The notes beneath the pieces are model-generated. The model made no database searches and was not told where the DNA came from. It saw only the letters and a list, made by a program, of their open reading frames with translations. Shown one piece after another: positions 1-64,000 of a stretch of DNA of 64,000 nt (positions are counted from its first letter, which is position 1; each line of letters opens with the position of its first letter). This DNA is from Asparagopsis taxiformis (Eukaryota > Rhodophyta > Florideophyceae > Bonnemaisoniales > Bonnemaisoniaceae): assembly GCA_030407315.1 (NCBI GenBank), contig JALQPE010001699.1:78342-142341 (forward strand), read 5' to 3'. The position numbers were made by a program, and so were the translations under genes.

Positions 1-2182
1 GGAGAACAACTGCCTAGTGACCACTGATAGGGAGGTGGGCGGTGCGGGTAGTAAGTGGTACGGATTGGGCGTTCATGACCTGGTGCTTGATGTAGGCGAA
101 GGTTGGCGAGAAAGTAGACGCAGATATTCATGTGGTATGGTCGAATGCTGGAGAGTAATGGAGAGGAGTTTAAGAATACGCAGGATTACGATATTCAATA
201 GACACGATGCGACAATGAAATCGCTGAATGTTACGTGGAGGAAAACGTCTTATGGCCTCTTGTTTGTACGGATAGGACAGATGAGGCGATGCAACTGGGC
301 ACTGACTATCGTTGGATTCAGAAGATCAACAATTATTGAATGTCAAGAGCCGTTCAAATTGGTCATATGTAATCTCAAGAAGCTAAGTGACCATAACATC
401 AAACATAATGATGCCACGTTGAGAACCGTTGCGAGCGAAGTCTAATATATTGCGGAGACCATTCTATTGTGTGTCAAATTTGACATGCATTGATGCATGC
501 AATTGTTGTCTGGCGAACGCATCGCTATTGGAACAGTTCATGGCAAACTGAACGTAGTAAATAAGGTGCTATTCATGAATATGCGCGGAATGTTCACACC
601 CAGGCATCGCACGCAGAAAAGGGCGTTGAAGGATGCGGGGGCTTTGTGGTGCGTGGTGACGAAAGCGCGATTGTGACGCATCGCGATGGGCGAGAAAGTG
701 CCGACACCACGCGCAACGAACGCGAAGTACATTGTCGCGATTTGGTGCGTCTTGGTCGCGGAGAAGCGTTAGAGGATGAATTTCTGCGTTGAATGCGAGT
801 AACATGAGACGCATTCCAAGGGAAGTCACGTCAGGGCGGACGGGAGGACTGGTTTAGGACTCGCACAGACCATTGCCACCATCGTGGTGTGCTGGCGCAT
901 CTAGTTCATCGAGGATTGAGGGTAGTGCTCGTGAGTTGGGAAATAGGGAAGAGGATGGGCAGGGTTGCAGTCCAGGTCTAGGTCTGGTGGCATGTTCCGT
1001 TGTGTGCGGTTTCACCAGACGAATTGCAATGTAGAGGAGAGGATCAAGAAAGGGTGATAATATGGAGAGCAAAGATGACGAGTCGGGCTCGAGGACGATG
1101 GGAACCAGTGGTCTGAGCTTTCAGTAAGCACGCAAGGCCAGTTGAGGCAGCGAAGCGAGAGATGAACGCACATTTTTCCATACAATTGCATATGGCGCCA
1201 CGTGGTGCACATTTTTATATTTACAAGTTTTGATTACTATTAAGGGTCTCTCGCAATGTGTCAGAACGTCGACGCACACTCTTCAACACCTCCCTCCACA
1301 ATATCCACGAGATGATGTACAAACCTCCTTCCGCTCGCATTCATCAAAGTATGGTTTGCGCGCTCCCTTCTCTATCATTGACGGTTTGTTATTTCCTACT
1401 TCTAACAATATCGATCTGCGACTCTGAATCCCGATACACATTCCTACTCATCCATTTCCCCCTCACGGATTCTGGGCGCATCGTTGCGATCACGCTCTGA
1501 GTCTATGCGTTATCAAAATTGTGGCACTGCTAACAATTTTTTCGCGCGTTTCATCCGTCGACGGGCTTGATTAATGACGATTTCATTTGCGTGTTGAACC
1601 ACTTAATGCTCTCAACCATTGGCTGCATCTGCCCCGTCATCGCAGTAAATCACCTCAGTGATCGAGTTGTGCAGAGCAATTCCCTCAACTGGATCTTTTA
1701 ATTGACGGACACTCACATGCTGATCTTGCATAAGGTCTGTACCATGAATACATCCAGCGCGTTGCTACAGCAACTGCCTCTGTCCAACTGGAATACATTA
1801 AAAGCCAACACTAAACTGCTCGGCGAAAACGTGATGTACATGGGGGCTCCTATCGGACAGAAGTGGAAGGGGAGGCTGTGTAACGACTGGCGGACTCGTT
1901 GGAATTCACTTGAAAATTGCACAGTCTGCTACCCATAAGCGCTTACTAAGCGTGCATACGATACGGGGCGCAGCATCGCTTTCGCGCGTCGCTGCCAAAA
2001 GCCAAAAGCGTAGAAGCAAAATAGACCTCCGTCGCTCGCCCACAACCAAACGTACTGATGTGGACTTCCGCCTCCATGTGAACCTCTGGCTTCATTTGAA
2101 TACTACTCCAGCCAGAACTCATCCGGAGCCGCTATCAACCGTCAGTCAATCCTTCATTCATTACGCATGAAATGTGTAACAG
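1..2182. other. Non-coding stretch, no supported gene
   Basis: Only short unrelated ORFs occur here on both strands. The longest (17-445 plus) has no recognisable motif or composition typical of a protein. I see no repeats shared with the rest of the window and no RNA gene. It may be decayed transposon sequence or intergenic DNA. Confidence 0.5.
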
Positions 2183-4086
2183 ATGTCGCAGAATAGAAGC
2201 TTCTCGCAGCAGCATGGTACTAGAATGGTTCAACCACAATCAAGTCCTGTCGGTCAGCAAAATGTACAGCCACAAGAAGCCCGTCTAGCGCATCAACAAC
2301 ATTTGACAAACTCCCTGCTGATACTGAAAGAACCACAGGCAAGCTTGTTGATAAAGCGAATGCAGCAAAACCAAGTGGCTCCTCAACCAAACAATGTGCA
2401 AAAGAATTTTCAGACAAATCAATTACCGATGCATAGCCCATCAAACCGCTGTCGAAAGGCGCAGACGATTCACTACAATGTGCTGGAGCAACGGAAGTTT
2501 GCAGAGTCCTCAGCTTCGCAAAATTTGCGAGGTGGTATGCAAACAAGACAAACTCTCCGCGCCCTACTAACTCACGGTTGCATCTATGAATACATCGGCT
2601 CGACTGGGAACTTCCTTATCCTGCCAGAAAATCTGGTACTCATACGCTGCAAGCTTCTGTGGTGTCGCTCAGGCGATCCGATCTACTAGAACTGGCAAGG
2701 TAACATGCTGCTGCACGACAAAAAATGTCTCAGCTCATTGCATACTGTTTAAGCTCTAGTCCGCAACCTGAATCCCTGGGAAGAGACCCTAAGAAAATAT
2801 CACGGCTGCATTTACAAGGACTGTTTGGAACAGCTCTGGGAAGGGAGCACGGTCCGCTTTCTTATCAACCATCTCTGGCGAATGAATTACATGCTGGGCA
2901 TCACCCGAATTCTGAGTACCAACCACAGCTCTATGCACAAAAGCTGCAATGTGAGAGTCTAAGCAACGCTACCGACTATGAACTAAAAATTGCCGGTAGA
3001 CGCTCTGTTTGGAGAGTCTACAGACTCTCCATTGTATTTTGAAAAAGGTACTACTAGTGGAAATCAGAGTCAAATATCTGCGGAAACTGAGGCTCCAAAA
3101 CAGTATGCGCAAAACGGTTCTGAAGAAAGGCGCAGTCCTGCAGCTCAAGGACAAGTTCAATTTTCTCGGACCCATAGCTCTGCGCTACTTGATCATGCCC
3201 TTCCAATGTCGTCAGAGTCTACAATCAGCAGCAATCACTTACTACTCCTCAACACACGTTTGCACCCGCTCCGCTTCACAACTTCAACATCACAGATAAT
3301 CTAGACTGCCGCGTTGCACTTCACAGACACACATGCGCTTGTGCAACCCAACGATATGCCATCTCGGGCTATTCGCGTCCTAATTATACCACAAGCTCAA
3401 AACTCATGCCCGCTTACACCGAATCTACCGACCCACACCCTGCTCATCCATTGTACAATTCCGATGCACACTATTCGTCAACACTGCATCTTTCGCATCT
3501 CCATCATATTCCGCAGAAGGTTGCCCAGCTATCTGCTGTGCAGCTAAGAGATCTGGGTCGATATGATCTTGCTGCAGACGCGTTCCGTACTTTCATGGCG
3601 ATTTGCTCGGGATCTTGCGAAGCTAGAAATGCGTGCATGTCTAGCTGCTACGGAATTGGATATTAAGACATTAGCGTGCCTCGATTTGCTTCTTCGCTGG
3701 AGCTAGGGCTTGTTTTCCCTGAGGATATTCTCAACGAAATCGGCAATGCTCTGCAACAACTAGTCGGAAGCATGACTTGCCTGATCGAAAGACATCGAGA
3801 AAATAATAGCACCATATTAGAATGCCGCTGTTATGCTCTGACATCGTCCGACCAGTCGACTTGGAGATTGCAAATTGAGCGTGAAGCAGATCAATTCCGG
3901 GACACGTCCGCAATGTATGCAAAACTATCAACAGAGGCTGTTACAAATGATGGAATACATGTGATCGAGAACTGCTACGGTTATACCAAGGGTGCAAGAA
4001 CTGAACTATATGCGTTACGACCACTACTTGTGCAAGTTTCGTTCATTGGATTTCTGGTTACCCTCGGAGCTCACTACATGGAATAG
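2183..4086 (+). pseudogene. Decayed glutamine-rich gene of unknown function
   Basis: Protein-like sequence runs through this stretch in several frames. The first part (2183-2689) is rich in Gln, Ser and Pro, like low-complexity regions of nuclear regulators. The last part (3406-4086) looks like a helical domain: a segment reading RDLGRYDLAADAFRTF passes by a frame change near 3596 into one reading AKLEMRACLAATELDIKTL, then returns to the first frame for a segment with LNEIGNALQQLVGSM. A TAA stop at 3664-3666 interrupts the 3406-4086 frame. Multiple frame changes plus that stop argue for a pseudogene, though unrecognised introns could explain some breaks. I do not recognise the family. Confidence 0.35.
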
Positions 4087-4735
4087 CATATTACAGATGT
4101 AGTCACGGCTATGAATAGAATAAAGGGAGAGAGAGGAAATGGAGGCTACGTGTTTGAGTGGATTGATTAAGTGCCGGTCAAAGCTACATTTGTATAGGAA
4201 AGGTTATGTGTTGGTACAAGTTCCCTTTACGCGCTGGCGCGCGCTTCGCGCGCGCGAATCTGATGCACCGAAATTCTGTTTGCCAGAGCAGGCAGGTCTT
4301 AGCTCGCAATCCACCAGTAGATTCCCATTCCTAGATACCCATACACCCTAATATATTATGGTAGTGTAGCATGTCCTCAGAAGTACCGTATTCGCAACTT
4401 TACTTAGGCTTAGACTATTAGCCCACATGTCCAGTGTGACTTGTGTGGTAACCGCAGTACGCTAAGTATACTAGCTTTATCCCGAAATTGAACAATAAAA
4501 AGTGGTGTAGATAGCAGTTGCGCAGCAGCAATGTTAGACATGCTGCGAAGAGGAAACGTGAGGAGTCAGGATGTCCATGTAATGAGACCACATCCCAACT
4601 CTAGTGCGCGTGCAGGAACCATAATGTCGCTGATCTCCGCTCAGTATATATTTCGCAACCATGCTGTCGATGGAAAATTCAACCGACCGCCATTGCAAAA
4701 ATGTTGATTGTCATCCACCCAACCGCGCTACTTCA
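4087..4735. other. Intergenic, no gene seen; one GC hairpin
   Basis: No ORF of interest. A compact hairpin with a 7-bp GCGCGCG stem and 3-nt loop lies at 4237-4253. Otherwise I see nothing. Confidence 0.4.
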
Positions 4736-5143
4736 TCAGTCTATGAAGCTTTGATCCATGCAATTCAATACCTTTGTTTCTGCTTTCCCCTTGCCCGCCC
4801 TCTGCCCCGCTACCCAACTGCCAAAATTCGACGGCAGTGCATGAACAAATCGATCCGCCTGCACGCACATTGCCGCGTCTACCAATCTCGACATGCCCAT
4901 TGCATCTTGACTGACTCCAAACTCCTCTGGATTAAACCAATGAACTGTCTTCAACTCTTCTGAAATTCTTTTCTTCGTCGCATTCGTCGCCAGATAAGCA
5001 CGAATCAACGCCGTTTCTCCGCCCTTCCACCCGTGATTATACATATCAGATACAATATAAAACACAGCACTATTCCCAAGCCCTTCGGCTTGTCGTTTCG
5101 CCTCTAATATCACTTCTTCCGTGCAATTCGTAATCCAGACGGA
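4736..5143 (-). pseudogene. C-terminal fragment of a protein O-fucosyltransferase-like gene
   Basis: The minus-strand frame encodes about 135 residues ending in a natural stop at 4736. It contains AVFYIVSDMYNHGWKGG followed later by VDAAMCVQADRFVHALPSNF. This resembles the C-terminal part of GDP-fucose protein O-fucosyltransferase-like enzymes, where a donor-binding strand-turn is followed by an 'ADRFVG...SSF' motif. These enzymes act in the secretory pathway. The reading frame meets a stop at 5144-5146, and no N-terminal catalytic part is found upstream. Another open frame at 5147-5305 (minus) with ALCELALAHADDTRVMVLL could be displaced or unrelated coding sequence. A repeat begins at about 5305, so the gene has probably been cut by an insertion or rearrangement. 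It could instead be a last exon if an intron is hidden. Confidence 0.45.
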
Positions 5144-5304
5144 TCAGCAGCTCGGCCAGAAGCACCATGACGCGCGTGTCGTCCGCGTGCGCGAGCGCCA
5201 GCTCGCACAGCGCGATCGCAAGATGTAGACTCTTCTTGTCGCCGCTTTGACGCCCGAGTTGCGCCACAACGCGTCGCAGCCGCGCAATGTACGACACGCG
5301 TCTG

Positions 5305-5600
5305 TGTTCTCGGAAATGGACGCGGACGTCCACAACCTCTAGTACACCTAGTATTACTAGGCGGACGTCCATGTTCTCCAGTATTTTTGGATGTCCGCCT
5401 AGAACCGGACGTCCATGCGGTCTAGTACGTCTAGTATTACTAGGGCGACATTCATTGTTTCTAGTACCACGGATGTCCCCCTCGGGATGGACTTCCGCCA
5501 TGTCTATGTCCACCTAGGACGGGCGCCGGTTCAGAAATTCAAAAATTTCGACCCCAGAAATTTCTGCCGCCGTGCTCGACATGGATGTCCGCATCCATCA
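5305..5600. repeat. CTAG/GGACGTCC-rich repeat (R2), 5.3-kb copy
   Basis: The left tip, TCTGTGTTCTCGGAAATGGA followed by CGCGGACGTCCA, is nearly the same as the right tip of the repeat block that ends at about 27262 in the opposite orientation. Inside are repeated GGACGTCC or GGATGTCC boxes and CTAGTA...CTAGTATTACTAGG motifs. No coding capacity. It may be a small non-autonomous element or a fragment of a satellite-like family. Confidence 0.55.
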
Positions 5601-6894
5601 CGGCGACCACTCTATTTTTCCTTGTCGGTCGACTCCAATTTCGTCTTTAATTTTTTCATCCTCTCGCTCACACCCCCTTCCTGTTGGTGCTCACCTCCCC
5701 CGTACTGTACCTCAAACACCCCCAATACCACTCTAGCACGCATTTTCAGATACCTATCCCCGCTTCCACGGTGCACACCTCCATTCCATACCTACTTTTC
5801 TGCTCTACCGTACAGATTTCGTATAACCAGTCCTCATACTACCTCAGAATAGGGCAAAACACCCCCTATCTCCTCGACCATGCTCTCCCCCATCACCTTT
5901 GAAACGTATTGTTCTTCAGTACCCTCTCTCCTCTACCCTCAACCCCTCTCCTTCGCCCTCTACACAAACTTCCCCTGCAGCTTACTCTTCCAAAACCTCT
6001 CACTCCCCATCCCGTACCCGACCTGCTCCACCCCTCCCTCCCTCAGCTGCTCCATGCCCCCACGCCATCCGCATCTTCGATACCGTATACACCACCACCA
6101 CCGGCCCACGCTCCCGCACTGCGGGGTGGCTCCCCCGCCGTATCCCCAGAAACCTCCCCGCTCTGAAACACATATCAACCCCCCACTTCGCACCCTTCCT
6201 CCCACTCCCCTCCCTCCCCAAATACAATAACCCCCTTCTTCTCCATCACATCCCCACTCACCACAGCCAGAACAGACGCCACCCCCTCCCCTTCTTTCTC
6301 CTCACTTTCCTAAAAACCCCTCCTCTCGGCGCCTTCAACCGCACCCTCCTACGGTCCCACCTAAACACCTCCTCCGCCCTCACTACCCCAACACCCCGCA
6401 GCGTCTCCCCAATCCCCATAATATGCTTGTCGGCACTCCTCTCCGAATCACAATCCATTCTAAACCCGCACTCCGTACATTTCCACCTCCCCCTGTACCA
6501 TCCCAAGATTCCATCCCCCCACAGAACACATCCTCATACCACAGAAGAATTTTCTTCCTCTCATACCTCATCCTTAAAACCTCCATCAGCTCCATGTAAA
6601 TTTCGATGAAAATATTTTCTCTACTATGCAATCTCAAACATGTATGAGCCTATGCCTTTCCGCTTTGTCAACCCTGAATATTGGTACTCATGTATTCATA
6701 AAATAGGGCCACCCACATCCCTATCCCGTTCTGCAAGCTTTACAAACCACTAGACGCATACTCCACAACTATACAACAAACACTACTCGCTATTTCAGAC
6801 GACGCGGTACACAAGTAGCGTAGTGTCAACCTTCCGTGACGCCTTCCCTGATGCGTACAAGTGGGAAACACGTCTAGACGTATATCAGAACTGA
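5601..6894. other. Pyrimidine-rich region, no supported gene
   Basis: The plus strand is very rich in C and T between about 5640 and 6600, which creates long Pro/Ser/Thr ORFs that look like composition artefacts. On the minus strand, an ORF at 6258-6506 contains WKCTECGFRMDC, which could be one zinc-binding knuckle, but no surrounding domain is visible. 6640-6894 shows nothing. Confidence 0.35.
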
Positions 6895-7470
6895 GTGCGG
6901 GAATTTTCGGCACAGGAGATGCTGGGCCACCAAATTGATTTTTCGGAAATTTTAGAATTTCTGGGCTGGCCAGCAATGCAATCGAGCTGGACATCCACCG
7001 GACGTCCATTTCAGGTTGGTCGCGAGAGGGTGGGGCGGGACCATGATGAAACAAGGACCAAGACCTTTCCCTGACGTGTTGAGCCTGAAATCGACCCTTC
7101 GTGAGACGCGATTTTGGCTTACAGTTGGTGCTAATAGAAGCCAGTGATAGCCCCGATCGGGGCGGCAGCCGGCTCCGGCTTACAGTTGGTGCTTACAGAC
7201 GCCAGTGATAGCCCCCGATCGGGGCCGGCGGTCGGTTCCTGGGGCCGTTGTGGCCAAATTAGACACCCTGATTTGAATTAAAATTTGGGCTATTCTCAAA
7301 AACATGCACATGTGAACATGTTTTTGAGATGGGGGTGTGCCGTACGGCACAATCGACCGCCCAAATCGATGTTTTTTGCAATATTTTTTTGTGCCCGAAA
7401 TTGTAGAATTTCTGGGCCGGCCAGGAATGCATCTGAGTTGGACATCCACCGGACGTCCATTTCAGGTGAT
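6895..7470 (+). repeat. R1 repeat array, left copies (forward)
   Basis: A partial R1 unit (about 6945-7255) is followed by a second unit starting with AATTAGACACCCTGATTTGA at 7257. R1 hallmarks in order: a hairpin with TCAAAAACATG / CATGTTTTTGA arms, the 14-bp perfect palindrome GTGCCGTACGGCAC (7337-7350), a conserved AGAATTTCTGGGC box, and CATCCACCGGACGTCCATTT. It lies about 270 bp beyond the stop codon of the ParB-like fusion gene. Short ORFs that recur at every R1 copy are by-products of this repeat. Confidence 0.8.
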
Positions 7471-7741
7471 CGTGTATCGTGCACGTCCAGCCATTACCAG
7501 AAGCAAGTTGGCGATGAAGCACGTATAAACCCAATTGTTCTGCTATTTCTAGCATAGACCATCGAGTCTAGAGATGTGAGGGAATCGTCCTGGAATCATG
7601 CTCCAACCCACTAGGGAATGGACAATCTAGTTTGAAAGCATGGAACGGAAGTGCATTATAGTAGGTTCATAGATTGAAAGTGATAAAGGAGATGATTATA
7701 TTCTCGATAATTGTTTGCTAAAGTAGTTGTTGTTAAGATAT

Positions 7742-10700
7742 CTAGCCGTCGGAAAACTGTTCTTCCTCTTCGTCCTCACTATGATAGTGAACTAGATATC
7801 CAGGTTGTCCCGGCAGAAGAGGCACTACCGGGGCCACACTCGGTGTGTGCATTACATCCTTGCGAGGTTCTGTCGTCTTCATCCGCATCATTCGGAGCTG
7901 CCCTGTCTTCGGCCTACCATCTTTCTTGACCGGGATGGGAACAACTGTCTTGTGGCGAACATTGACAGGTGCCGGTTGACTTTGCCTTGCAGACCGGCGC
8001 GGAGCATTGGCGATGACTTCTTCTTCGAATCCCAACCGCCTGATGAAACCAAACGAAACATTGTCGGGAATCGGATACGACGCATTCCTGAAATACGTGT
8101 GATACCTCGTTGTCGTGTGTGACACAACTCTGTCGACATGCCCTGCCCCGGCATGTTGTACATGGCCGTGACCGATGAAGACTGAACGTGGCGGAACGAT
8201 TACCTTCTTCAGCTTCATCGTCTTGGCGTACATATCTAATTCCAGCGCTTTGGAAAAGACGTACTTGTGGGACCCTGGACACACCCAGATAGGGAATGGG
8301 TCATCTCCGTTGGCAATAACAAAGTAACCCGGAAGTTGATCTTTGCGGTCGCGAGGAGGAACAGGGAAATCATTGTGTGGGACCTGCCGAGGACACCCCT
8401 TTCCCGTTATCAAAAACCGTCCCCCAGATGCCGGCATGACAAGTTTTTCTCCCGGTAAACCGCACTCCTCCAGCCCTGTCAGCCGGACAAGGATTCCCAA
8501 CCACACATCCAGCAGGGCTCGCCGCGTCACAAACTTGAACCGGTCGATATGCGTCTCATCGTTCTCGGCATAGTCAACCAGGCAGTGGCGCGTAGACGTG
8601 AAGCGAGCCCTCCCCTCATTCCGGTTCTTCTCGTCTGTTTCATCGTCCCCCGTATTGACAATGGGACTCCACAGCTGCCGGTTCCCAGGGTCCTTGTGCA
8701 CCTGCTCCCCCTCCCACGTTCCCAAAAAGTACCGAAACAATTCCTGGTTAGGAATTTCTTCCATGAGACCCAAGTCAAATGGGAACTTGTCCGACGCATC
8801 TAGGTAGCTTACATCCGCGAAATTGTGCATCACCGTATACCCTCGCTCGTTGATTTCCGTTCGGCAATTGTGGAAGTACGCCATACCAGTGCCGGCCTCA
8901 TACGAATCCTTCCAGCTTGTAGACATTCGCGCAACCTGAGCGAAGTCCAGCCTCGAGGGTAGAAACGTCGATGTAGGCTCACACATCGCCTTGGCAGCCA
9001 TCTTCCACGCTGCGAAGAACATCGGATAGACGTGATCGATTTCGAATAGCACACGAGCCCGATGTTCTTCCGGAATATGCAGCCCCTCAAACACAGGGTC
9101 CATCGCCACTTGCTTCAAATACCTCACCTCTCTGCCCTCCTCATCGATTTCCACACTCTCCAATAACAACCTGAGCTCAATCGGGGGCAGACAGCCAACC
9201 CTCACCGATGCGATGACATCCGCGGGACGCTGCGCCAGATGATGCCCTTCGGCTCGGTCTTCGAAATCGTCAGGAAGAGACGGCATACGGTCGTCGAAGA
9301 GGAGGTCGTCTTCAGAAGGAGAGTCACGAACGATGTAACCGTCTTCATCGACTTCCACTCCTTCCGGAACAGTGAATGTAATTGTCACTTCGCGGACCCC
9401 CTTGCTTTCGACTTGGCCCTCGTCTGCACCCTGTTTGTCTTCCTCGTCCGAAGCGGTATGGACAGATTCTTGGTTGGAGGGAGTCGCACCAGCACGTTGG
9501 TTATCTTGGGGGACAATCTCAACGGCAGAATCGGGGGAACGGGCGGAGTCTTCGTCAACCTCATCACCGGAAGCAGTGGCTTGTTGTTGATCGGTGGGTT
9601 TATCAACAACGGCCTGCTCTTCTTCCCCGGCGGATTGTTGTACCACAACCGGCTCTTCTTCCTCGAGGCGTGTGCTCCCCGTCGAGCGAAGTCGCTGTGA
9701 ACGGCGGCGGATGCCATGCGAAGCAGGCTCATGTTCGACATTCCGCTGCTTCTTGTGAGTGAGTCTCACATTGGCAGCAGAAGGGCGGCGTTTGCGTCGA
9801 GCCTTAGTCTTCTTCTTCAATGTCGGATTGAAAAACTCTTTCAAGTTCGTTTCCAAATCCTGTAAACGCGTGGTTCTCCGTCGCATTCGAACCTCACTGC
9901 TCCGGTCGTCCCCTCTATACATTGCAATGGCATTGGTGAGATGCCATTGCAACTCCTTCGGCTGCTTAACCGACCCAATTGCCATCTCTGTGCTCAGAAA
10001 TGACTTGCGCATAATACTCTTTGGGCGCCCAAACGCAGCGTACAGAGAATTTGCTATTGCAGTCACGCGACGGACGTATGTATAAAAGTCGTTCACGTCA
10101 AAGCGTCCATCCGGACGTCCGCCATGAGCAGGGTTCAAGTACTCCGAAAGACCACGCAAGACGAAGACAAAGTTTTCTTCCAGCAACTCGCGCACTATCT
10201 TGTGGTCCAGGTGCGTTATCCCAATCTCGTTGCGGCGCTCGGAATTGTTCAGCTCACGCAACACGTCGTCGAGAACAGGATGCTTCAGCGTTGCTATAGC
10301 CAAACGCGTCCACCGCCGAGCCGTGTTCGTCGAATTCATCATCCCCATGAACTGCGCCTCGAACAATGTTCGGATGACATCAGACTCACGCAAGTCGCCA
10401 GCGTTTTCCACGTTGTTTGCAACAGCAATCGTACGGATGAACTGCTGGATGGACGACAAGATTCGAACCAGGGAGCGCTCCGTCAGTTGCGTCCCAGTCG
10501 TATGGTTCGACTCTGCACTCTTGTGGATGATCTCATGAGGCTGGAGATCACTGTCGTCCTTGCGGCGAAGGTAGTACACATCCAGAGGCTGAGTAACCCA
10601 GCGCAAGCGGTTTGCCTCCTGTGGCAGCTTGGTTCTGTGCATACGGGTGAGGCGCGTGAAGTCATCCGCAATGCTATGCATAGCATTGAGACGATGCAGT

Positions 10701-11674
10701 CCGTCGATCACGGTCACGTTCGCATTGGCATGGAATTTGCCATTCTGGAACAGACGCGTGTCGGCGGACAAATGCGTGTTCTGCGACCTCAGCACCGTCA
10801 CAGTGATACGCGAAGAGCTCACATACCCCACCGCCAACATATTGTTGCGCAGGTCCTCCACGTGGTCTTCTTTGACATCGCGAAGGGTCACGGCCGGTTC
10901 CACTAGCTGCCTCACCAACACAGTCGCTCCTTCTCCGACGTAATCCGACGTCACAAACTTGGGCACCATAATTTGCGTCCCCTGCTGCTCACGAATGCTT
11001 TCCGCCACCTCCGGTTCGTCGTCCACCTCGGTTACGTCCTGCGTAGTAGCTTCGGTGACGTTGGAGCGAGCAGGGTGCTTCGTGCCTCCACTGGAGGCTC
11101 TGGCAGAGCGAGCAGGGCGCTTCGTGCCTCCCGAAACCGGGACGGAGCGTGCTGGATGCTTCGTACCCCCCGAACCAGTGATTTCGCCTGCTGGACCGGT
11201 ACTGGGCATCCGTCCCGAGCTGGCCTGGTTCGTCGCTGCGTTGAAGTTTGACGCTGCAGCAGGGGTACGAATGTCGCTAGAGCCATCCTCCGCAGCGGGG
11301 CGCATCATCCGAGTATCCCAAGGGTAAAACGCCGCGGCGTATGCTCCACCCATCGTCTCCGGCGGTCCCTCGGCGCCATCAAACATGTACGGGAACGGGA
11401 GGTCCTTGAACTTGTCCTTAGTCGCAATGTTGCGCACGACGATATAGTCGGCCTCGTCGGTTTCCGGCAGCTTGTGGTTGTGCAGCGTGCGCGGAAGGCC
11501 AACATCGCCACCAGCAGTGCTCACCGAAGCCGTCCCAATATGCACAGCCGCACCGTCCACGTCCGCAAACAAGTCGACATCGACGCCGCGCTTGAGTCCG
11601 CGCGACTCCGCTGACGCGCTCACTTGATCGCCGCAAACCGTTGAAAACAAACTGCTGAAATGCGTATCCGCCAT
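7742..11674 (-). CDS. ParB-like nuclease domain fused to 2-oxoglutarate/Fe(II) dioxygenase-like domain
   Basis: One uninterrupted frame of 1310 residues from the ATG at 11674, which sits in a strong ACCATGG context; the frame is open for 61 codons further up, but that start is less likely. The N-terminal 230 residues are low-complexity and contain three spaced copies of GGTK(H/R)PARS (about 168-205). Residues about 250-380 contain VIDGLHRLNAM (DGLHR at 324-328), matching the DGxHR core of ParB/sulfiredoxin-fold proteins. A basic cluster (KKKTKARRKRRP, about 620) may be a nuclear localisation signal, followed by an acidic linker. Near the C terminus is a double-stranded beta-helix iron site: H1100-N-D1102, a CPGSH turn, VQHAGAG with H1174, and R1190 as a possible 2-oxoglutarate ligand. 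The dioxygenase part resembles phytanoyl-CoA-hydroxylase-like folds more than TET/JBP. The substrate is unknown; a nucleic acid or chromatin protein is inferred from the fusion and neighbour. R1 repeats flank it on both sides. Confidence 0.75.
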   Translation of the reverse strand: MADTHFSSLFSTVCGDQVSASAESRGLKRGVDVDLFADVDGAAVHIGTASVSTAGGDVGLPRTLHNHKLPETDEADYIVVRNIATKDKFKDLPFPYMFDGAEGPPETMGGAYAAAFYPWDTRMMRPAAEDGSSDIRTPAAASNFNAATNQASSGRMPSTGPAGEITGSGGTKHPARSVPVSGGTKRPARSARASSGGTKHPARSNVTEATTQDVTEVDDEPEVAESIREQQGTQIMVPKFVTSDYVGEGATVLVRQLVEPAVTLRDVKEDHVEDLRNNMLAVGYVSSSRITVTVLRSQNTHLSADTRLFQNGKFHANANVTVIDGLHRLNAMHSIADDFTRLTRMHRTKLPQEANRLRWVTQPLDVYYLRRKDDSDLQPHEIIHKSAESNHTTGTQLTERSLVRILSSIQQFIRTIAVANNVENAGDLRESDVIRTLFEAQFMGMMNSTNTARRWTRLAIATLKHPVLDDVLRELNNSERRNEIGITHLDHKIVRELLEENFVFVLRGLSEYLNPAHGGRPDGRFDVNDFYTYVRRVTAIANSLYAAFGRPKSIMRKSFLSTEMAIGSVKQPKELQWHLTNAIAMYRGDDRSSEVRMRRRTTRLQDLETNLKEFFNPTLKKKTKARRKRRPSAANVRLTHKKQRNVEHEPASHGIRRRSQRLRSTGSTRLEEEEPVVVQQSAGEEEQAVVDKPTDQQQATASGDEVDEDSARSPDSAVEIVPQDNQRAGATPSNQESVHTASDEEDKQGADEGQVESKGVREVTITFTVPEGVEVDEDGYIVRDSPSEDDLLFDDRMPSLPDDFEDRAEGHHLAQRPADVIASVRVGCLPPIELRLLLESVEIDEEGREVRYLKQVAMDPVFEGLHIPEEHRARVLFEIDHVYPMFFAAWKMAAKAMCEPTSTFLPSRLDFAQVARMSTSWKDSYEAGTGMAYFHNCRTEINERGYTVMHNFADVSYLDASDKFPFDLGLMEEIPNQELFRYFLGTWEGEQVHKDPGNRQLWSPIVNTGDDETDEKNRNEGRARFTSTRHCLVDYAENDETHIDRFKFVTRRALLDVWLGILVRLTGLEECGLPGEKLVMPASGGRFLITGKGCPRQVPHNDFPVPPRDRKDQLPGYFVIANGDDPFPIWVCPGSHKYVFSKALELDMYAKTMKLKKVIVPPRSVFIGHGHVQHAGAGHVDRVVSHTTTRYHTYFRNASYPIPDNVSFGFIRRLGFEEEVIANAPRRSARQSQPAPVNVRHKTVVPIPVKKDGRPKTGQLRMMRMKTTEPRKDVMHTPSVAPVVPLLPGQPGYLVHYHSEDEEEEQFSDG

Positions 11675-11954
11675 GGTTGTTGAGTTGGAAAGGAAAAGAG
11701 ATGGTTGACGTTGACGTATTCGAGTGATGTGGATGGTATGTTTCACGTTAAGTTGAAGAATGGTCGTGAACGCCAATCGCTGGAAATAATAACACAATAC
11801 AACCGAAATTTTGTTAGGTACACACCTATCGTGACCGCTGGAATGCAAGACAGGCAATCGAGATGTGAGTGTCCGTTCAGAACGGGCCCGAGTCGGGCTC
11901 TCGAAACCTGACGAGGTGGCGTGAAGCAGGCAGTGTCCTTGATGTGTAATGTGT

Positions 11955-13170
11955 TAAAATTACAGCTGTCAAGCTAGGCGGCTTTTGGGGCGGCTGCGAG
12001 CACCCCTTTATCCGGGGAACACCCTGATTTGAGTTAAAATTTGGGCTATTCTCAAAAACATGCACATGTGAACATGTTTTTGAGATGGGGGTGTGCCGTA
12101 CGGCACAATCGACCCGCCCAAATCGTTGATTTTTGCAAGATTTTTTGTGCCCGAAATTTTAGAATTTCTGGGCTGGCCAGCAGTGCATCTGAGATGGACA
12201 TCCACCGGACGTCCATTTCAGGTTGGTCGTGTGCTGCCTACATCCACGCATTGCAGCAACTAAGCAGGCGGGTTCACTACTAATATAAAGTGCACGGAAT
12301 ATGAGTAACGTGATGGGTGAGTAGTGTTTCTGTTGAGGGAGTAAGGCGGGACCATGATGAAACACGGAAGAAGATTTCTCCCTAGCATAACTTAGGCTTG
12401 AAGCCTGCAATCGGCCCATCTTCCGGCGCCATTTAGCCTCACAGTTAGTGCTTACAGAAGCCAGTGATGACCCCGCTCGGGGCGGCGGCCGGTTCCTGGG
12501 GCCGTTGTGGCCAAATTAGACACCCTGATTTGAATTAAAATTTGGGCTATTCTCAAAAACATGCACATGTGAACATGTTTTTGAAATGGGGGTGTGCCGT
12601 ACGGCACAAACGACCCGCTGAAATCGTTGATTTTTTACAATTTTTTTGTGCCCGAAATTTTAGAATTTCCGGGCTGGCCAGCAGTGCAATCGAGCTGGAC
12701 ATCCACCGGACGTGCATTTCAGGTTGGTCGTGAGAGAGTGGGGTGGGACCATGATGGAACAAGGACCAAGACCTGTCCCTGGCGTATTGAGCCTGAAATT
12801 GACCCTTTGTCAGACGCCATTTAGCCTTACAGTTAGTGCTTACAGAAGCCAGTGACAACCCCACTCGGGGCGGCGGTCGGTTCCTGGGGCCGTTGTGGCC
12901 AAATTAGACACCCTGATTTGAATTAAAATTTGGGCTATTCTCAAAAACATGCACATGTGAACATGTTTTTGAGATGGGGGTGTGCCGTACGGCACAATCG
13001 ACCCGCTGAAATCGATGTTTTTTGCAATATTTTTTCTGCCCTGAATTGTAGAATTTCTGGGCTGGACAGCAATGCAACTGAGCTGGACATCCACCGGGCG
13101 TCCATTTCAACTTGGTCTTGTATTTTGCATCTGCACGCATAACAGCAACCAAGCAGTCAGGTTCACTGCT
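11955..13170 (+). repeat. R1 repeat array, central copies (forward)
   Basis: Three R1 core units begin near 12020, 12513 and 12901 (the last two 388 bp apart), each with the GTGCCGTACGGCAC palindrome (12093-12106, 12594-12607, 12982-12995) and a CCACCGG(A/G)CGT box; GGACGTCC is intact only in the first. The units are joined by a spacer reading CTTACAG...GAAGCCAGTGA and GTTCCTGGGGCCGTTGTGG. The left tip (AATTACAGCTGTCAAGCTAGGC, near 11957) recurs in inverted orientation at about 18740-18755. The array separates the 5' end of the ParB-like gene from the 3' end of the methyltransferase gene. Confidence 0.8.
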
Positions 13171-13337
13171 CGGACGAAGTGCACCTAGAGTGTGAACGAT
13201 TGGTTTTTGACAGGCGAGTACTGCCGAATAGGTTTCACCCTGGACTAATGGTGGCTGGACATTCTGCATTATATGATATACTTCAACTCTGGAACGTAGC
13301 TTTATTTGTAGTCGAAATGAAAACATCTTTCGTGACC

Positions 13338-16300
13338 CTAATTCCATGCTCTAAACGCTGTCCCATAATGAACGTAGAGCTCCTGCCCCGGACGGATATC
13401 GCGGATTGCACGTACTACAATGATCTTCGGATTTTCTAGGTCCTTCGCCTTGAGCTTCTTCCCCGTCGAACCGCTGCTGTAGTTCTCGACAAACTCGACG
13501 TTGGCCATCCGCCTGGTGTCTTCCGCCGGAGTGTCCTCACCTCGCAAATACCGCGGGTCGTTGATGAACTGCGCCGAACAGAACGGAGCCGGAACAATCC
13601 AAATTGGATGCTCGATGTTTTCGTCGTCCTCCGCTGTTGCATACAGCTTGATAGCATACATCAAGAATGTTTCCTTCGTTATCGCCATGTGACCCTCTCC
13701 GTACGCGAACCTCATCGACTCCTTGCTCATATCAGAGTACACAACAGTTCCGTAGTATGCACATACTTCGTCACCAACATTAAATGTCTGTTCAGCGAAG
13801 AGCCCTCTTCCTGCATTTGGATGCTTAATCAGCGATGGTCGAACGCTCAATTTTTTCGCAACACAATCGTGTGCCCGCATCACGCGAGGGTTTTCAGTTT
13901 GCAACCAGCGGCGCAGGGAAGGTGGCCAATAATGTACCGGTTTCTCCATGTGCTCGCGCGACGCAATCGACTCTGGGCACAGCTGCCAGAGGTACTGCCG
14001 AATATATTTCGGGAACCTCTGGTACAGGGGAAGGCCAGGTGGGGGTTCGATGATCCTGCGTTCCCTCTGCGTACGCATCGTGACAGAGGGGGACGCCAAG
14101 AACTTCTCAGCACTCTGTTTCGCTTCTGTCGTGACCCTCATGTCAGTGTTGTTTGAAAGAATTACACGTGACATGACTGCACACAGCTTTGGAAGCGATC
14201 GTACCACACACAATTTGTCCATGTCACTGCCGACGAAAACACGGTGCTCAGGCAAGCTCATAGCTGCTTTTCCCGTTGCGAAAGTGCCAGAGAATGGATC
14301 GACAACAATATCACCAGGCTGTGAATGCTGGCTGATCAACTCCATCATGAGAGCGACGCTCTTCTGCTCTGCACGAACTCTGACCGTAGCACCGGTTGTG
14401 CTCCTTGTTCGCCACACCATCTCATTCGAATCGATGGCGGGCATATTGATGGTGACGTTGCACCACGCCGGGTACGTGCCGTCCATGTATCCGTGGTTCC
14501 TATAGGCCACCATCTCGCTTCCGGTCTTGAACGGAACACCTCGCTTCCAGAAGTGGATAGCGACCTCTGCCATGTTCATGCGTTGGTACCTCTTCCGCCC
14601 CGGCATTTGATAGAGGTGCCCAGGTAGTCGGACAAACAACAGAGGTACCTCGTCAACGAAGAAAACTGAATTCCGAACGACGTCCTCCTCCTCCTCGTCC
14701 TCCTCCTCATCCGCACTTTCTTCGCCACTGTGCTGCGATGCTTCGGAGTCCGAATTCATGGACGTAACCTCTTCTTCATCCGACCCGTCATCACTGGCAG
14801 CAGTATCGGTTGGGCCTTCTGACTGCGGTCCTTTGTACGTTTCCAAGTAATGGAACCATTCGTAGAACTGCAAAACCGAGCAGAACACGATGCCGTGGCC
14901 ACCGGGGCGCAACAGCTCGTCAAACACTTCGATGCTAGCCTGCATATCTTCTGCAGTTAGCCTGTCGTACGAAGAGTTGGAATCGTTCCTCTTACGACGA
15001 ACATTGTAGGGCGGATCAGTCAGAATGAGCTGAACGTTGCCCGTGATGGGCACGTGTTCTCGGCTCTCGTCGGCACTGACCAAATCTTCGAAAGGGACGT
15101 CGTACACCCGGCAATACTGACTCATTTTCGAAAGAAAGTCCTTTGCGAGAGCCTGCCCTTCACTTTCCTGCTCTTCTGTCGCATGGGGTGACGGTGACGG
15201 GGGAGACGGCCCTTGGGCAGTAAGACTGGTCCTCCCAGGTCCAAGTTGAAGCCTGGTTGTGTGTCTTGTCGACGGAACCAAACCTCTCCCTCCTGTGTTG
15301 CGACGAGTGGGAGTGTCATCAACCGGCTTGGGGACCTTTTCTGCGTCCGCGGCTTGTGGTGCCGGGCGGAGGACAGCCATAACGTCTTCGTCGAGGGTGT
15401 CAAAATACGCTGGCAGCTTGTCCGGATTTCCGCTTGAGAAGTATATTTCCAGTGCCCCCCAGCGGTCGGACTCCGGCCAGGTGTACAGGTCCGGGTTGAC
15501 GATAAGAAACTGCAACCGGTCGAAGAACTTCCTCACAAGGTCCCTAAATGCACTGTGCTGCGCACTGGTTCTTGTCTCTACTTTTCCACCATATCCATCA
15601 GGATGAGATAGGGGAGCTTTGTTGTGGTAGAGATCTAGCTTCTGCTCCATCGGTGCGAATAGACCTTCATCGAGCACGTCAAACCAATGCTCACTGCTGT
15701 CGAAAATGATGTACGGCGCCATCAACTCTTCGAAGCTGGAAAACTTTGCGGCGTAGGCCACATCGGTCCAAGCATGGTATAAAACTTGAACCACGTAACA
15801 AGCTCGATTAGTGCTTTTCCGATGGGCTGGGACGCGTGCGGCTTCGTTCCCCTCTTCGGCCGCATCTCCTATTCGGCGACGCGGCAGGTTCTTGTTGTGA
15901 TTTCGGATGATAGACAACGCTTGGAAATACATCAATACCTCGAACGTTTCCGGTGGAGCAAGAACGAAGGCGCTTGGTTCCCCGCGCTGCGGCGCCTGTA
16001 GTGGCGAAGGAAGCATGTTACATCCAATAAGGAAGGTCTGCGGCACGATCCCAGAAAGGATGCAGTGCTCAACCCATTGCCCGATACGCTCATCCTGTCT
16101 TGAAAACTCGGCAATGGGTAATGCCAGACGAACAATCTGCTTGGCTCGCTCAACGTTCATCTCTGCCATGACGATTTCGGCAACATCCGCCTCGACTCCA
16201 GCATTCTTCGAACGACCGCTGAAGGACATGCTGAGTCGACCTTGCAGCGCCACAAATTGTTCTTCCGTGCCCTGCGCAACCCAAGCGCCAAGGTCCGCGT

Positions 16301-16535
16301 ATGTGAAACCTCCCGGCTTGTCCGTCAAGTCTGCGAAACTTGAGTGGGCGAATAAATCCAGCAAGAGGCGGAGGAAGTCTTTGCCAGCGAGAGTAGTTTC
16401 GCGGGCGGCGCGACCTACGTTTCGACGTGTACCCATGTCACTAGAATCCTCCCAAGGGCTAGCGGGTTCGCGCAGAATTGGCACGGTTGCGTCGTCAACG
16501 ATCGGATTGCTGTTGCGCCTGCGCTTATTCGTCAT
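13338..16535 (-). CDS. DNA (adenine/N4-cytosine) methyltransferase fused to SET domain
   Basis: One uninterrupted frame of 1065 residues from the ATG at 16535; the frame is open 86 codons further up, but the MTNKRRR start gives a sensible basic N terminus. Residues 1-400 match nothing I know. Residues about 480-800 form a Rossmann methyltransferase: LILTDPPYNV (DPPY 507-510, motif IV) precedes VVDPFSGTFATGKA (746-755, motif I, SAM binding). DPPY is the signature of exocyclic-amino methyltransferases (N6-adenine or N4-cytosine), and the IV-before-I order matches the beta class. A highly acidic insert (about 570-620) separates the motifs. Residues about 901-1065 form a SET lysine methyltransferase domain: NAGRGLFAEQ (908-917), FINDPR (990-995), NVEF (1012-1015) and GQELYVHYG with the expected catalytic Tyr 1057. 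The likely role is joint DNA and histone methylation in the nucleus. No stop or frameshift is visible. Confidence 0.82.
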   Translation of the reverse strand: MTNKRRRNSNPIVDDATVPILREPASPWEDSSDMGTRRNVGRAARETTLAGKDFLRLLLDLFAHSSFADLTDKPGGFTYADLGAWVAQGTEEQFVALQGRLSMSFSGRSKNAGVEADVAEIVMAEMNVERAKQIVRLALPIAEFSRQDERIGQWVEHCILSGIVPQTFLIGCNMLPSPLQAPQRGEPSAFVLAPPETFEVLMYFQALSIIRNHNKNLPRRRIGDAAEEGNEAARVPAHRKSTNRACYVVQVLYHAWTDVAYAAKFSSFEELMAPYIIFDSSEHWFDVLDEGLFAPMEQKLDLYHNKAPLSHPDGYGGKVETRTSAQHSAFRDLVRKFFDRLQFLIVNPDLYTWPESDRWGALEIYFSSGNPDKLPAYFDTLDEDVMAVLRPAPQAADAEKVPKPVDDTPTRRNTGGRGLVPSTRHTTRLQLGPGRTSLTAQGPSPPSPSPHATEEQESEGQALAKDFLSKMSQYCRVYDVPFEDLVSADESREHVPITGNVQLILTDPPYNVRRKRNDSNSSYDRLTAEDMQASIEVFDELLRPGGHGIVFCSVLQFYEWFHYLETYKGPQSEGPTDTAASDDGSDEEEVTSMNSDSEASQHSGEESADEEEDEEEEDVVRNSVFFVDEVPLLFVRLPGHLYQMPGRKRYQRMNMAEVAIHFWKRGVPFKTGSEMVAYRNHGYMDGTYPAWCNVTINMPAIDSNEMVWRTRSTTGATVRVRAEQKSVALMMELISQHSQPGDIVVDPFSGTFATGKAAMSLPEHRVFVGSDMDKLCVVRSLPKLCAVMSRVILSNNTDMRVTTEAKQSAEKFLASPSVTMRTQRERRIIEPPPGLPLYQRFPKYIRQYLWQLCPESIASREHMEKPVHYWPPSLRRWLQTENPRVMRAHDCVAKKLSVRPSLIKHPNAGRGLFAEQTFNVGDEVCAYYGTVVYSDMSKESMRFAYGEGHMAITKETFLMYAIKLYATAEDDENIEHPIWIVPAPFCSAQFINDPRYLRGEDTPAEDTRRMANVEFVENYSSGSTGKKLKAKDLENPKIIVVRAIRDIRPGQELYVHYGTAFRAWN

Positions 16536-16849
16536 AATGGAATGAGTGGAAAATTCGGTACAGGATGGCGACCGCTCGGCGAGACAGTCAAATTTGACGA
16601 CGTATCTCGTGACGTTTGCACTCTTTCGTGAGGAACACTGGTTGATATCGAACGGAACAGAGTATACGGGTACACAGCACTGGAAAGGTCTTGAAACCCG
16701 TAACCGGTGTAGGTAATAAGTTGTGACGGATACGTGGTAGAGAAAAAATTTTAAAAAGATTGTGATTCCCTGCCTTTGAGTGTTGTACTGCAAGGCCGCC
16801 AGTCACATAGGTTGACACAGGTGCCTCACGCTTACCAGGTGAGCGACAT

Positions 16850-17045
16850 CCGGACGGCCACTGGACGTGGGGATGTCCGACTCAGATGCATTGCTGGCCA
16901 GCCCAGAAATTCTACAATTTCGGGCAGAAAAAATATTGCAAAAAACATCGATTTCGGCGGTCGATTGTGCCGTACGGCACACCCCCATCTCAAAAACATG
17001 TTCACATGTGCATGTTTTTGAGAATAGCCCAAATTTTAATTCAAA
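16850..17045 (-). repeat. R1 repeat, reverse copy upstream of methyltransferase gene
   Basis: One R1 core in the opposite orientation to the copies at 6.9-13.2 kb, with the palindrome GTGCCGTACGGCAC at 16967-16980. The GGACGTCC end is degraded (GGACGTGGGGATGTCC). It lies about 310 bp upstream of the methyltransferase start codon. Confidence 0.8.
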
Positions 17046-17317
17046 GCAGGATGCAGATATTCGTCTTCTACCATTGTCAGAACACATTCGTATAACCACA
17101 TTTGGAGAACCTGAGCCCAGAGCTATCGGTTTTGGCGGGAGCTAAGCCATATCTCATATAATCAGTAACTACTTCCCGCCAGCTGAGTGGTGGAACCCCT
17201 GCTATTTCTACCAACGAGACATACGGGGTGTCAACTCGGCAATCGTATATGATTTGGGTGCTAAATTTATTCAAGAGACGAATGGGCTTCGAAAAGGAGC
17301 CCAACTACGTCTACTTG
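17046..17317. other. Short intergenic stretch, nothing seen
   Basis: No ORF, repeat or RNA gene that I can support. Confidence 0.4.
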
Positions 17318-17690
17318 TGATCCATGGGTATAGGACTATTCTATTCTTCTCCAGGCTTCCACCGTAGCCGCCTCCTCCGCCTCCGTTAATGGAAAGAATA
17401 TCCGAACCGCACCTCAACATGTTCTTCATGTGATCCATGGGTACTGACATCTCACATGCTCTCCAGGCTTCCACCGTAGCCGCCTCCTCCGCCTCCGTTA
17501 ATGGCAACAATATCCAAACTGGACCTCTACATGTTTTTCTTGTGATCCATGGGTACTGACATCTCACATGTTCTCCAGGCTTCCTCCAAAGCCGCCACCT
17601 CCACCTCCGTTAATGGAAAGAATACCCGAACCGCAGGCTTCCTCCATAGCCGCCTCCACCTCCGTTAATGGCAAAAACATCTCACCGGGC
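17318..17690. repeat. Tandem repeat, about 112-bp unit, 3+ copies
   Basis: Units starting with TGATCCATGGGTA occur at 17318, 17431 and 17543, each containing CTCCAGGCTTCC, GCCGCCTCC and CTCCGTTAATGG. A partial fourth copy of the GCCGCCTCC...GTTAATGG core ends near 17690. The reverse strand would give glycine-rich peptides, but no gene structure supports translation. Confidence 0.75.
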
Positions 17691-18134
17691 TGAAAACGGA
17701 CGGACGACATTGGGTTCGTTCCGCTGCGTAGACGTTTAGAATCTTGTTAGAAAAAAGTAAACGAAAGAGAATGACATCTCATCTCTGTCGCAATATGTTC
17801 CATTTTCAAGTTCTCGGGTTCCACACCCATCAAGGCCTGGATCGAACCCTCTTCGATGGATAGGACAAATAGTGGAAGGCTTTTAAGCCTGTGACCAAGC
17901 GGCTATTGATTGGTTGGAGGAAGGAAATTACAGAGGAAATTTAGCTGAGTACGGTGCTCGCGATAGCTGTTAGGTTAAAGTCAAATATGTGTTTCGATTA
18001 TTTTTCGTACGAAAATGTCTTGCAAAAGACGATGCTTTGTCGTTCTCCTGGAGGGAGTCCGTTGCATTGCACTCAATTCGAGAGCATCGTCATGAAGGAG
18101 AGGATTCTTTCTGCTTGTTAGAATCGGTTTAGAG
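17691..18134. other. Intergenic stretch, no gene seen
   Basis: No supportable ORF or repeat. Short ORFs extending into R1 on the minus strand are repeat by-products. Confidence 0.4.
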
Positions 18135-18755
18135 CACATAGCTAATGCATTACTGGCCAGCCCAGAAATTGTAGAATTTCGGGCAGCAAAAATATTGTAA
18201 AAAACCTTGATTTGGGCGGCCGATTGTGCCGTACGGCACACCCCCATTTCAAAAACATGTTCACATGTGCATGTTTTTGAGAATAGCCCAAATTTTAATT
18301 CAAATCAGGGTGTCTAATTTGGCCACAACGGCCCCAGGAACCGACCGCCGCCCCGAGCGGGGTCATCACTGGCTTCTGTAAGCACCAACTGTAAGGCTAA
18401 ATGGCGTCTGACGAAGGGTCAATTTCAGGCTCAATACGCCAGGGACAGGTCTTGGTCCTTGTTCCATCATGGTCCCGCCCCGCTCTCTCACGACCAACCT
18501 GAAATGGACGTCCGGTGGATGTCCAGCTCGATTGCATTGCTGGCCAGCCCAGAAATTCTAAAATTTCGGGCACAAAAAAATATTGCAAAAAACATCGATT
18601 TGGGCGGTCGATTGTGCCGTACGGCACACCCCCATCTCAAAAACATGTTCACATGTGCATGTTTTTGAGAATAGCCCAAATTTTAATTCAAATCAGGACG
18701 TCTTCCGGACATAGGGGTGCTCGCGGCCTAGCTCGACAGCTGTAATTGTACCTCA
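18135..18755 (-). repeat. R1 repeat array, right copies (reverse)
   Basis: Two R1 cores in reverse orientation, with palindromes at 18226-18239 and 18614-18627 and an intact TGGACGTCCGGTGGATGTCC box at 18504-18523. The right tip (CGAGCACCCC/AGCTCGACAGCTGTAATT in inverse sense, to about 18755) matches the left tip of the central array near 11957. The pair therefore forms inverted outer ends about 6.8 kb apart around the methyltransferase-SET gene. The tip is about 175 bp upstream of the next gene. Confidence 0.8.
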
Positions 18756-18930
18756 TTAAATACTGTTGATGACTGCCTACCGTATACAATCTGGGCTGTT
18801 GGCGTATTATCCGGTACTTGACCTGACCTGAACGTTCATCGCAGACCGTTGTGGTTACCGACACTATACAGCAATCTTTTTTGTATCTCGTGCAACTCAA
18901 TCGTTCCATCGCTTCCGGGAAAGCTTCATT

Positions 18931-21215
18931 ATGCCGCCGCGTATTGCGAAGAAAGCTCCAAAGCCTCCGGGCCTCCAGAAAACCCGGTCAGCAGCTGCTG
19001 TATCGAGTGCCCGACAATCCCGTGCGAAGAAGCGGTCTGGGCCTACCGGCAGCATTGAACCGCGGTCCGGTAGTCGCAAGACGGACCGGCGCAGAACTGG
19101 GGATCCGCAGCGAGAAAGTGAGGAAGGAGGAACGGCGCGGAGAGAGATGGGGCTTGACCGAGGCAAGCGTGCTCGCAGGGACAGTGAACATCATGATGAT
19201 GACATGATAGTGGCTCAAAACATGTTGGAATTGCGGCAGAGTGCTATGGCAAAGGTAGTTCCTCCCGGGTTGGCAGATGCGGAGGTGCTGCAGACGGAGT
19301 CCCAGCCGGGGGTTCCGACACACTGGAGGCTGTGACCCCCACTGCGCCAACTATGCCGAGTACATCAGCCCCAGCAGGTAATGCAGTCAGGGACCCGAGG
19401 ATAGCGGCAAGGGATGTTGTTTCTGAGCAACGTTCACAGGATGCCAACTATCATCGGCGGTCAGGTGGTACTGAGGGGAGAGAGCAGCCGGAGTGCGGGC
19501 CTCGTCACAACAGAGTGTCATTGGTGCCAAATATGCGCGTAACGCCCCCGCGACGTCAGGCTATTGGCGATGGAGGACATCATATTCCCGATAGCGTGGG
19601 AGATGGGGGGACGGTGAGGGCAGAGAGGTTGCATCCGCCGGAATCCATCGATTTAATGGCGAGTCGCATCAATGCGCAGAAGAAGAAGATCGCGGAGCTG
19701 GAAAAAAAAGTGTTTAGCCAGGACATAGCAAACAAGGCGCTCACCACGGAGATTGTTGCGTTGGAGGCTAAGGTGAAGACTCTGCAGGCGGAAAATGCCA
19801 GCCTTACTGCAATTGCGAGAACAGGTAGAATCAGTGATCACGGTGGCGGTAAGTCGAAAATACAGAAAGCCATTCCTGTGAAATACCTTGGAGTTCTTAG
19901 GGCGGTTGAGGAAAACCTGACAAAGTGGTGCAAGAACGAGACTATGGAGCTGGACCCTATAGCGGAACAAACGCAGAGACGTTGGACTGGACGTACCATC
20001 GAGGTAGAGCCGGTAGAAGGGGCACTTTGGAGCGAAAACGGTGTAGGATATATTGCTACCCCTCCGGGCTATATCATCAAGAATCTGCAGTGGTATACAC
20101 CTTCGTACAGGGACGAGAGTGATCTGCTGAATGACTTGGTGCGACACGTACTGCGTCAAAGTCCGTGGTGTGATGTGTTTTCCGATGAGGAGCAGCGTGT
20201 GTGCTGTCAAGAGGCTGTGGCGGGGAGCAAGGAATTGAAAGTGAAGGTGACGCAGAAACTGTCCGACGTGATGAGTGCACGGAAGCGTAATGCGAGGGAC
20301 AGATTGTTCGGTTCGCTGGGGTACACGAAATTAATGTCTAGATGCACGATGCTGACGACGCGAGCTGAGATGGACGAGCGAGAGGAACAAAAGCGCGAAG
20401 CGTCTGAGAAGCTTTTGAAACGGGAAAGTAACGGTGATTTGGATATGGGGAGGTGGCGAACGGCACCGTTCTCAGAGCTGCGATACAGCAAAGGCTTGGT
20501 TCCTGACAGCTTCGAAATGGAAGTGAATGGTGATGCATGGTTTAACAACCGAGTAGCTGTGAATGTGCTGGACATCTTCAGGGGTTATTCGATACGACCA
20601 GAACAAGTAATGGACATAGAGACGAGCATACTAACGCTGGCGCGCCTGGATGCTTGGCTAGTGACTACTGTGGAGTGTTTGGATGAACCGAAGGGGAAAG
20701 GAGGTGCACGGCAGAAGGAGTTTACAAGGCGGTACAGTCAATATGTGGGGGTAGCTTTTCAGCAATTAGTTGGTATGGTGGTGTACTGCATGTCTTGTCT
20801 CCAAGGCTCGCAAGCAAGGGAAGAAACGGACGTTGTCGAGAGCGAACAGCGGACTAGTGCACAGTCACGGCATGTGTTTGCAAGCCGTACTGTGACGAGA
20901 GAGGCTGTTGAAGTGTGGCAAAGCGGAGAGGGGTCTGGAATTGTTCATGTCGTTGATGATGTAAACCGCTGCTCATCACTTGTTCTAGTGTCCGAGGATT
21001 GGATTCAATCGCATATTACGTCAAACCTCGGTGCTGTAATGGATTGTGTGATTGCGCAAGGACTAATTGGCGCAGAACTTTTCGTCGTTGACCCATATGC
21101 TGGACACCTGACTGCAAACCTGAATGTCGAAATCAATGCCCCACAGTATGGGGGCATGGAGCGGCGCCATGCAGCCACTGCTGATAACGGTTTTGGCGTA
21201 ATGGAGGATGGTTGA
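18931..21215 (+). CDS. Coiled-coil protein, putative transposon accessory protein (frameshifted)
   Basis: The gene appears to start with MPPRIAKKAPKPPG at 18931, a basic Ala/Lys/Pro-rich N terminus, and to continue in another frame to 21215. The first frame ends at a TGA at 19333-19335. The second frame is open from 19203 with no ATG near its start, so one shift in the 19203-19332 overlap joins them (about 760 residues). A real indel, an assembly error or a very short intron could explain it. The second part has a clear coiled coil (AQKKKIAELEKKVFSQDIA through KTLQAENASLT, about residues 115-165 of the second frame), then an unrecognised globular region. It is convergent with the transposase-like gene, 77 bp away, as in two-gene DNA transposons. 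A DNA-binding or assembly role is inference. Its promoter side abuts the right R1 array. Confidence 0.5.
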
Positions 21216-21292
21216 AATTAGTGCAGTAAATGTGACGTTGACTAGAAGGTTTATCATGTAGTACATTATCAATAGAGTGCTGCGATTTAGAT

Positions 21293-24200
21293 TTATTCTT
21301 CTTCATTATCATCTGTGAATTGGTAATCAGTGTTGGTGTAGAAGCGGTTGAGATAGAAACGGTGGTCCGACCAGTGCATTTGTTTCGTAAATGGCTTGAC
21401 TGGAAAGTTACTTCGTACGATGTGCACGGTGCCAGATATAGTAGATGCAGGAATGAGGTCAAACCAAGGACCACCTGCACTGTGGGATGCAGTGTCATTG
21501 CTGTCAACGGATCCGTTGTCCGGGTCCCATGTGGACCACTTTAAACAAATGCACCCAAGTGATTTTTCCACAGCGGTTTTTGGGGCAAAGCAGGTCATAT
21601 ACTGAACGAAAGCGAGTTCTACAGGTTGAAACAGGTTTGGAGACTGCAGGCGTACCAGTGCCAGGACGCGCCCTACCCATATGGTTCTGTAGTCATCGGC
21701 AGTTCCGGAGATGACGACAAAGGAGTACTGCGATCTCTTTGCGGGGCCGAACGATGAAGTTGCAAAGACGCGCTGCTGCTTGTGCCTCGACACGTTTGTG
21801 GGGCGAAGCATGCCACTGTGCGGGTCAAAGTCGTCGGCATCTGGGACGTACCCTCCCATGACGTAGGCGGACTTTACCACGGTGACGGAAATGTCCATGT
21901 CATGTATTGGAGGGCCTTCTGCCGTGGCGCGCAGTCTAGCGAGGGTGAGGAACGCTTGTGCAGCTGTGTCACCGAGTTGCTGGAATAGCGTTATGGTGCC
22001 AGACGGGAACGAGGAGTTGTGCAGCGGCAAAAGAGTGGCAGGATCGGGCTGTCCGTCGATATCTGCAACGAGGAGGGTTGCATCGGGCAGCAGGGAGGCA
22101 AAGTCGTGCAGTGCAACGGTGAATCCGTCGCGAACGAGTACTGCACCGTCTGTGGGCGATATCATGCGTGCGTTTCCCAATGTGTTCGATGGGGTATGAC
22201 CAGTTGGAGTGGCCAAGGAGAATTCCATGTGGCGAATAGTCTCTTCCATGGCTGTGGAGCGCCTTCGAGAGGTTTTCCTATAACTCTGTTTGAACAGAAG
22301 ATGCGAGTGTTCGTAGGGGCCTGCATCAATGTGTTCCAGGGCGCCATATCTCTGCAAGTCACCGGGAAGATGGTCTAGAAGATGGAACTTGAAAGTTTTG
22401 AGACCTGTGGTGTGGAATGGGCCGAGGGTGGAGAGCATTGATTGTTTGAAATAGGAAATGGAGTTCTGGAGGCTTTCTAGTTCGGCGGCAGTCCAGTGCT
22501 TGATGCGACCGCGTTTCATGACCCATGCGACGAGGTCAGAGTATTGCGTGCAGATGGAAGTGAGGGGGGCTGTATCTACTTCGTCACAGCATGTGTCAAT
22601 GAATGCTGCGATGAAAGGGAACACCATGTCGACATGGTGATAGTCTTTGGCTGCGAGCATGCCGCGTATGCCGTCCTCCGTGAAGAGGCCGTTCAAATTG
22701 GTGCCCTTCTCACCCTTGGAGAAGTCGACATGAAGACCGGTGATGTAGTAGTCGCGTTCGATAGCGGACAGAATGCTGTTTGAGCCGGCGAGGATGGATT
22801 TTTTCACCTTCTTGAAGGTGCGAGGTGTCCCGGAATGGGAGGCAGTGGTGGTGAGGTCTGGGGAGCTGAGGCGGTGGACAATGCACTGTTTGATGAGCTT
22901 TGAGATGCCGAGGTGGAGATTGTGCAGAGGCTCGAAGGAGAAAATGTTGTAGGGGTCTAGGGGACTGTTGGTGGGTAAAAGAGCGGTCGATTCGAGGACA
23001 GAGTGTTGTTCGAGGAGGGAGAGAGCTTCGAGCGGAGCAGTTGTATGCTCCTGAGCGCTCTCTTGGCGTGCAGAGCGTGTATCATCGAGGGAGCGGGGCT
23101 GGTGTGGCGCGCTGGATTCAAGTTGAGTGGCGGGGATGTAGCAGCGGTGGCAGGGATGTGTGGTGGTAGTGCTGTTGCGAGTGCATGAGAGCTCTTTGGC
23201 CTCTGGAAAGTCGCAGCAATAATTGGCTAGGATGGGAAAGCATTGGCGGGCAGTTGCAGTGGAGTCTGTGCAGGGGAACCCGGAAGAGAACGCGGTGGAT
23301 AGGGACGAAAACACTTTTTCGAGTGCTTTATGAAGAATATCAATTTTGCGAGCGCGACTAGCAGAACTAGAGGTTGTCGGCATTTCATCACCGAACAAGG
23401 CGTTGGACGAAGGGTTAACAATGTACGGAAGATACCCGACGATGGTGAGGCCGGTACGGATGCAGTGGCGACGGAGGGGGGCGGAGAAGTTGAGCAGTGT
23501 GACGTGTATGGGGTATGCGACGATTGCGGAGCTCTTGAGGCTTGTGCTGCTCTTGTCGGAGTACACTTGGAGGAGGCCGGCAAAGGAGGAAGCGGTGGGA
23601 TCATTTTCCTCTGCCCATACGACCTGTGGATCTTCCGAGAGCTGCACGCGCTGTCTAGTAACCTGGTGCAGCGTTTTCGCGAATTCTGTGTGTAGGGGAT
23701 GAGAAAATATTGCGGTGCCGTCTGGGGCGGTCTGTGGGGAGGGGTGGAAGAGAGTATTTTGGTCGTTAGCCAGTGCTAACTGCCTGCGGAGCATGTCGAC
23801 TGGGTCGCGGAGGTACAGCTGTGCCGAGTACTTACCAGTTTTGTCTGGAATGATGTGGCTCTTGTAACCTTCGGTGCGGAAATGTGTTTCGACCATGGAA
23901 GCGGTAACGTGGCGACATTCTTCTACGGTGCGAACGGCGCTGTTGAACTTTTCTAGGGAGAATGCGGGGTCTTGTAGGATGGTGATGACTTCGCTCACGC
24001 GGCCAGCGCCGGCCTTGTACTCGAGGGTTGTGAGACTGGCGGCGAGGGATTGCACGAGGAGGTCTGCGCGGGAGGGGGTTGAGGTTGGTGGCAGTGAAGC
24101 GTCACAGGGTGAGTCGCTGGAGGAAGCACGACCAGATTCTGGGTCTGGGGAGCTGGGTTGCGGGGAATCATGGTCGCCGTTTCGAGCAGGCTCATGGGTG

Positions 24201-24331
24201 ACGGCAGGGACACGAGCGTTGTTGAAATGTTGGGGAGAGGGGTTGAAACGGTAGCGACACGTTCGCTCATGCAGCGCGAGCGCATAAGCATCTACGCAGT
24301 AGTAGAAGCACCCTTCATACTTGCATTCCAT
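21293..24331 (-). CDS. Tnp2/Plavaka-like DNA transposase (putative)
   Basis: One intact frame of 1012 residues. The N terminus carries a probable zinc finger (MECKYEGCFYYC... with H21 and C25). A second Cys/His cluster, THPCHRCYIPATQL (middle of the protein), is followed by SFEPLHNLHLGISKLIKQC, which resembles the D/E-x-L-H...K block of Tnp2 and Plavaka-type (CACTA-related) transposases. Downstream, FKFHLLDHLPGDLQRYGALE and DAGPYEHSHLLFKQSYRKTS match the conserved tail of the same group. The likely role is cut-and-paste transposition in the nucleus. The catalytic triad was not verified. Its 3' end faces the coiled-coil gene. I found no R1-like terminal repeat beyond its 5' end (24332-24980), so the right end of the element is not located. 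Confidence 0.6.
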   Translation of the reverse strand: MECKYEGCFYYCVDAYALALHERTCRYRFNPSPQHFNNARVPAVTHEPARNGDHDSPQPSSPDPESGRASSSDSPCDASLPPTSTPSRADLLVQSLAASLTTLEYKAGAGRVSEVITILQDPAFSLEKFNSAVRTVEECRHVTASMVETHFRTEGYKSHIIPDKTGKYSAQLYLRDPVDMLRRQLALANDQNTLFHPSPQTAPDGTAIFSHPLHTEFAKTLHQVTRQRVQLSEDPQVVWAEENDPTASSFAGLLQVYSDKSSTSLKSSAIVAYPIHVTLLNFSAPLRRHCIRTGLTIVGYLPYIVNPSSNALFGDEMPTTSSSASRARKIDILHKALEKVFSSLSTAFSSGFPCTDSTATARQCFPILANYCCDFPEAKELSCTRNSTTTTHPCHRCYIPATQLESSAPHQPRSLDDTRSARQESAQEHTTAPLEALSLLEQHSVLESTALLPTNSPLDPYNIFSFEPLHNLHLGISKLIKQCIVHRLSSPDLTTTASHSGTPRTFKKVKKSILAGSNSILSAIERDYYITGLHVDFSKGEKGTNLNGLFTEDGIRGMLAAKDYHHVDMVFPFIAAFIDTCCDEVDTAPLTSICTQYSDLVAWVMKRGRIKHWTAAELESLQNSISYFKQSMLSTLGPFHTTGLKTFKFHLLDHLPGDLQRYGALEHIDAGPYEHSHLLFKQSYRKTSRRRSTAMEETIRHMEFSLATPTGHTPSNTLGNARMISPTDGAVLVRDGFTVALHDFASLLPDATLLVADIDGQPDPATLLPLHNSSFPSGTITLFQQLGDTAAQAFLTLARLRATAEGPPIHDMDISVTVVKSAYVMGGYVPDADDFDPHSGMLRPTNVSRHKQQRVFATSSFGPAKRSQYSFVVISGTADDYRTIWVGRVLALVRLQSPNLFQPVELAFVQYMTCFAPKTAVEKSLGCICLKWSTWDPDNGSVDSNDTASHSAGGPWFDLIPASTISGTVHIVRSNFPVKPFTKQMHWSDHRFYLNRFYTNTDYQFTDDNEEE

Positions 24332-24984
24332 GTCGAGTTTTGACGCAAAAGGGAGGATTGCGAGCTGAACAGGGGAGACTGTGCCGTCCAGATGCGACCA
24401 ATTTTATTTTTGTGGTGCTTTCGAGACTTGGAATGTAACGTGTTCGTAGTTTTTTGGGTAGTAGTTTTGTGCTCACTCCAGCTGACATCCCAACGGTGGA
24501 ATTTAACCGAGAGTTCAATCATTTCCAACTGTTACATCACATTGCGTGCTGGCAACGTGTGCATGGAAGGACGAACGACTGCCCTGGGAGATGAATTTTC
24601 AATTAATTCATTTGTAATAATAAACTTTTTTATTTCCAAACTTCGTGGAATCTGAATGTGCTTTACAGCGGATATGCCACAGATCATGTAAGGAAAGCAA
24701 ATGGATTCTCATATATATGATTATATGTTTATATTCGTTGTTCTCGATCCGGATCTCTTTGTTCGGGGAATCAGAGACCATGGCTTGGGCCATACTCAAT
24801 CTCACTGCCGGCGATGATTTCGAGTATGCACAGCAAGACTTAAGCGGACGCAGAAAGCTGTCCGGTCGACGCCGCAGGCTCCACTCCGCCCTCATCACCG
24901 ACTGATCTTCTTTGACCGACTTTGCTTTGTACGTGCGCGAATCTTGATCAAGATTCGCGCACGTACCTTCGTTCCATCCTCTAC
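24332..24984. other. Intergenic, upstream of transposase gene
   Basis: It should contain the promoter of the transposase-like gene. No ORF with family features, and no terminal inverted repeat matching another place in the window. Confidence 0.4.
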
Positions 24985-26160
24985 CCTCGAGGGTATGCGT
25001 TGAGGGAAGCGTGGGTTTTGAGTCTGACTATTTCCGTTGATGCGATATTTTTCATGGGAAGCCTGTTGACTGATGGTGTGTATTGAGCGGAGGATGGAAG
25101 AGAGGTACGTGAAGTTTTGAAAGTATGCTGTGAGGGAAGGTTGATTTTGAGTCTGACTGTTGTGGTTGATTCCGATGTTGTGTAGATGATGCAGGAATGT
25201 TGATGACGGAAGGTAAGTTTCATTGAGTGCCAAGATGTGCTTTGCGAAGATATGGACTGCTGACTATGATTATTGTTAATTGCAAGGTTTTTGGATCATG
25301 GTTTGTATTGTGTGTAGGATGGATGAGAGGTACATTTGCGAGTTCTCAGGGTATGTAGCGAGGGAAACGTTGGTTTTCAATCTGACTGTTGCGATTGAAT
25401 CCGATGTTGCGTAGGTGATGGAGGAATAGTGATGACGGAAGGTAAGTCACATTGGGCGCCCAGACCGGTTGTGCGAAGATGCGGAATGCTGACTACTTTT
25501 CTTGGCTACACGATTACGTGATTTATGGTTTTTATTGTGTGCAGGATGGAACAGGTAAAGTAAGTGTGCGAGTTTTGAAAGTAAGCAGCGAGGGAAGGTT
25601 GGTTTTGAGTCTGACTATTTCCGTTGATGCGATATTTTTCATTGGAAGCCTATTGAGTCATGGTGTGTATTGTGTGGAGCGAAGGTAAGTGTGCGAGTTT
25701 TGAAAGTATGCTGTGATGGAAGGTTGGTTTTGAGTCTGACTGTTGTGGTTGATTCCGATGTTGTGTAGATGATGCAGGAATGTTGATGACAGAAGGTAAG
25801 TTTTACTGAGCACCAAGACTTGTTTTGCGAAGATATGGACTGCTGACTTTGATTATTCATTGCAAGGTTTTTGGATCATGGTTTGTATTTTGTGTAGGAT
25901 GGATGATTCAGTCATCCTCTCGGAGAGGTAAGTAAGGGAGTTTCTAGGATATCTGTCGTGGTAAGCGTTGCTTTTGAGTCTGACTGTTGTGGTTGATTCT
26001 GATGTTGTGTATGTGATGCAGGAGTGGTGAAGCAGGAACGGCAGGACTGAAGGAGAGTGAAGAAGGGATGTAGGAAGATGGGGAATGAAGCTGTGAGGTG
26101 TTTCTGGTATGTGTATATTTTGGGGCATACGATAGAAGTGAGAGTGCGTTTCAAGTGGTG
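24985..26160. repeat. Two-copy tandem duplication, about 587-bp period
   Basis: The segment reading AGTCTGACTATTTCCGTTGA begins at 25021 and again at 25608. The segment with GTTGATTCCGATGTTGTGTA recurs at the same spacing (near 25164 and 25750), with diverged internal partial copies near 25390 and 25990. The units contain GGTAAGT and TGTGTAG, which resemble splice donor and acceptor sites, but no exon-like ORF lies between them. Confidence 0.7.
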
Positions 26161-26389
26161 TAAGATTTTGCTGACCATGTTCGTGTTTGATGTCTTGATG
26201 ATTTAATGGGCTGGGGTGGTGTCGAGGAAAGCGGGGATGGTATTGGGAAGGAGCGTATTTTTTGTAATCTAGGTCGTGAGGGTTCTTGCAGTATGTGCGG
26301 ATGGTGGTGCATGGCGTTCGGATGGTAGGGAGAACGCGATAGTGAGGGAGATGGGTGATCGACGATATGCTGACAGGTATTTTGTATTC

Positions 26390-26490
26390 TGGCTGGATAC
26401 GTATTTCCTATTCTAACCGGGTATTTATTTCCTATTCTAACCGGGTATTTATTTCCTATTCTGACCAGATATGTATTCCCTATTCTAGAG
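26390..26490. repeat. Short tandem repeat, about 24-bp unit, 4 copies
   Basis: CCTATTCTAACCGGGTATTT and close variants repeat about four times. No coding potential. Confidence 0.75.
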
Positions 26491-26610
26491 AGACGTATTG
26501 TATACGAGCAGTTTCCTAAATGAGAGAATAAAATACGGTCCGATATGGGCCCTGAATTTACCATCCGCTGTAATTTCTTCCCTCCCGGTTTTCGCTGATA
26601 TATTGTATAC

Positions 26611-27126
26611 TGGATGTCGGGTCCTAGTATTCCGCCATATGTACTAGAGAAAGTGGATGTCGGGTCCTAGTATTCCGCCATATGTACTAGAGAAAGTGGA
26701 TGTCGGGTCCTAGTATTCCGCCATATGTACTAGAGAAAGTGGATGTCGGGTCCTAGTATTCCGCCATATGTACTAGAGAAAGTGGATGTCGGGTCCTAGT
26801 ATTCCGCCATATGTACTAGAGAAAGTGGATGTCGGGTCCTAGTATTCCGCCAAATGTACTAGAGAAAGTGGATGTCGGGTCCTAGTATTCCGCCATATGT
26901 ACTAGAGAAAGTGGATGTCGGGTCCTAGTATTCCGCCATATGTACTAGAGAAAGTGGATGTCGGGTCCTAGTATTCCGCCAATGTACTAGAGAAAGTGGA
27001 TGTCGGGTCCTAGTATTCCGCCAAACGTACTAGAGAAAGTGGATGTCGGGTCCTAGTATTCCGCCATATGTACTAGAGAAAGTGGATGTCGGGCCCTAGT
27101 ATTCCGCCATATGTACTAGAGAAAGT
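26611..27126. repeat. Satellite: twelve 43-bp tandem copies
   Basis: The unit starts with GTGGATGTCGGGTCCTAGTA and continues TTCCGCCATATGTACTAGAG. Copies begin at about 43-bp steps from 26611 to 27083 and are almost identical, with a few single-base changes and small deletions. The array leads into a GGACGTCC inverted repeat next to the truncated end of gypsy element A. Confidence 0.9.
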
Positions 27127-27262
27127 GGACGTCCGCATCCAAAAAATTTTTATTTTTTTTTGGACGCGGACGTTCATTTGTTCTAGTAAATCTCGGGGCC
27201 GACTAGGACCCGTACTAGAGAGACTGGACGTCCGCGTCCACTTCCGAAAACACAGACGATAC
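27127..27262. repeat. R2 repeat tip with hairpin, joining satellite to element A
   Basis: TGGACGTCCGC at 27127 pairs with GCGGACGTTCA at about 27167 around an A/T-rich loop. The block ends with GGACGTCCGCGTCCACTTCC and then GAAAACACAGA, the inverse of the tip seen at 5305. Immediately beyond it the integrase frame of element A resumes, so the boundary is sharp. Confidence 0.6.
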
Positions 27263-30200
27263 GCGTCCGAGCGCGATAAGCCGGCAGAGCTTGCTATAGC
27301 GGTCTGCTATTACGAGTACGAAGCGGCGTTGGCGTCGCGTCTCGGGCAACGGACCCAGTATGTCTATGGCGACGTCCTCGAGCGGGCGCATCGCGGGGAA
27401 TAGCTTCAGGGCGTTCGTATGGCGATATTGCGTAACGCGGTTGTGTGCGCACGCGTCGCACTGTCTCACCGTCGTATAGACGTCTACGCTCATCATCGGC
27501 CAGTAGTACGCGCGTCGAATTGCGTCGTACATGCGTCGCGCGCCCGGATGCCCTGCGGTCACCGCGTAGTGGTTAGCTCGCAAAATGCGCCCTTTTATGG
27601 TTTCGGGCACGACTATCTGCGTAGCATCGTCGAGCGGAGCGGTCCTCATGAGAATCCCATCGGGGGACAGGTGAAAACACGATTGCGGCGCGGTCTCGAC
27701 GTCGCGTTTTGCGTTCTGGCAGAACTCGTCCGTAGCCTGCTCGCGTATCCACTCGTCAGCGGATACGGGTGGTTCGATACATGCTCGAGATGTCAGCAGA
27801 CAATCCAGGCTAGGATAATATTCGGCGTAGTCGCATAGTAGCGCGGCGTCGGCTCGAACGTAAGCGTCCGCGTGCGGTTCGACGATGTTCGCGGCGTCGA
27901 AGCAGGGTATCTCGTCCGGTATTTCTGTCTCGTCGCCGCTTCGCGTGACCATTCGCGAGAGCGCGTCGGCGATAACATGGCGTTTACCCTTTTTGTATTC
28001 GACGTCGAACTCGAACTCGGCGAGTCGCAATCGCCAGCGCGCGAGTCGTCCTTCCGCGGAGGTCATATTTAGAATCCAGCGCAGCGAATTATGGTCCGTG
28101 CGGACCGTGAACTTCCGTCCTTCTAGATATGCGCGTAATAGTAACACAGCCCATACCACCGCGAGGCATTCGCGTTCCGTCGTCGAGTAATTTCGCTCCG
28201 CGTCGTTAAGCGTGCGCGACCAGTATCCGACTGGATGCAATGTGTCTCCGTCGGCGTCTAACTGTAGTAACGCGCATCCGATTTGCCCTTGCGACGCGTC
28301 GGTGTCGAGCACATACGGGTGCCCCTCGCGCGGTAGGCGAAGAATAGGCGGAGATAGCATCGCTCGTCGCAGTGATTCGAACGCGCGCGTTTTCTCCGGC
28401 GTCGGCGCGGGTAAGCTGTCTCCTTGGTCCTTCTTTAACAACTGCGTAAGCGGCGCTGCGACGAACGCGAATTTTTCGACGAATCGGTGGTATACGTTGC
28501 AAGTTCCCAGAAAGCTGCGCAGCTGCGTTTTCGTCGTCGGATACGTCGCATCGCGCAGCGCGTCGCATTTCGTCGTCGGCACGGATAGCTTTCCAGGCGA
28601 AATAGTATGTCCCAGGTAGTCTACCGAGCGCTTGAAGAACTCGGTCTTCGCAAACTTAAGCGAAACGCCAGCGCGTCCGAGGATCCCCAGTATCTCGTCG
28701 ACGTGATGCACGTGCGCATTTATGTCGGCGGAGAAGATAATTACGTCATCCAAGTAGACAAGGCAGTGCTGCCATTTCACGTTCGCGAGCAGGATATCGA
28801 GCGCGCGCTGAAACGTCGCGGGCGCGTTCGATAGTCCGAAGGGCATACGGCGGAAGCAATACGTACCAACGTGCGACGTAAACGTAGTCTTATCGCGGTC
28901 GGCGTGCGCTACTGGGATCTGCCAGTATCCCGAGTTGCAGTCCAGCGTAGTGAAAACCGTCGCGTTACCGAGCGAGTCGACGCAATCGTCCATGCGCGGA
29001 ATCGGATACGCGTCCTTCACGGTAGCGGCATTTAAGCGGCGATAGTCGATGCAGAAGCGGGAAGTCCCGTCCTTCTTGGGTACGACTACAACCGGGCTCG
29101 CCCATTCCGATGTAGCAGGTTCGATCACTCCAGCGCGGAGCATCTTATCCACTTGCGTACGGATAATTTCGCGCGACGCGTGTCCGGCGCGGTACGGCGG
29201 TTGGTTGACGGGGGTCGCCCCCGGGACCAGTTCGATGCGGTGTTCTGTCGCGTGGATGGCTCCGAGCGTGCCATTCCACATGCGCTCGTGCTTTCGCAGC
29301 ATCTCGATAATTCGCGCGTGTAGGTCGTCGTCTACTCGCTCATCGCGTAGCGTCGTGCGTAAAAGATCTTCCCAATGCGGCGTCGCGTTCGCAATTCCGT
29401 CGGCTTCGCGCGGGTCCGGCGGGTTTGTCGCGTCGCGTGGCGTCGCATCGTCGGGCGGTCGGTCTTGCGGGGTCGGTGCCTCTTGTGCAACTTGTAGGCA
29501 ACCTACGGGGTTGGGCACTGCGGCGCCCACCTTCATGCCTTTGGGCAATACCTGTAGGCGGGTGCCGGCGTTGTGCACATGCACACTGAAGGGCACGTTC
29601 CTTTTAACCTGCGTTTCACCATTGGCTAGACGCAACAACTTCTGTCCGTAGAGGTCGGTCGCGGGTATCATGATGCAGCGTCCGTCAGCGCCCGTGGTGA
29701 CTTCGATAGCTTGCGTCGCGTGCGGCGGAATCGACGTGCGGCGCGCAACGCGGATTGGTGCGAAATCTGTTGGTCGGGTAGTCTTGGGGGTCGGTGCGCG
29801 GCGCGGTTTCGTCGGCGTTCGTGGGAGCATCGGAACGTGGTCTCCATAGCGGGTTCGCAACGCGCGCTGCGGCCCAGTATAGATCATCCGAACCACACGG
29901 TCGATGAAGTCTGCTCCCAGAATGCAAGGGACGGATAGGCGCGGCATCACCAGGAAAGTTTGAAGGTGCGCGCGGGCACCTAGAAGAACGCTAAGTCGCA
30001 ACGACGCGTTCGGCGCGAGGCGTCGTCCATTCGCGTCGATAATTGCGCAGCGCAGCGTTGGCGGCGTAGCGTGGCGCTTCCAATCAGCGCCTAATACGTT
30101 CTCGCGAATGAGGCTCGGGCCCGCGCCGGTATCAAGCACAGCGGTCACCGCGGTGGCCGTACGTAGATTATATCCGACATGTACCTCGAGTTTGTAGTTC

Positions 30201-30319
30201 GCGGTAGGGGTCTGAAACAGGACCACTGTTTCGGGTGGTAACGGAGGCGGTCTTTCGCGCGGCGGTTGCGTCATCGCGCGTCGCGTGTCCGTTGAGTGAA
30301 GAGGAGTCGGCCCACCCAC
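27215..30319 (-). CDS. pol: Element A pol: protease, RT, RNase H, truncated integrase
   Basis: The frame gives 1034 residues. It begins with a GTG and is open upstream without an ATG, overlapping the end of gag in the -1 frame, so expression by -1 frameshifting is likely. Domains in order: aspartic protease DTGAGPS (63-69); reverse transcriptase with FCIDYRRLN (about 422-430) and VYLDDVIIF (YLDD 522-525); RNase H with TDAS, TERE and RTDHNS (about 673-745); integrase zinc-binding HHCC (HYAVTAGH...QCDAC, about 905-950); and the first catalytic Asp of integrase in VAIDILGPL. The frame leaves the element at about 27263 within integrase; the last residues are encoded by repeat DNA. The other two acidic residues of the DDE triad and any chromodomain are missing, so this copy cannot integrate by itself. 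Confidence 0.92.
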   Translation of the reverse strand: MGGPTPLHSTDTRRAMTQPPRERPPPLPPETVVLFQTPTANYKLEVHVGYNLRTATAVTAVLDTGAGPSLIRENVLGADWKRHATPPTLRCAIIDANGRRLAPNASLRLSVLLGARAHLQTFLVMPRLSVPCILGADFIDRVVRMIYTGPQRALRTRYGDHVPMLPRTPTKPRRAPTPKTTRPTDFAPIRVARRTSIPPHATQAIEVTTGADGRCIMIPATDLYGQKLLRLANGETQVKRNVPFSVHVHNAGTRLQVLPKGMKVGAAVPNPVGCLQVAQEAPTPQDRPPDDATPRDATNPPDPREADGIANATPHWEDLLRTTLRDERVDDDLHARIIEMLRKHERMWNGTLGAIHATEHRIELVPGATPVNQPPYRAGHASREIIRTQVDKMLRAGVIEPATSEWASPVVVVPKKDGTSRFCIDYRRLNAATVKDAYPIPRMDDCVDSLGNATVFTTLDCNSGYWQIPVAHADRDKTTFTSHVGTYCFRRMPFGLSNAPATFQRALDILLANVKWQHCLVYLDDVIIFSADINAHVHHVDEILGILGRAGVSLKFAKTEFFKRSVDYLGHTISPGKLSVPTTKCDALRDATYPTTKTQLRSFLGTCNVYHRFVEKFAFVAAPLTQLLKKDQGDSLPAPTPEKTRAFESLRRAMLSPPILRLPREGHPYVLDTDASQGQIGCALLQLDADGDTLHPVGYWSRTLNDAERNYSTTERECLAVVWAVLLLRAYLEGRKFTVRTDHNSLRWILNMTSAEGRLARWRLRLAEFEFDVEYKKGKRHVIADALSRMVTRSGDETEIPDEIPCFDAANIVEPHADAYVRADAALLCDYAEYYPSLDCLLTSRACIEPPVSADEWIREQATDEFCQNAKRDVETAPQSCFHLSPDGILMRTAPLDDATQIVVPETIKGRILRANHYAVTAGHPGARRMYDAIRRAYYWPMMSVDVYTTVRQCDACAHNRVTQYRHTNALKLFPAMRPLEDVAIDILGPLPETRRQRRFVLVIADRYSKLCRLIALGRVSSVFSEVDADVQSL

Positions 30320-32289
30320 TACGACTCCTCGTAGGCGTTTCCCGGGTCTTCTGCGAAGCGAACCGAATGGGGCGTGAGCTGCTCGCCGTCGTGCGCGTCG
30401 TCTTCGCGCGTGCGTTCGCTTTCGCGCTCGCGTGCGTCATCGTCCGCGGAAACTTCGAAAACCTGAACGTTGCGCTGCAGGTTCAGTTCTTCGGGCGTTA
30501 GACGCGCGTGGCTATGCATCTCGCGAATCGCGGCCTGTTGCTCGGATGAGAGCAGTGGGCAGCTTACCATGGGGTGTCCGAACTTCCGGCATATCAGACA
30601 GCGGAACGCCGCTGTGCGAGACGTGTCGGCCGGTGCCGTCTGCCTCACGATAGGCGGTGGGTAAGTTGCGCGCGGTATATGCGCCGTGTACGGTCCCGCG
30701 CGTTCGCGTTCTCGGTCGTCGTTATGCGCAAAGCGTCGCGAGCGGTCGGCGGGCGATGCGTCGCGAGAGCGTGGCGTGCGATAATTCGACGAAGGTGTGC
30801 CAAGCGAGGTTGGACTTCGCATGGGGCTCGGGGTCGAGAACTTCCGTTCGCGCGGAGCGTGCGGCGTCGCGGCGGAGGTTGAGACGTTTGGCGATGAGAA
30901 GCCTGATGGCGGGGTATGCCCCACGGTCAGCGCTTGCATCGTTGGTGTCCCCTCCTCTTCCACGTAGAGCGCAGGCGTTCGCCTTAATAGCGGTCGCGCG
31001 CTCGTCGTCGGCGTCATCGCTCGGTGCGTGTCTCCGTGGCTCTGCGCCATAGAGACTAGCTCTCGAAAGGTGTATCGACGCGGGTCGCGAGACAGCGCGT
31101 CCCGTACGAGGTGTTGCGCATAGGGTCGTAGACCATCGACGAAAATAGAAACAAGCGTCCGCTCGCTAAAGGCATCGCCGCAGCGCAGCGCGCGGCGTCG
31201 TAGTCTCGTAGCGAATTGCGTTTCGGTTTCCTTCGGGTCTTGCGTTTGTTGCGCCACATCACGATACGCTTGCGCGACGTCGCCTTCGCGCGCATAGGTC
31301 AGCAGGAGCCACTGAACGGCTTCCGCGTAGCACGTAATCGAGTAGACGCCCGCGCGCGAGCCTCGGAACGTTCGTCCCACGTACGTTTGGAACGTGTCGC
31401 GCGCCTCGTCGGCGAGGAAATACTTGAGAATCGGCAACGCTGCGCCTTCGGATACGCCGGTGTCGTCGCATGCGCTCTTGAAATACTTCAGGAACGATAG
31501 CACGGCGATTCCGTCAGCGCCCGTGAAATTCTCTCCCTGCATCGAGTGGCGCACCATTTTCGCGGTGTTAGCCAGTTCGCTCGCGATTGTTCGGTTAAAC
31601 GCGCGGTCCGTATTCCGCAAGCGATACGTGCGGTACGAAAGCGCGCGCGTGAACAGCTCGTTCAACGGCTGGATCTCTACCAGCCCGGGATGTGCGGGTC
31701 CATCGTCGCTATCCGAACGCGGGTGGTCGTCGAATGACAGGTCCTGGCGCGCCAGTTCCAGCCATCCTTCGGGGTCCGCGCTGCGCGCGTAGTTCGTAGG
31801 GGTCGCGCGCGCTGCGGTTCGCGTTCGGTTTTCGCGCGCAGCGACGTTCGCGCGTTCAATATTTTGCTCCTCGCGGGAGTCCATCGTAGTGACGATTAGG
31901 TTGTGGACTTGAGCCCTCATCTGAGCCGTTAGTCCACGTGATTGGCCTTTGATAGCGCGGTCCACTGCAGCTCGTACTTCAGCCTGGAGCATGCATTGGA
32001 ACGTAGGGTCGTCCACTACTTGTCGAACCAAGCTCGGAAGCGTTGCGGACGGCGTAGCGTGCACGTCGGAAACGCGGAACTCGGCCTCGCGCTTCGTTGC
32101 GGCGCCATCGTCGGACGTTTGCGCGTCGTCGTCGATGCTCGCGAGCGCTTGCGTCGGTAACGGCGGCCACGGAGAAGCGGTAGGGTCAGGGATATGTGAA
32201 GCGACCAGCGCGTCGACTGCGTGCGTTTGCGACGCGACTGGTGGTGGTTCGGTCGGCGCGTTCGATCGCTCGGGCGCGGATGGGTCCAT
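30319..32289 (-). CDS. gag: Element A gag: capsid and nucleocapsid
   Basis: An intact frame of 656 residues. The N-terminal third is Ala/Thr/Pro-rich. The centre has a retrotransposon-gag capsid core (WLLLTYAREGDVAQAYRD ... RLRRRALRCGDAFSERTLVS). Near the C terminus is a CCHC zinc knuckle (CLICRKFGHPMVSC), which binds RNA. Gag forms the particle in which reverse transcription occurs. The TAG stop at 30319-30321 overlaps the pol frame. Confidence 0.9.
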   Translation of the reverse strand: MDPSAPERSNAPTEPPPVASQTHAVDALVASHIPDPTASPWPPLPTQALASIDDDAQTSDDGAATKREAEFRVSDVHATPSATLPSLVRQVVDDPTFQCMLQAEVRAAVDRAIKGQSRGLTAQMRAQVHNLIVTTMDSREEQNIERANVAARENRTRTAARATPTNYARSADPEGWLELARQDLSFDDHPRSDSDDGPAHPGLVEIQPLNELFTRALSYRTYRLRNTDRAFNRTIASELANTAKMVRHSMQGENFTGADGIAVLSFLKYFKSACDDTGVSEGAALPILKYFLADEARDTFQTYVGRTFRGSRAGVYSITCYAEAVQWLLLTYAREGDVAQAYRDVAQQTQDPKETETQFATRLRRRALRCGDAFSERTLVSIFVDGLRPYAQHLVRDALSRDPRRYTFRELVSMAQSHGDTHRAMTPTTSARPLLRRTPALYVEEEGTPTMQALTVGHTPPSGFSSPNVSTSAATPHAPRERKFSTPSPMRSPTSLGTPSSNYRTPRSRDASPADRSRRFAHNDDRERERAGPYTAHIPRATYPPPIVRQTAPADTSRTAAFRCLICRKFGHPMVSCPLLSSEQQAAIREMHSHARLTPEELNLQRNVQVFEVSADDDARERESERTREDDAHDGEQLTPHSVRFAEDPGNAYEES

Positions 32290-32846
32290 CGGCGCGGTTG
32301 CGTTCGATCGTCGCCTAGGGAAAAGGGAAAAAGGGATGATGGGGAAGGAGAAAGGGGAATTCGGCGCGCGTCAAAATCTCGCGTCGGCGCGTCGAAAAAT
32401 TGGCAAGTAAAAAGGGAAGCGCTTCCCGAAAATTGTCTGCGTATCGGGCGCGCGTAGTAAGGGTGAGGGGGACGAGTTCGCTCGCAGGAGGGCTTCTTCC
32501 TCGCTCGGAACGCGTGAAGACGGGTCTCGATCGCTCGCGAACCCAATATTTTCGGCACCGCCGAACCCGCGTTAGGGTTGCGAACTAGCGCGCGCACGCG
32601 CTGCGTCTTCGATCGCGTCGTTCCGCGCGGCGACTCGTCGTAGTAGAGATAGGGTAGTTATACAAACCAGAGAGGCTATAGCACCGCTTCCGGGATAGCG
32701 ATACGCGCGCACGCGTCAATCGCCCTCGCTGTCGCGCACGACGAACGGATAAAAGAAGAATTAGAGTAAGCGATAGGTTTGGCGTCCCGTGTTTTCCCCA
32801 AGCGGAGTTTCTGTGCTTCGCTGAGTTCGCACGTCGGTTCGCGCAA

Positions 32847-32864
32847 TTCTAGGTCGAGAGACCA
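32847..32864 (-). other. Element A primer-binding site
   Basis: Minus-strand TGGTCTCTCGACCTAG begins two bases inside the LTR end, the usual PBS position, with the TGG complementary to a tRNA 3' CCA. The same sequence is found at the same place in element C. The tRNA was not identified. Confidence 0.6.
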
Positions 32865-32866
32865 GT

Positions 32867-33671
32867 TGTAGGACCAGCCGGGGTGGCGATCGCTAAGGGA
32901 GTTCTAGAATTGCAGCCGTGTCAGGGCGTGGTGAACCGTAACGCGCTGGCTGAACTTGCGTTCGCGCGTCGCTCGGTCGCGCTGGCGAACGGGTGGTACA
33001 ACGGCGGAACGCGTAGGGAACGATCGCAACACGGGATTCGCGGGCCGGCGCAAGCCGTGATCTCAGGGTGAGATCACCGAGTAAACTCGAGCACAACGCG
33101 ATCCACACAGGGGTCGTAAATCCCTGGCCTAGTGGCGTGCGACGCAACGCGCGCTATCGCGGTGCGACGCGGTTCGACGATCGGTTTATGCGCAGCGCGC
33201 ACGCGAACGTCGGCGATCGTGAGCAACCCGCACGCAACGTTTCAACGCAATCGGTCCTCGCGATTCGCTAAACGCTTAACTCGTAGCTGCGAAGATGCTG
33301 GCTGTTTATTGGTAAGGTGCGAAGCTGAACGACCATTAGTAGCTAACTACTCAGGACAGGCTGTCCTTGCGTGGCCGGCCGGCGGCCGCTCGCTCGCACG
33401 CAAAAAGGGAAATATTTGGGAAAAAGACTTTCGTCATAAAAAACCCAAAAGGGAAATAAAAGGGAAATTCGCAAAAAGCGCTACACGTGGCGCCGGGCTC
33501 GCGGTTTCGTGGCAACGTACGCGCGCACGCGCTCGCATCCACGCCCCATGACACGTAATCAAAACGCCACGCGTACGCTCGCTTACTAACTAACTAAGAT
33601 AGATGCACGCGAATTCATCCCGACGCAATCGCAGCGAACGCGCGCGCGTCGACGAAATAAATTGCGTCACA
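32867..33671 (-). repeat. Element A 5' LTR
   Basis: An 805-bp segment that aligns along its length with LTRs of element C at 51086 and 63204. On the minus strand it starts TGTGACGCAATTTA and ends GGTCCTACA, giving TG...CA ends. It carries the promoter and polyadenylation signals of the element by family analogy; no core motif was identified. Confidence 0.88.
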
Positions 33672-33800
33672 AGTTGCACTTACACCGAAAAATGAAATAA
33701 ACTGGCGATGTTGCAATATGCGAGATCCATGAGCAATGGCTGACATTTCAGCTGCAATGGCTTCAAAGTCCACAGTTTCAGCTCTGGATCGATGAGACAT
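33672..33800 (-). pseudogene. N-terminal fragment of a Harbinger-like transposase gene
   Basis: MSHRSRAETVDFEAIAAEMS begins at 33800 and runs to RQFISFFGVSA, where the LTR of element A breaks the frame. The 'FxxFFGVS' segment resembles the pre-catalytic region of PIF/Harbinger-type transposases. The divergent spliced gene at 34943 would fit as the element's second protein. The assignment rests on a short motif and is tentative. Confidence 0.35.
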
Positions 33801-34904
33801 CCTGGCAGTAGAGAGGAGATGAAGTATACTTTTCAGGAAGAATACGTTTTGGAAGAACAATGTTCTCTCTGATCGTGGCTATTAGTATTTATAGCAATCG
33901 ATAAACAATACCGGATATAGATGCTATGAATCAGTCAATTATCTCTGCGGACGAGAATAACAAACAGCTCATAGAAAGTTAGCAATGGAATAAAACAGAG
34001 GAGCGTTTGCACTGAAACGTTTCGGGGAAAACTTTCATTGAAAACTTCTTGCAACCTTTCCGTTTAAGCTGATATAGAGTTCAAGACAAGATTTCTCGAC
34101 GAAAGCTTTTGCTATAATATCGTGGTCGAAAAACAATCCATTTAACCATTTGCAATGTCAATTGAAGCAGTTTCTGAGCATCCTGTTATCTGTATAGCTA
34201 TCAAAACCAAATCATTACCGAAGAAGTTTTGATTTGCGGATGTATGCTATACTTATGGAGTAAGACTTGGGTAGTGTTAAAGCAAAAGTTTTGCCAAAAG
34301 TTTTGCCAAAAGTTATGGCAAAAGTTTTGCCAAAAGTTTCGAAAGTTTTGAAAGAACAATTTATCACTGCCCGAAAGTTCCAAGCCACGACTTCGCAGGA
34401 GTTTAAGCTCTCCTGTGCTGATTCTACTTAGAGGATAGAACATACTGGTAGAACAATAATTGTTCTGAGTAGAACCAGATATGAACTTTTGGCAGCGACG
34501 AAAGATCGAAAGTTTTGGCGAAAGAGCGAAAGTTTCGGATATTATTGTGGCGAAAGTTTTCTTCCCTGATGTATCTGGCTTGTAAGATTCCTACAACTGG
34601 GACATACGATACTAAGCTACAATATCCAGGAACCAGCCCATTTGTATCGTACTAGTGTAGGAACTTTTGGCTTTCGAATTTTAGGTTCTCGAAAGTTTCG
34701 ATAAGTTTTGGCAAAAGTTTTGGCAAAAGTTTTGGATGTGTTAAACTGAGCCATCAAGCCAGAATGGAGCTGGCCTATGTATCATTTCATTACATTCAAG
34801 ATTAAAACTTTGTCCTGAAATGAGTAGAATATTTGCTTTTTTTTGTAATTGTTCAACTAATTAGATGTAATTGTTTTCTATCAGTTCAATTTTAATATTT
34901 CTCC
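33801..34904. repeat. A/T-rich region with CAAAAGTTTTG / CGAAAGTTT repeats
   Basis: Short tandem motifs cluster at 34275-34350 (TTTTGCCAAAAG repeated) and 34495-34735 (CGAAAGTTT and GGCAAAAGTTTT). No gene is seen. It may be the shared regulatory region of the divergent genes on either side. Confidence 0.6.
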
Positions 34905-34942
34905 ATGCGTTTGTTGGCGGCAATCTATAAATCGGCGCTGCG

Positions 34943-35908
34943 TTGTCGGCTCGCCGTCCTAATCATGTCTGGTACCAATATGCCTCGTCCCCCAACCTCC
35001 CTAGGCTTACTAAGAAATCACCAGCAGTTGTACTGCTGCGTTCAATGCTGGAGAGGGGGGCGATTGGTCAGGACGACGAGCCGGCCGACGTTCATGCGAG
35101 CCAAGAGCTTTTCCGCCAGTACCCCCTCTCCAGCTTTCGAACATGCTTCAATAACCAGAAGAGAGAATTTTTAATGGTACGTTCATTCAACATTATTTTA
35201 TTGTCCATTCTACTCTACTCTAACCTTATCCCTGCCCAGATGATCCCTCTGAAACAGGCTCTGGGAGCGGGCTGAAAAGACTAGTTAGCGGTGTGCAAGG
35301 CCCAGCCGCGAAGCGTTTGAACAGCAGTGGAACTGGTTTCAATACTCGTGGTATCGATGTAAGTCGTGTGTTGAAATTGAAGATGATTCACTAATGGTGG
35401 AACAAATACTGGAATTGGAAGTGGAGGACAGCAATATAGTGATTTCCTTCCCATTCACGTTGTTTTCAGGTGGACTTTACCAAAAACAAGTACGGATATG
35501 GTTACAGTGGTTATGGTGTTACCGCAAGGGGTAAGTGATGGAATGTTCGAAGTGGAGGTAGTTCAGAGTGGAATGGCTTTGGAACTAAGGGTGGAATGGC
35601 CTACAGCTATATCAATTCATGAATAATTGCATACAAAATGGTTTACAGCAACGAATGAATCTATGGAGCATGTAGATATACGCGGTAATGCGTTTGAGAA
35701 CGCGCTGAAACAGAAGCGTTCAAACGCGCATCAAAAATTGTTCTCCCGAGCGTGTTTTCCACTACCATTTACAGTGCGGTCGGAAATTTTTGACCAGCAT
35801 AACATGGTGATTCCTCCTCGGTCTACAGCTATCATCTACGTAGACTTGATATCAGCTAAATCTGACTACGGGGTCACAAAGAGTAGTAATGTATTAGAGG
35901 TACTATGA
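34943..35908 (+). CDS. Spliced accessory gene of a DNA transposon (unknown function)
   Basis: Exon 1 encodes SPAVVLLRSMLERGAIGQDD and then PLSSFRTCFNNQKREF, a pattern I associate with accessory proteins of protist and invertebrate transposons. At least three introns are predicted: about 35176-35239 (GTACGT...CCCAG), 35359-35469 (GTAAGT...TTTCAG) and about 35532-35649 (GTAAGT...TTACAG). The last two splices give a continuous frame: ...NTRGID/VDFTKNKYGYG...GVTAR/ATNESMEHVDIR, ending at 35908 in SNVLEVL. The first splice is one base out of phase with exon 2, so the copy may have an indel (for example in the T run near 35167) or a different donor. The start is uncertain: an ATG at 34965 in another frame gives MSGTNMPRP. 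Function unknown. Confidence 0.45.
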
Positions 35909-36124
35909 ATTAGTTGCTACGATAGTGATAACGATGTTAAACATGTTGGCTACATTAGTATAGAAAGTTTATAGTCGAAGAGTAGAATTATTTGAGCTGT
36001 TTACCCCCATGAAATCTCTGTACACACATTCCGTCACAACCTCTGCCATCCTTCTAGCACCCGACCATCCGCAACATCATGCAGCCCTTTAACAGTCCCG
36101 TACCCGCACGCAGCCATGTAGAAT

Positions 36125-36824
36125 GTGTTGACGCGAACTGTTCCAAATGTGGCCTTTGTGGCAGACAACATTCCTCCCTCAACTACGTCATGTGGGCCCA
36201 TCGTCTCGGCGTGCACGATTAATCAAAACTTACTCGATGCCGGCTGGCGCCGCAGTGGCACCTATCTCTACCGTCCCAATTTGATCCCGACCTGCTGTCC
36301 AGCCTTTGTCATCCGTCTCGACGAATCACGATTCAAACCATCCTCGACACAGAAGCGAGTCCTCAAACGACTCCGTCGCTTCTCCAAACCAGATCGACCC
36401 GTCGATGTATCCGTCCCGCACCTCATAGGTTCCATCATTCTCGCCACATACAGCCCCAACCCCACCGTAGTACACGACGTCTGCATCTCTGCCAAGCAGA
36501 CGCCGTTGCGTCGCGCCTGCGCACATATTTCCGATGCGATACATGTCGCTCTCTGCAGCATTCTCGAACACGATGCAGATTCAAAATCGTTTCTGTCTCA
36601 CACTGCTCGACAATGCTGTGGAGAAAATTACAGTATACCCGGCCAGACAACATTCGGCTAAAAAAAGACCACTCTTAACATCTAAACTCACTGATTCTAA
36701 CATGCTGCACCTGACCAGTAACGTGGCCTCGGTCCTCGCCGCCGCAGAGCGTCAAAACCTTCCTGGCCCAGTAGCAGCCGCTTTTCTGGATTTCCACACA
36801 TTACCGCAACTCCCTGGTGAATGA
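36125..36824 (+). pseudogene. ATE1: Arginyl-tRNA-protein transferase (ATE1), broken N-terminal half
   Basis: The first frame (36125-36661) contains LLDAGWRRSGTYLYRPN, TCCPAFVIRLD and FKPSSTQKRVLKRLRRF, the hallmark N-terminal block of ATE enzymes, which attach arginine to N-degron substrates. A second frame (to 36824) continues with ITVYPARQHSAKKRPLL and LTSNVASVLAAAERQ, matching the middle of plant-type ATE1. The switch falls between about 36560 and 36640, by frameshift or small intron. The usual N-terminal CGYC zinc motif is changed (SCGP...SAC), and the C-terminal acyltransferase domain is missing or not recognisable before the copia remnant. A frame near 36880-37007 (KFQIETKVMTRFEV) might be a decayed continuation. 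Probably a pseudogene. Confidence 0.6.
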
Positions 36825-37170
36825 ATCCCTGACTAGACGTAATTTTCACGTGTTCGACTAGACTGCTTGTCCAAAACAGGCCCTTGCCGCTGCCATAGAA
36901 CGAAATCATTCCCACGAGTGGAATTATTTTTTCAATCGAGAAAGCAAATTTCAGATAGAAACCAAAGTCATGACACGATTTGAGGTTATATTTTTGGCAT
37001 TCACAAATTGATGCGCTTGCCCCTAAATTTGATTTTCTCGACCTACTTTTTTGAATTGTTCCATGGCTGATAGGTGGCATTTTTGTTAGAAAGATACTCT
37101 TCCTTACCCTCAGCCGTTTACTGAGACCGCAGTGGTCGATCTTAAATACTGCTATTGGGCAGGTCTGACA
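36825..37170. other. Intergenic, possible decayed ATE1 remainder
   Basis: No supported ORF. A weak plus-strand frame may continue ATE1, as stated in that entry. Confidence 0.3.
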
Positions 37171-37294
37171 TGTTATCAGTGTAAACTTTTCTAGAGTAAT
37201 GTGCAGTGCTTACGGCATCCGATGAGTTAGAGCCATGATGTTTTGTGAGCGAGTCGTGACTGGGCGACATGAAATGCGAGTTAGCACCCTGACA
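37171..37294 (-). repeat. Short 3' LTR of the copia element
   Basis: On the minus strand it runs from TGTCAGGGTGCTAAC to CTGATAACA, typical copia LTR ends (TG...CA), 124 bp. A polypurine tract (complement of CTCCCCCTGTCGCC) precedes it at 37295-37308. The 5' LTR is not in the window, so the ends were inferred from sequence alone. Confidence 0.5.
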
Positions 37295-37329
37295 CTCCCC
37301 CTGTCGCCTAGGGGCGGGGAGCGATTGAG

Positions 37330-38860
37330 TGTTAGTAGTCTAGAGAGGCGTGATTCGCAGGGCGACTGTAAGTGAACTGAATGGCTGTTTAGTCAGAGGT
37401 TTTATAAAGATGTCGGCAAGCATTGCGCTAGACTGGAGGTATTGTAGGTTGATTCGACCAGACTGGGCATTGTCAATGAGATGATGGTATCGGATGTCTA
37501 TAAATTTGCGGCGTTTGGTCGGTGCAGTGTTGTTAGCGATGGTTAAAGCCGATTTGGAGTCTATTTATGTGAGTATGGCCGTCTGAGGGTCAATAATTCG
37601 GAGCTCTCTGAGTAGATCTCCGAGCTAGTTGTCTTGGGGAACGGCTTCTGATGCGGCGATAGTTTCCGCTTCACATGTGCTTGTGGCAACCAGGGATTGC
37701 TGTTGCGATGTCCAATGAATTGGGAGCCGTAAAGTTTGTACACGGAGCTTGATATTGATTTTCTAGTCCGTTTCATTTGCAAAGTCTGTGTCCGTGTATG
37801 TGATGAGGGCTTCGGCTTTAGGACTGTTGGGCATGATGATACCGGAGTTGGGGTATGTTTGATGAGGCTTACTAAGCGTTTGAGCAGCTTACGGTGTCGT
37901 GTTGTGGGGCTGAGGTTGGCTCGGGCAAGTGAATTGGTTTAGTATTCAATGTCCAGACGTGTCGAGTCTGTGAAGTATCTGAGATCGCCTAGTACCTTGC
38001 GGTATATGGTGGCTGTGTTGGTGTCAGTATCATCGGATTCTTTCGGTGGAGAAATGTCAATCCCGTCCGAATAAAGATGTGGGAGAGGCTTAGAGTAGTC
38101 CATTTTAATCTTGTATATTATGGAGGCGATGACGTTGGGTTGGGAAATGTGTATCCCATTGCGGGTGTATGCTAGTTTCAAGTTCAGGTACTTTATGGGT
38201 TTTCCTAGTCGTTTGGAATTGTATTTGGTCGAGCGTAGACCTAAGAAGGCTTTAATGAGGTGAGAGCTGGTGGAACTGATGAACAAGTCATCGATGGTGG
38301 TGGATATTATCGTTTGAATTGTTTCGGAGCTCTTGTGGAAGAGGCAGGCGTCGGATTTAAGTTAAATATATCCCAGGGATTGGAGGAAGTGTCGTATGCC
38401 ATCGGTGAAGATGCGTCCAGCCTGTATTGTACCGTAAAAGTTCCTGCGAAGCTAACCGATACGGGTGTCATAACGGAATGAACCATCAAATGAGGGTTTT
38501 GTCTGACATAAACCGGTTTAGAATGTTCAAACTACTCTTGCAGAAATGAAGATGAGATGTAGATGTGTTCTGTGTGAAGGTGATGAGCGGTATCATGGGC
38601 CAGTATTAGTCGTATGGATGTTTTGTCTACCGCAAATGTGGCAATGGTGTTGGGGTCGAAGTATGTGTTTGGTTTCATCATGTCGCTGCGCACTGCGCAC
38701 CGTGCCTTATGTTATTTTTATAAGGCATATCGAGTCACGATTGTACTTGTAGGTCATAGTACGATGAATTGGTTGAGTGTCGGGCGGCGTTAAGGGGCGG
38801 GGAATCCAGTCAATGACTCGCATATGGTCTATTTCGGCCAGTTTGTTGTCGTGTGCGGTT
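37330..38860 (-). pseudogene. Copia pol remnant: reverse transcriptase and RNase H
   Basis: The minus strand reads NFYGTIQAGRIFTDG (RT) and, after a stop, LKSDACLFHKSSE. Next come KYLNLKLAYTRNGIHISQPN, YRKVLGDLRYFTDSTRLDIE and then RKSISSSVYKLYGS and ASEAVPQDN from RNase H, in the order found in Ty1/copia pol. In-frame stops near 38345 and 37940 and frame changes make this copy inactive. Confidence 0.82.
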
Positions 38861-39415
38861 GACCATAGGTGTTCGTCGGGATAATGTCGCTCTGCGCGGT
38901 GGTTAGGGGGTGCCGGTGTGTACGGCGTTATGTGGTGTGGAATAGTGTGGCGTGGTTTGGGGGACTTCGACGTGTGGAATGCGAATGTTGTGTTGGTGTT
39001 AGGGCAGTCGTTGTGGTGTACGGGTGGAAATACAGGGCTGGTACTTTGAGGGTTTGGTTTTTTGTGTTTCTGGAGACGAGTATACTATCTTGGTCTGTGG
39101 CAGCAAGGTAGCGGACGAGGGCTCCGCGGTCTTCCAACGTTGTGATGGGGTTGGGAACGGGGATATGGCCAAGTTGGCCAAATGGGAAAATCTTTTTGAT
39201 ATTGGGTTTCATCCCGTACCATTCGGTGTAGGGGATTGTGTTGGTCGTGCTGTGGGGTGTGATGTTCCGCTTAAAGACGGTGTGGAACGACGTAGTTCTA
39301 GAAGTAGCTGGTACGAGCTATGGACACGGTGTCCTTCGAACGAAACAACGAAACAGTGTCACCCGATGGTGTTTGACTGTATTGGTAGCAAAGTAGAAAA
39401 GGATAGGGTAGAGTA

Positions 39416-40061
39416 GGTTAGCAGGTAGACACGGGCGTCAAGACGCAACGTTCCACGCGCGGATCACGTTTGCTAAACGAGGTGGCACGTCACAGGAGGC
39501 GCTCTCAACCAAACCCGTAGGCACGACAAGCGATCAGCCTCACGTGTGGCAATGGGTAGGGAGTACGCACCTCGACGGAAACGCAGCCTCGTTAGGCGAA
39601 AACGTAAAACGTAAACATAGAAGTCAGTTGTAGACTAGAGAACGTTTCCCGTTCGATCCTTGTCCCCTTTCCCTCCCGGCACGATGCCAATACCTATTTA
39701 GCCACGATGGCATCGCATTACAGTGTAAACACTGTTCGTAACGTCCCCGAATGGGCAAGGACCTTGTGGGTCGCGCGTGTGGACCCGTTGGTCCGTTGTC
39801 CGCGTGACGGTCCGTTCGCTGCACACGTGTGCTGGTTGTGCGCGCGCACGCACCAGCATTGCTCGTACATTGCTGTTATCGCTCAAGTCTGCCGAAATTC
39901 GAATTCCGCGGAAAGTCGCAAAAAATTGCAATTTCGGAATTGCCACGTATACTACAGACGGCTTCCATCAACGCGAATTGCCAGTGATTGTCGGGGAGGT
40001 TGCTATGGGAGAGGTGAGAACGGACCGTGTCCATTAGGGTTAGGTTGATTCGTTCAGCGAG
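39416..40061. other. Stretch between copia remnant and element B LTR
   Basis: No gene or recognised repeat. It is the outside flank of element B, so it is either host DNA or an older unrecognised insertion. Confidence 0.4.
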
Positions 40062-41335
40062 TGTAGGACCTTAGCCCTTGTAGATGGATTATACCTCCGA
40101 GGAGGATTAGAGGATAGGGATAAGGCTTCGAACTCACGAGTGAGAGCACCGATTCCACGAGGTTGACGCCTCGTGCGATCCTAGTAGCCCGAGGGCTGTG
40201 TCGGGTGGATCGATCCCTCGGAGCCCGGACACCTGTCTCCCAACCCGGTAGCGGGTGGTAGAGCGGGGTCCGGGACGGCTGGATCTAACCTGCCGGAGGG
40301 ATCTATCGGCCGTGGCCGTCCTCAACCCACTCAAGGGTTAACTAGGCACTTAGCGCGATGGATCCCCGCGGGGATTGTGGTCGCCTCCACGCGTGGTTTT
40401 CACACGACGTATTCCGCAACTGTGATACCACTGACGGCAGCGGTCGGGACCGTTTGAAAAGCCTGCGGGCGTTGGCTTCGGTTGACCGGCTGGGGGTGCC
40501 AACCGACAGCACTCCCAGTCGGCAGCCTTGTCCCGGTGGGCGGAAGGCCCCTCCCGGTCGCCTAGCGGCGTTAAAAGAAGCGGGAAGGTTCTCCACTACC
40601 GTGGAGACGAAATGCCCTAGGGCAATCCACGTGCACTCCCGCCGGAGGAGGCTCGTGGCGGGCAATTGGGGAAATGTGCGAGCGATCCCCAATTGGAGAT
40701 CGAAACGGAGCAGCGGGTATCCGGTAAGGGAATTGCCGCCGCCGTTTAGTTGTAAGTTAAACGACCACGGTCGAAAGATTTGGAACCGAGACGATCTACC
40801 TTTATTGTAGCTTAGTGGTCAATCCGTTGACCTTAAATGGTCAACGAGACTGCCGGGACCGGACCAGGACCAATGGTCCCGGTCCGGCGTCCAATGGACC
40901 TTGTGGGGTGTTTATGCGGCCCAGGGGCCTGACAGAGTAAGCTGCTACGTTGCTACGTGTAAACTAATAGAAACGGCTAGCCGTAACATACACGTGCACA
41001 ACTGTAACGGGAGAATCCTCCCGCTCGCACACGTGTGTGACTAATCGCGCCTATATCGCTACACGTTGCACGCTCGCCGAAGGGTCCCGCGCAAGCAATG
41101 TGGCCCGGTGCCAATGCAAGGCGGCACGCGCCCATTCGCCCTTGGGCGACAATTGCCTTGCCACGTCACCGCGGCCATTGATTCCCAACGCGGCTCTTCG
41201 CGGCTGATTCCCTATCGAGCACCCACTCACGCTCTCGAGCGTACCGCTTAAGCGACCCTTCCTGGCGCCCATTCCAGACGCCTGGAATTGTCCCTCCCGC
41301 GACCGCTCGCAGCGCAATACGGGACGAGTCCCACA
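40062..41335 (-). repeat. Element B 3' LTR (inferred)
   Basis: The plus strand starts TGTAGGACCTTAG, like the TGTAGGACCAGCC start of A/C LTRs, and ends GAGTCCCACA. A pyrimidine tract (CTCTCCCCTTC, the complement of the polypurine tract) follows directly, as in element C (CACA then CTCCCCC). The length would be 1274 bp. The partner LTR is outside the window, so both ends are inferred. Confidence 0.55.
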
Positions 41336-41377
41336 CTCTCCCCTTCTTAAACTGGCGCGCTCCTGCGCGCAGGTATC

Positions 41378-44300
41378 ATGTATCCATCAACTCCCCCACC
41401 TTCCTTCTCTTCCTCCTCACAGCGACTCGTCACTTCCGTTTCCCCTATCCCGATCCAATTCAGCGAGTGGGGAATCATGACGCCTCCGCATCCCGATGCG
41501 AAAGGCGACGTCGACAACAACCCTCGGGAGTCTACTCGCTCGTTGCCTGCAACGAGTACTCCGACCAATACCGCCTCGGCGGTGACAGCGCGCGCGGCAG
41601 CCCATCAACCGTTGCCGGGCTCTTATCTTGACCTCTATGCTCCTGCCGCAGCAGCCACGCAAGGCCTTTCTGACCCTTATGCGGGGACTGGAGTGATGCC
41701 AAGTTATTACTATAACCACCCACGGCCGCGGCCTGCGCGCGATTCTGTCATCCCCTCGGGTGTTTCGTATTTCACCCCCACAGGTGGCGGCAACCGCCCT
41801 CCGCGTTTTGGCTCCACTGCAGCCAGGGGGGGACCAAACTCCCGGTCGACAGGGACGGGGCGTCTCCCCTTCGGTACCGGCTCTGCCGAGAATCACAAGT
41901 GACGGTAATCGTGGCCGTCTCCCTGGGGAGTCATCTGCGGGATCCGTCCCGGCCCCCGCTGGGGGACAAGTGTACTCTGCGTTGGCTCGCCTCGTTGGCG
42001 AAGCTGAGTCACCGGCCATGGCCGCCAAGCTGGGTGAGGTGTTGAACCTGGTCAACACTTTGCCCTCGGGCAAGACGGCAGACATCCCCGGACACTCTCA
42101 ATTAACCGGGGGAACCCCGGAGTCTCAAGGGACGCGACGAGATCCTTATTACGGGTCACCGTCCCCGCGGGCGCCGCGGCCTTTATGGTTGACGAAACCT
42201 CCGGTAGCTCCGTCGGCTGGAGTTGCCCCTGGGCATGAGACGAGGGTGGTGGAGTGGATGCGGACGCTTCACACGCAACCCTTCATCCATCATCAGGACG
42301 CCTTCGGGCACGAGCTCTCGCGCGCACCCGGTTACCGCAGCTACGAGTCATACGGACGCTTGCCGTTGCGCCGCCCCGTCCTGGAACGGTTCGAATGCAT
42401 CAAAGGAACTCACGGAGCCGCCGTGGCGGATCAAGTAATGCGCAAGCGCATGGAGCATGGCCGATGTCGTATCACTATCCCGGCCAACTTCCCGAGCGAC
42501 GTGTATCACCTCAGTGAGCCAGAAGACGAACCAATGGTTCGAATGATCGCCCGTTGGATCAAATTAGACCAACTTGGGGCGTTGGTTGACGATTTCGCTG
42601 AGGTGGACATTCGTCTACTAGCGGACCAGGCTCCAATGTTCCCAGTGCGCTGGATTCGCCAGCGGTGGGGTGGGGAGTATCGCGACGAGCGTCGGCGCAC
42701 GTTTCCTCAAACAAGTAACCAACCGCTGCATCTCCGGCCGGGTCCGCGGGGTTACGTCATAACGTTCAAGGACGTCGAATACGTGCGCATCCCGACCAGG
42801 TTGCGCCGACGTTACTATGCTCGCATACCCCGTTGGATGGAAATCCCCGAATGGGAGGTCTTGTTCCCGATGCCGCTCGTGTACCGCTATGCAGCGTCAC
42901 ACCTGGTGAGCTCGGACGGGGGTACCCTCGCGAGGGTTTTCGACAAGATGGCCCATACGGAGTGGGTGTGCTACTACGCCGCGACGTGGTTGGAGAATAA
43001 TGTGGCGCAAAACCGCATGCACCAAGTCCCTGAGGAGATGTTCAAGAAGATACGCTCTTTGGGCGTCGAGGCACCCATCTGGCCTAGCGGACTCATCCGC
43101 AATTTCGAGTGCTTCGATGTCACGCCCGAGTTGCTCGAGCATTTCTATCGTTTGCACGAAACATTCCCGTGGGAGACGGTGGACATCGTGCCGCTACCCA
43201 ATTCTCCTTACGAACCGACGCGTCGGCTGAGCAAGTGGGTACCAATGGACCCGGTCTCGCATTCGATCGACTTATCGTCGTACCTGTTCGGAGTACGCCT
43301 CGAGTTGGGCATCCCCCTTAGGGTCCTCGAATACACTGCCGCGCAACCCCTTAAGGGAGGTTGGATGGCCAGGGGGTGGGATTACGTTACCCTAGGGCGA
43401 CTCGTGGAGGACTGCATATCGTATCAGACCCATGGCGGCCGTCCTCTCCTTCCGCGGGAAGAAACGGGCTTGCCCGTCGCGGGTCCCAGATCAGCTCGTC
43501 CTCCGGCGGCCACAGACGCGTCGGCAGAAATAGCCACCGTTGAGCCTGTCCCGGCTGATTCAGCCGGTCCGTCGTCGGTTACTCGGCCGCGGCCGTCCGA
43601 CCGTTCCCTCCCATCCGGTATGACTGTGCATGCTTCGGCCTTGGAAAAGCGCGTGGAAGAGCTCCAGCGCGCAGTGTCTGCGGGCCGAGAGCGATTGGCA
43701 CAAAGCGAAGCGGCGCGAGTATCAGCCGAAGCTGCCTTGGCGACGGTTAAGGGCGAGAAGGAAACTCTGCGAGCAGAATTGATGGCTGAGAACACGCTGC
43801 TGAAGCGAAAGCACGATGACTTGTTCAAGAGCCGGCTGGGGTACGCGCGTGATTTGGCGGAACAGGAGTTAGCCCTGCAGAGCGCGCTCTGTCAGGTCTG
43901 GGATCTGCACCAGCAGTCCAACACGATATGCGCTAGGGCCGCACGCGCCATCATGACGGTAGAAGACCTACGCGTTCGCCAAGCAGACGTTGAAGGGTCA
44001 CGCCCTCTCCCTGGTAACGCGCTCGCGCGTGCCTTCCCAGGTATGGCATTCTTACATGGGCGGGGGGTCCCCGCCGCGTCACCCTCGGGTGCAGCGACTG
44101 CCCCGGCGGCCACGTCTGAAGAGACGATAACAGCCCCTCTTGGTGCGGTCATGGCCGCGCGTCCCGTTGCCAACGCTCCTACACCGTCGGCTAGGGGCGC
44201 TTCCGATGCGGTAGCGTCGGGTGGTTCTGCTCCGGCCGACCCAATGGCAGTCGAAGTTGTCAAGGCGACGACCTCGGTCGCTCCTGCCCCGACAGCAGCG

Positions 44301-44696
44301 GGAACTGCTACGGCTGAGGCTGTGGTCGAACCCGCCACGAGTAAGCCAACCTCCGCGGTTGCTACCCCTACGGCGACGGGTGTTACTGGTGTCGCCACCG
44401 CTGGGGGTACTGAAAAAGAGTCTGAGGGCATAAAGGAGGCAACTCCTAAACCCACTGACACAACCTCCCCGGGTGGAGAGTCCGTGCAAGTCGTTGAAGA
44501 CCCTCGATCGCCCACGCGCGCCACGCGTCGCCTCAACGTGACGTCACCGGTGGCGACAGTCGCGGCCGCAGTGGCGGCGGCGGGGCAACGAGTCGCCCGA
44601 AGGCGTAAAAGGGCTCAGCCCTCTTCCCCTTCAGCGAGCGTGGGGTCTCCAATTAACAAGGACAGGCCGACTCGTCGGACTCGTACGCGCCGTTAG
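41378..44696 (+). CDS. Antisense coiled-coil gene of element B
   Basis: A plus-strand gene inside a minus-strand retrotransposon. The first frame starts MYPSTPPPSFSSS at 41378; the second runs to 44696. They overlap at 41760-41902, and a G run at about 41826-41832 is the probable place of a one-base shift. The joined product would be about 1,100 residues. Order: Pro/Ser/Thr-rich N terminus; a conserved core shared with the element C gene (TIPANFPSDVYHL, PRGYVITFKDVEY, HTEWVCYYAATWL); a coiled coil (LEKRVEELQRAVSAGRERLA and AELMAENTLLKRKHDD); an Ala/Thr/Pro tail; and a basic end (RPTRRTRTRR). No transmembrane segment or signal peptide is visible, so it is not an obvious envelope protein. AATAAA lies 97 bp past the stop. 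Function unknown. Plant gypsy elements with antisense genes are an analogy only. Confidence 0.65.
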
Positions 44697-44792
44697 TCGC
44701 AGCCCGTTCGAAGAGCGTAGTAGCAACTGATACCCTAAGGTAATCTTTGACAGTTAATACCCGCGTATAGAGAGCCATTGTAGGTGTGCGAC

Positions 44793-44798
44793 AATAAA
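44793..44798 (+). terminator. Polyadenylation signal of the antisense gene
   Basis: AATAAA lies 97 bp downstream of the stop codon on the coding strand, in a T-rich setting (TTTCCTTTATG). It supports real transcription of the plus-strand gene but could occur by chance. Confidence 0.4.
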
Positions 44799-47091
44799 GC
44801 TGGTTTCCAAATGATTTCCTTTATGCAACGAGGGTAGGAATTACGCATCACCTAACCCTTGCTACAAAAGAGGTCCCTCGGGAGTCGGATGAAAACTCAC
44901 CCCGTGGGTGAGAAACCGTGTCCCGGGGGCTATGGTGTGCCATAATAATGGCCGTTCGCGATGGCCTTCGCCGCTAGTCGCCTTACGCTCTTGGGCGAGG
45001 CGGGGCTACGGCCTTCGCTGTTGCGCGAATTCAACTGAATTCGCCATCCGAACTGACGCTCTCTTGCAAGACGTCATTGCCTTTGTCCGGCGGCTCGATA
45101 GCCGCAGTGACAATCTTTACCGGCAAGCCGGTGAGTGAGAATCGCTCTCACGCATGGAACTGGCAATAGAGTTCCCACTGGACGGTAGTCGAGGGGTCGT
45201 GCGCCCATCCACGCACGCGTGTCGAGAGTCCCAAGGTACGTGCATCCCATCGCGGACAATTACAACCGGCCATAGTGAGAGAGGCAAGCTGTAAAATTCC
45301 TCCAAGCCCGAAGACGTCCGTTGTCCTGCGCAGCCACTTGTTCGGGATGACTACGGTCAGGGCCGTTGTGAGACGCTGGTGTCGCTAGCGTCGGCGCATT
45401 CCGCGCAAGTTAGGAGAGTTGCCCACCATCAGTGACAGGGCGCTCACTTAGGTGTAATCCTCCCGAGTGAGTCGACCTTGAAATGGGTGATGGCCTAGGC
45501 CAATTGTTTTTCCGAGTCGCTAGCGATGTTCGGCGTACTCCAGAGTGCCCGTGCGCGAGTTTTGAAGGACAATGGTGGACACTACATTAATGTAAACTGA
45601 GGTTATTGTGTTCACCCTCAGGTTGCATCTTGCCCATTTTCGCAGATGACCAATTTTTGCAATGCCCAATTTGGCCTGGGAGCAGATCGCCGAAATTTTC
45701 TAAGTCCAAGGACGAATGTTAAACTGCATCGCCACTCGCTCGAAACCATAGCGAACATAACCGTCGGGAGTCGCTGGGAATGCTGGCGTTGACGCCTTCC
45801 GAAAAAGTTAGCAAAACTAGTCGCAATCGGCGTTAGAACGTCCCGCGAAGGTGGGTTCTACGCGAGTGCGTTACCCTTGCCGCGGGTGTTCGGCCTTGGC
45901 CAACTGTTTTTCCAAGCCGCTGGTGCTGTTCAGCATACCCTAGAGTGTCCATGTGCGGATTTTCGAGCCCATCGGTGGACACTACATTAATGTAAATCGA
46001 GGGTGACTGCCCCGCACCTTCTAGCTTCCCACCCTCCCAATAGGGGTATGGAATTTTGCAATTTGCCATTTGCTCCCAGAGCAGTTTGCAAGGTTTTCCC
46101 TAAGTCTCGGGCGTAATTTGCTTCTGGCTCCGGCCTGCAAACGACACCCTAGGGTGGTTTCACTGGGGATGATACGGGCTGCTGGTGACATTCATTTCCT
46201 TGCGGACTCGCAATGTTTGCGTTGCTAGCCAGGGCTTGCGGAGGTGCGGCTGACGCACCATGGTAATAGCGCGCTGCCGGCTCGAATGCATGTCTCTGGT
46301 CACGACCAACTACCTTCCAAGTTTCCGACGGGGTCCAGCGTGCTCAGAATTGTACGTGTGCGAAGTCGCGAACGCAATGGCGACCACTCTTAGTGCAAGG
46401 ACGAAGGGTGGATTCCAGAGTCTTCCTCATGTGTCCTCGGACTTTGCGCGCTATGGTATCATACCATCCATGATGGACAATGAAGTCGCATACTGGAATC
46501 TATGCCGTCCCGGTTGCGGGTCACGAGTCGCCGCGGCGTGCATAACAAGGAGCTCCCGTGGGGCAATGATTAATGCTTGCACGCTGGAACTCACGAGGGA
46601 GTTGGCGTAGCCACAGGATGGCGGGCCGTGCGTAGTCGGTCCCGACGCGATTCCTATAGGGAAGCACGCGTCGTTGACGGTGGTCGCGACCATTGGTCCA
46701 TTGTGATTCCGATCAATCACGAGGTGTTTCCGTGCACGGAAACACAAGGGGCTTCCTAGGAAGAAAGGGTTGCAGGGTCGGCCGCGGTCCATTGATTGCT
46801 CCCTTGACGTGGCAGAGGGAGTTCAGGAAGGGGGTACGCGCCTTTAGACGGGTTATTGACCCTACCTTACTTCACCCAGAGGGGGAAGAATACGTCAGGG
46901 CGCTCACCCTGGATGTCGACATCCCTGGTGTTTCTATTGGCTCCCGCCCGATTTGCGTCCATCCCTTCCGGCACGGCGCACGCGCCGTGGTCAGCGTACA
47001 CTCGTAGCGATATATCGGCCTGGTTGTGTACGTTGCCATTTGGCCACGGCCAACCAGCGCGCGACATCTGGGTCCGGTGACTGTGCGTCAC
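44799..47091. repeat. Element B spacer with a diverged direct repeat
   Basis: Non-coding. About 215 bp starting at 45498 (GGCCAATTGTTTTTCCGAGT) recur in diverged form at 45897-46118 (GGCCAACTGTTTTTCCAAGC), both including GTGGACACTACATTAATGTA. This is an internal duplication in the segment between pol and the antisense gene. Confidence 0.6.
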
Positions 47092-50000
47092 TTAGATCCA
47101 ACGGACGCCATGGATCAACGATATTCTTACCTTCCGGCTGTGACTTGGCCGTTTGAAATGAGCGCGCTCTTTTTGACGTGCGGTCCGTTTCCGATGCCGA
47201 GCCACTATAGCTGGGGGAAGGTTCGCTTCCGGCTCCCAGGTATCCTCCTCGGGGGCGTACCCCAACCAGCGCACACGGAAGTAGGACACGCCATCATCGT
47301 CTACCCATTCCTCGATAAGGTCGTCTATCGTATACTCCTTGGAGTGTTCCTCGGAGTCACCGTCGACCGGCGTCGGACTGACCAGTTCGCTTGCGTCCTG
47401 CGTTACCCGTGGGTAATCTCCGCGTACGATTGGCGCGGGGGTGCTTCCTTGGGGATTGCGCGGGTCGGATACCGTATTCCCGGATGGCGGGACCGCCCTA
47501 TCTGCCGGTAGAAACGCTTCGGAACCCGGTTCCGTCTGTACTTCGTTCGCCCGGGGGCGACGCGGCAATCGACTTCTTGCATTAGCGGTTTCGCGGCCTT
47601 CCTCCTCACCGTCGCTACCCGGCTGCACCGGTCCATGACCCGGGGCTGGGCGTACGCGATCCGAACTAATTCTCTCGGGAATTCCGTCGACAAGTATGTC
47701 AAACGTGTGACATTGGTTAGATATAACCGTATACGGACCCATCGATTGGAAATCCAACTTGTTCCGGGCTCGCCCGAGTATAGTCGTCTCCTGGGAGGTA
47801 TTGCGCAAGTCGATATAGACTGCGTCCCCGGCTCGGATGCGGCGATTTGGTGCTCGCACCGCCTTATCGAAGTCGCGCTTGTACCGGGCTTGCATTCTCG
47901 CGAGCGAGGAATTAGCGCGCGCATACAACCCACGAAGCTGCCGGCGCCAGGAATCACGTGTCCAGGCTTCATCGCCTTTGAGTTTAATATCCTCCAAGCC
48001 TATTGGCGGTGGCGCACGCGTCAAGACCAATTCGAAGGGAATTGTATTCGTCGAGCGGTGCACGCACCGATTGTACGCGTAGGCGAGGACGGAGAGATAT
48101 TCGTCCCAGTTGCGATGATCCTCAGCCACGTAATGGCGCAGCATAGACGCGAGCGTCCTATTGAATCGTTCGACCTGACCATTCGTCTGCGGGTGATACG
48201 TAGGAGTAGTCACCGGCTTAATACCCAAAATGACACAGGCGTCGACGAAGGTCTTAGAACGAAACTGGGGTCCATTATCCGACAGGATAGTCTTAGGTGC
48301 CCCATAAGTAAACACCCATTCCTCCACAAAGGCTTTCACAACCAAGCTAGCTTGTATCGAGCGCATAGCCACGAGCCTGCACAGCTTAGAATAACGGTCC
48401 ATGATGACCAGAACGTGTAACTTTCCTCGGGAGGTTTTCGGTAGAGGACCCATGAGGTCTATGGCGACGTCCTCAAGTGGCCTAAGGGCCGGGAACAACT
48501 TCAAGGGGTTGGTATGACGGGACAGCTGCATCCTATCCCTGGCGCGTGTTTCGCATCCGCGCACGGTGGCGTGCACATCGACGACCATGGTCGGCCAATA
48601 AAGTCCCTGTCGTAGAGTATCGTACATCCGCCTCACCCCTGGATGTCCAGCGGTGGCGGAGTAGTGATAGTTACGCAACAGCCGAGGCCGCAGCGATTCG
48701 GGCACGAGGACCTGTGGGCGAGCGAGCGCTGGCAATTTCCTCGCGAGGATCCCGTCTTCTGTAAGAACCACTTGCTGGTCCACTCCGTCATCCATACGTT
48801 TACGCATAGTCTGACAAAACTCATCAACCAGTTGCGCTTGGATCCACTCATCCCTCGAGATGGCTTCGGGTACCAACTCGTGAGTGGAGACAAAACATGG
48901 TACGGCACTGCCCAGGGGCAACGGATACATATCCTCTGTCACTCTGTACTCATCATCCTCCATAAAGGTCCCGTGGGTCTTCTCCCCTTCTTGGATTGAG
49001 AAGGTGGGTATGTCCTCGTCGATGGGGGTTCGGTCTTCACCGGTGGTCTCTATCCGCGACAGCGCGTCTGGAACGACGTTTTTAATACCTGGGCGGTATT
49101 GAATATCGAAGTCGAACTCCGACAACCGTAGTCGCCAGCGTGCTAGACGTCCCTCGGAAGGGGTAATGGACAGGATCCATGTGAGCGAATTATGATCCGT
49201 TCTGACGGTGAAGCGAGCCCCTTCTAAGTAGGGCCTTAGGAGGCTGATAGCCCAGAACATCGAGAGGCATTCCTTTTCCGTTGTCGTGTAGCGGCGTTGC
49301 GTGTCCGTGAGCGTTTTTCTCCAGTACCCCACGGGGTGTAGCAGTTTGTCCTCCTGTTCTTGCAATAGGGCGCACCCCATCTGCCCGTCCGACGCGTCTA
49401 CATCGAGCGTGTACGGCTTCCCAGCATGCGGGAGGCGTAGGATAGGTGGCGACGCGAGCGCCTTTTTCAACTCGTTAAATGCCTCAAGCTGGGCATCTGA
49501 GGGCTCATCCAACTGCACGGGCATACCCTTCTTTAGTAACTCCGTGAGCGGCGCAGATATCTTGGCGTAGGATTTAACGAAACGTCGGTAGACGTTGCAA
49601 GAACCCAGAAAACTCCGTAGCTGTGTTTGCGTCCGTGGGTACAAGGATCCGTGGATCGCATCTAGGCCAGTGGTTATGACCTCGAGCTTGCCCGGTCGAA
49701 TGCGGTGTCCGAGATAATCCACACTCTTGCGGAAGAACTCGCTCTTCTTGAACTTGAGCGAGACTCCTGCATTCCGTAGAATGGTCAATATGGCGTCGAC
49801 GTGCGCAATGTGTTCTTCTTCTTCTCGCGAGAAGATAATTACGTCGTCGAGATACACTAGGCAGAACTGCCATTTGACTCCCGAAAGGAGAATGTCAAGC
49901 GCACGCTGGAAGGTTGCGGGCGCGTTAGTAAGGCCAAAAGGCATGCTCACGAATTGTTAGGAACCAACGTGTGCTGTAAAAGCCGTCTTCTCCTTGTCCA

Positions 50001-51085
50001 CCTCGGCGATTGGAATCTGCCAATACCCGCTGTTGCAATCAAGCGTGGTAAAAATGGCTGCTTCACCGAGGGAGTCGATGCAGTCATCCATCCTCGGGAT
50101 GGGGTATGCATCCTTAACTGTCACGGCGTTAAGCCGTCGGTAGTCGACGCAGAAACGCGACGAACCATCCCTTTTCGGCACAACCACAACTGGGCTCGCC
50201 CATTCTGACTGTGCCGGTTCGATGACGCCGGCCTGAAGCATTTCGCGCACCTGGGTGGCTATAATCTCGCGATTTTTATGCCCCGCTCGGTACGGTGCTT
50301 GCCGAATTGGCACGGTGTCTGGCTTCAAGTCGATGCGGTGCTGCGTCGCTGAAATCTCACCAAGGTGACCACTCCACATCGACGCGTGCTTTTCCAGCAT
50401 CGCTATTATTTTCTTCCCAAGGGAAGGGTTGGAGACTTCGATAGTGTCCAACACGGTTTGGCGCCAATCTGGCGCCGGTTCTGCCCGGAGGCATGCCTCG
50501 CCCGTCGGTGGCTCGCCACCAACCGGTAAGGCATTATCGATGACCCGTGGGTCTTTGGTTCTCCCAGGGTCGTTAGCCTCGCACGGGCCATTCTCTATGG
50601 ACCCCACCGTGAGTATCGAGGCTGGCGGACCCTCAGTGTGTCCGAGAACCATGCCTTTGGGCAACTTAACATCTCGGTTGCCGAAATTGGCAACCTCCAC
50701 GGCGAATGGTACCAACGCACGAGCGCTGATGACGCCGTTCGCCATCTGGATGTTTTTCCCTTCAAGAAGGGCCTTCTTCGGAACCAAGACTTGGAGACCT
50801 GGCTCCGAAGTAATTACGGAGACTCGAGTGGTCCGTCGCGGCGGGAGGGTTATACTCGCAGCCACGCGGACGTTGCGGTTGCGCGGCCTCGGTAGCAATG
50901 GCGACTGAGGCACTGGTACTCTCGTGAGAGACTTCCGCCACCCAATGGGTATACGTTCCTGGGTATGGCGCATGATAAACAGCCGTTTTGGCGGAAGTAC
51001 GGCATCAACATGAGCGTTGATGAAATCACATCCAAGGATGCAAGCGACAGCAAGTTGTTCGACAACTATGAAGCGTTGCCGAATC
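47092..51085 (-). pseudogene. pol: Element B pol with integrase and chromodomain, one nonsense codon
   Basis: Frame from the rear part of protease (ILGCDFINAHVDAV) through RT (FCVDYRRLN, MPFGLTNAPATFQ, VYLDDVIIF), RNase H (DASDGQMGCALLQ, RTDHNSLTWI) and full integrase: HHCC (HYSATAGH...), VAIDLMGPLP, ILSDNGPQF and HPQTNGQVERFN give the DDE residues. At the C terminus is a chromodomain (EEWVDDDGVSYFRVRWLGY ... EDTWEPE), which in chromoviruses directs integration to marked histones. A TAA at 49957-49959, just before MPFGLTN in RT, breaks the frame. Both halves are in the same frame, so the change is a single codon; a Tyr is usual at this position. The 5' end is cut by element C. The pol 3' end leads into a 2.4-kb spacer. 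Confidence 0.9.
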
Positions 51086-51894
51086 TGTAGGACCAGCCGG
51101 GATGGCAGTCACTAAGAGAGTTCTAGAATCGCTTGCCTTGTCAGGGCGTGTTGAACCGTAACGCGCTCGTGAACTTGCGTTTCGCACGTCGCTCGGTCGC
51201 GGAGGCGATCGGGTGGTAACAACGGCGGAACGCGCAGGGTCGATCGCAACACGGGATTCGCGGGCCGGCGCAAGCCGTGATCTCAGGGTGAGATCACCGA
51301 GTAAACTCGAGCTCAACACGATCCACGCAGGGGTCGTAAATCCCTGGCCTAGCGGTAGGAGGCGCAACGCGCGGTCTCGCGGTGCGACGCAATTCGACGG
51401 TCGGTAAACGCGGCGCGCGCGCACGTACGTATGCGATCGTGAGCAATCCGCACGCAACGTTGTAACGCAATCGGTCCTCGCGACGCGCTCAACGCTTAAC
51501 TCGTAGCTGCGAAAGTGCTGACTGTTTATTGGTAGGGTGCGAAGCCATGCGACCACTAATAGCTAACTTACTTGGGACAGGCTGTCCTTGTGTGGCCGGC
51601 CGGCGGCGGCCGCGCGCTCGCACGCAAAAAAGGGAAATATTAGGGAAAAAGACTTTCGTCATAAAAAACCCAAAAAGGGAAATAAAGGGAAATTCGCGGA
51701 AATCGCTACACGTGGCGCGGCTCGCGGTTTCGTGGCAACGTACGCGCGTACGCGCTCGCTTTGACGCTCCGTGACACGTAATCAAGGCGCCACGCGTACG
51801 CTCGCTTACTAAACTAACTCAAACGGATGCTTGCGGACTAACGTAAACGCGCGCGCTCGCATCGGTTCCATCGACCAACTTAAATTGCACCACA
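51086..51894 (-). repeat. Element C 3' LTR
   Basis: 809 bp, TG...CA ends on the minus strand (TGTGGTGCAATTTAAG ... GGTCCTACA). It matches the LTR at 63204 and, less closely, that at 32867. The pyrimidine tract CTCCCCC directly follows, marking the complement of the polypurine tract. Confidence 0.9.
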
Positions 51895-52097
51895 CTCCCC
51901 CGGACTAACTTCACAGCGCGTCCTCGCGCGAAACGTTCTTGTGCACACCTTCAGCTCTCTTCTGTCTTGTTCTCCTCTTCCAATCTTCTTCTTCTCTTCC
52001 ATCCTTCTGCTTCTCTTCCATCCTTCTGTCTCCATTACATCCTTCTTCTCCATCCCGCGCGCGTTCGCTCCGTTGACGCCACACGCGCTCGCGCTTC

Positions 52098-55049
52098 GTG
52101 ATGTCGCGCGATAATAACGCTCTGCCGAGTTGGCTTCGCGCCGGCGCTGCGCTTCGCGACGAACCGTCGACGCCCACGAACGCGTCTCCTCGCCCTACGC
52201 GCATCGCGTTTCCTTCTCTTTCAAGCCCGGAGAGTCCCTATTACATGTCCATGGCGCAAGCATCCTCCTCAACCGTACCCGTAACCGCGAGCGGCCGTGG
52301 CGTCGTCGCGTCGTCTGACGTTGTCGCTACGGTGGATGCGACCGCGACTCCAACTTCTGCGTCTGTTGCGCGTTCTGGGAGCGGCGTCCCGCTTCGTTCG
52401 GTTCCTGCGCCTGCGTCCGTTTCGCTTCCGTCGGCCGCGCAAGACGCTCCCGAGTCGATTCCGCGCGCGCGCTACGACGACCCGATCGCGTTCCGTTTCA
52501 TGCCACGCCCTATGCCGACGTGGGCGGAATTGGGCCGTCGCCACTTCTACCCGCAGCGTTTCCAGTGGACGCGCATCGCTGATGTGTCACGCTATGCCGT
52601 GTTACCCGGCCACAAGGATGCGCAAGCGGTGTGGGACGCGCGGCGCGAATCGGCGTTGTGTGATTTGGCGGTCCCCGCGAACTTACCGTGCGACGCGTAT
52701 TTTCTCGAAGACGAAGCCGACGAACGACTCGTACGCCACTTGGCCCGGTTGCGCGTGATGCGTCGCGACGAATTTGCGCGAGTCGATCCATGGGCCGCGG
52801 CGCCCAGTGCGGGCTTCTTACTTGACGGCGGCGTTCCGTGGAACGACGTCGAGCACGAAGGGGAGGCGAGCGTGCCATGGTTCCTTAACGCGGATATGCG
52901 CCCGGAAGCGCGGCGCGAGTTGCGTTTGCGGCGCACGTCGGGCTACTTCGTTACGTATCGCGATATCGAATTTCGCGATTTTCCTGATGGCCGCGTCGCC
53001 GCTTTCTTCCCGCGTTACGATGCGCGCGATTGGCCGGAAGCGCCCGACTCGTTGTCGGTGCCACTTCCCTGCGTGTTCCATTACGCGCCGTCGGTACTGC
53101 TCGGGCGCGACGTTCCGGTCGAGGCTCGTTCGTATTTCTGGGCTATCGCTCTGAGCGAGTGGGTGGTGATGGTTGCCGCCGCGTGGCTTCACGTCGCTTA
53201 CGTCGAGCGCCGCTTCTTGCGCTTAAACGAAAAACTGATCGCGGGAATCGAGCGCGTCGGCGTTTCGGCGATCGTGCGGGGCGGAACGTATACGGCGGCG
53301 CACCTCGAGAGTCTCCTGACGGAGCATCGCGCGTGCGCGTGGGACGAAACTCCGGTTTTCGATCTCGCGCCTGGCATGGACTTCAAGGAGGGCGGGCAAT
53401 GGTTGCCCTGGAGCGCGGAGCGCGGCGTCGTCGACTGGGCGCATGGTTCGCTTGGCGTTCACCGGCATACTGAAATTCCACATCTCCTTCTCAAGTCGCC
53501 GCGCAATCCGTCGCGCGAAGCGTTTGCGAATTTAGAAGCGCGCGATGTCGTTACCGTTGATGCCGTGTTATCCGCGCTATCAACTAACGAACTGCACGTT
53601 ATGCGCGCGACCGATTCGCGCGAGTATGCGCAGTACCTTGGCATGGCGGCGTTGTTGGCGAACGAACGTCGGCGCTTCCGAGACGGCCGGTATTCCCTTT
53701 TCTCCGAGCCGCCGCGCGCTCCTATCGACGTCGAGCGACTCGACGCGGCGCTGCGCGCGGAGTACGTGAAGGTTTACAACGAGTTGCAGACCTTGAAAGC
53801 GGCGTCTTCCGGCCACGGCGGGGCTGCGGCGTCCAGCAGTGCGGGCGACGGCGGGGCGGCGGTCAGCAGCGCGGCGAAGAGCGGCGCGGGTGACGGTGCT
53901 GCTGCGGGCAGCCGCACGGGCGCAGGCGATGCAACGGCTGATAACGTGGCGGAAGTGACGCGGCGGCCGCTGTCAACGAGGCGGGTGATGTTTTGGCCGA
54001 ATCAGACGCGAACGTGTTGCGGGGCCAGCTTGCGCCGCCGAAAAGGGCCGGGAAGAGGCGTTGGCGCGCGTGGCGTTGCTCGAAGGAGCTCGCGACGACG
54101 CTTTTTGCGCGAATGGCTTCCGCCGTGGAGGGCCGCAGCGAAGCGCTGGCGCGTCTGGCGTCGGTCGAGCAGAGCCGTGACGAGGCGCTGGCGCGGGTGA
54201 CGACGATTGCGCAAGCGCGCGACGACCGCTGCGGCGCGCCTTACCAAAGCGAACGCAACGCGCGACGAAGCGGTGAGTCTCGTGCACGAGGCTGAAAAAA
54301 CACTTAAGGACGCGGCTGGACGCGAGGCGACGTTAGAGCGCAAGGCCGGGGAAGATGCGACGCGGATCGAGCGGATGCACAAGGACATCGGCGACTTGCA
54401 AGAACGCGTGTCGAATTACGAACGGGCTGCCAGCGGCAATCGCGCGATGATCACGACCCTCCAAGAACGTTGCGAGGCTGCTACTTCGGCGCAGGAACGG
54501 GCGGAACGCGCGCTTAGCGATGTCGAAGCGAATCTCGCGGGCGAACGTCAACGGGGCGCGGAGCGTGTTGCTGCGGTGCGTCGGGTGTATACTGCGCGTG
54601 AACGAGAGACTGTTCGTAGGATCCAGGATACGATCGAACGCACGCATCGCCTCGGCACGACGCTGAATGATATCGTTGGCTTAGTGCAGCGGTCGCCCGA
54701 AACGTCCGCGGCGGGGGTGGTGTCTAACAGCGAGACGCAGTCGGTCAGCGGTCTTAACGAGGGAGCGGAAGGGGGAGGTGATGCATCGGTCGCGGTGGGA
54801 AGCGACGGGGCTGGTCGCGGAGGTGCGCGTCCAACGACTCGCACTCGCGCGGCGGCCGCAGCGGCTGCACGTCCCGGCGTTCCTCCCTTGCGCCTCGGCG
54901 TGCAAGACGGGCGTGTCGTGCGCGTGCTGAACTCCGAGCGACGACGCAATCACCAAGCAGACACGGCTTCAAGTCGTGCTCGCGCGCGCGGCGCAACGGG
55001 CAGTTCTTCGAGCCGACGCACGCGCCGCGAGGATAACGCACGTGAGTGA
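52098..55049 (+). CDS. Antisense coiled-coil gene of element C (two compensating frameshifts)
   Basis: A plus-strand gene starting 204 bp from the 3' LTR. The frame from MMSRDNNALPSWL runs to about 53990. It switches to a second frame for about 230 bp (LAESDANVLRGQL ... SVEQSRDEALARVTTIAQ), then returns to the first frame (LTKANATRDEAVSLVHEAEK) to the stop at 55049, about 980 residues in all. The core is related to the element B protein: AVPANLPCDAYFLEDEADE, TSGYFVTYRDIEFRDFP, LSEWVVMVAAAWLHV. The rear 250 residues are a long coiled coil (VHEAEKTLKDAAGREATLE, RIQDTIERTHRLG), ending in a Ser/Arg-rich basic tail. No signal peptide, transmembrane segment or enzyme motif is visible. Conservation in two separate element families suggests a useful role for the retrotransposon, which remains unknown. 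Confidence 0.65.
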
Positions 55050-56559
55050 GCTTCTTCGTCCACATCCGGCTAGCCGGTAGTCCATTCTATTCCCTTGATT
55101 AAACCTCTTGTGTTTTGTTAACTTCGCCTTGGCCATCCTTCTTTCGTACGCGCGGCGCGAATTGCGTTTGCGGCGCATGCGTAGGCGCGACGGTGTACCG
55201 CGCGCGACTGCGGCTGCGTCCAGCGGCTCCTCGGAGTGCCGTGCGGACGTCCGGTCGGGGAGCTACTAGCCACGGTTCGGTGCGAGTTTCGTCGCGCGAG
55301 TCGCCGCTTGAAGCGGTGTTTGCCCAGTGACCGCGTCGACGCTCGGGATTCGCGAGCGACGCGGTTGGGGTCGCGTAGGGCGAGGCGGGAGAGAGGGGGA
55401 TAGAGCTGCTGGCCGGTAGGCATATAGAACGGGCGCGTTCTCGTCGTGCTTATCGTCGCGTTTTCGTTCGCGTTTCGTCGCGCCTCGTCTTCGCTTCGTT
55501 CGCGCTTCGTCGCGTCTCGTTCGCGTCTCGGGGCTGGGTTTCTAATGTTCTGGTTTTTTAGCGAGCGTCTAGGTGTGTTCCCGCCCCCGGAGGTTTGGGG
55601 TTCGCCATGGCCTTCCTGGACGAAGAGGACGGGCGTGTGGGTGGCAATCCCCCTTTCCAGCGGAGGCTTTCGCTTGCTGGTATTCTGCTGCGTCGTTCCT
55701 GCCACCCGTATGGTTCGTCGCGTGCGCGCGTATGTGAACAGCCAATCGGGGGTGCCATCAGGAAGCATCTCGCCACGGCGTCGGGGCAGATCGGCGCCGT
55801 CCATTTTTGGCCTGCCCCGGCCTCGGCTCGTTTTTCGGCCTATAATCTTCCAGCCCCGTAAATGGCCATGCTGTATGGGCCATACCCTCCCCCGCAACGC
55901 CAATCCGGTGTGCGCGCCTCCCTTTTTCGCGCGTAATTGCGCTGTCGGGCGTGCCCCACTCCTGGGGATTCTGGCGTTGTCGCATGGGGGAATGGGAAGC
56001 GAACGGCACATGGACTCCGGCTACGGTTGCCGCTCGGGTTCGTGCAGGAGCAGAAGACGGACGGTGGAATGCGACGGTTGTGGCGGTGACGACGATTGCG
56101 TGGTAAGCTCCGGCGATGCGACGCTTGGCGGTTGCTCGGCGAAAGACGAACGCGATTGCGTGGCGTCGATCGGTGCGGTCGCGTTGCGTCGAACGGTTGC
56201 GCGGCATACGATGGAACAATTGCGTGGCAAAAGGTGGCGCAGCTGCGCGGCGTGCGACGACAGGTGGCGATGGGAGGCTTGGCCCGCGTGTTTATCTACG
56301 CGTCGGTTCCGCTGGGCGTAACTGGCGTGTTCGCCCCCGTTCCGCGCGTCAGTTGCGCGGTGCATGCGAAGGCGTTCGTCGACTCGCGATGCGCGCGCTC
56401 ACGCGGCTAGGTGGCGTTATACGTGGGGCGTCGCCGCGTGCCGGTCGCTTTCTACGATTGCGCGGTGACGTGGCGGTCAATCTCGGGTTTTGCGCGCAGT
56501 GTTTTCAGAGGCGGAGCGTCCGCGGTCGCGGCGGAAACGGGCAACGATGGGCGCGGTAA
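55050..56559. other. Element C spacer between antisense gene and pol
   Basis: Equivalent in position to the 2.4-kb spacer of element B. ORFs exist on both strands (55118-56011 minus, 55446-56321 plus), but both are Arg/Ser/Ala-rich with CpG-rich composition and no motif. I treat them as chance frames. Confidence 0.45.
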
Positions 56560-59500
56560 CGAACTTTCGGCTCCCAAGTGTCGTCGCGCGGAGAGAAGCC
56601 CTTCAGCGTACACGGAATACGGGCGCTCCGGTGTCGTCGACACCTTCAGCCGTCAATTGTTCAAATCATGAACTCCCTCCGCGTCCATCCTGCTTCAGGA
56701 TTGACCTTGCGTGCGTCATCGAGTACGCGTTCGTCACGTCGCGCTGCGTCGCTTGTGTCCTCCGCGTCCGTCCCCCCTTCTTCGCCGCTTGGCGTAACCG
56801 GCGCGCGCGTCGCGTTGCGCGGTGCTAGGCGAATCCGGTCGGAGCTGACGAGTTCGGGCACGCCGTCGATTATGATTTCGTAAGTGTGCCCGCGGCAGCT
56901 TGTGACCGGGAAGGGTCCCGACAGGGGATAGTCCAACTTCGAAGGGCGCGCTCCGTCGTCGCGCTGCGTTCGTGTCGTCGCTCCCGCGCGAGTGTCCAGA
57001 TATACTTGGTCGCCAACCTTGATGCTTTTGTTCACCGCGCGTGCGCCGCGGTCGAAGTCGCGTTTGTATCTCGCTTGCGCTTTCTTCAACGCGTTTTCGC
57101 GCGCCGCACGTACGCGTCGGATAGCTTCGCGAGAAACTCCCATGCGGAGGAACGGCGTGCTGCGAATCGTGTGTCGACCTGCTCCGTCCCCAGCGATACG
57201 GGGTAGCGCGTGAGCGTGAGTTCGAACGGCGACGTATTCGTCGAGCGGTGTATCGCGCGGTTGTATGCGTACGCCAGCGCGTCTAGGTGCTCGTCCCAAT
57301 TCTTTCGCTCTTCGTCGACGTAGTGGCGCAGCGTCGCGACGATGGTACGGTTCATACGCTCGACCTGCCTGTTCGACTGCGGTGATAGGTAGTCGTGAAT
57401 ATGTTACGCGTTCCCATTAGCGCGCACGTGTCCTGAAACAGCTTCGAGCGGAACTGCAGTCCGTTATCTGAAAGTAGCGTGCGCGGCGGTCCGTAAACGA
57501 AGACCCAATCTCGGCAAAAACGCTTTTGCGTCGGCGAGCGCGGATACGCGTCCGCGCGCGATGAGTCGACAGAGCTTGCTGTAGCGATCGGCGATTACGA
57601 GTACGAAGCGGCGTTGGCGCGGGGTCTCGGGCAGCGGTCCCAGAATATCGATAGCGACGTCTTCGAGCGGGGCGCGTAGCGGGGAATAGCTTCAGGGCGT
57701 TCGTATGGCGATATTGCGTAACGCGGTTGCGCGCGCACGCATCGCATTGTCTCACCGTGGTGTAGACGTCTACGCTCATCATCGGCCAGTAATACGCGCG
57801 TCGAATTGCGTCGTACATGCGTCGCGCGCCCGGGTGCCCTGCAGTTACCGCGTAATGGTTCGCTCGCAAATACGTCCTTTTATCGCTTCGGGCACAACTA
57901 TCTGCGTCGCGTCGTCGAGCGGAGCGGTCCTCATTAGTATCCCGTCGGGGCAGATGGAAGCGCGAACGCGGCGCGGTTTCGACGTCGCGTCTCGCGTTCT
58001 GGCAGAATTCGTCCGTCGCCTGTTCGCGAATCCACTCGTCAGTGGACACGTGCGGCTCGATACACGACCGAGTTGCCAATAGGCAGGGAAAGCTCGGGTA
58101 GTATTCTGCGTATCGCATAGTAGCGCAGCGTCGGTTCGGTCGCATGCGTTCGCGTGCGGTTCGACGATGTTCGCGGCGCCGAAACAGGGTATCTCGTCCG
58201 GTATTTCCGTCTCGTCGCAGCTTCGCGTGGCCATTCGCGAGAGCGCATCGGCGATAACGTGGGCGTTTTCCTTTTTTATTTCGACGCCGAATTCGAACTC
58301 GGCGAGTCGGAATCTCCAGCGCGCGGGAGTCGTCCTTTCCGCGACGTCATGTTCAGGATCCAACGCAAACGAATTATGGTCGGTGCGAACCGTGAACTTC
58401 CGTCCTTCCAAATACGCGCGTAATAGCAAACTGCCCATACGACCGCGAGGCATTCGCGTTCCGTTGTCGAATAGTTGCGCTCCGCGTCGTTAAGCGTGCG
58501 CGACCAGTATCCGACTGGATGTAGTACGTCGTCGTCCGCGTCTAGCTGAAGTAACCGCGCATCCGACTTGCCCTTGCGACGCGTCTGTATCGAGCACATA
58601 CGGGTGTCCTTCGCGCGGTAGACGGAGGATTGGCGGAGACAACATCGCTTGTCGCAATGATTCGAACGCGCGCGTTTGCTCCGGCGTCGGCGGCGGGTAA
58701 GTTTGTCTCCTTGGTCCTTCTTTAGCAACTGCGTAAGCGGCGCCGCCGACGAACGCGAATTTTTCGACGAATCGGCGGTATACGTTGCAAGTTCCTAGGA
58801 AACTTCGCAGCTGCGTCTTCGTCGTCGTACGTCGCATCGCGCAGCGCGTCGCACTTCGTTGTCGGTACGGAGAGCTTCCCAGGCGAAATAGTATGTCCCA
58901 GGTAGTCCACCGAGCGCTTGAAGAACTCGGTCTTCGCGAATTTCAGCGAAACCCTGCGCGTCCGAGGATTCCCAGTATCGTCGACGTGGTGCACGTGCGC
59001 GTTTAACGTCGGAGGAAGATGATTACGTCATCCAAGTAGACAAGGCAATGTTGCCACTTCACGTTTCGCGAGCAAAATGTCGAGCGCGCGCTGAACGTCG
59101 CGGGCGCGTTTCGAAAGTCCGAAAGGCATGCGGCGAAAGCGGTACGTACCGACGTGCGACGTAAACGTAGTCTTATCGCGGTCGGCGTGCGCTACTGGGA
59201 TTTGCAGTATCCCGAGTTGCAGTCCAGCGTCGTGAAAACTGTCGCGTTACCGAGCGAATCGACGCAATCGTCCATGCGCGGAATCGGGTACGCGTCCTTC
59301 ACGGTGGCGGCGTTCAAGCGGCGGTAGTCGATGCAGAAGCGGGAGGTCCCGTCCTTCTTAGGCACGACCACGACCGGGCTCGCCCATTCCGACGTAGCGG
59401 GTTCGATTACTCCAGCGCGGAGCATCTTCTCCACTTGCGTACGGATAATTTCGCGCGACGCGTGTCCGGCGCGATACGGCGGTTGGTTCACGGGGGTCGC

Positions 59501-60600
59501 CCCCGGAACCAGCTCGATGCGGTGCTCCGTCGCGTGAATGGCTCCCAGCGTGCCGCTCCACATGCGCTCATGCTTTCGTAGCATCTCGATAATTTCCGCG
59601 TGCAGGTCGTCGTCTACTCGCTCGTCGCGTAGCGTCGCGCGTAAGAGTTCTTCCCAAGGCGGCGTCGCGCTCGCAATTTCGTCGGTCTCGCGCGGGTCCG
59701 GCGGTGTCGTAACGTTGCGTCGCGTCGCGTCGTCGGGCGGTCGGTCTTGCGGGTCCGGCGCTTCCTGAGCGACTTGTAGACACCCCACGGGGTTGGGCAC
59801 GGCGGTGCCTACCTTCATGCCTTTGGGCAATACTTGTAGACGAGTGCCAGCGTTGTGTACCTGTACTCGGAAGGGTACATTCCTTCGAACCATCGTCTCC
59901 CCGTTGGTTAAACGGAGTAGTTTCTGCGCGTAGAGGTTAGTCGCGGGAACTATGATGCAGCGCCCTTCAGCGCTCGTGGTAACGTCGATCGCTCGCGTCG
60001 CGTTCGGCGGAATCGATGTGCGGCGCGCAGCGCGAATAGGCGCGAAGCTTGTGGGTCGGGTCGTCTTCGCGGTCGGCGCGCGGCGCGGTTTCGTCGGCGT
60101 ACGCGGAAGCATCGGGACGTGGTCGCCATAGCGGGTTCGCAACGCGCGCTGCGGTCCAGTGTAGATAATTTCGACTACGCGGTCGATGAAGTCCGCTCCC
60201 AAGATACATGGGACGGATAAGCGTGGCATCACCAAAAGGTTTGGAGATGCGCTCGGGCACCTAGAAAACGCTAAGTCGCAGCGACGCGTTTGGCGCGAGG
60301 CGTCGTCCGTTCGCGTCGATAATCGCGCAGCGCAGCGTCGGCGGCGTAGCGTGGCGTCTTCCAGTCGGCGCCTAGTACGTTTTCGCGAATGAGGCTCGGG
60401 CCTGCGCCAGTATCAAGCACGGCGGTCACCGCGGTGGCCGTGCGTTGATTATACCCGACGCGGGTCTCGAGTTTGTAGTTCGCGGTAGGGGTCTGAAACA
60501 GGACCACTGTTTCGGGTGGTAACGGAGGCGGTTTTTCGCGCGGTGGTTGCGTCGTCGCGCGTCGCGTATCCGTTGAGTGAGGAGGAGCCGGCCCACCCGC
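56560..60600 (-). pseudogene. pol: Element C pol, many one-base frameshifts
   Basis: All expected parts are found but spread over several frames: protease VLDTGAGPSLI, a long intact frame 60235-59192 into RT (FCIDYRRLN), YLDD region near 59030, RNase H (58700-58250), HHCC integrase zone (57870-57750), integrase tail (AYNRAIHRSTNTSPFELTL; VNKSIKVGDQVYLDT) and a chromodomain near 56570-56690, broken by a one-base loss at its conserved Trp. Almost every break is a one-base insertion or deletion relative to element A. The pol frame overlaps gag by over 70 bp in the -1 frame. Confidence 0.88.
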
Positions 60601-62634
60601 TACGGCTCCTCGTAGGCGTTTCCCGGTCTTCTGCAAAACGAACCGAGTGGGGCGTGAGCTGCTCGCTGTCATGCGCGTCGTATTCGCGCGTCCGATCGTT
60701 TTCGCGCTCGCGCTCGCGTGCGCCCTCGTTTTCGCGCGTTCGCTCGTTGCCGTCGACGCGCTGTCGCTCGCTCTCGTTCGCGTCGGCGTGCGCGGAGACT
60801 TCGAAGACCTGAACGTTGCGCTGCAGGTTCAGTTCTTCGGGCGTTAGGCGCGCGTGGCTATGCATTTCGCGAATCGCGGCCTGCTGCTCGGACGAGAGCA
60901 GTGGGCAATTCACCATCGGGTGCCCGAACTTCCTGCATATCAGGCATCGGAACGCTGCCGTGCGAGACGTGTCGGCCGGTGCCGTCTGCCTCACGATAGG
61001 CGGTGGGTAAGTCGCGCGCGGTATGTGCGCCGTGTACGGTCCCGCGCGTTCGCGTTCCCGGTCGTCGGTATGCGCAGTGCGTCGTGAGCGGTCGGCGGGC
61101 GAGGCGTCGCGCGAGCGTGGCGTGCGGTAATTCGACGAAGGAGTGCCAAGCGAGGTCGGACTTCGCATGGGGCTCGGAGTCGAGAACTTCCGTTCGCGCG
61201 GAGCGTGCGGTGTCGCGGCGGAGGTTGAGACGTTTGGCGATGAGAAGCCTGATGGTGGGGGTGTGCCCCACGGTCAGAGCTTGCATCATCGGTGTCTCGT
61301 CCTCGTCTACGTAGAGCGCAGGCGTTCGTCGCAGTAGCGGTCGCGCGCTCGTCGTCGGCGTCATCGCTCGGTGCGTGTCCCCGTGGCTCTGCGCCATAGA
61401 GACTAGCTCTCGAAAGGTGTATCGCCGCGGGTCACGAGACAGCGCGTCCCGCACGAGGTGTTGCGCGTAGGGGCGTAGACCATCGACGAAAATAGAAACA
61501 AGCGTTCGCTCGCTAAACGCGTCGCCGCAGCGCAGCGCTCGTCGTCGTAATCGCGTAGCGAATTGCGTTTCGGTTTCCTTCGGGTCTTGCGTTTGTTGCG
61601 CCACGTCGCGGTACGCTTGCGCAACGTCGCCTTCGCGCGCGTAGGTTAGTAAGAGCCACTGAACGGCTTCCGCGTAGCACGTAATCGAATCGACGCCCGC
61701 GCGCGCTCCTCGGAACGTTCGTCCCACGTACGTTTGGAACGTGTCGCGCGCTTCGTCGGCCAGGAAATACTTGAGAATCGGCAAGCGCTGCGCCTTCGGA
61801 TACGCCGGTGTCGTCGCATGCGCTCTTGAAGTACTTCAGAAACGATAGTACCGCGATTCCGTCAGTGCCCGTGAAATTCTCTCCTTGCATCGAATGGCGC
61901 ACCATCTTCGCGGTGTTGGCCAGTTCGCTCGCGATTTCCCGATTAAACGCGCGGTCCGTATTTCGCAAGCGATACGTGCGGTACGAAAGCGCGCGCGTGA
62001 ACAGCTCGTTCAACGGCTGGATCTCTACCAGCCCGGGGTGCGCGGGTCCGTCGTCGCTATTCGAGCGCGGGTGATCATCGAATGACAGGTCCTGGCGCGC
62101 CAGTTCCAGCCATCCTTCGGGATCCGCGTTACGCGCGTAGTTCGTCGGAGTCGCGCGCGCTGCGGTTCGCGTTCGGTTTTCGCGCGTAACGACGCTCGCG
62201 CGGTCGGTATTGTGCTCCTCGCGGGAGTCCATCGTAGTGACGATTAGGTTGTGGACTTGCGCCCTCATCTGAGCCGTCAATCCACGTGATTGGCCCTTGA
62301 TGGCGCGGTCCAGCCGCTCGGACTTCTGCCTGGAGCATGCATTGGAACGTAGGGTCGTCCACTACTTGTCGAACCAAGCTCGGAAGCGTTGCGGACGGCG
62401 TAGCGTGCACGTCGGAAACGCGGAACTCGGCCTCGCGCTTCGTTGCGGCGCCATCGTCGGACGTTTGCGCGTCGTCGTCAATGCTCGCGAGCGCTTGCGT
62501 CGGTAGCGGCGGCCACGGGGAAGCGGTAGGTCAGGGATGTGTGAAGCGACCAGTGCGTCGACTGCGTGCGTTTGCGACGCGACTGGCGGCGGTTCGGTCG
62601 GCGCGTTCGATCGCTCGCGCGTAGGGGGATCCAT
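60600..62634 (-). pseudogene. gag: Element C gag, frameshifted
   Basis: Starts MDPPTRERSNAPTEPPP and aligns with element A gag over its whole length, including the capsid core (AQAYRDVAQQTQDPKETE) and zinc knuckle (CLICRKFGHPMVNC). Shifts occur near 62529 (one G lost relative to A), 62320, 61785 and 61240. The C-terminal part has an extra Glu/Arg-rich expansion (NERTRENEGARERERENDRT) absent from A. The stop aligned with that of A gag is at 60600-60602. Confidence 0.88.
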
Positions 62635-63183
62635 CGGCGCGGTCGCGTTCGATCGTCGCCTAGGAAAAGGGAAAAAGGGATGATGGGAAGAGAAAGGGGA
62701 ATTCGGCGCGCGTCAAAATCTCGCGTCGGCGCGTCGAAAATTGGCAAGTAAAAGGGAAGCGCTTCCCGAAAATTGTCTGCGTATCGGGCGCGCGTAGTAG
62801 GGGTGAGGGGGACGAGTTCGCTCGCAGGAGGGCTTCTTCCTCGCTCGGAACGCGCAAAGACGGGTCTCGATCGTCCGCGAACCCAATATTTTCGGCACCG
62901 CCCGAACCCGCGTTAGGGTTGCGAACTAGCGCGCGCACGCGCTGCGTCTTCGATCGCGTCGTTCCGCGCGGCGAATCGTCGTAGTAGAGGTAGGGTAGTT
63001 ATACAAACCAGAGAGGCTATAGCACCGCTTCCGGATAGCGATACGCGCGCACGCGTCAATCGCCCTCGCTGTCGCGCACGACGAACGGATAAAGAAGAAT
63101 TAGAGTAAGCGATAGGTTTGGCGTCCCGTGTTCCCCAAGCGGAGTTTCTGTTCTTCGCTGAGTTCGCACGTCGGTTCGCGCAA

Positions 63184-63201
63184 TTCTAGGTCGAGAGACC
63201 A
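63184..63201 (-). other. Element C primer-binding site
   Basis: Minus-strand TGGTCTCTCGACCTAG, identical to element A and two bases from the LTR edge. Confidence 0.6.
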
Positions 63202-63203
63202 GT

Positions 63204-64000
63204 TGTAGGACCAGCCGGGATGGCGGTCACTAAGAGAGTTTCTAGAATCGCTTGCCTTGTCAGGGCGTGTTGAACCGTAACGCGCTCGTGAACTTGCGTT
63301 TCGCACGTCGCTCGGTCGCGGAGGCGATCGGGTGGTACAACGGCGGAACGCGCAGGGTCGATCGCAACACGGGATTCGCGGGCCGGCGCAAGCCGTGATC
63401 TCAGGGTGAGATCACCGAGTAAACTCGAGCTCAACACGATCCACGCAGGGGTCGTAAATCCCTGGCCTAGCGGTATGCGACGCAACGCGCGGTCTCGCGG
63501 TGCGACGCAATTCGACGGTCGGTAAACGCGGCGCGCGCGCACGTACGTCGGCGATCGTGAGCAATCCGCACGCAACGTCGTAACGCAATCGGTCCTCGCG
63601 ACGCGCTCAACGCTTAACTCGTAGCTGCGAAAGTGCTGACTGTTTATTGGTAGGGTGCGAAGCCATGCGACCACTAATAGCTAACTTACTTGGACAGGCT
63701 GTCCTTGTGTGGCCGGCCGGCGCGGCGGCCGCTCGCACCGCACGCAAAAAAGGAAATATTTGGGAAAAAGACTTTCGTCATAAAAAACCCAAAAAGGGAA
63801 ATAAAGGGAAATTCGCGGAAATCGCTACACGTGGCGCGGCTCGCGGTTTCGTGGCAACGTACGCGCGCACGCGCTCGCTTTGACGCTCCGTGACACGTAA
63901 TCAAGGCGCCACGCGTACGCTCGCTTACTAAACTAACTCAAACGGATGCTTGCGGACTAACGTAAACGCGCGCTCGCATCGGTTCCATCGACCAACTTAA
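63204..64000 (-). repeat. Element C 5' LTR (cut by window end)
   Basis: Matches 51086-51882 almost base for base with a few one-base indels. The last roughly 12 bases of the LTR and the flank in element B lie outside the window. Confidence 0.9.

Follow-up and report, generated by a model that had tools for sequence, protein, structure and literature searches.

Results

The window, a stretch of 64,000 nucleotides from the red alga Asparagopsis taxiformis, carries on its minus strand a gene encoding a fusion of a DNA amino-methyltransferase and a SET domain (13338..16535), as defined by translation, Pfam and relatives. Translation gives one frame of 1065 amino acids from ATG to stop, as claimed in an earlier sequence-only reading; the open reading frame list gives the same frame with an upstream TTG start at 16793. 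The methyltransferase domain occupies residues 501-774 (14214..15035, minus strand) and matches the Pfam profile N6_N4_Mtase (PF01555) with an E value of 3.4e-15 and a score of 57 bits (cut-off 26.7), with an acidic insert inside the domain at about residues 561-620. Motif IV (DPPY, residues 507-510) precedes the AdoMet motif I (DPFSGTF, residues 746-752), and both the positions of these motifs and the beta-order amino-methyltransferase class had been correctly recognized from the letters. The best-scoring named solved methyltransferases in the PDB are the adenine enzymes DpnA, CcrM, MboIIA and RsrI; the N4-cytosine enzyme 8s9m ranks after them as a weak match (E 0.013). The MT-A70 family of AMT1/METTL-type 6mA methyltransferases (PF05063) gave no Pfam match at E<=1. 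In PADLOC, P0001 matches methyltransferase models of type II and other kinds, and P0009 matches none. Judged by DPPY and the nearest relatives, the domain is most likely a bacterial-type, beta-order N6-adenine methyltransferase, and N4-cytosine specificity would still be compatible with 8s9m standing among the weak matches.

The SET domain lies at residues 909-1058 (13362..13811, minus strand) and matches PF00856 with an E value of 1e-06 and 29.5 bits against a cut-off of 22.4; the SET piece searched alone gives 2.5e-08. Of the catalytic-type motifs with which it had been credited, GxG and the terminal ELxxxYG are present, but the NHxC position reads INDPR and departs from the consensus. The nearest solved chains are KMT5A and KMT2, and the domain would methylate a lysine residue, probably one on a histone. 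Pfam gives SET and no chromodomain in P0001. The N-terminal part, residues 1-480 (15096..16535, minus strand), is conserved in the family alignment and was rightly described as unassigned: no match at E<=5 was found in the PDB, and nothing significant in Pfam (best 0.67, below cut-off). Sequence features expected of a DNA writer and of a lysine methyltransferase do occur in one eukaryotic protein, and dual DNA and lysine methylation by the window copy is plausible.

P0002, a full-length protein from another sequence source that is 98% identical to the window fusion, possesses both domains, and six diverged relatives, at 27-33% identity, can be aligned with it across this architecture. Both domains score above the Pfam cut-off in four of these six; the SET domain of P0007 falls below it, and the sequence of P0005 stops short and gives no SET match. 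A chance or mis-joined reading of the fusion is ruled out. In the family alignment, mean identity is 0.42 and 0.37 for the two halves of the methyltransferase domain and 0.38 for the SET domain, and it is 0.25 over residues 46-395 (13 pairs of family members), so that the catalytic domains, at 0.37-0.42, stand against 0.21-0.25 elsewhere. An additional search of proteins, made with the family profile, returned the 98% twin only, and since diverged relatives exist yet stayed unfound, its sensitivity was poor. In viral_contigs, 78 loci match the fusion: for 73 the match is confined to residues 693-813, and for five it falls in other parts of the methyltransferase domain; in genome_contigs (bacteria and archaea), 56 stretches fit a pattern and none encodes a relative.

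The family alignment bears on whether both halves are functional. A protein with one working half, in which a decayed or non-catalytic, DNA-binding methyltransferase accompanies an acting SET domain, or the reverse, would fit the non-canonical motif IV of four relatives among the eight family rows (DPPQ, YPPY, APPQ and DPPL), the FxGxG consensus altered in all eight (FSGTF in the window copy, the last position being F, L or Y) and the NHxC position, which reads INDPR or INDAR in seven rows and MNDPR in one. The assignment of DPPY to the N6-adenine or N4-cytosine type, made in the sequence-only reading, holds for the motif of the window copy but is qualified by the same departures in motif IV and FxGxG. 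The notion of a single working half is nonetheless improbable in our judgment, with DPPY retained in the window copy, the 98% twin and P0003, and DPPF in P0008 (four of eight rows), with D746, F748, G750 and T751 of motif I invariant, and with the SET tyrosine kept in all seven sequences long enough to cover its position.

The fusion gene belongs to a Plavaka-type DNA transposon of 21,960 bp (5299..27258), delimited by comparison with a copy on contig C436 and by its inverted-repeat ends. Piece by piece, the C436 copy matches window positions 5299 to 27258, at 98.4-99.98% identity in the fetched stretches, and has about 1.1 kb of extra repeat modules near its left end; beyond both element ends its flanks differ from those in the window. 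The left terminal inverted repeat of 47 nt (5299..5345, plus strand) is 87% complementary to the right one (27212..27258, minus strand), which was identified by this complementarity and an end-pattern search. The outer ends read CGTCTGTG..CACAGACG, with TGT starting at the fifth base, compared with TGT..ACA in PlavakaA and CATCA..TGATG in PlavakaB. Among 12 pairs of neighboring facing ends, seven have 2-bp target duplications (chance of at least seven at 1/16 each, 2.2e-06); the duplication is missing at the other five, namely the window copy, C12b, C11, C88 and C67, where assembly joins may be the cause.

Exact-motif counts in the assembly are 978 for the methyltransferase, 901 for a 1310-amino acid protein, 977 for the transposase and 981 for a 627-amino acid open reading frame, and the element end pattern occurs 2415 times, each against a control of 0. 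At 43 of 43 scored places in its own genome, the fusion is encoded free of stops and with 100% identity across residues 1-1065; these were scored from 4133 first-look candidates in a list from which the window's own place is absent, which makes at least 43 identical places. Sampled element copies are near-identical; the element is abundant, looks young and seems to have spread recently to roughly a thousand near-identical copies. A cytosine-deamination check on 21 singleton substitutions in two blocks gave, on few counts, 6 C>T or G>A and 6 A>G or T>C. Because flanks differ between copies on separate contigs, repeat-driven mis-assembly was set aside as the whole story. Identical 22-kb repeats in a long-read assembly with short-read polishing can produce chimeric joins and over-uniform copies, and the 100% identities may come in part from assembly and polishing.

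SET domains typically belong to host regulators, and the sequence-only reading had implied a chromatin protein of the organism, which would then sit by chance among repeats. Faced with the 978 motif copies, the 2415 ends and the identical full-length proteins, this idea is scarcely tenable, and for the window copy it is already refuted, the gene being part of the 22-kb transposon. The fusion observed in that reading is confirmed, and its interpretation is partly supported. In seven of 21 element cores, the interval separating the two other genes has no exact match to the methyltransferase motif. Individual copies may thus be able to do without the gene, which fits action in trans and fits decay as well.

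The Plavaka transposase is encoded by a 1012-amino acid open reading frame (21293..24331, minus strand) that matches PF18759 over residues 149-478 (1.6e-24, 87.2 bits against a cut-off of 26.3). The 1310-amino acid protein (7742..11674, minus strand), recognized as an open reading frame with genome copies, is 100% identical at 35 of 35 scored genome places (scored from 4367 candidates). By eye only, it has ParB-like N-terminal and 2OG-Fe(II)-dioxygenase-like C-terminal motifs, and its one relative, P0010, has the HxD, SH and QHAG patterns in common with it; the ParB, dioxygenase and TET/JBP readings found no Pfam or significant PDB support. Residues 230-345 searched alone gave a weak match to PHROG 1033 (ParB-like, E 0.2) beside unrelated matches of similar, chance-level strength. 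The 627-amino acid open reading frame (19332..21215, plus strand) is coiled-coil-like, with sub-cut-off coiled-coil-type Pfam matches only, and may have an exon or frame ahead of it at 18931-19335. In the four large open reading frames of the element, Pfam detected neither reverse transcriptase nor tyrosine recombinase, the DIRS hallmark, at E<=1. A virus or Maverick-like element was also rejected, since Pfam shows no such gene in the same four frames.

The element also contains internal repeat modules. Module sequence containing GTGCCGTACGGCAC and a 36-nt palindrome lies at 6946..7467 (plus strand), further modules lie on the 3' side of the methyltransferase gene (11992..13120, plus strand), an inverted module lies on its 5' side (16871..17053, minus strand), and a subterminal array of 12.2 copies of a 43-bp unit is found at 26611..27133 (plus strand). 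Inverted modules at 18145..18728 (minus strand), together with those at 11992-13120, bound an invertible segment whose arms, 12631-13003 and 18218-18590, are 96% complementary. The methyltransferase segment is present in the genome in both orientations, the inverted copies being C426 and C444. An 11-kb element derivative (11,138 bp) retains the repeat modules and the ends, and its first 9,000 bp contain no open reading frame of 150 amino acids or more; modules and ends therefore look to be required in cis.

Dam methylation couples transposition to replication for IS10 and IS50. A similar clock, in which adenine methylation at the ends or modules would couple transposition to replication and SET would have a separate chromatin role, could draw on the palindromic nature of the repeat modules and on the Dam-like adenine methyltransferases carried by DIRS elements (PMC5890265). 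It leaves the fused SET domain unexplained, and we consider it very unlikely.

Phycobilisome proteins match the host assembly 13 times, with 11 of the matches on a single contig; a fungal host, prompted by the Plavaka transposase, was rejected because phycobilisome genes are present. In a Zn2Cys6 search even the controls went unmatched, and ribosomal protein L3 gave a plant and a fission yeast chain nearly equal scores (639 and 638 bits). No C5 DNA methylase was found in the assembly. A search for the bromoform cluster by way of PAP2 returned 12 matches and revealed no obvious cluster.

Discussion

The best explanation, to which we give an even chance of being right as a whole, is that the fusion gene resides in a red algal DNA transposon, an autonomous Plavaka-type element of 22 kb, and encodes a two-headed writer of 6mA and lysine methylation that keeps the element active. 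The fusion would be brought to the element, perhaps via its N-terminal part and the palindrome-bearing repeat modules; once there, it would mark the DNA with 6mA and modify nearby nucleosomes, and these marks would keep the element transcribable and mobile. The 1310-amino acid partner, ParB-like and dioxygenase-like by motif, could bind the repeats or edit the marks. We infer the catalytic activities of the fusion, its target and the direction of its effect; an anti-silencing effect is argued from precedent, and a selfish element may write its own chromatin marks.

The opposite direction of effect has a case of its own. SET enzymes of the KMT5A and KMT1 types can be repressive, and the fusion might place repressive DNA and lysine marks on copies of the element and so limit transposition or rival elements, much as the bdelloid N4CMT-SETDB1 loop silences transposons. 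The closest functional precedent for tying a bacterial amino-methyltransferase to eukaryotic chromatin is one of silencing (PMC8885841), and H3K27me3 is found on repeats in a unicellular red alga (PMC8566409). However, 901-981 motif copies and the near-identity of the sampled copies do not suggest strong restraint, and N4CMT is a host gene whereas the fusion is a transposon gene; we regard self-restraint as unlikely.

A more far-reaching reading, which strikes us as rather improbable, is that in a host that has lost its own C5 methylases, DNA methylation is supplied by the transposon: the fused writer would lay 6mA and a histone-lysine mark on about 1000 copies, the element's dioxygenase would edit the marks, and inversion of the writer segment would reset its expression. 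If true, this would be a complete transposon-owned epigenetic system with DNA and histone marks linked in one polypeptide. An active fusion would allow a direct test of the ability of a selfish element to install its own linked marks on DNA and histones. According to PMC12115072, PacBio data (about 11.8 Gb), RNA-seq and proteomics have been deposited for A. taxiformis L6, and if that is the source of the window, such a test would be cheap. The alga is cultivated for its bromoform. In a figure legend of the same paper, the contig that carries the bromoform locus is listed with DNA methyltransferase genes of two kinds; if they belong to the element, this would bear on the stability of that locus.

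Searches of the open-access literature turned up transposon-borne epigenetic enzymes but no DNA methyltransferase-SET fusion. Plavaka and other DNA transposons of fungi carry TET/JBP (Kojima 2025, PMC12730594), and the fungal elements resemble the one described here in their Plavaka transposase, 2-bp target duplications and an epigenetic enzyme aboard a DNA transposon. There, the enzyme is a 5mC eraser; here, it is an amino-methyltransferase-SET writer in a red alga, and the companion 1310-amino acid protein is dioxygenase-like by motif without a TET/JBP match. Phytophthora offers another case of a SET methyltransferase on a transposon, the SET genes of its HarbingerS and MuDR elements named in PMC12730594; the portion of that paper naming them mentions no DNA methyltransferase fusion. 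SETMAR likewise joins a SET methyltransferase to a transposon-derived protein but was kept from one old transposon copy and has a transposase domain where the fusion here has a DNA methyltransferase (PMC9062482).

Retrotransposons of Symbiodinium and Klebsormidium carry C5 methyltransferases (PMC5890265) and are likewise many-copy mobile elements encoding a DNA methyltransferase. They are, however, retrotransposons whose description makes no mention of SET, in contrast to a DNA transposon with SET, and those of Symbiodinium are reported to be old and diverse whereas the copies here are near-identical. Bdelloid N4CMT combines PF01555 with a chromatin domain in a eukaryote reported to have no canonical C5-methyltransferases, but it is a host gene, described as an allelic pair, with a chromodomain reader and conserved introns instead of a SET writer in an uninterrupted, transposon-borne frame (PMC8885841). 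Phage ParB-N6_N4 methyltransferase fusions also associate a ParB-like fold with PF01555 on mobile elements (PMC12704722); here, they would sit in two different proteins encoded by the same element, and the resemblance to ParB falls short of significance. The transposon precedents (PMC12730594, PMC5890265) carry epigenetic enzymes one at a time; here, a DNA amino-methyltransferase and a SET domain share one polypeptide of a DNA transposon, beside an unassigned protein with dioxygenase-like motifs.

Domain architecture and conservation of the fusion protein

The fusion protein is encoded on the minus strand (13338-16535) as a single frame of 1065 amino acids from ATG to stop, and in the ORF list this frame reaches further upstream, to a TTG at 16793. 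An amino-methyltransferase occupies residues 501-774 (3.4e-15) and a SET domain residues 909-1058 (1e-06), each above its curated Pfam cut-off; together with the translation, these matches bear out the sequence-only reading that both domains lie in one frame. The same reading had placed the motifs in beta order, and the translation and family alignment agree, with DPPY at 507-510 preceding the AdoMet motif at 746-752. The profile check proposed there returned N6_N4_Mtase as the match to the methyltransferase region. When the family profile was compared with solved structures, the top DNA enzymes were DpnA (5.6e-13), two chains named only 'Methyltransferase', CcrM, MboIIA and RsrI, and the N4-cytosine enzyme 8s9m appeared at E 0.013. 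The best SET matches were weak: KMT2B (2.3e-4) when the family profile was used and KMT5A (0.0011) for the isolated SET piece. Residues 1-480 gave no significant match in profile searches of Pfam and the PDB.

A protein search identified seven relatives, one 98% identical and six at 27-33% identity. The search table gives N6_N4_Mtase for all seven and SET for five; in our own Pfam scan of the six diverged relatives, SET exceeded the cut-off in four, fell below it in P0007 and was unmatched in P0005, the sequence of which stops early. Mean pairwise identity, computed without the 98% twin, reaches 0.42 and 0.37 in the two halves of the methyltransferase domain and 0.38 in SET, compared with 0.21-0.25 in the N-terminal part, insert and linkers, so both domains are conserved. 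Four of the eight aligned rows have DPPY or DPPF as motif IV, and the rest DPPQ, YPPY, APPQ or DPPL. The final glycine of the methyltransferase FxGxG motif is replaced by F, L or Y in all eight. In SET, the NHxC position reads INDPR or a near variant, and the terminal tyrosine is kept in all seven rows that extend that far. Judged from sequence, dual activity is plausible for some family members, including the window protein.

The fusion gene belongs to a Plavaka-type transposon

The methyltransferase-SET fusion is a transposon gene. It occupies at least 43 places in its own genome (43 of 4133 candidates were scored), every one identical over residues 1-1065. Stretches around ten copies, and longer ones from contig C436, have in common a unit corresponding to window 5299-27258, both ends of which are inverted repeats and beyond which the flanks of the window and C436 copies differ; the C436 copy carries about 1.1 kb of extra repeat modules close to its left end. 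The end pattern occurs 1210 + 1205 times in the 141.5-Mb assembly (141,494,207 bp, 3156 contigs), and the reversed control 0 times. A 2-bp duplication is common to both sides of 7 of 12 end pairs (TA, TA, TT, AA, TG, GA, AT; ten fetched pairs plus window and C436) and is lacking in five, the window copy among them. The available text of Kojima (PMC12730594) describes 2-bp duplications in PlavakaA and, in PlavakaB, duplications of either 2 or 3 bp. The likely mover of the element is its Plavaka transposase (21293-24331, minus strand; PF18759, 1.6e-24).

Two Ty3/gypsy near-copies lie on the minus strand at 27215-32289 and 57600-62530. Because the first is interrupted at the element's right end (27258), and the frame at the element's left side (5070-5513, minus) looks unrelated to it, the two flanks of the window copy may not derive from the same locus. 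A further Ty3/gypsy element covers two ORFs at 47092-50973 (minus), the ORF at 47092-49950 having a chromodomain near its C terminus (PF00385, 8.5e-09), and neither of the plus-strand ORFs 41760-44696 (978 aa) and 52098-54200 (700 aa) matches Pfam at E<=0.01. One element copy, on contig C476, contains a second element end (L094 position ~3473, equivalent to window 19506), a nested insertion.

The 1310-aa protein of the element (7742-11674, minus) has one relative (E 1e-158, 34% identity in the full alignment), with no match in Pfam and none significant in the PDB. By eye, it contains a stretch with an IDG-HRL motif, which we take to be ParB-like, and a C-terminal HxD...SH...QHAG pattern that resembles PhyH-type 2OG-Fe(II) dioxygenases. 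A 134-aa ORF (18931-19335, plus) overlaps the 627-aa ORF (19332-21215, plus) by a few bases in a different frame, and the gene at 18931-21215 may be spliced or frameshifted. Each of seven internal modules bears GTGCCGTACGGCAC together with a palindrome of 36 nt, which in two modules has one mismatch; there are no further occurrences in the window (chance expectation 0). Between two of the modules, a 112-bp unit is tandemly repeated 2.6 times (17348-17635).

A methyltransferase segment in either orientation

In contigs C426 and C444 the methyltransferase segment is reversed between the internal inverted repeats, which in the window lie at 11992-13120 and 18145-18728. Of 93 typed methyltransferase places, counted from exact matches alone, 44 lie no more than 12 kb from a transposase place. 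In 36 of these the two are on opposite strands, 5.7-6.1 kb apart; the other eight are same-strand pairs spaced 6.9-7.3 kb, and one of them (on C41) has the wrong gene order. Among 21 cores with the transposase and 1310-aa genes in element order, the methyltransferase is inverted relative to the window in 10 and window-like in four, and seven have no exact motif. Recombination between the repeats would explain the two orientations.

Abundance and derivatives of the element

Searched with 39-nt patterns allowing up to three mismatches, the assembly gave 978 hits to the methyltransferase, 901 to the 1310-aa protein, 977 to the transposase and 981 to the 627-aa ORF; each control gave 0. At 21,960 bp apiece, 978 copies, if all were full length, would amount to 21.5 Mb, or 15% of the assembly. 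The window, C436, C135 and C1013 copies are identical across 6801 bp, a stretch 99.6-99.8% identical in three further copies. An 11-kb copy on C14 (6193-17330) has the ends and modules of the full element in the form of inverted arms, and a scan of the first 9,000 of its 11,138 bp detected no ORF reaching 150 aa. Structurally it resembles a non-autonomous derivative supplied in trans. Six of the 10 fetched pairs of ends are separated by 10.0-12.0 kb, so derivatives of this kind may be frequent.

The host and its DNA methylation genes

Phycobilisome genes gave 13 matches in the assembly, 11 of them on C469, and point to a red alga; glaucophytes also possess phycobilisomes. C469 (224,060 bp) contains an identical 465-bp gene stretch twice, 177,170 bp apart, which is consistent with a circular plastid genome of roughly 177 kb; in a 300-base comparison at its start in that register, only 74 of 300 positions match, a result that speaks neither way. 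The accessible text of PMC12115072 gives 176,936 bp for the plastid of Asparagopsis taxiformis L6 and 33.48% for DNA transposons in that strain. According to the Figure 4 legend of that paper, the contig with the bromoform locus carries one site-specific and one adenine-specific DNA methyltransferase, which could be genes of the element. No C5 DNA methylase (PF00145) was matched across our assembly, 10 of 14 bacterial and archaeal control genomes being positive, and its absence is at best specific to A. taxiformis.

Possible function and comparison with known systems

The model best supported in outline is that a transposon-owned writer would mark both DNA and nucleosomes at the element. We favor a permissive effect of such marks, given the abundance and apparent youth of the element and given that enzymes believed to counteract silencing occur in other transposons, as described in the available text of PMC12730594. 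The main rival is that the marks silence the element, for which the bdelloid N4CMT system, in the portion of PMC8885841 available, is a precedent.

No description of a methyltransferase-SET fusion was found in searches of the open PMC literature, a scope outside which most subscription papers, Repbase reports and bioRxiv fall, and the combination of N6_N4, SET domain and eukaryote returned the rotifer paper as its sole result. A 2025 survey of eukaryotic 6mA (PMC12695648) looked for MT-A70 enzymes, and the available main text mentions neither red algae, the SET domain nor N6_N4. The separate components have precedents: transposon-borne C5 methyltransferases, Dam-like enzymes, SET and TET/JBP are already known from the open literature available.
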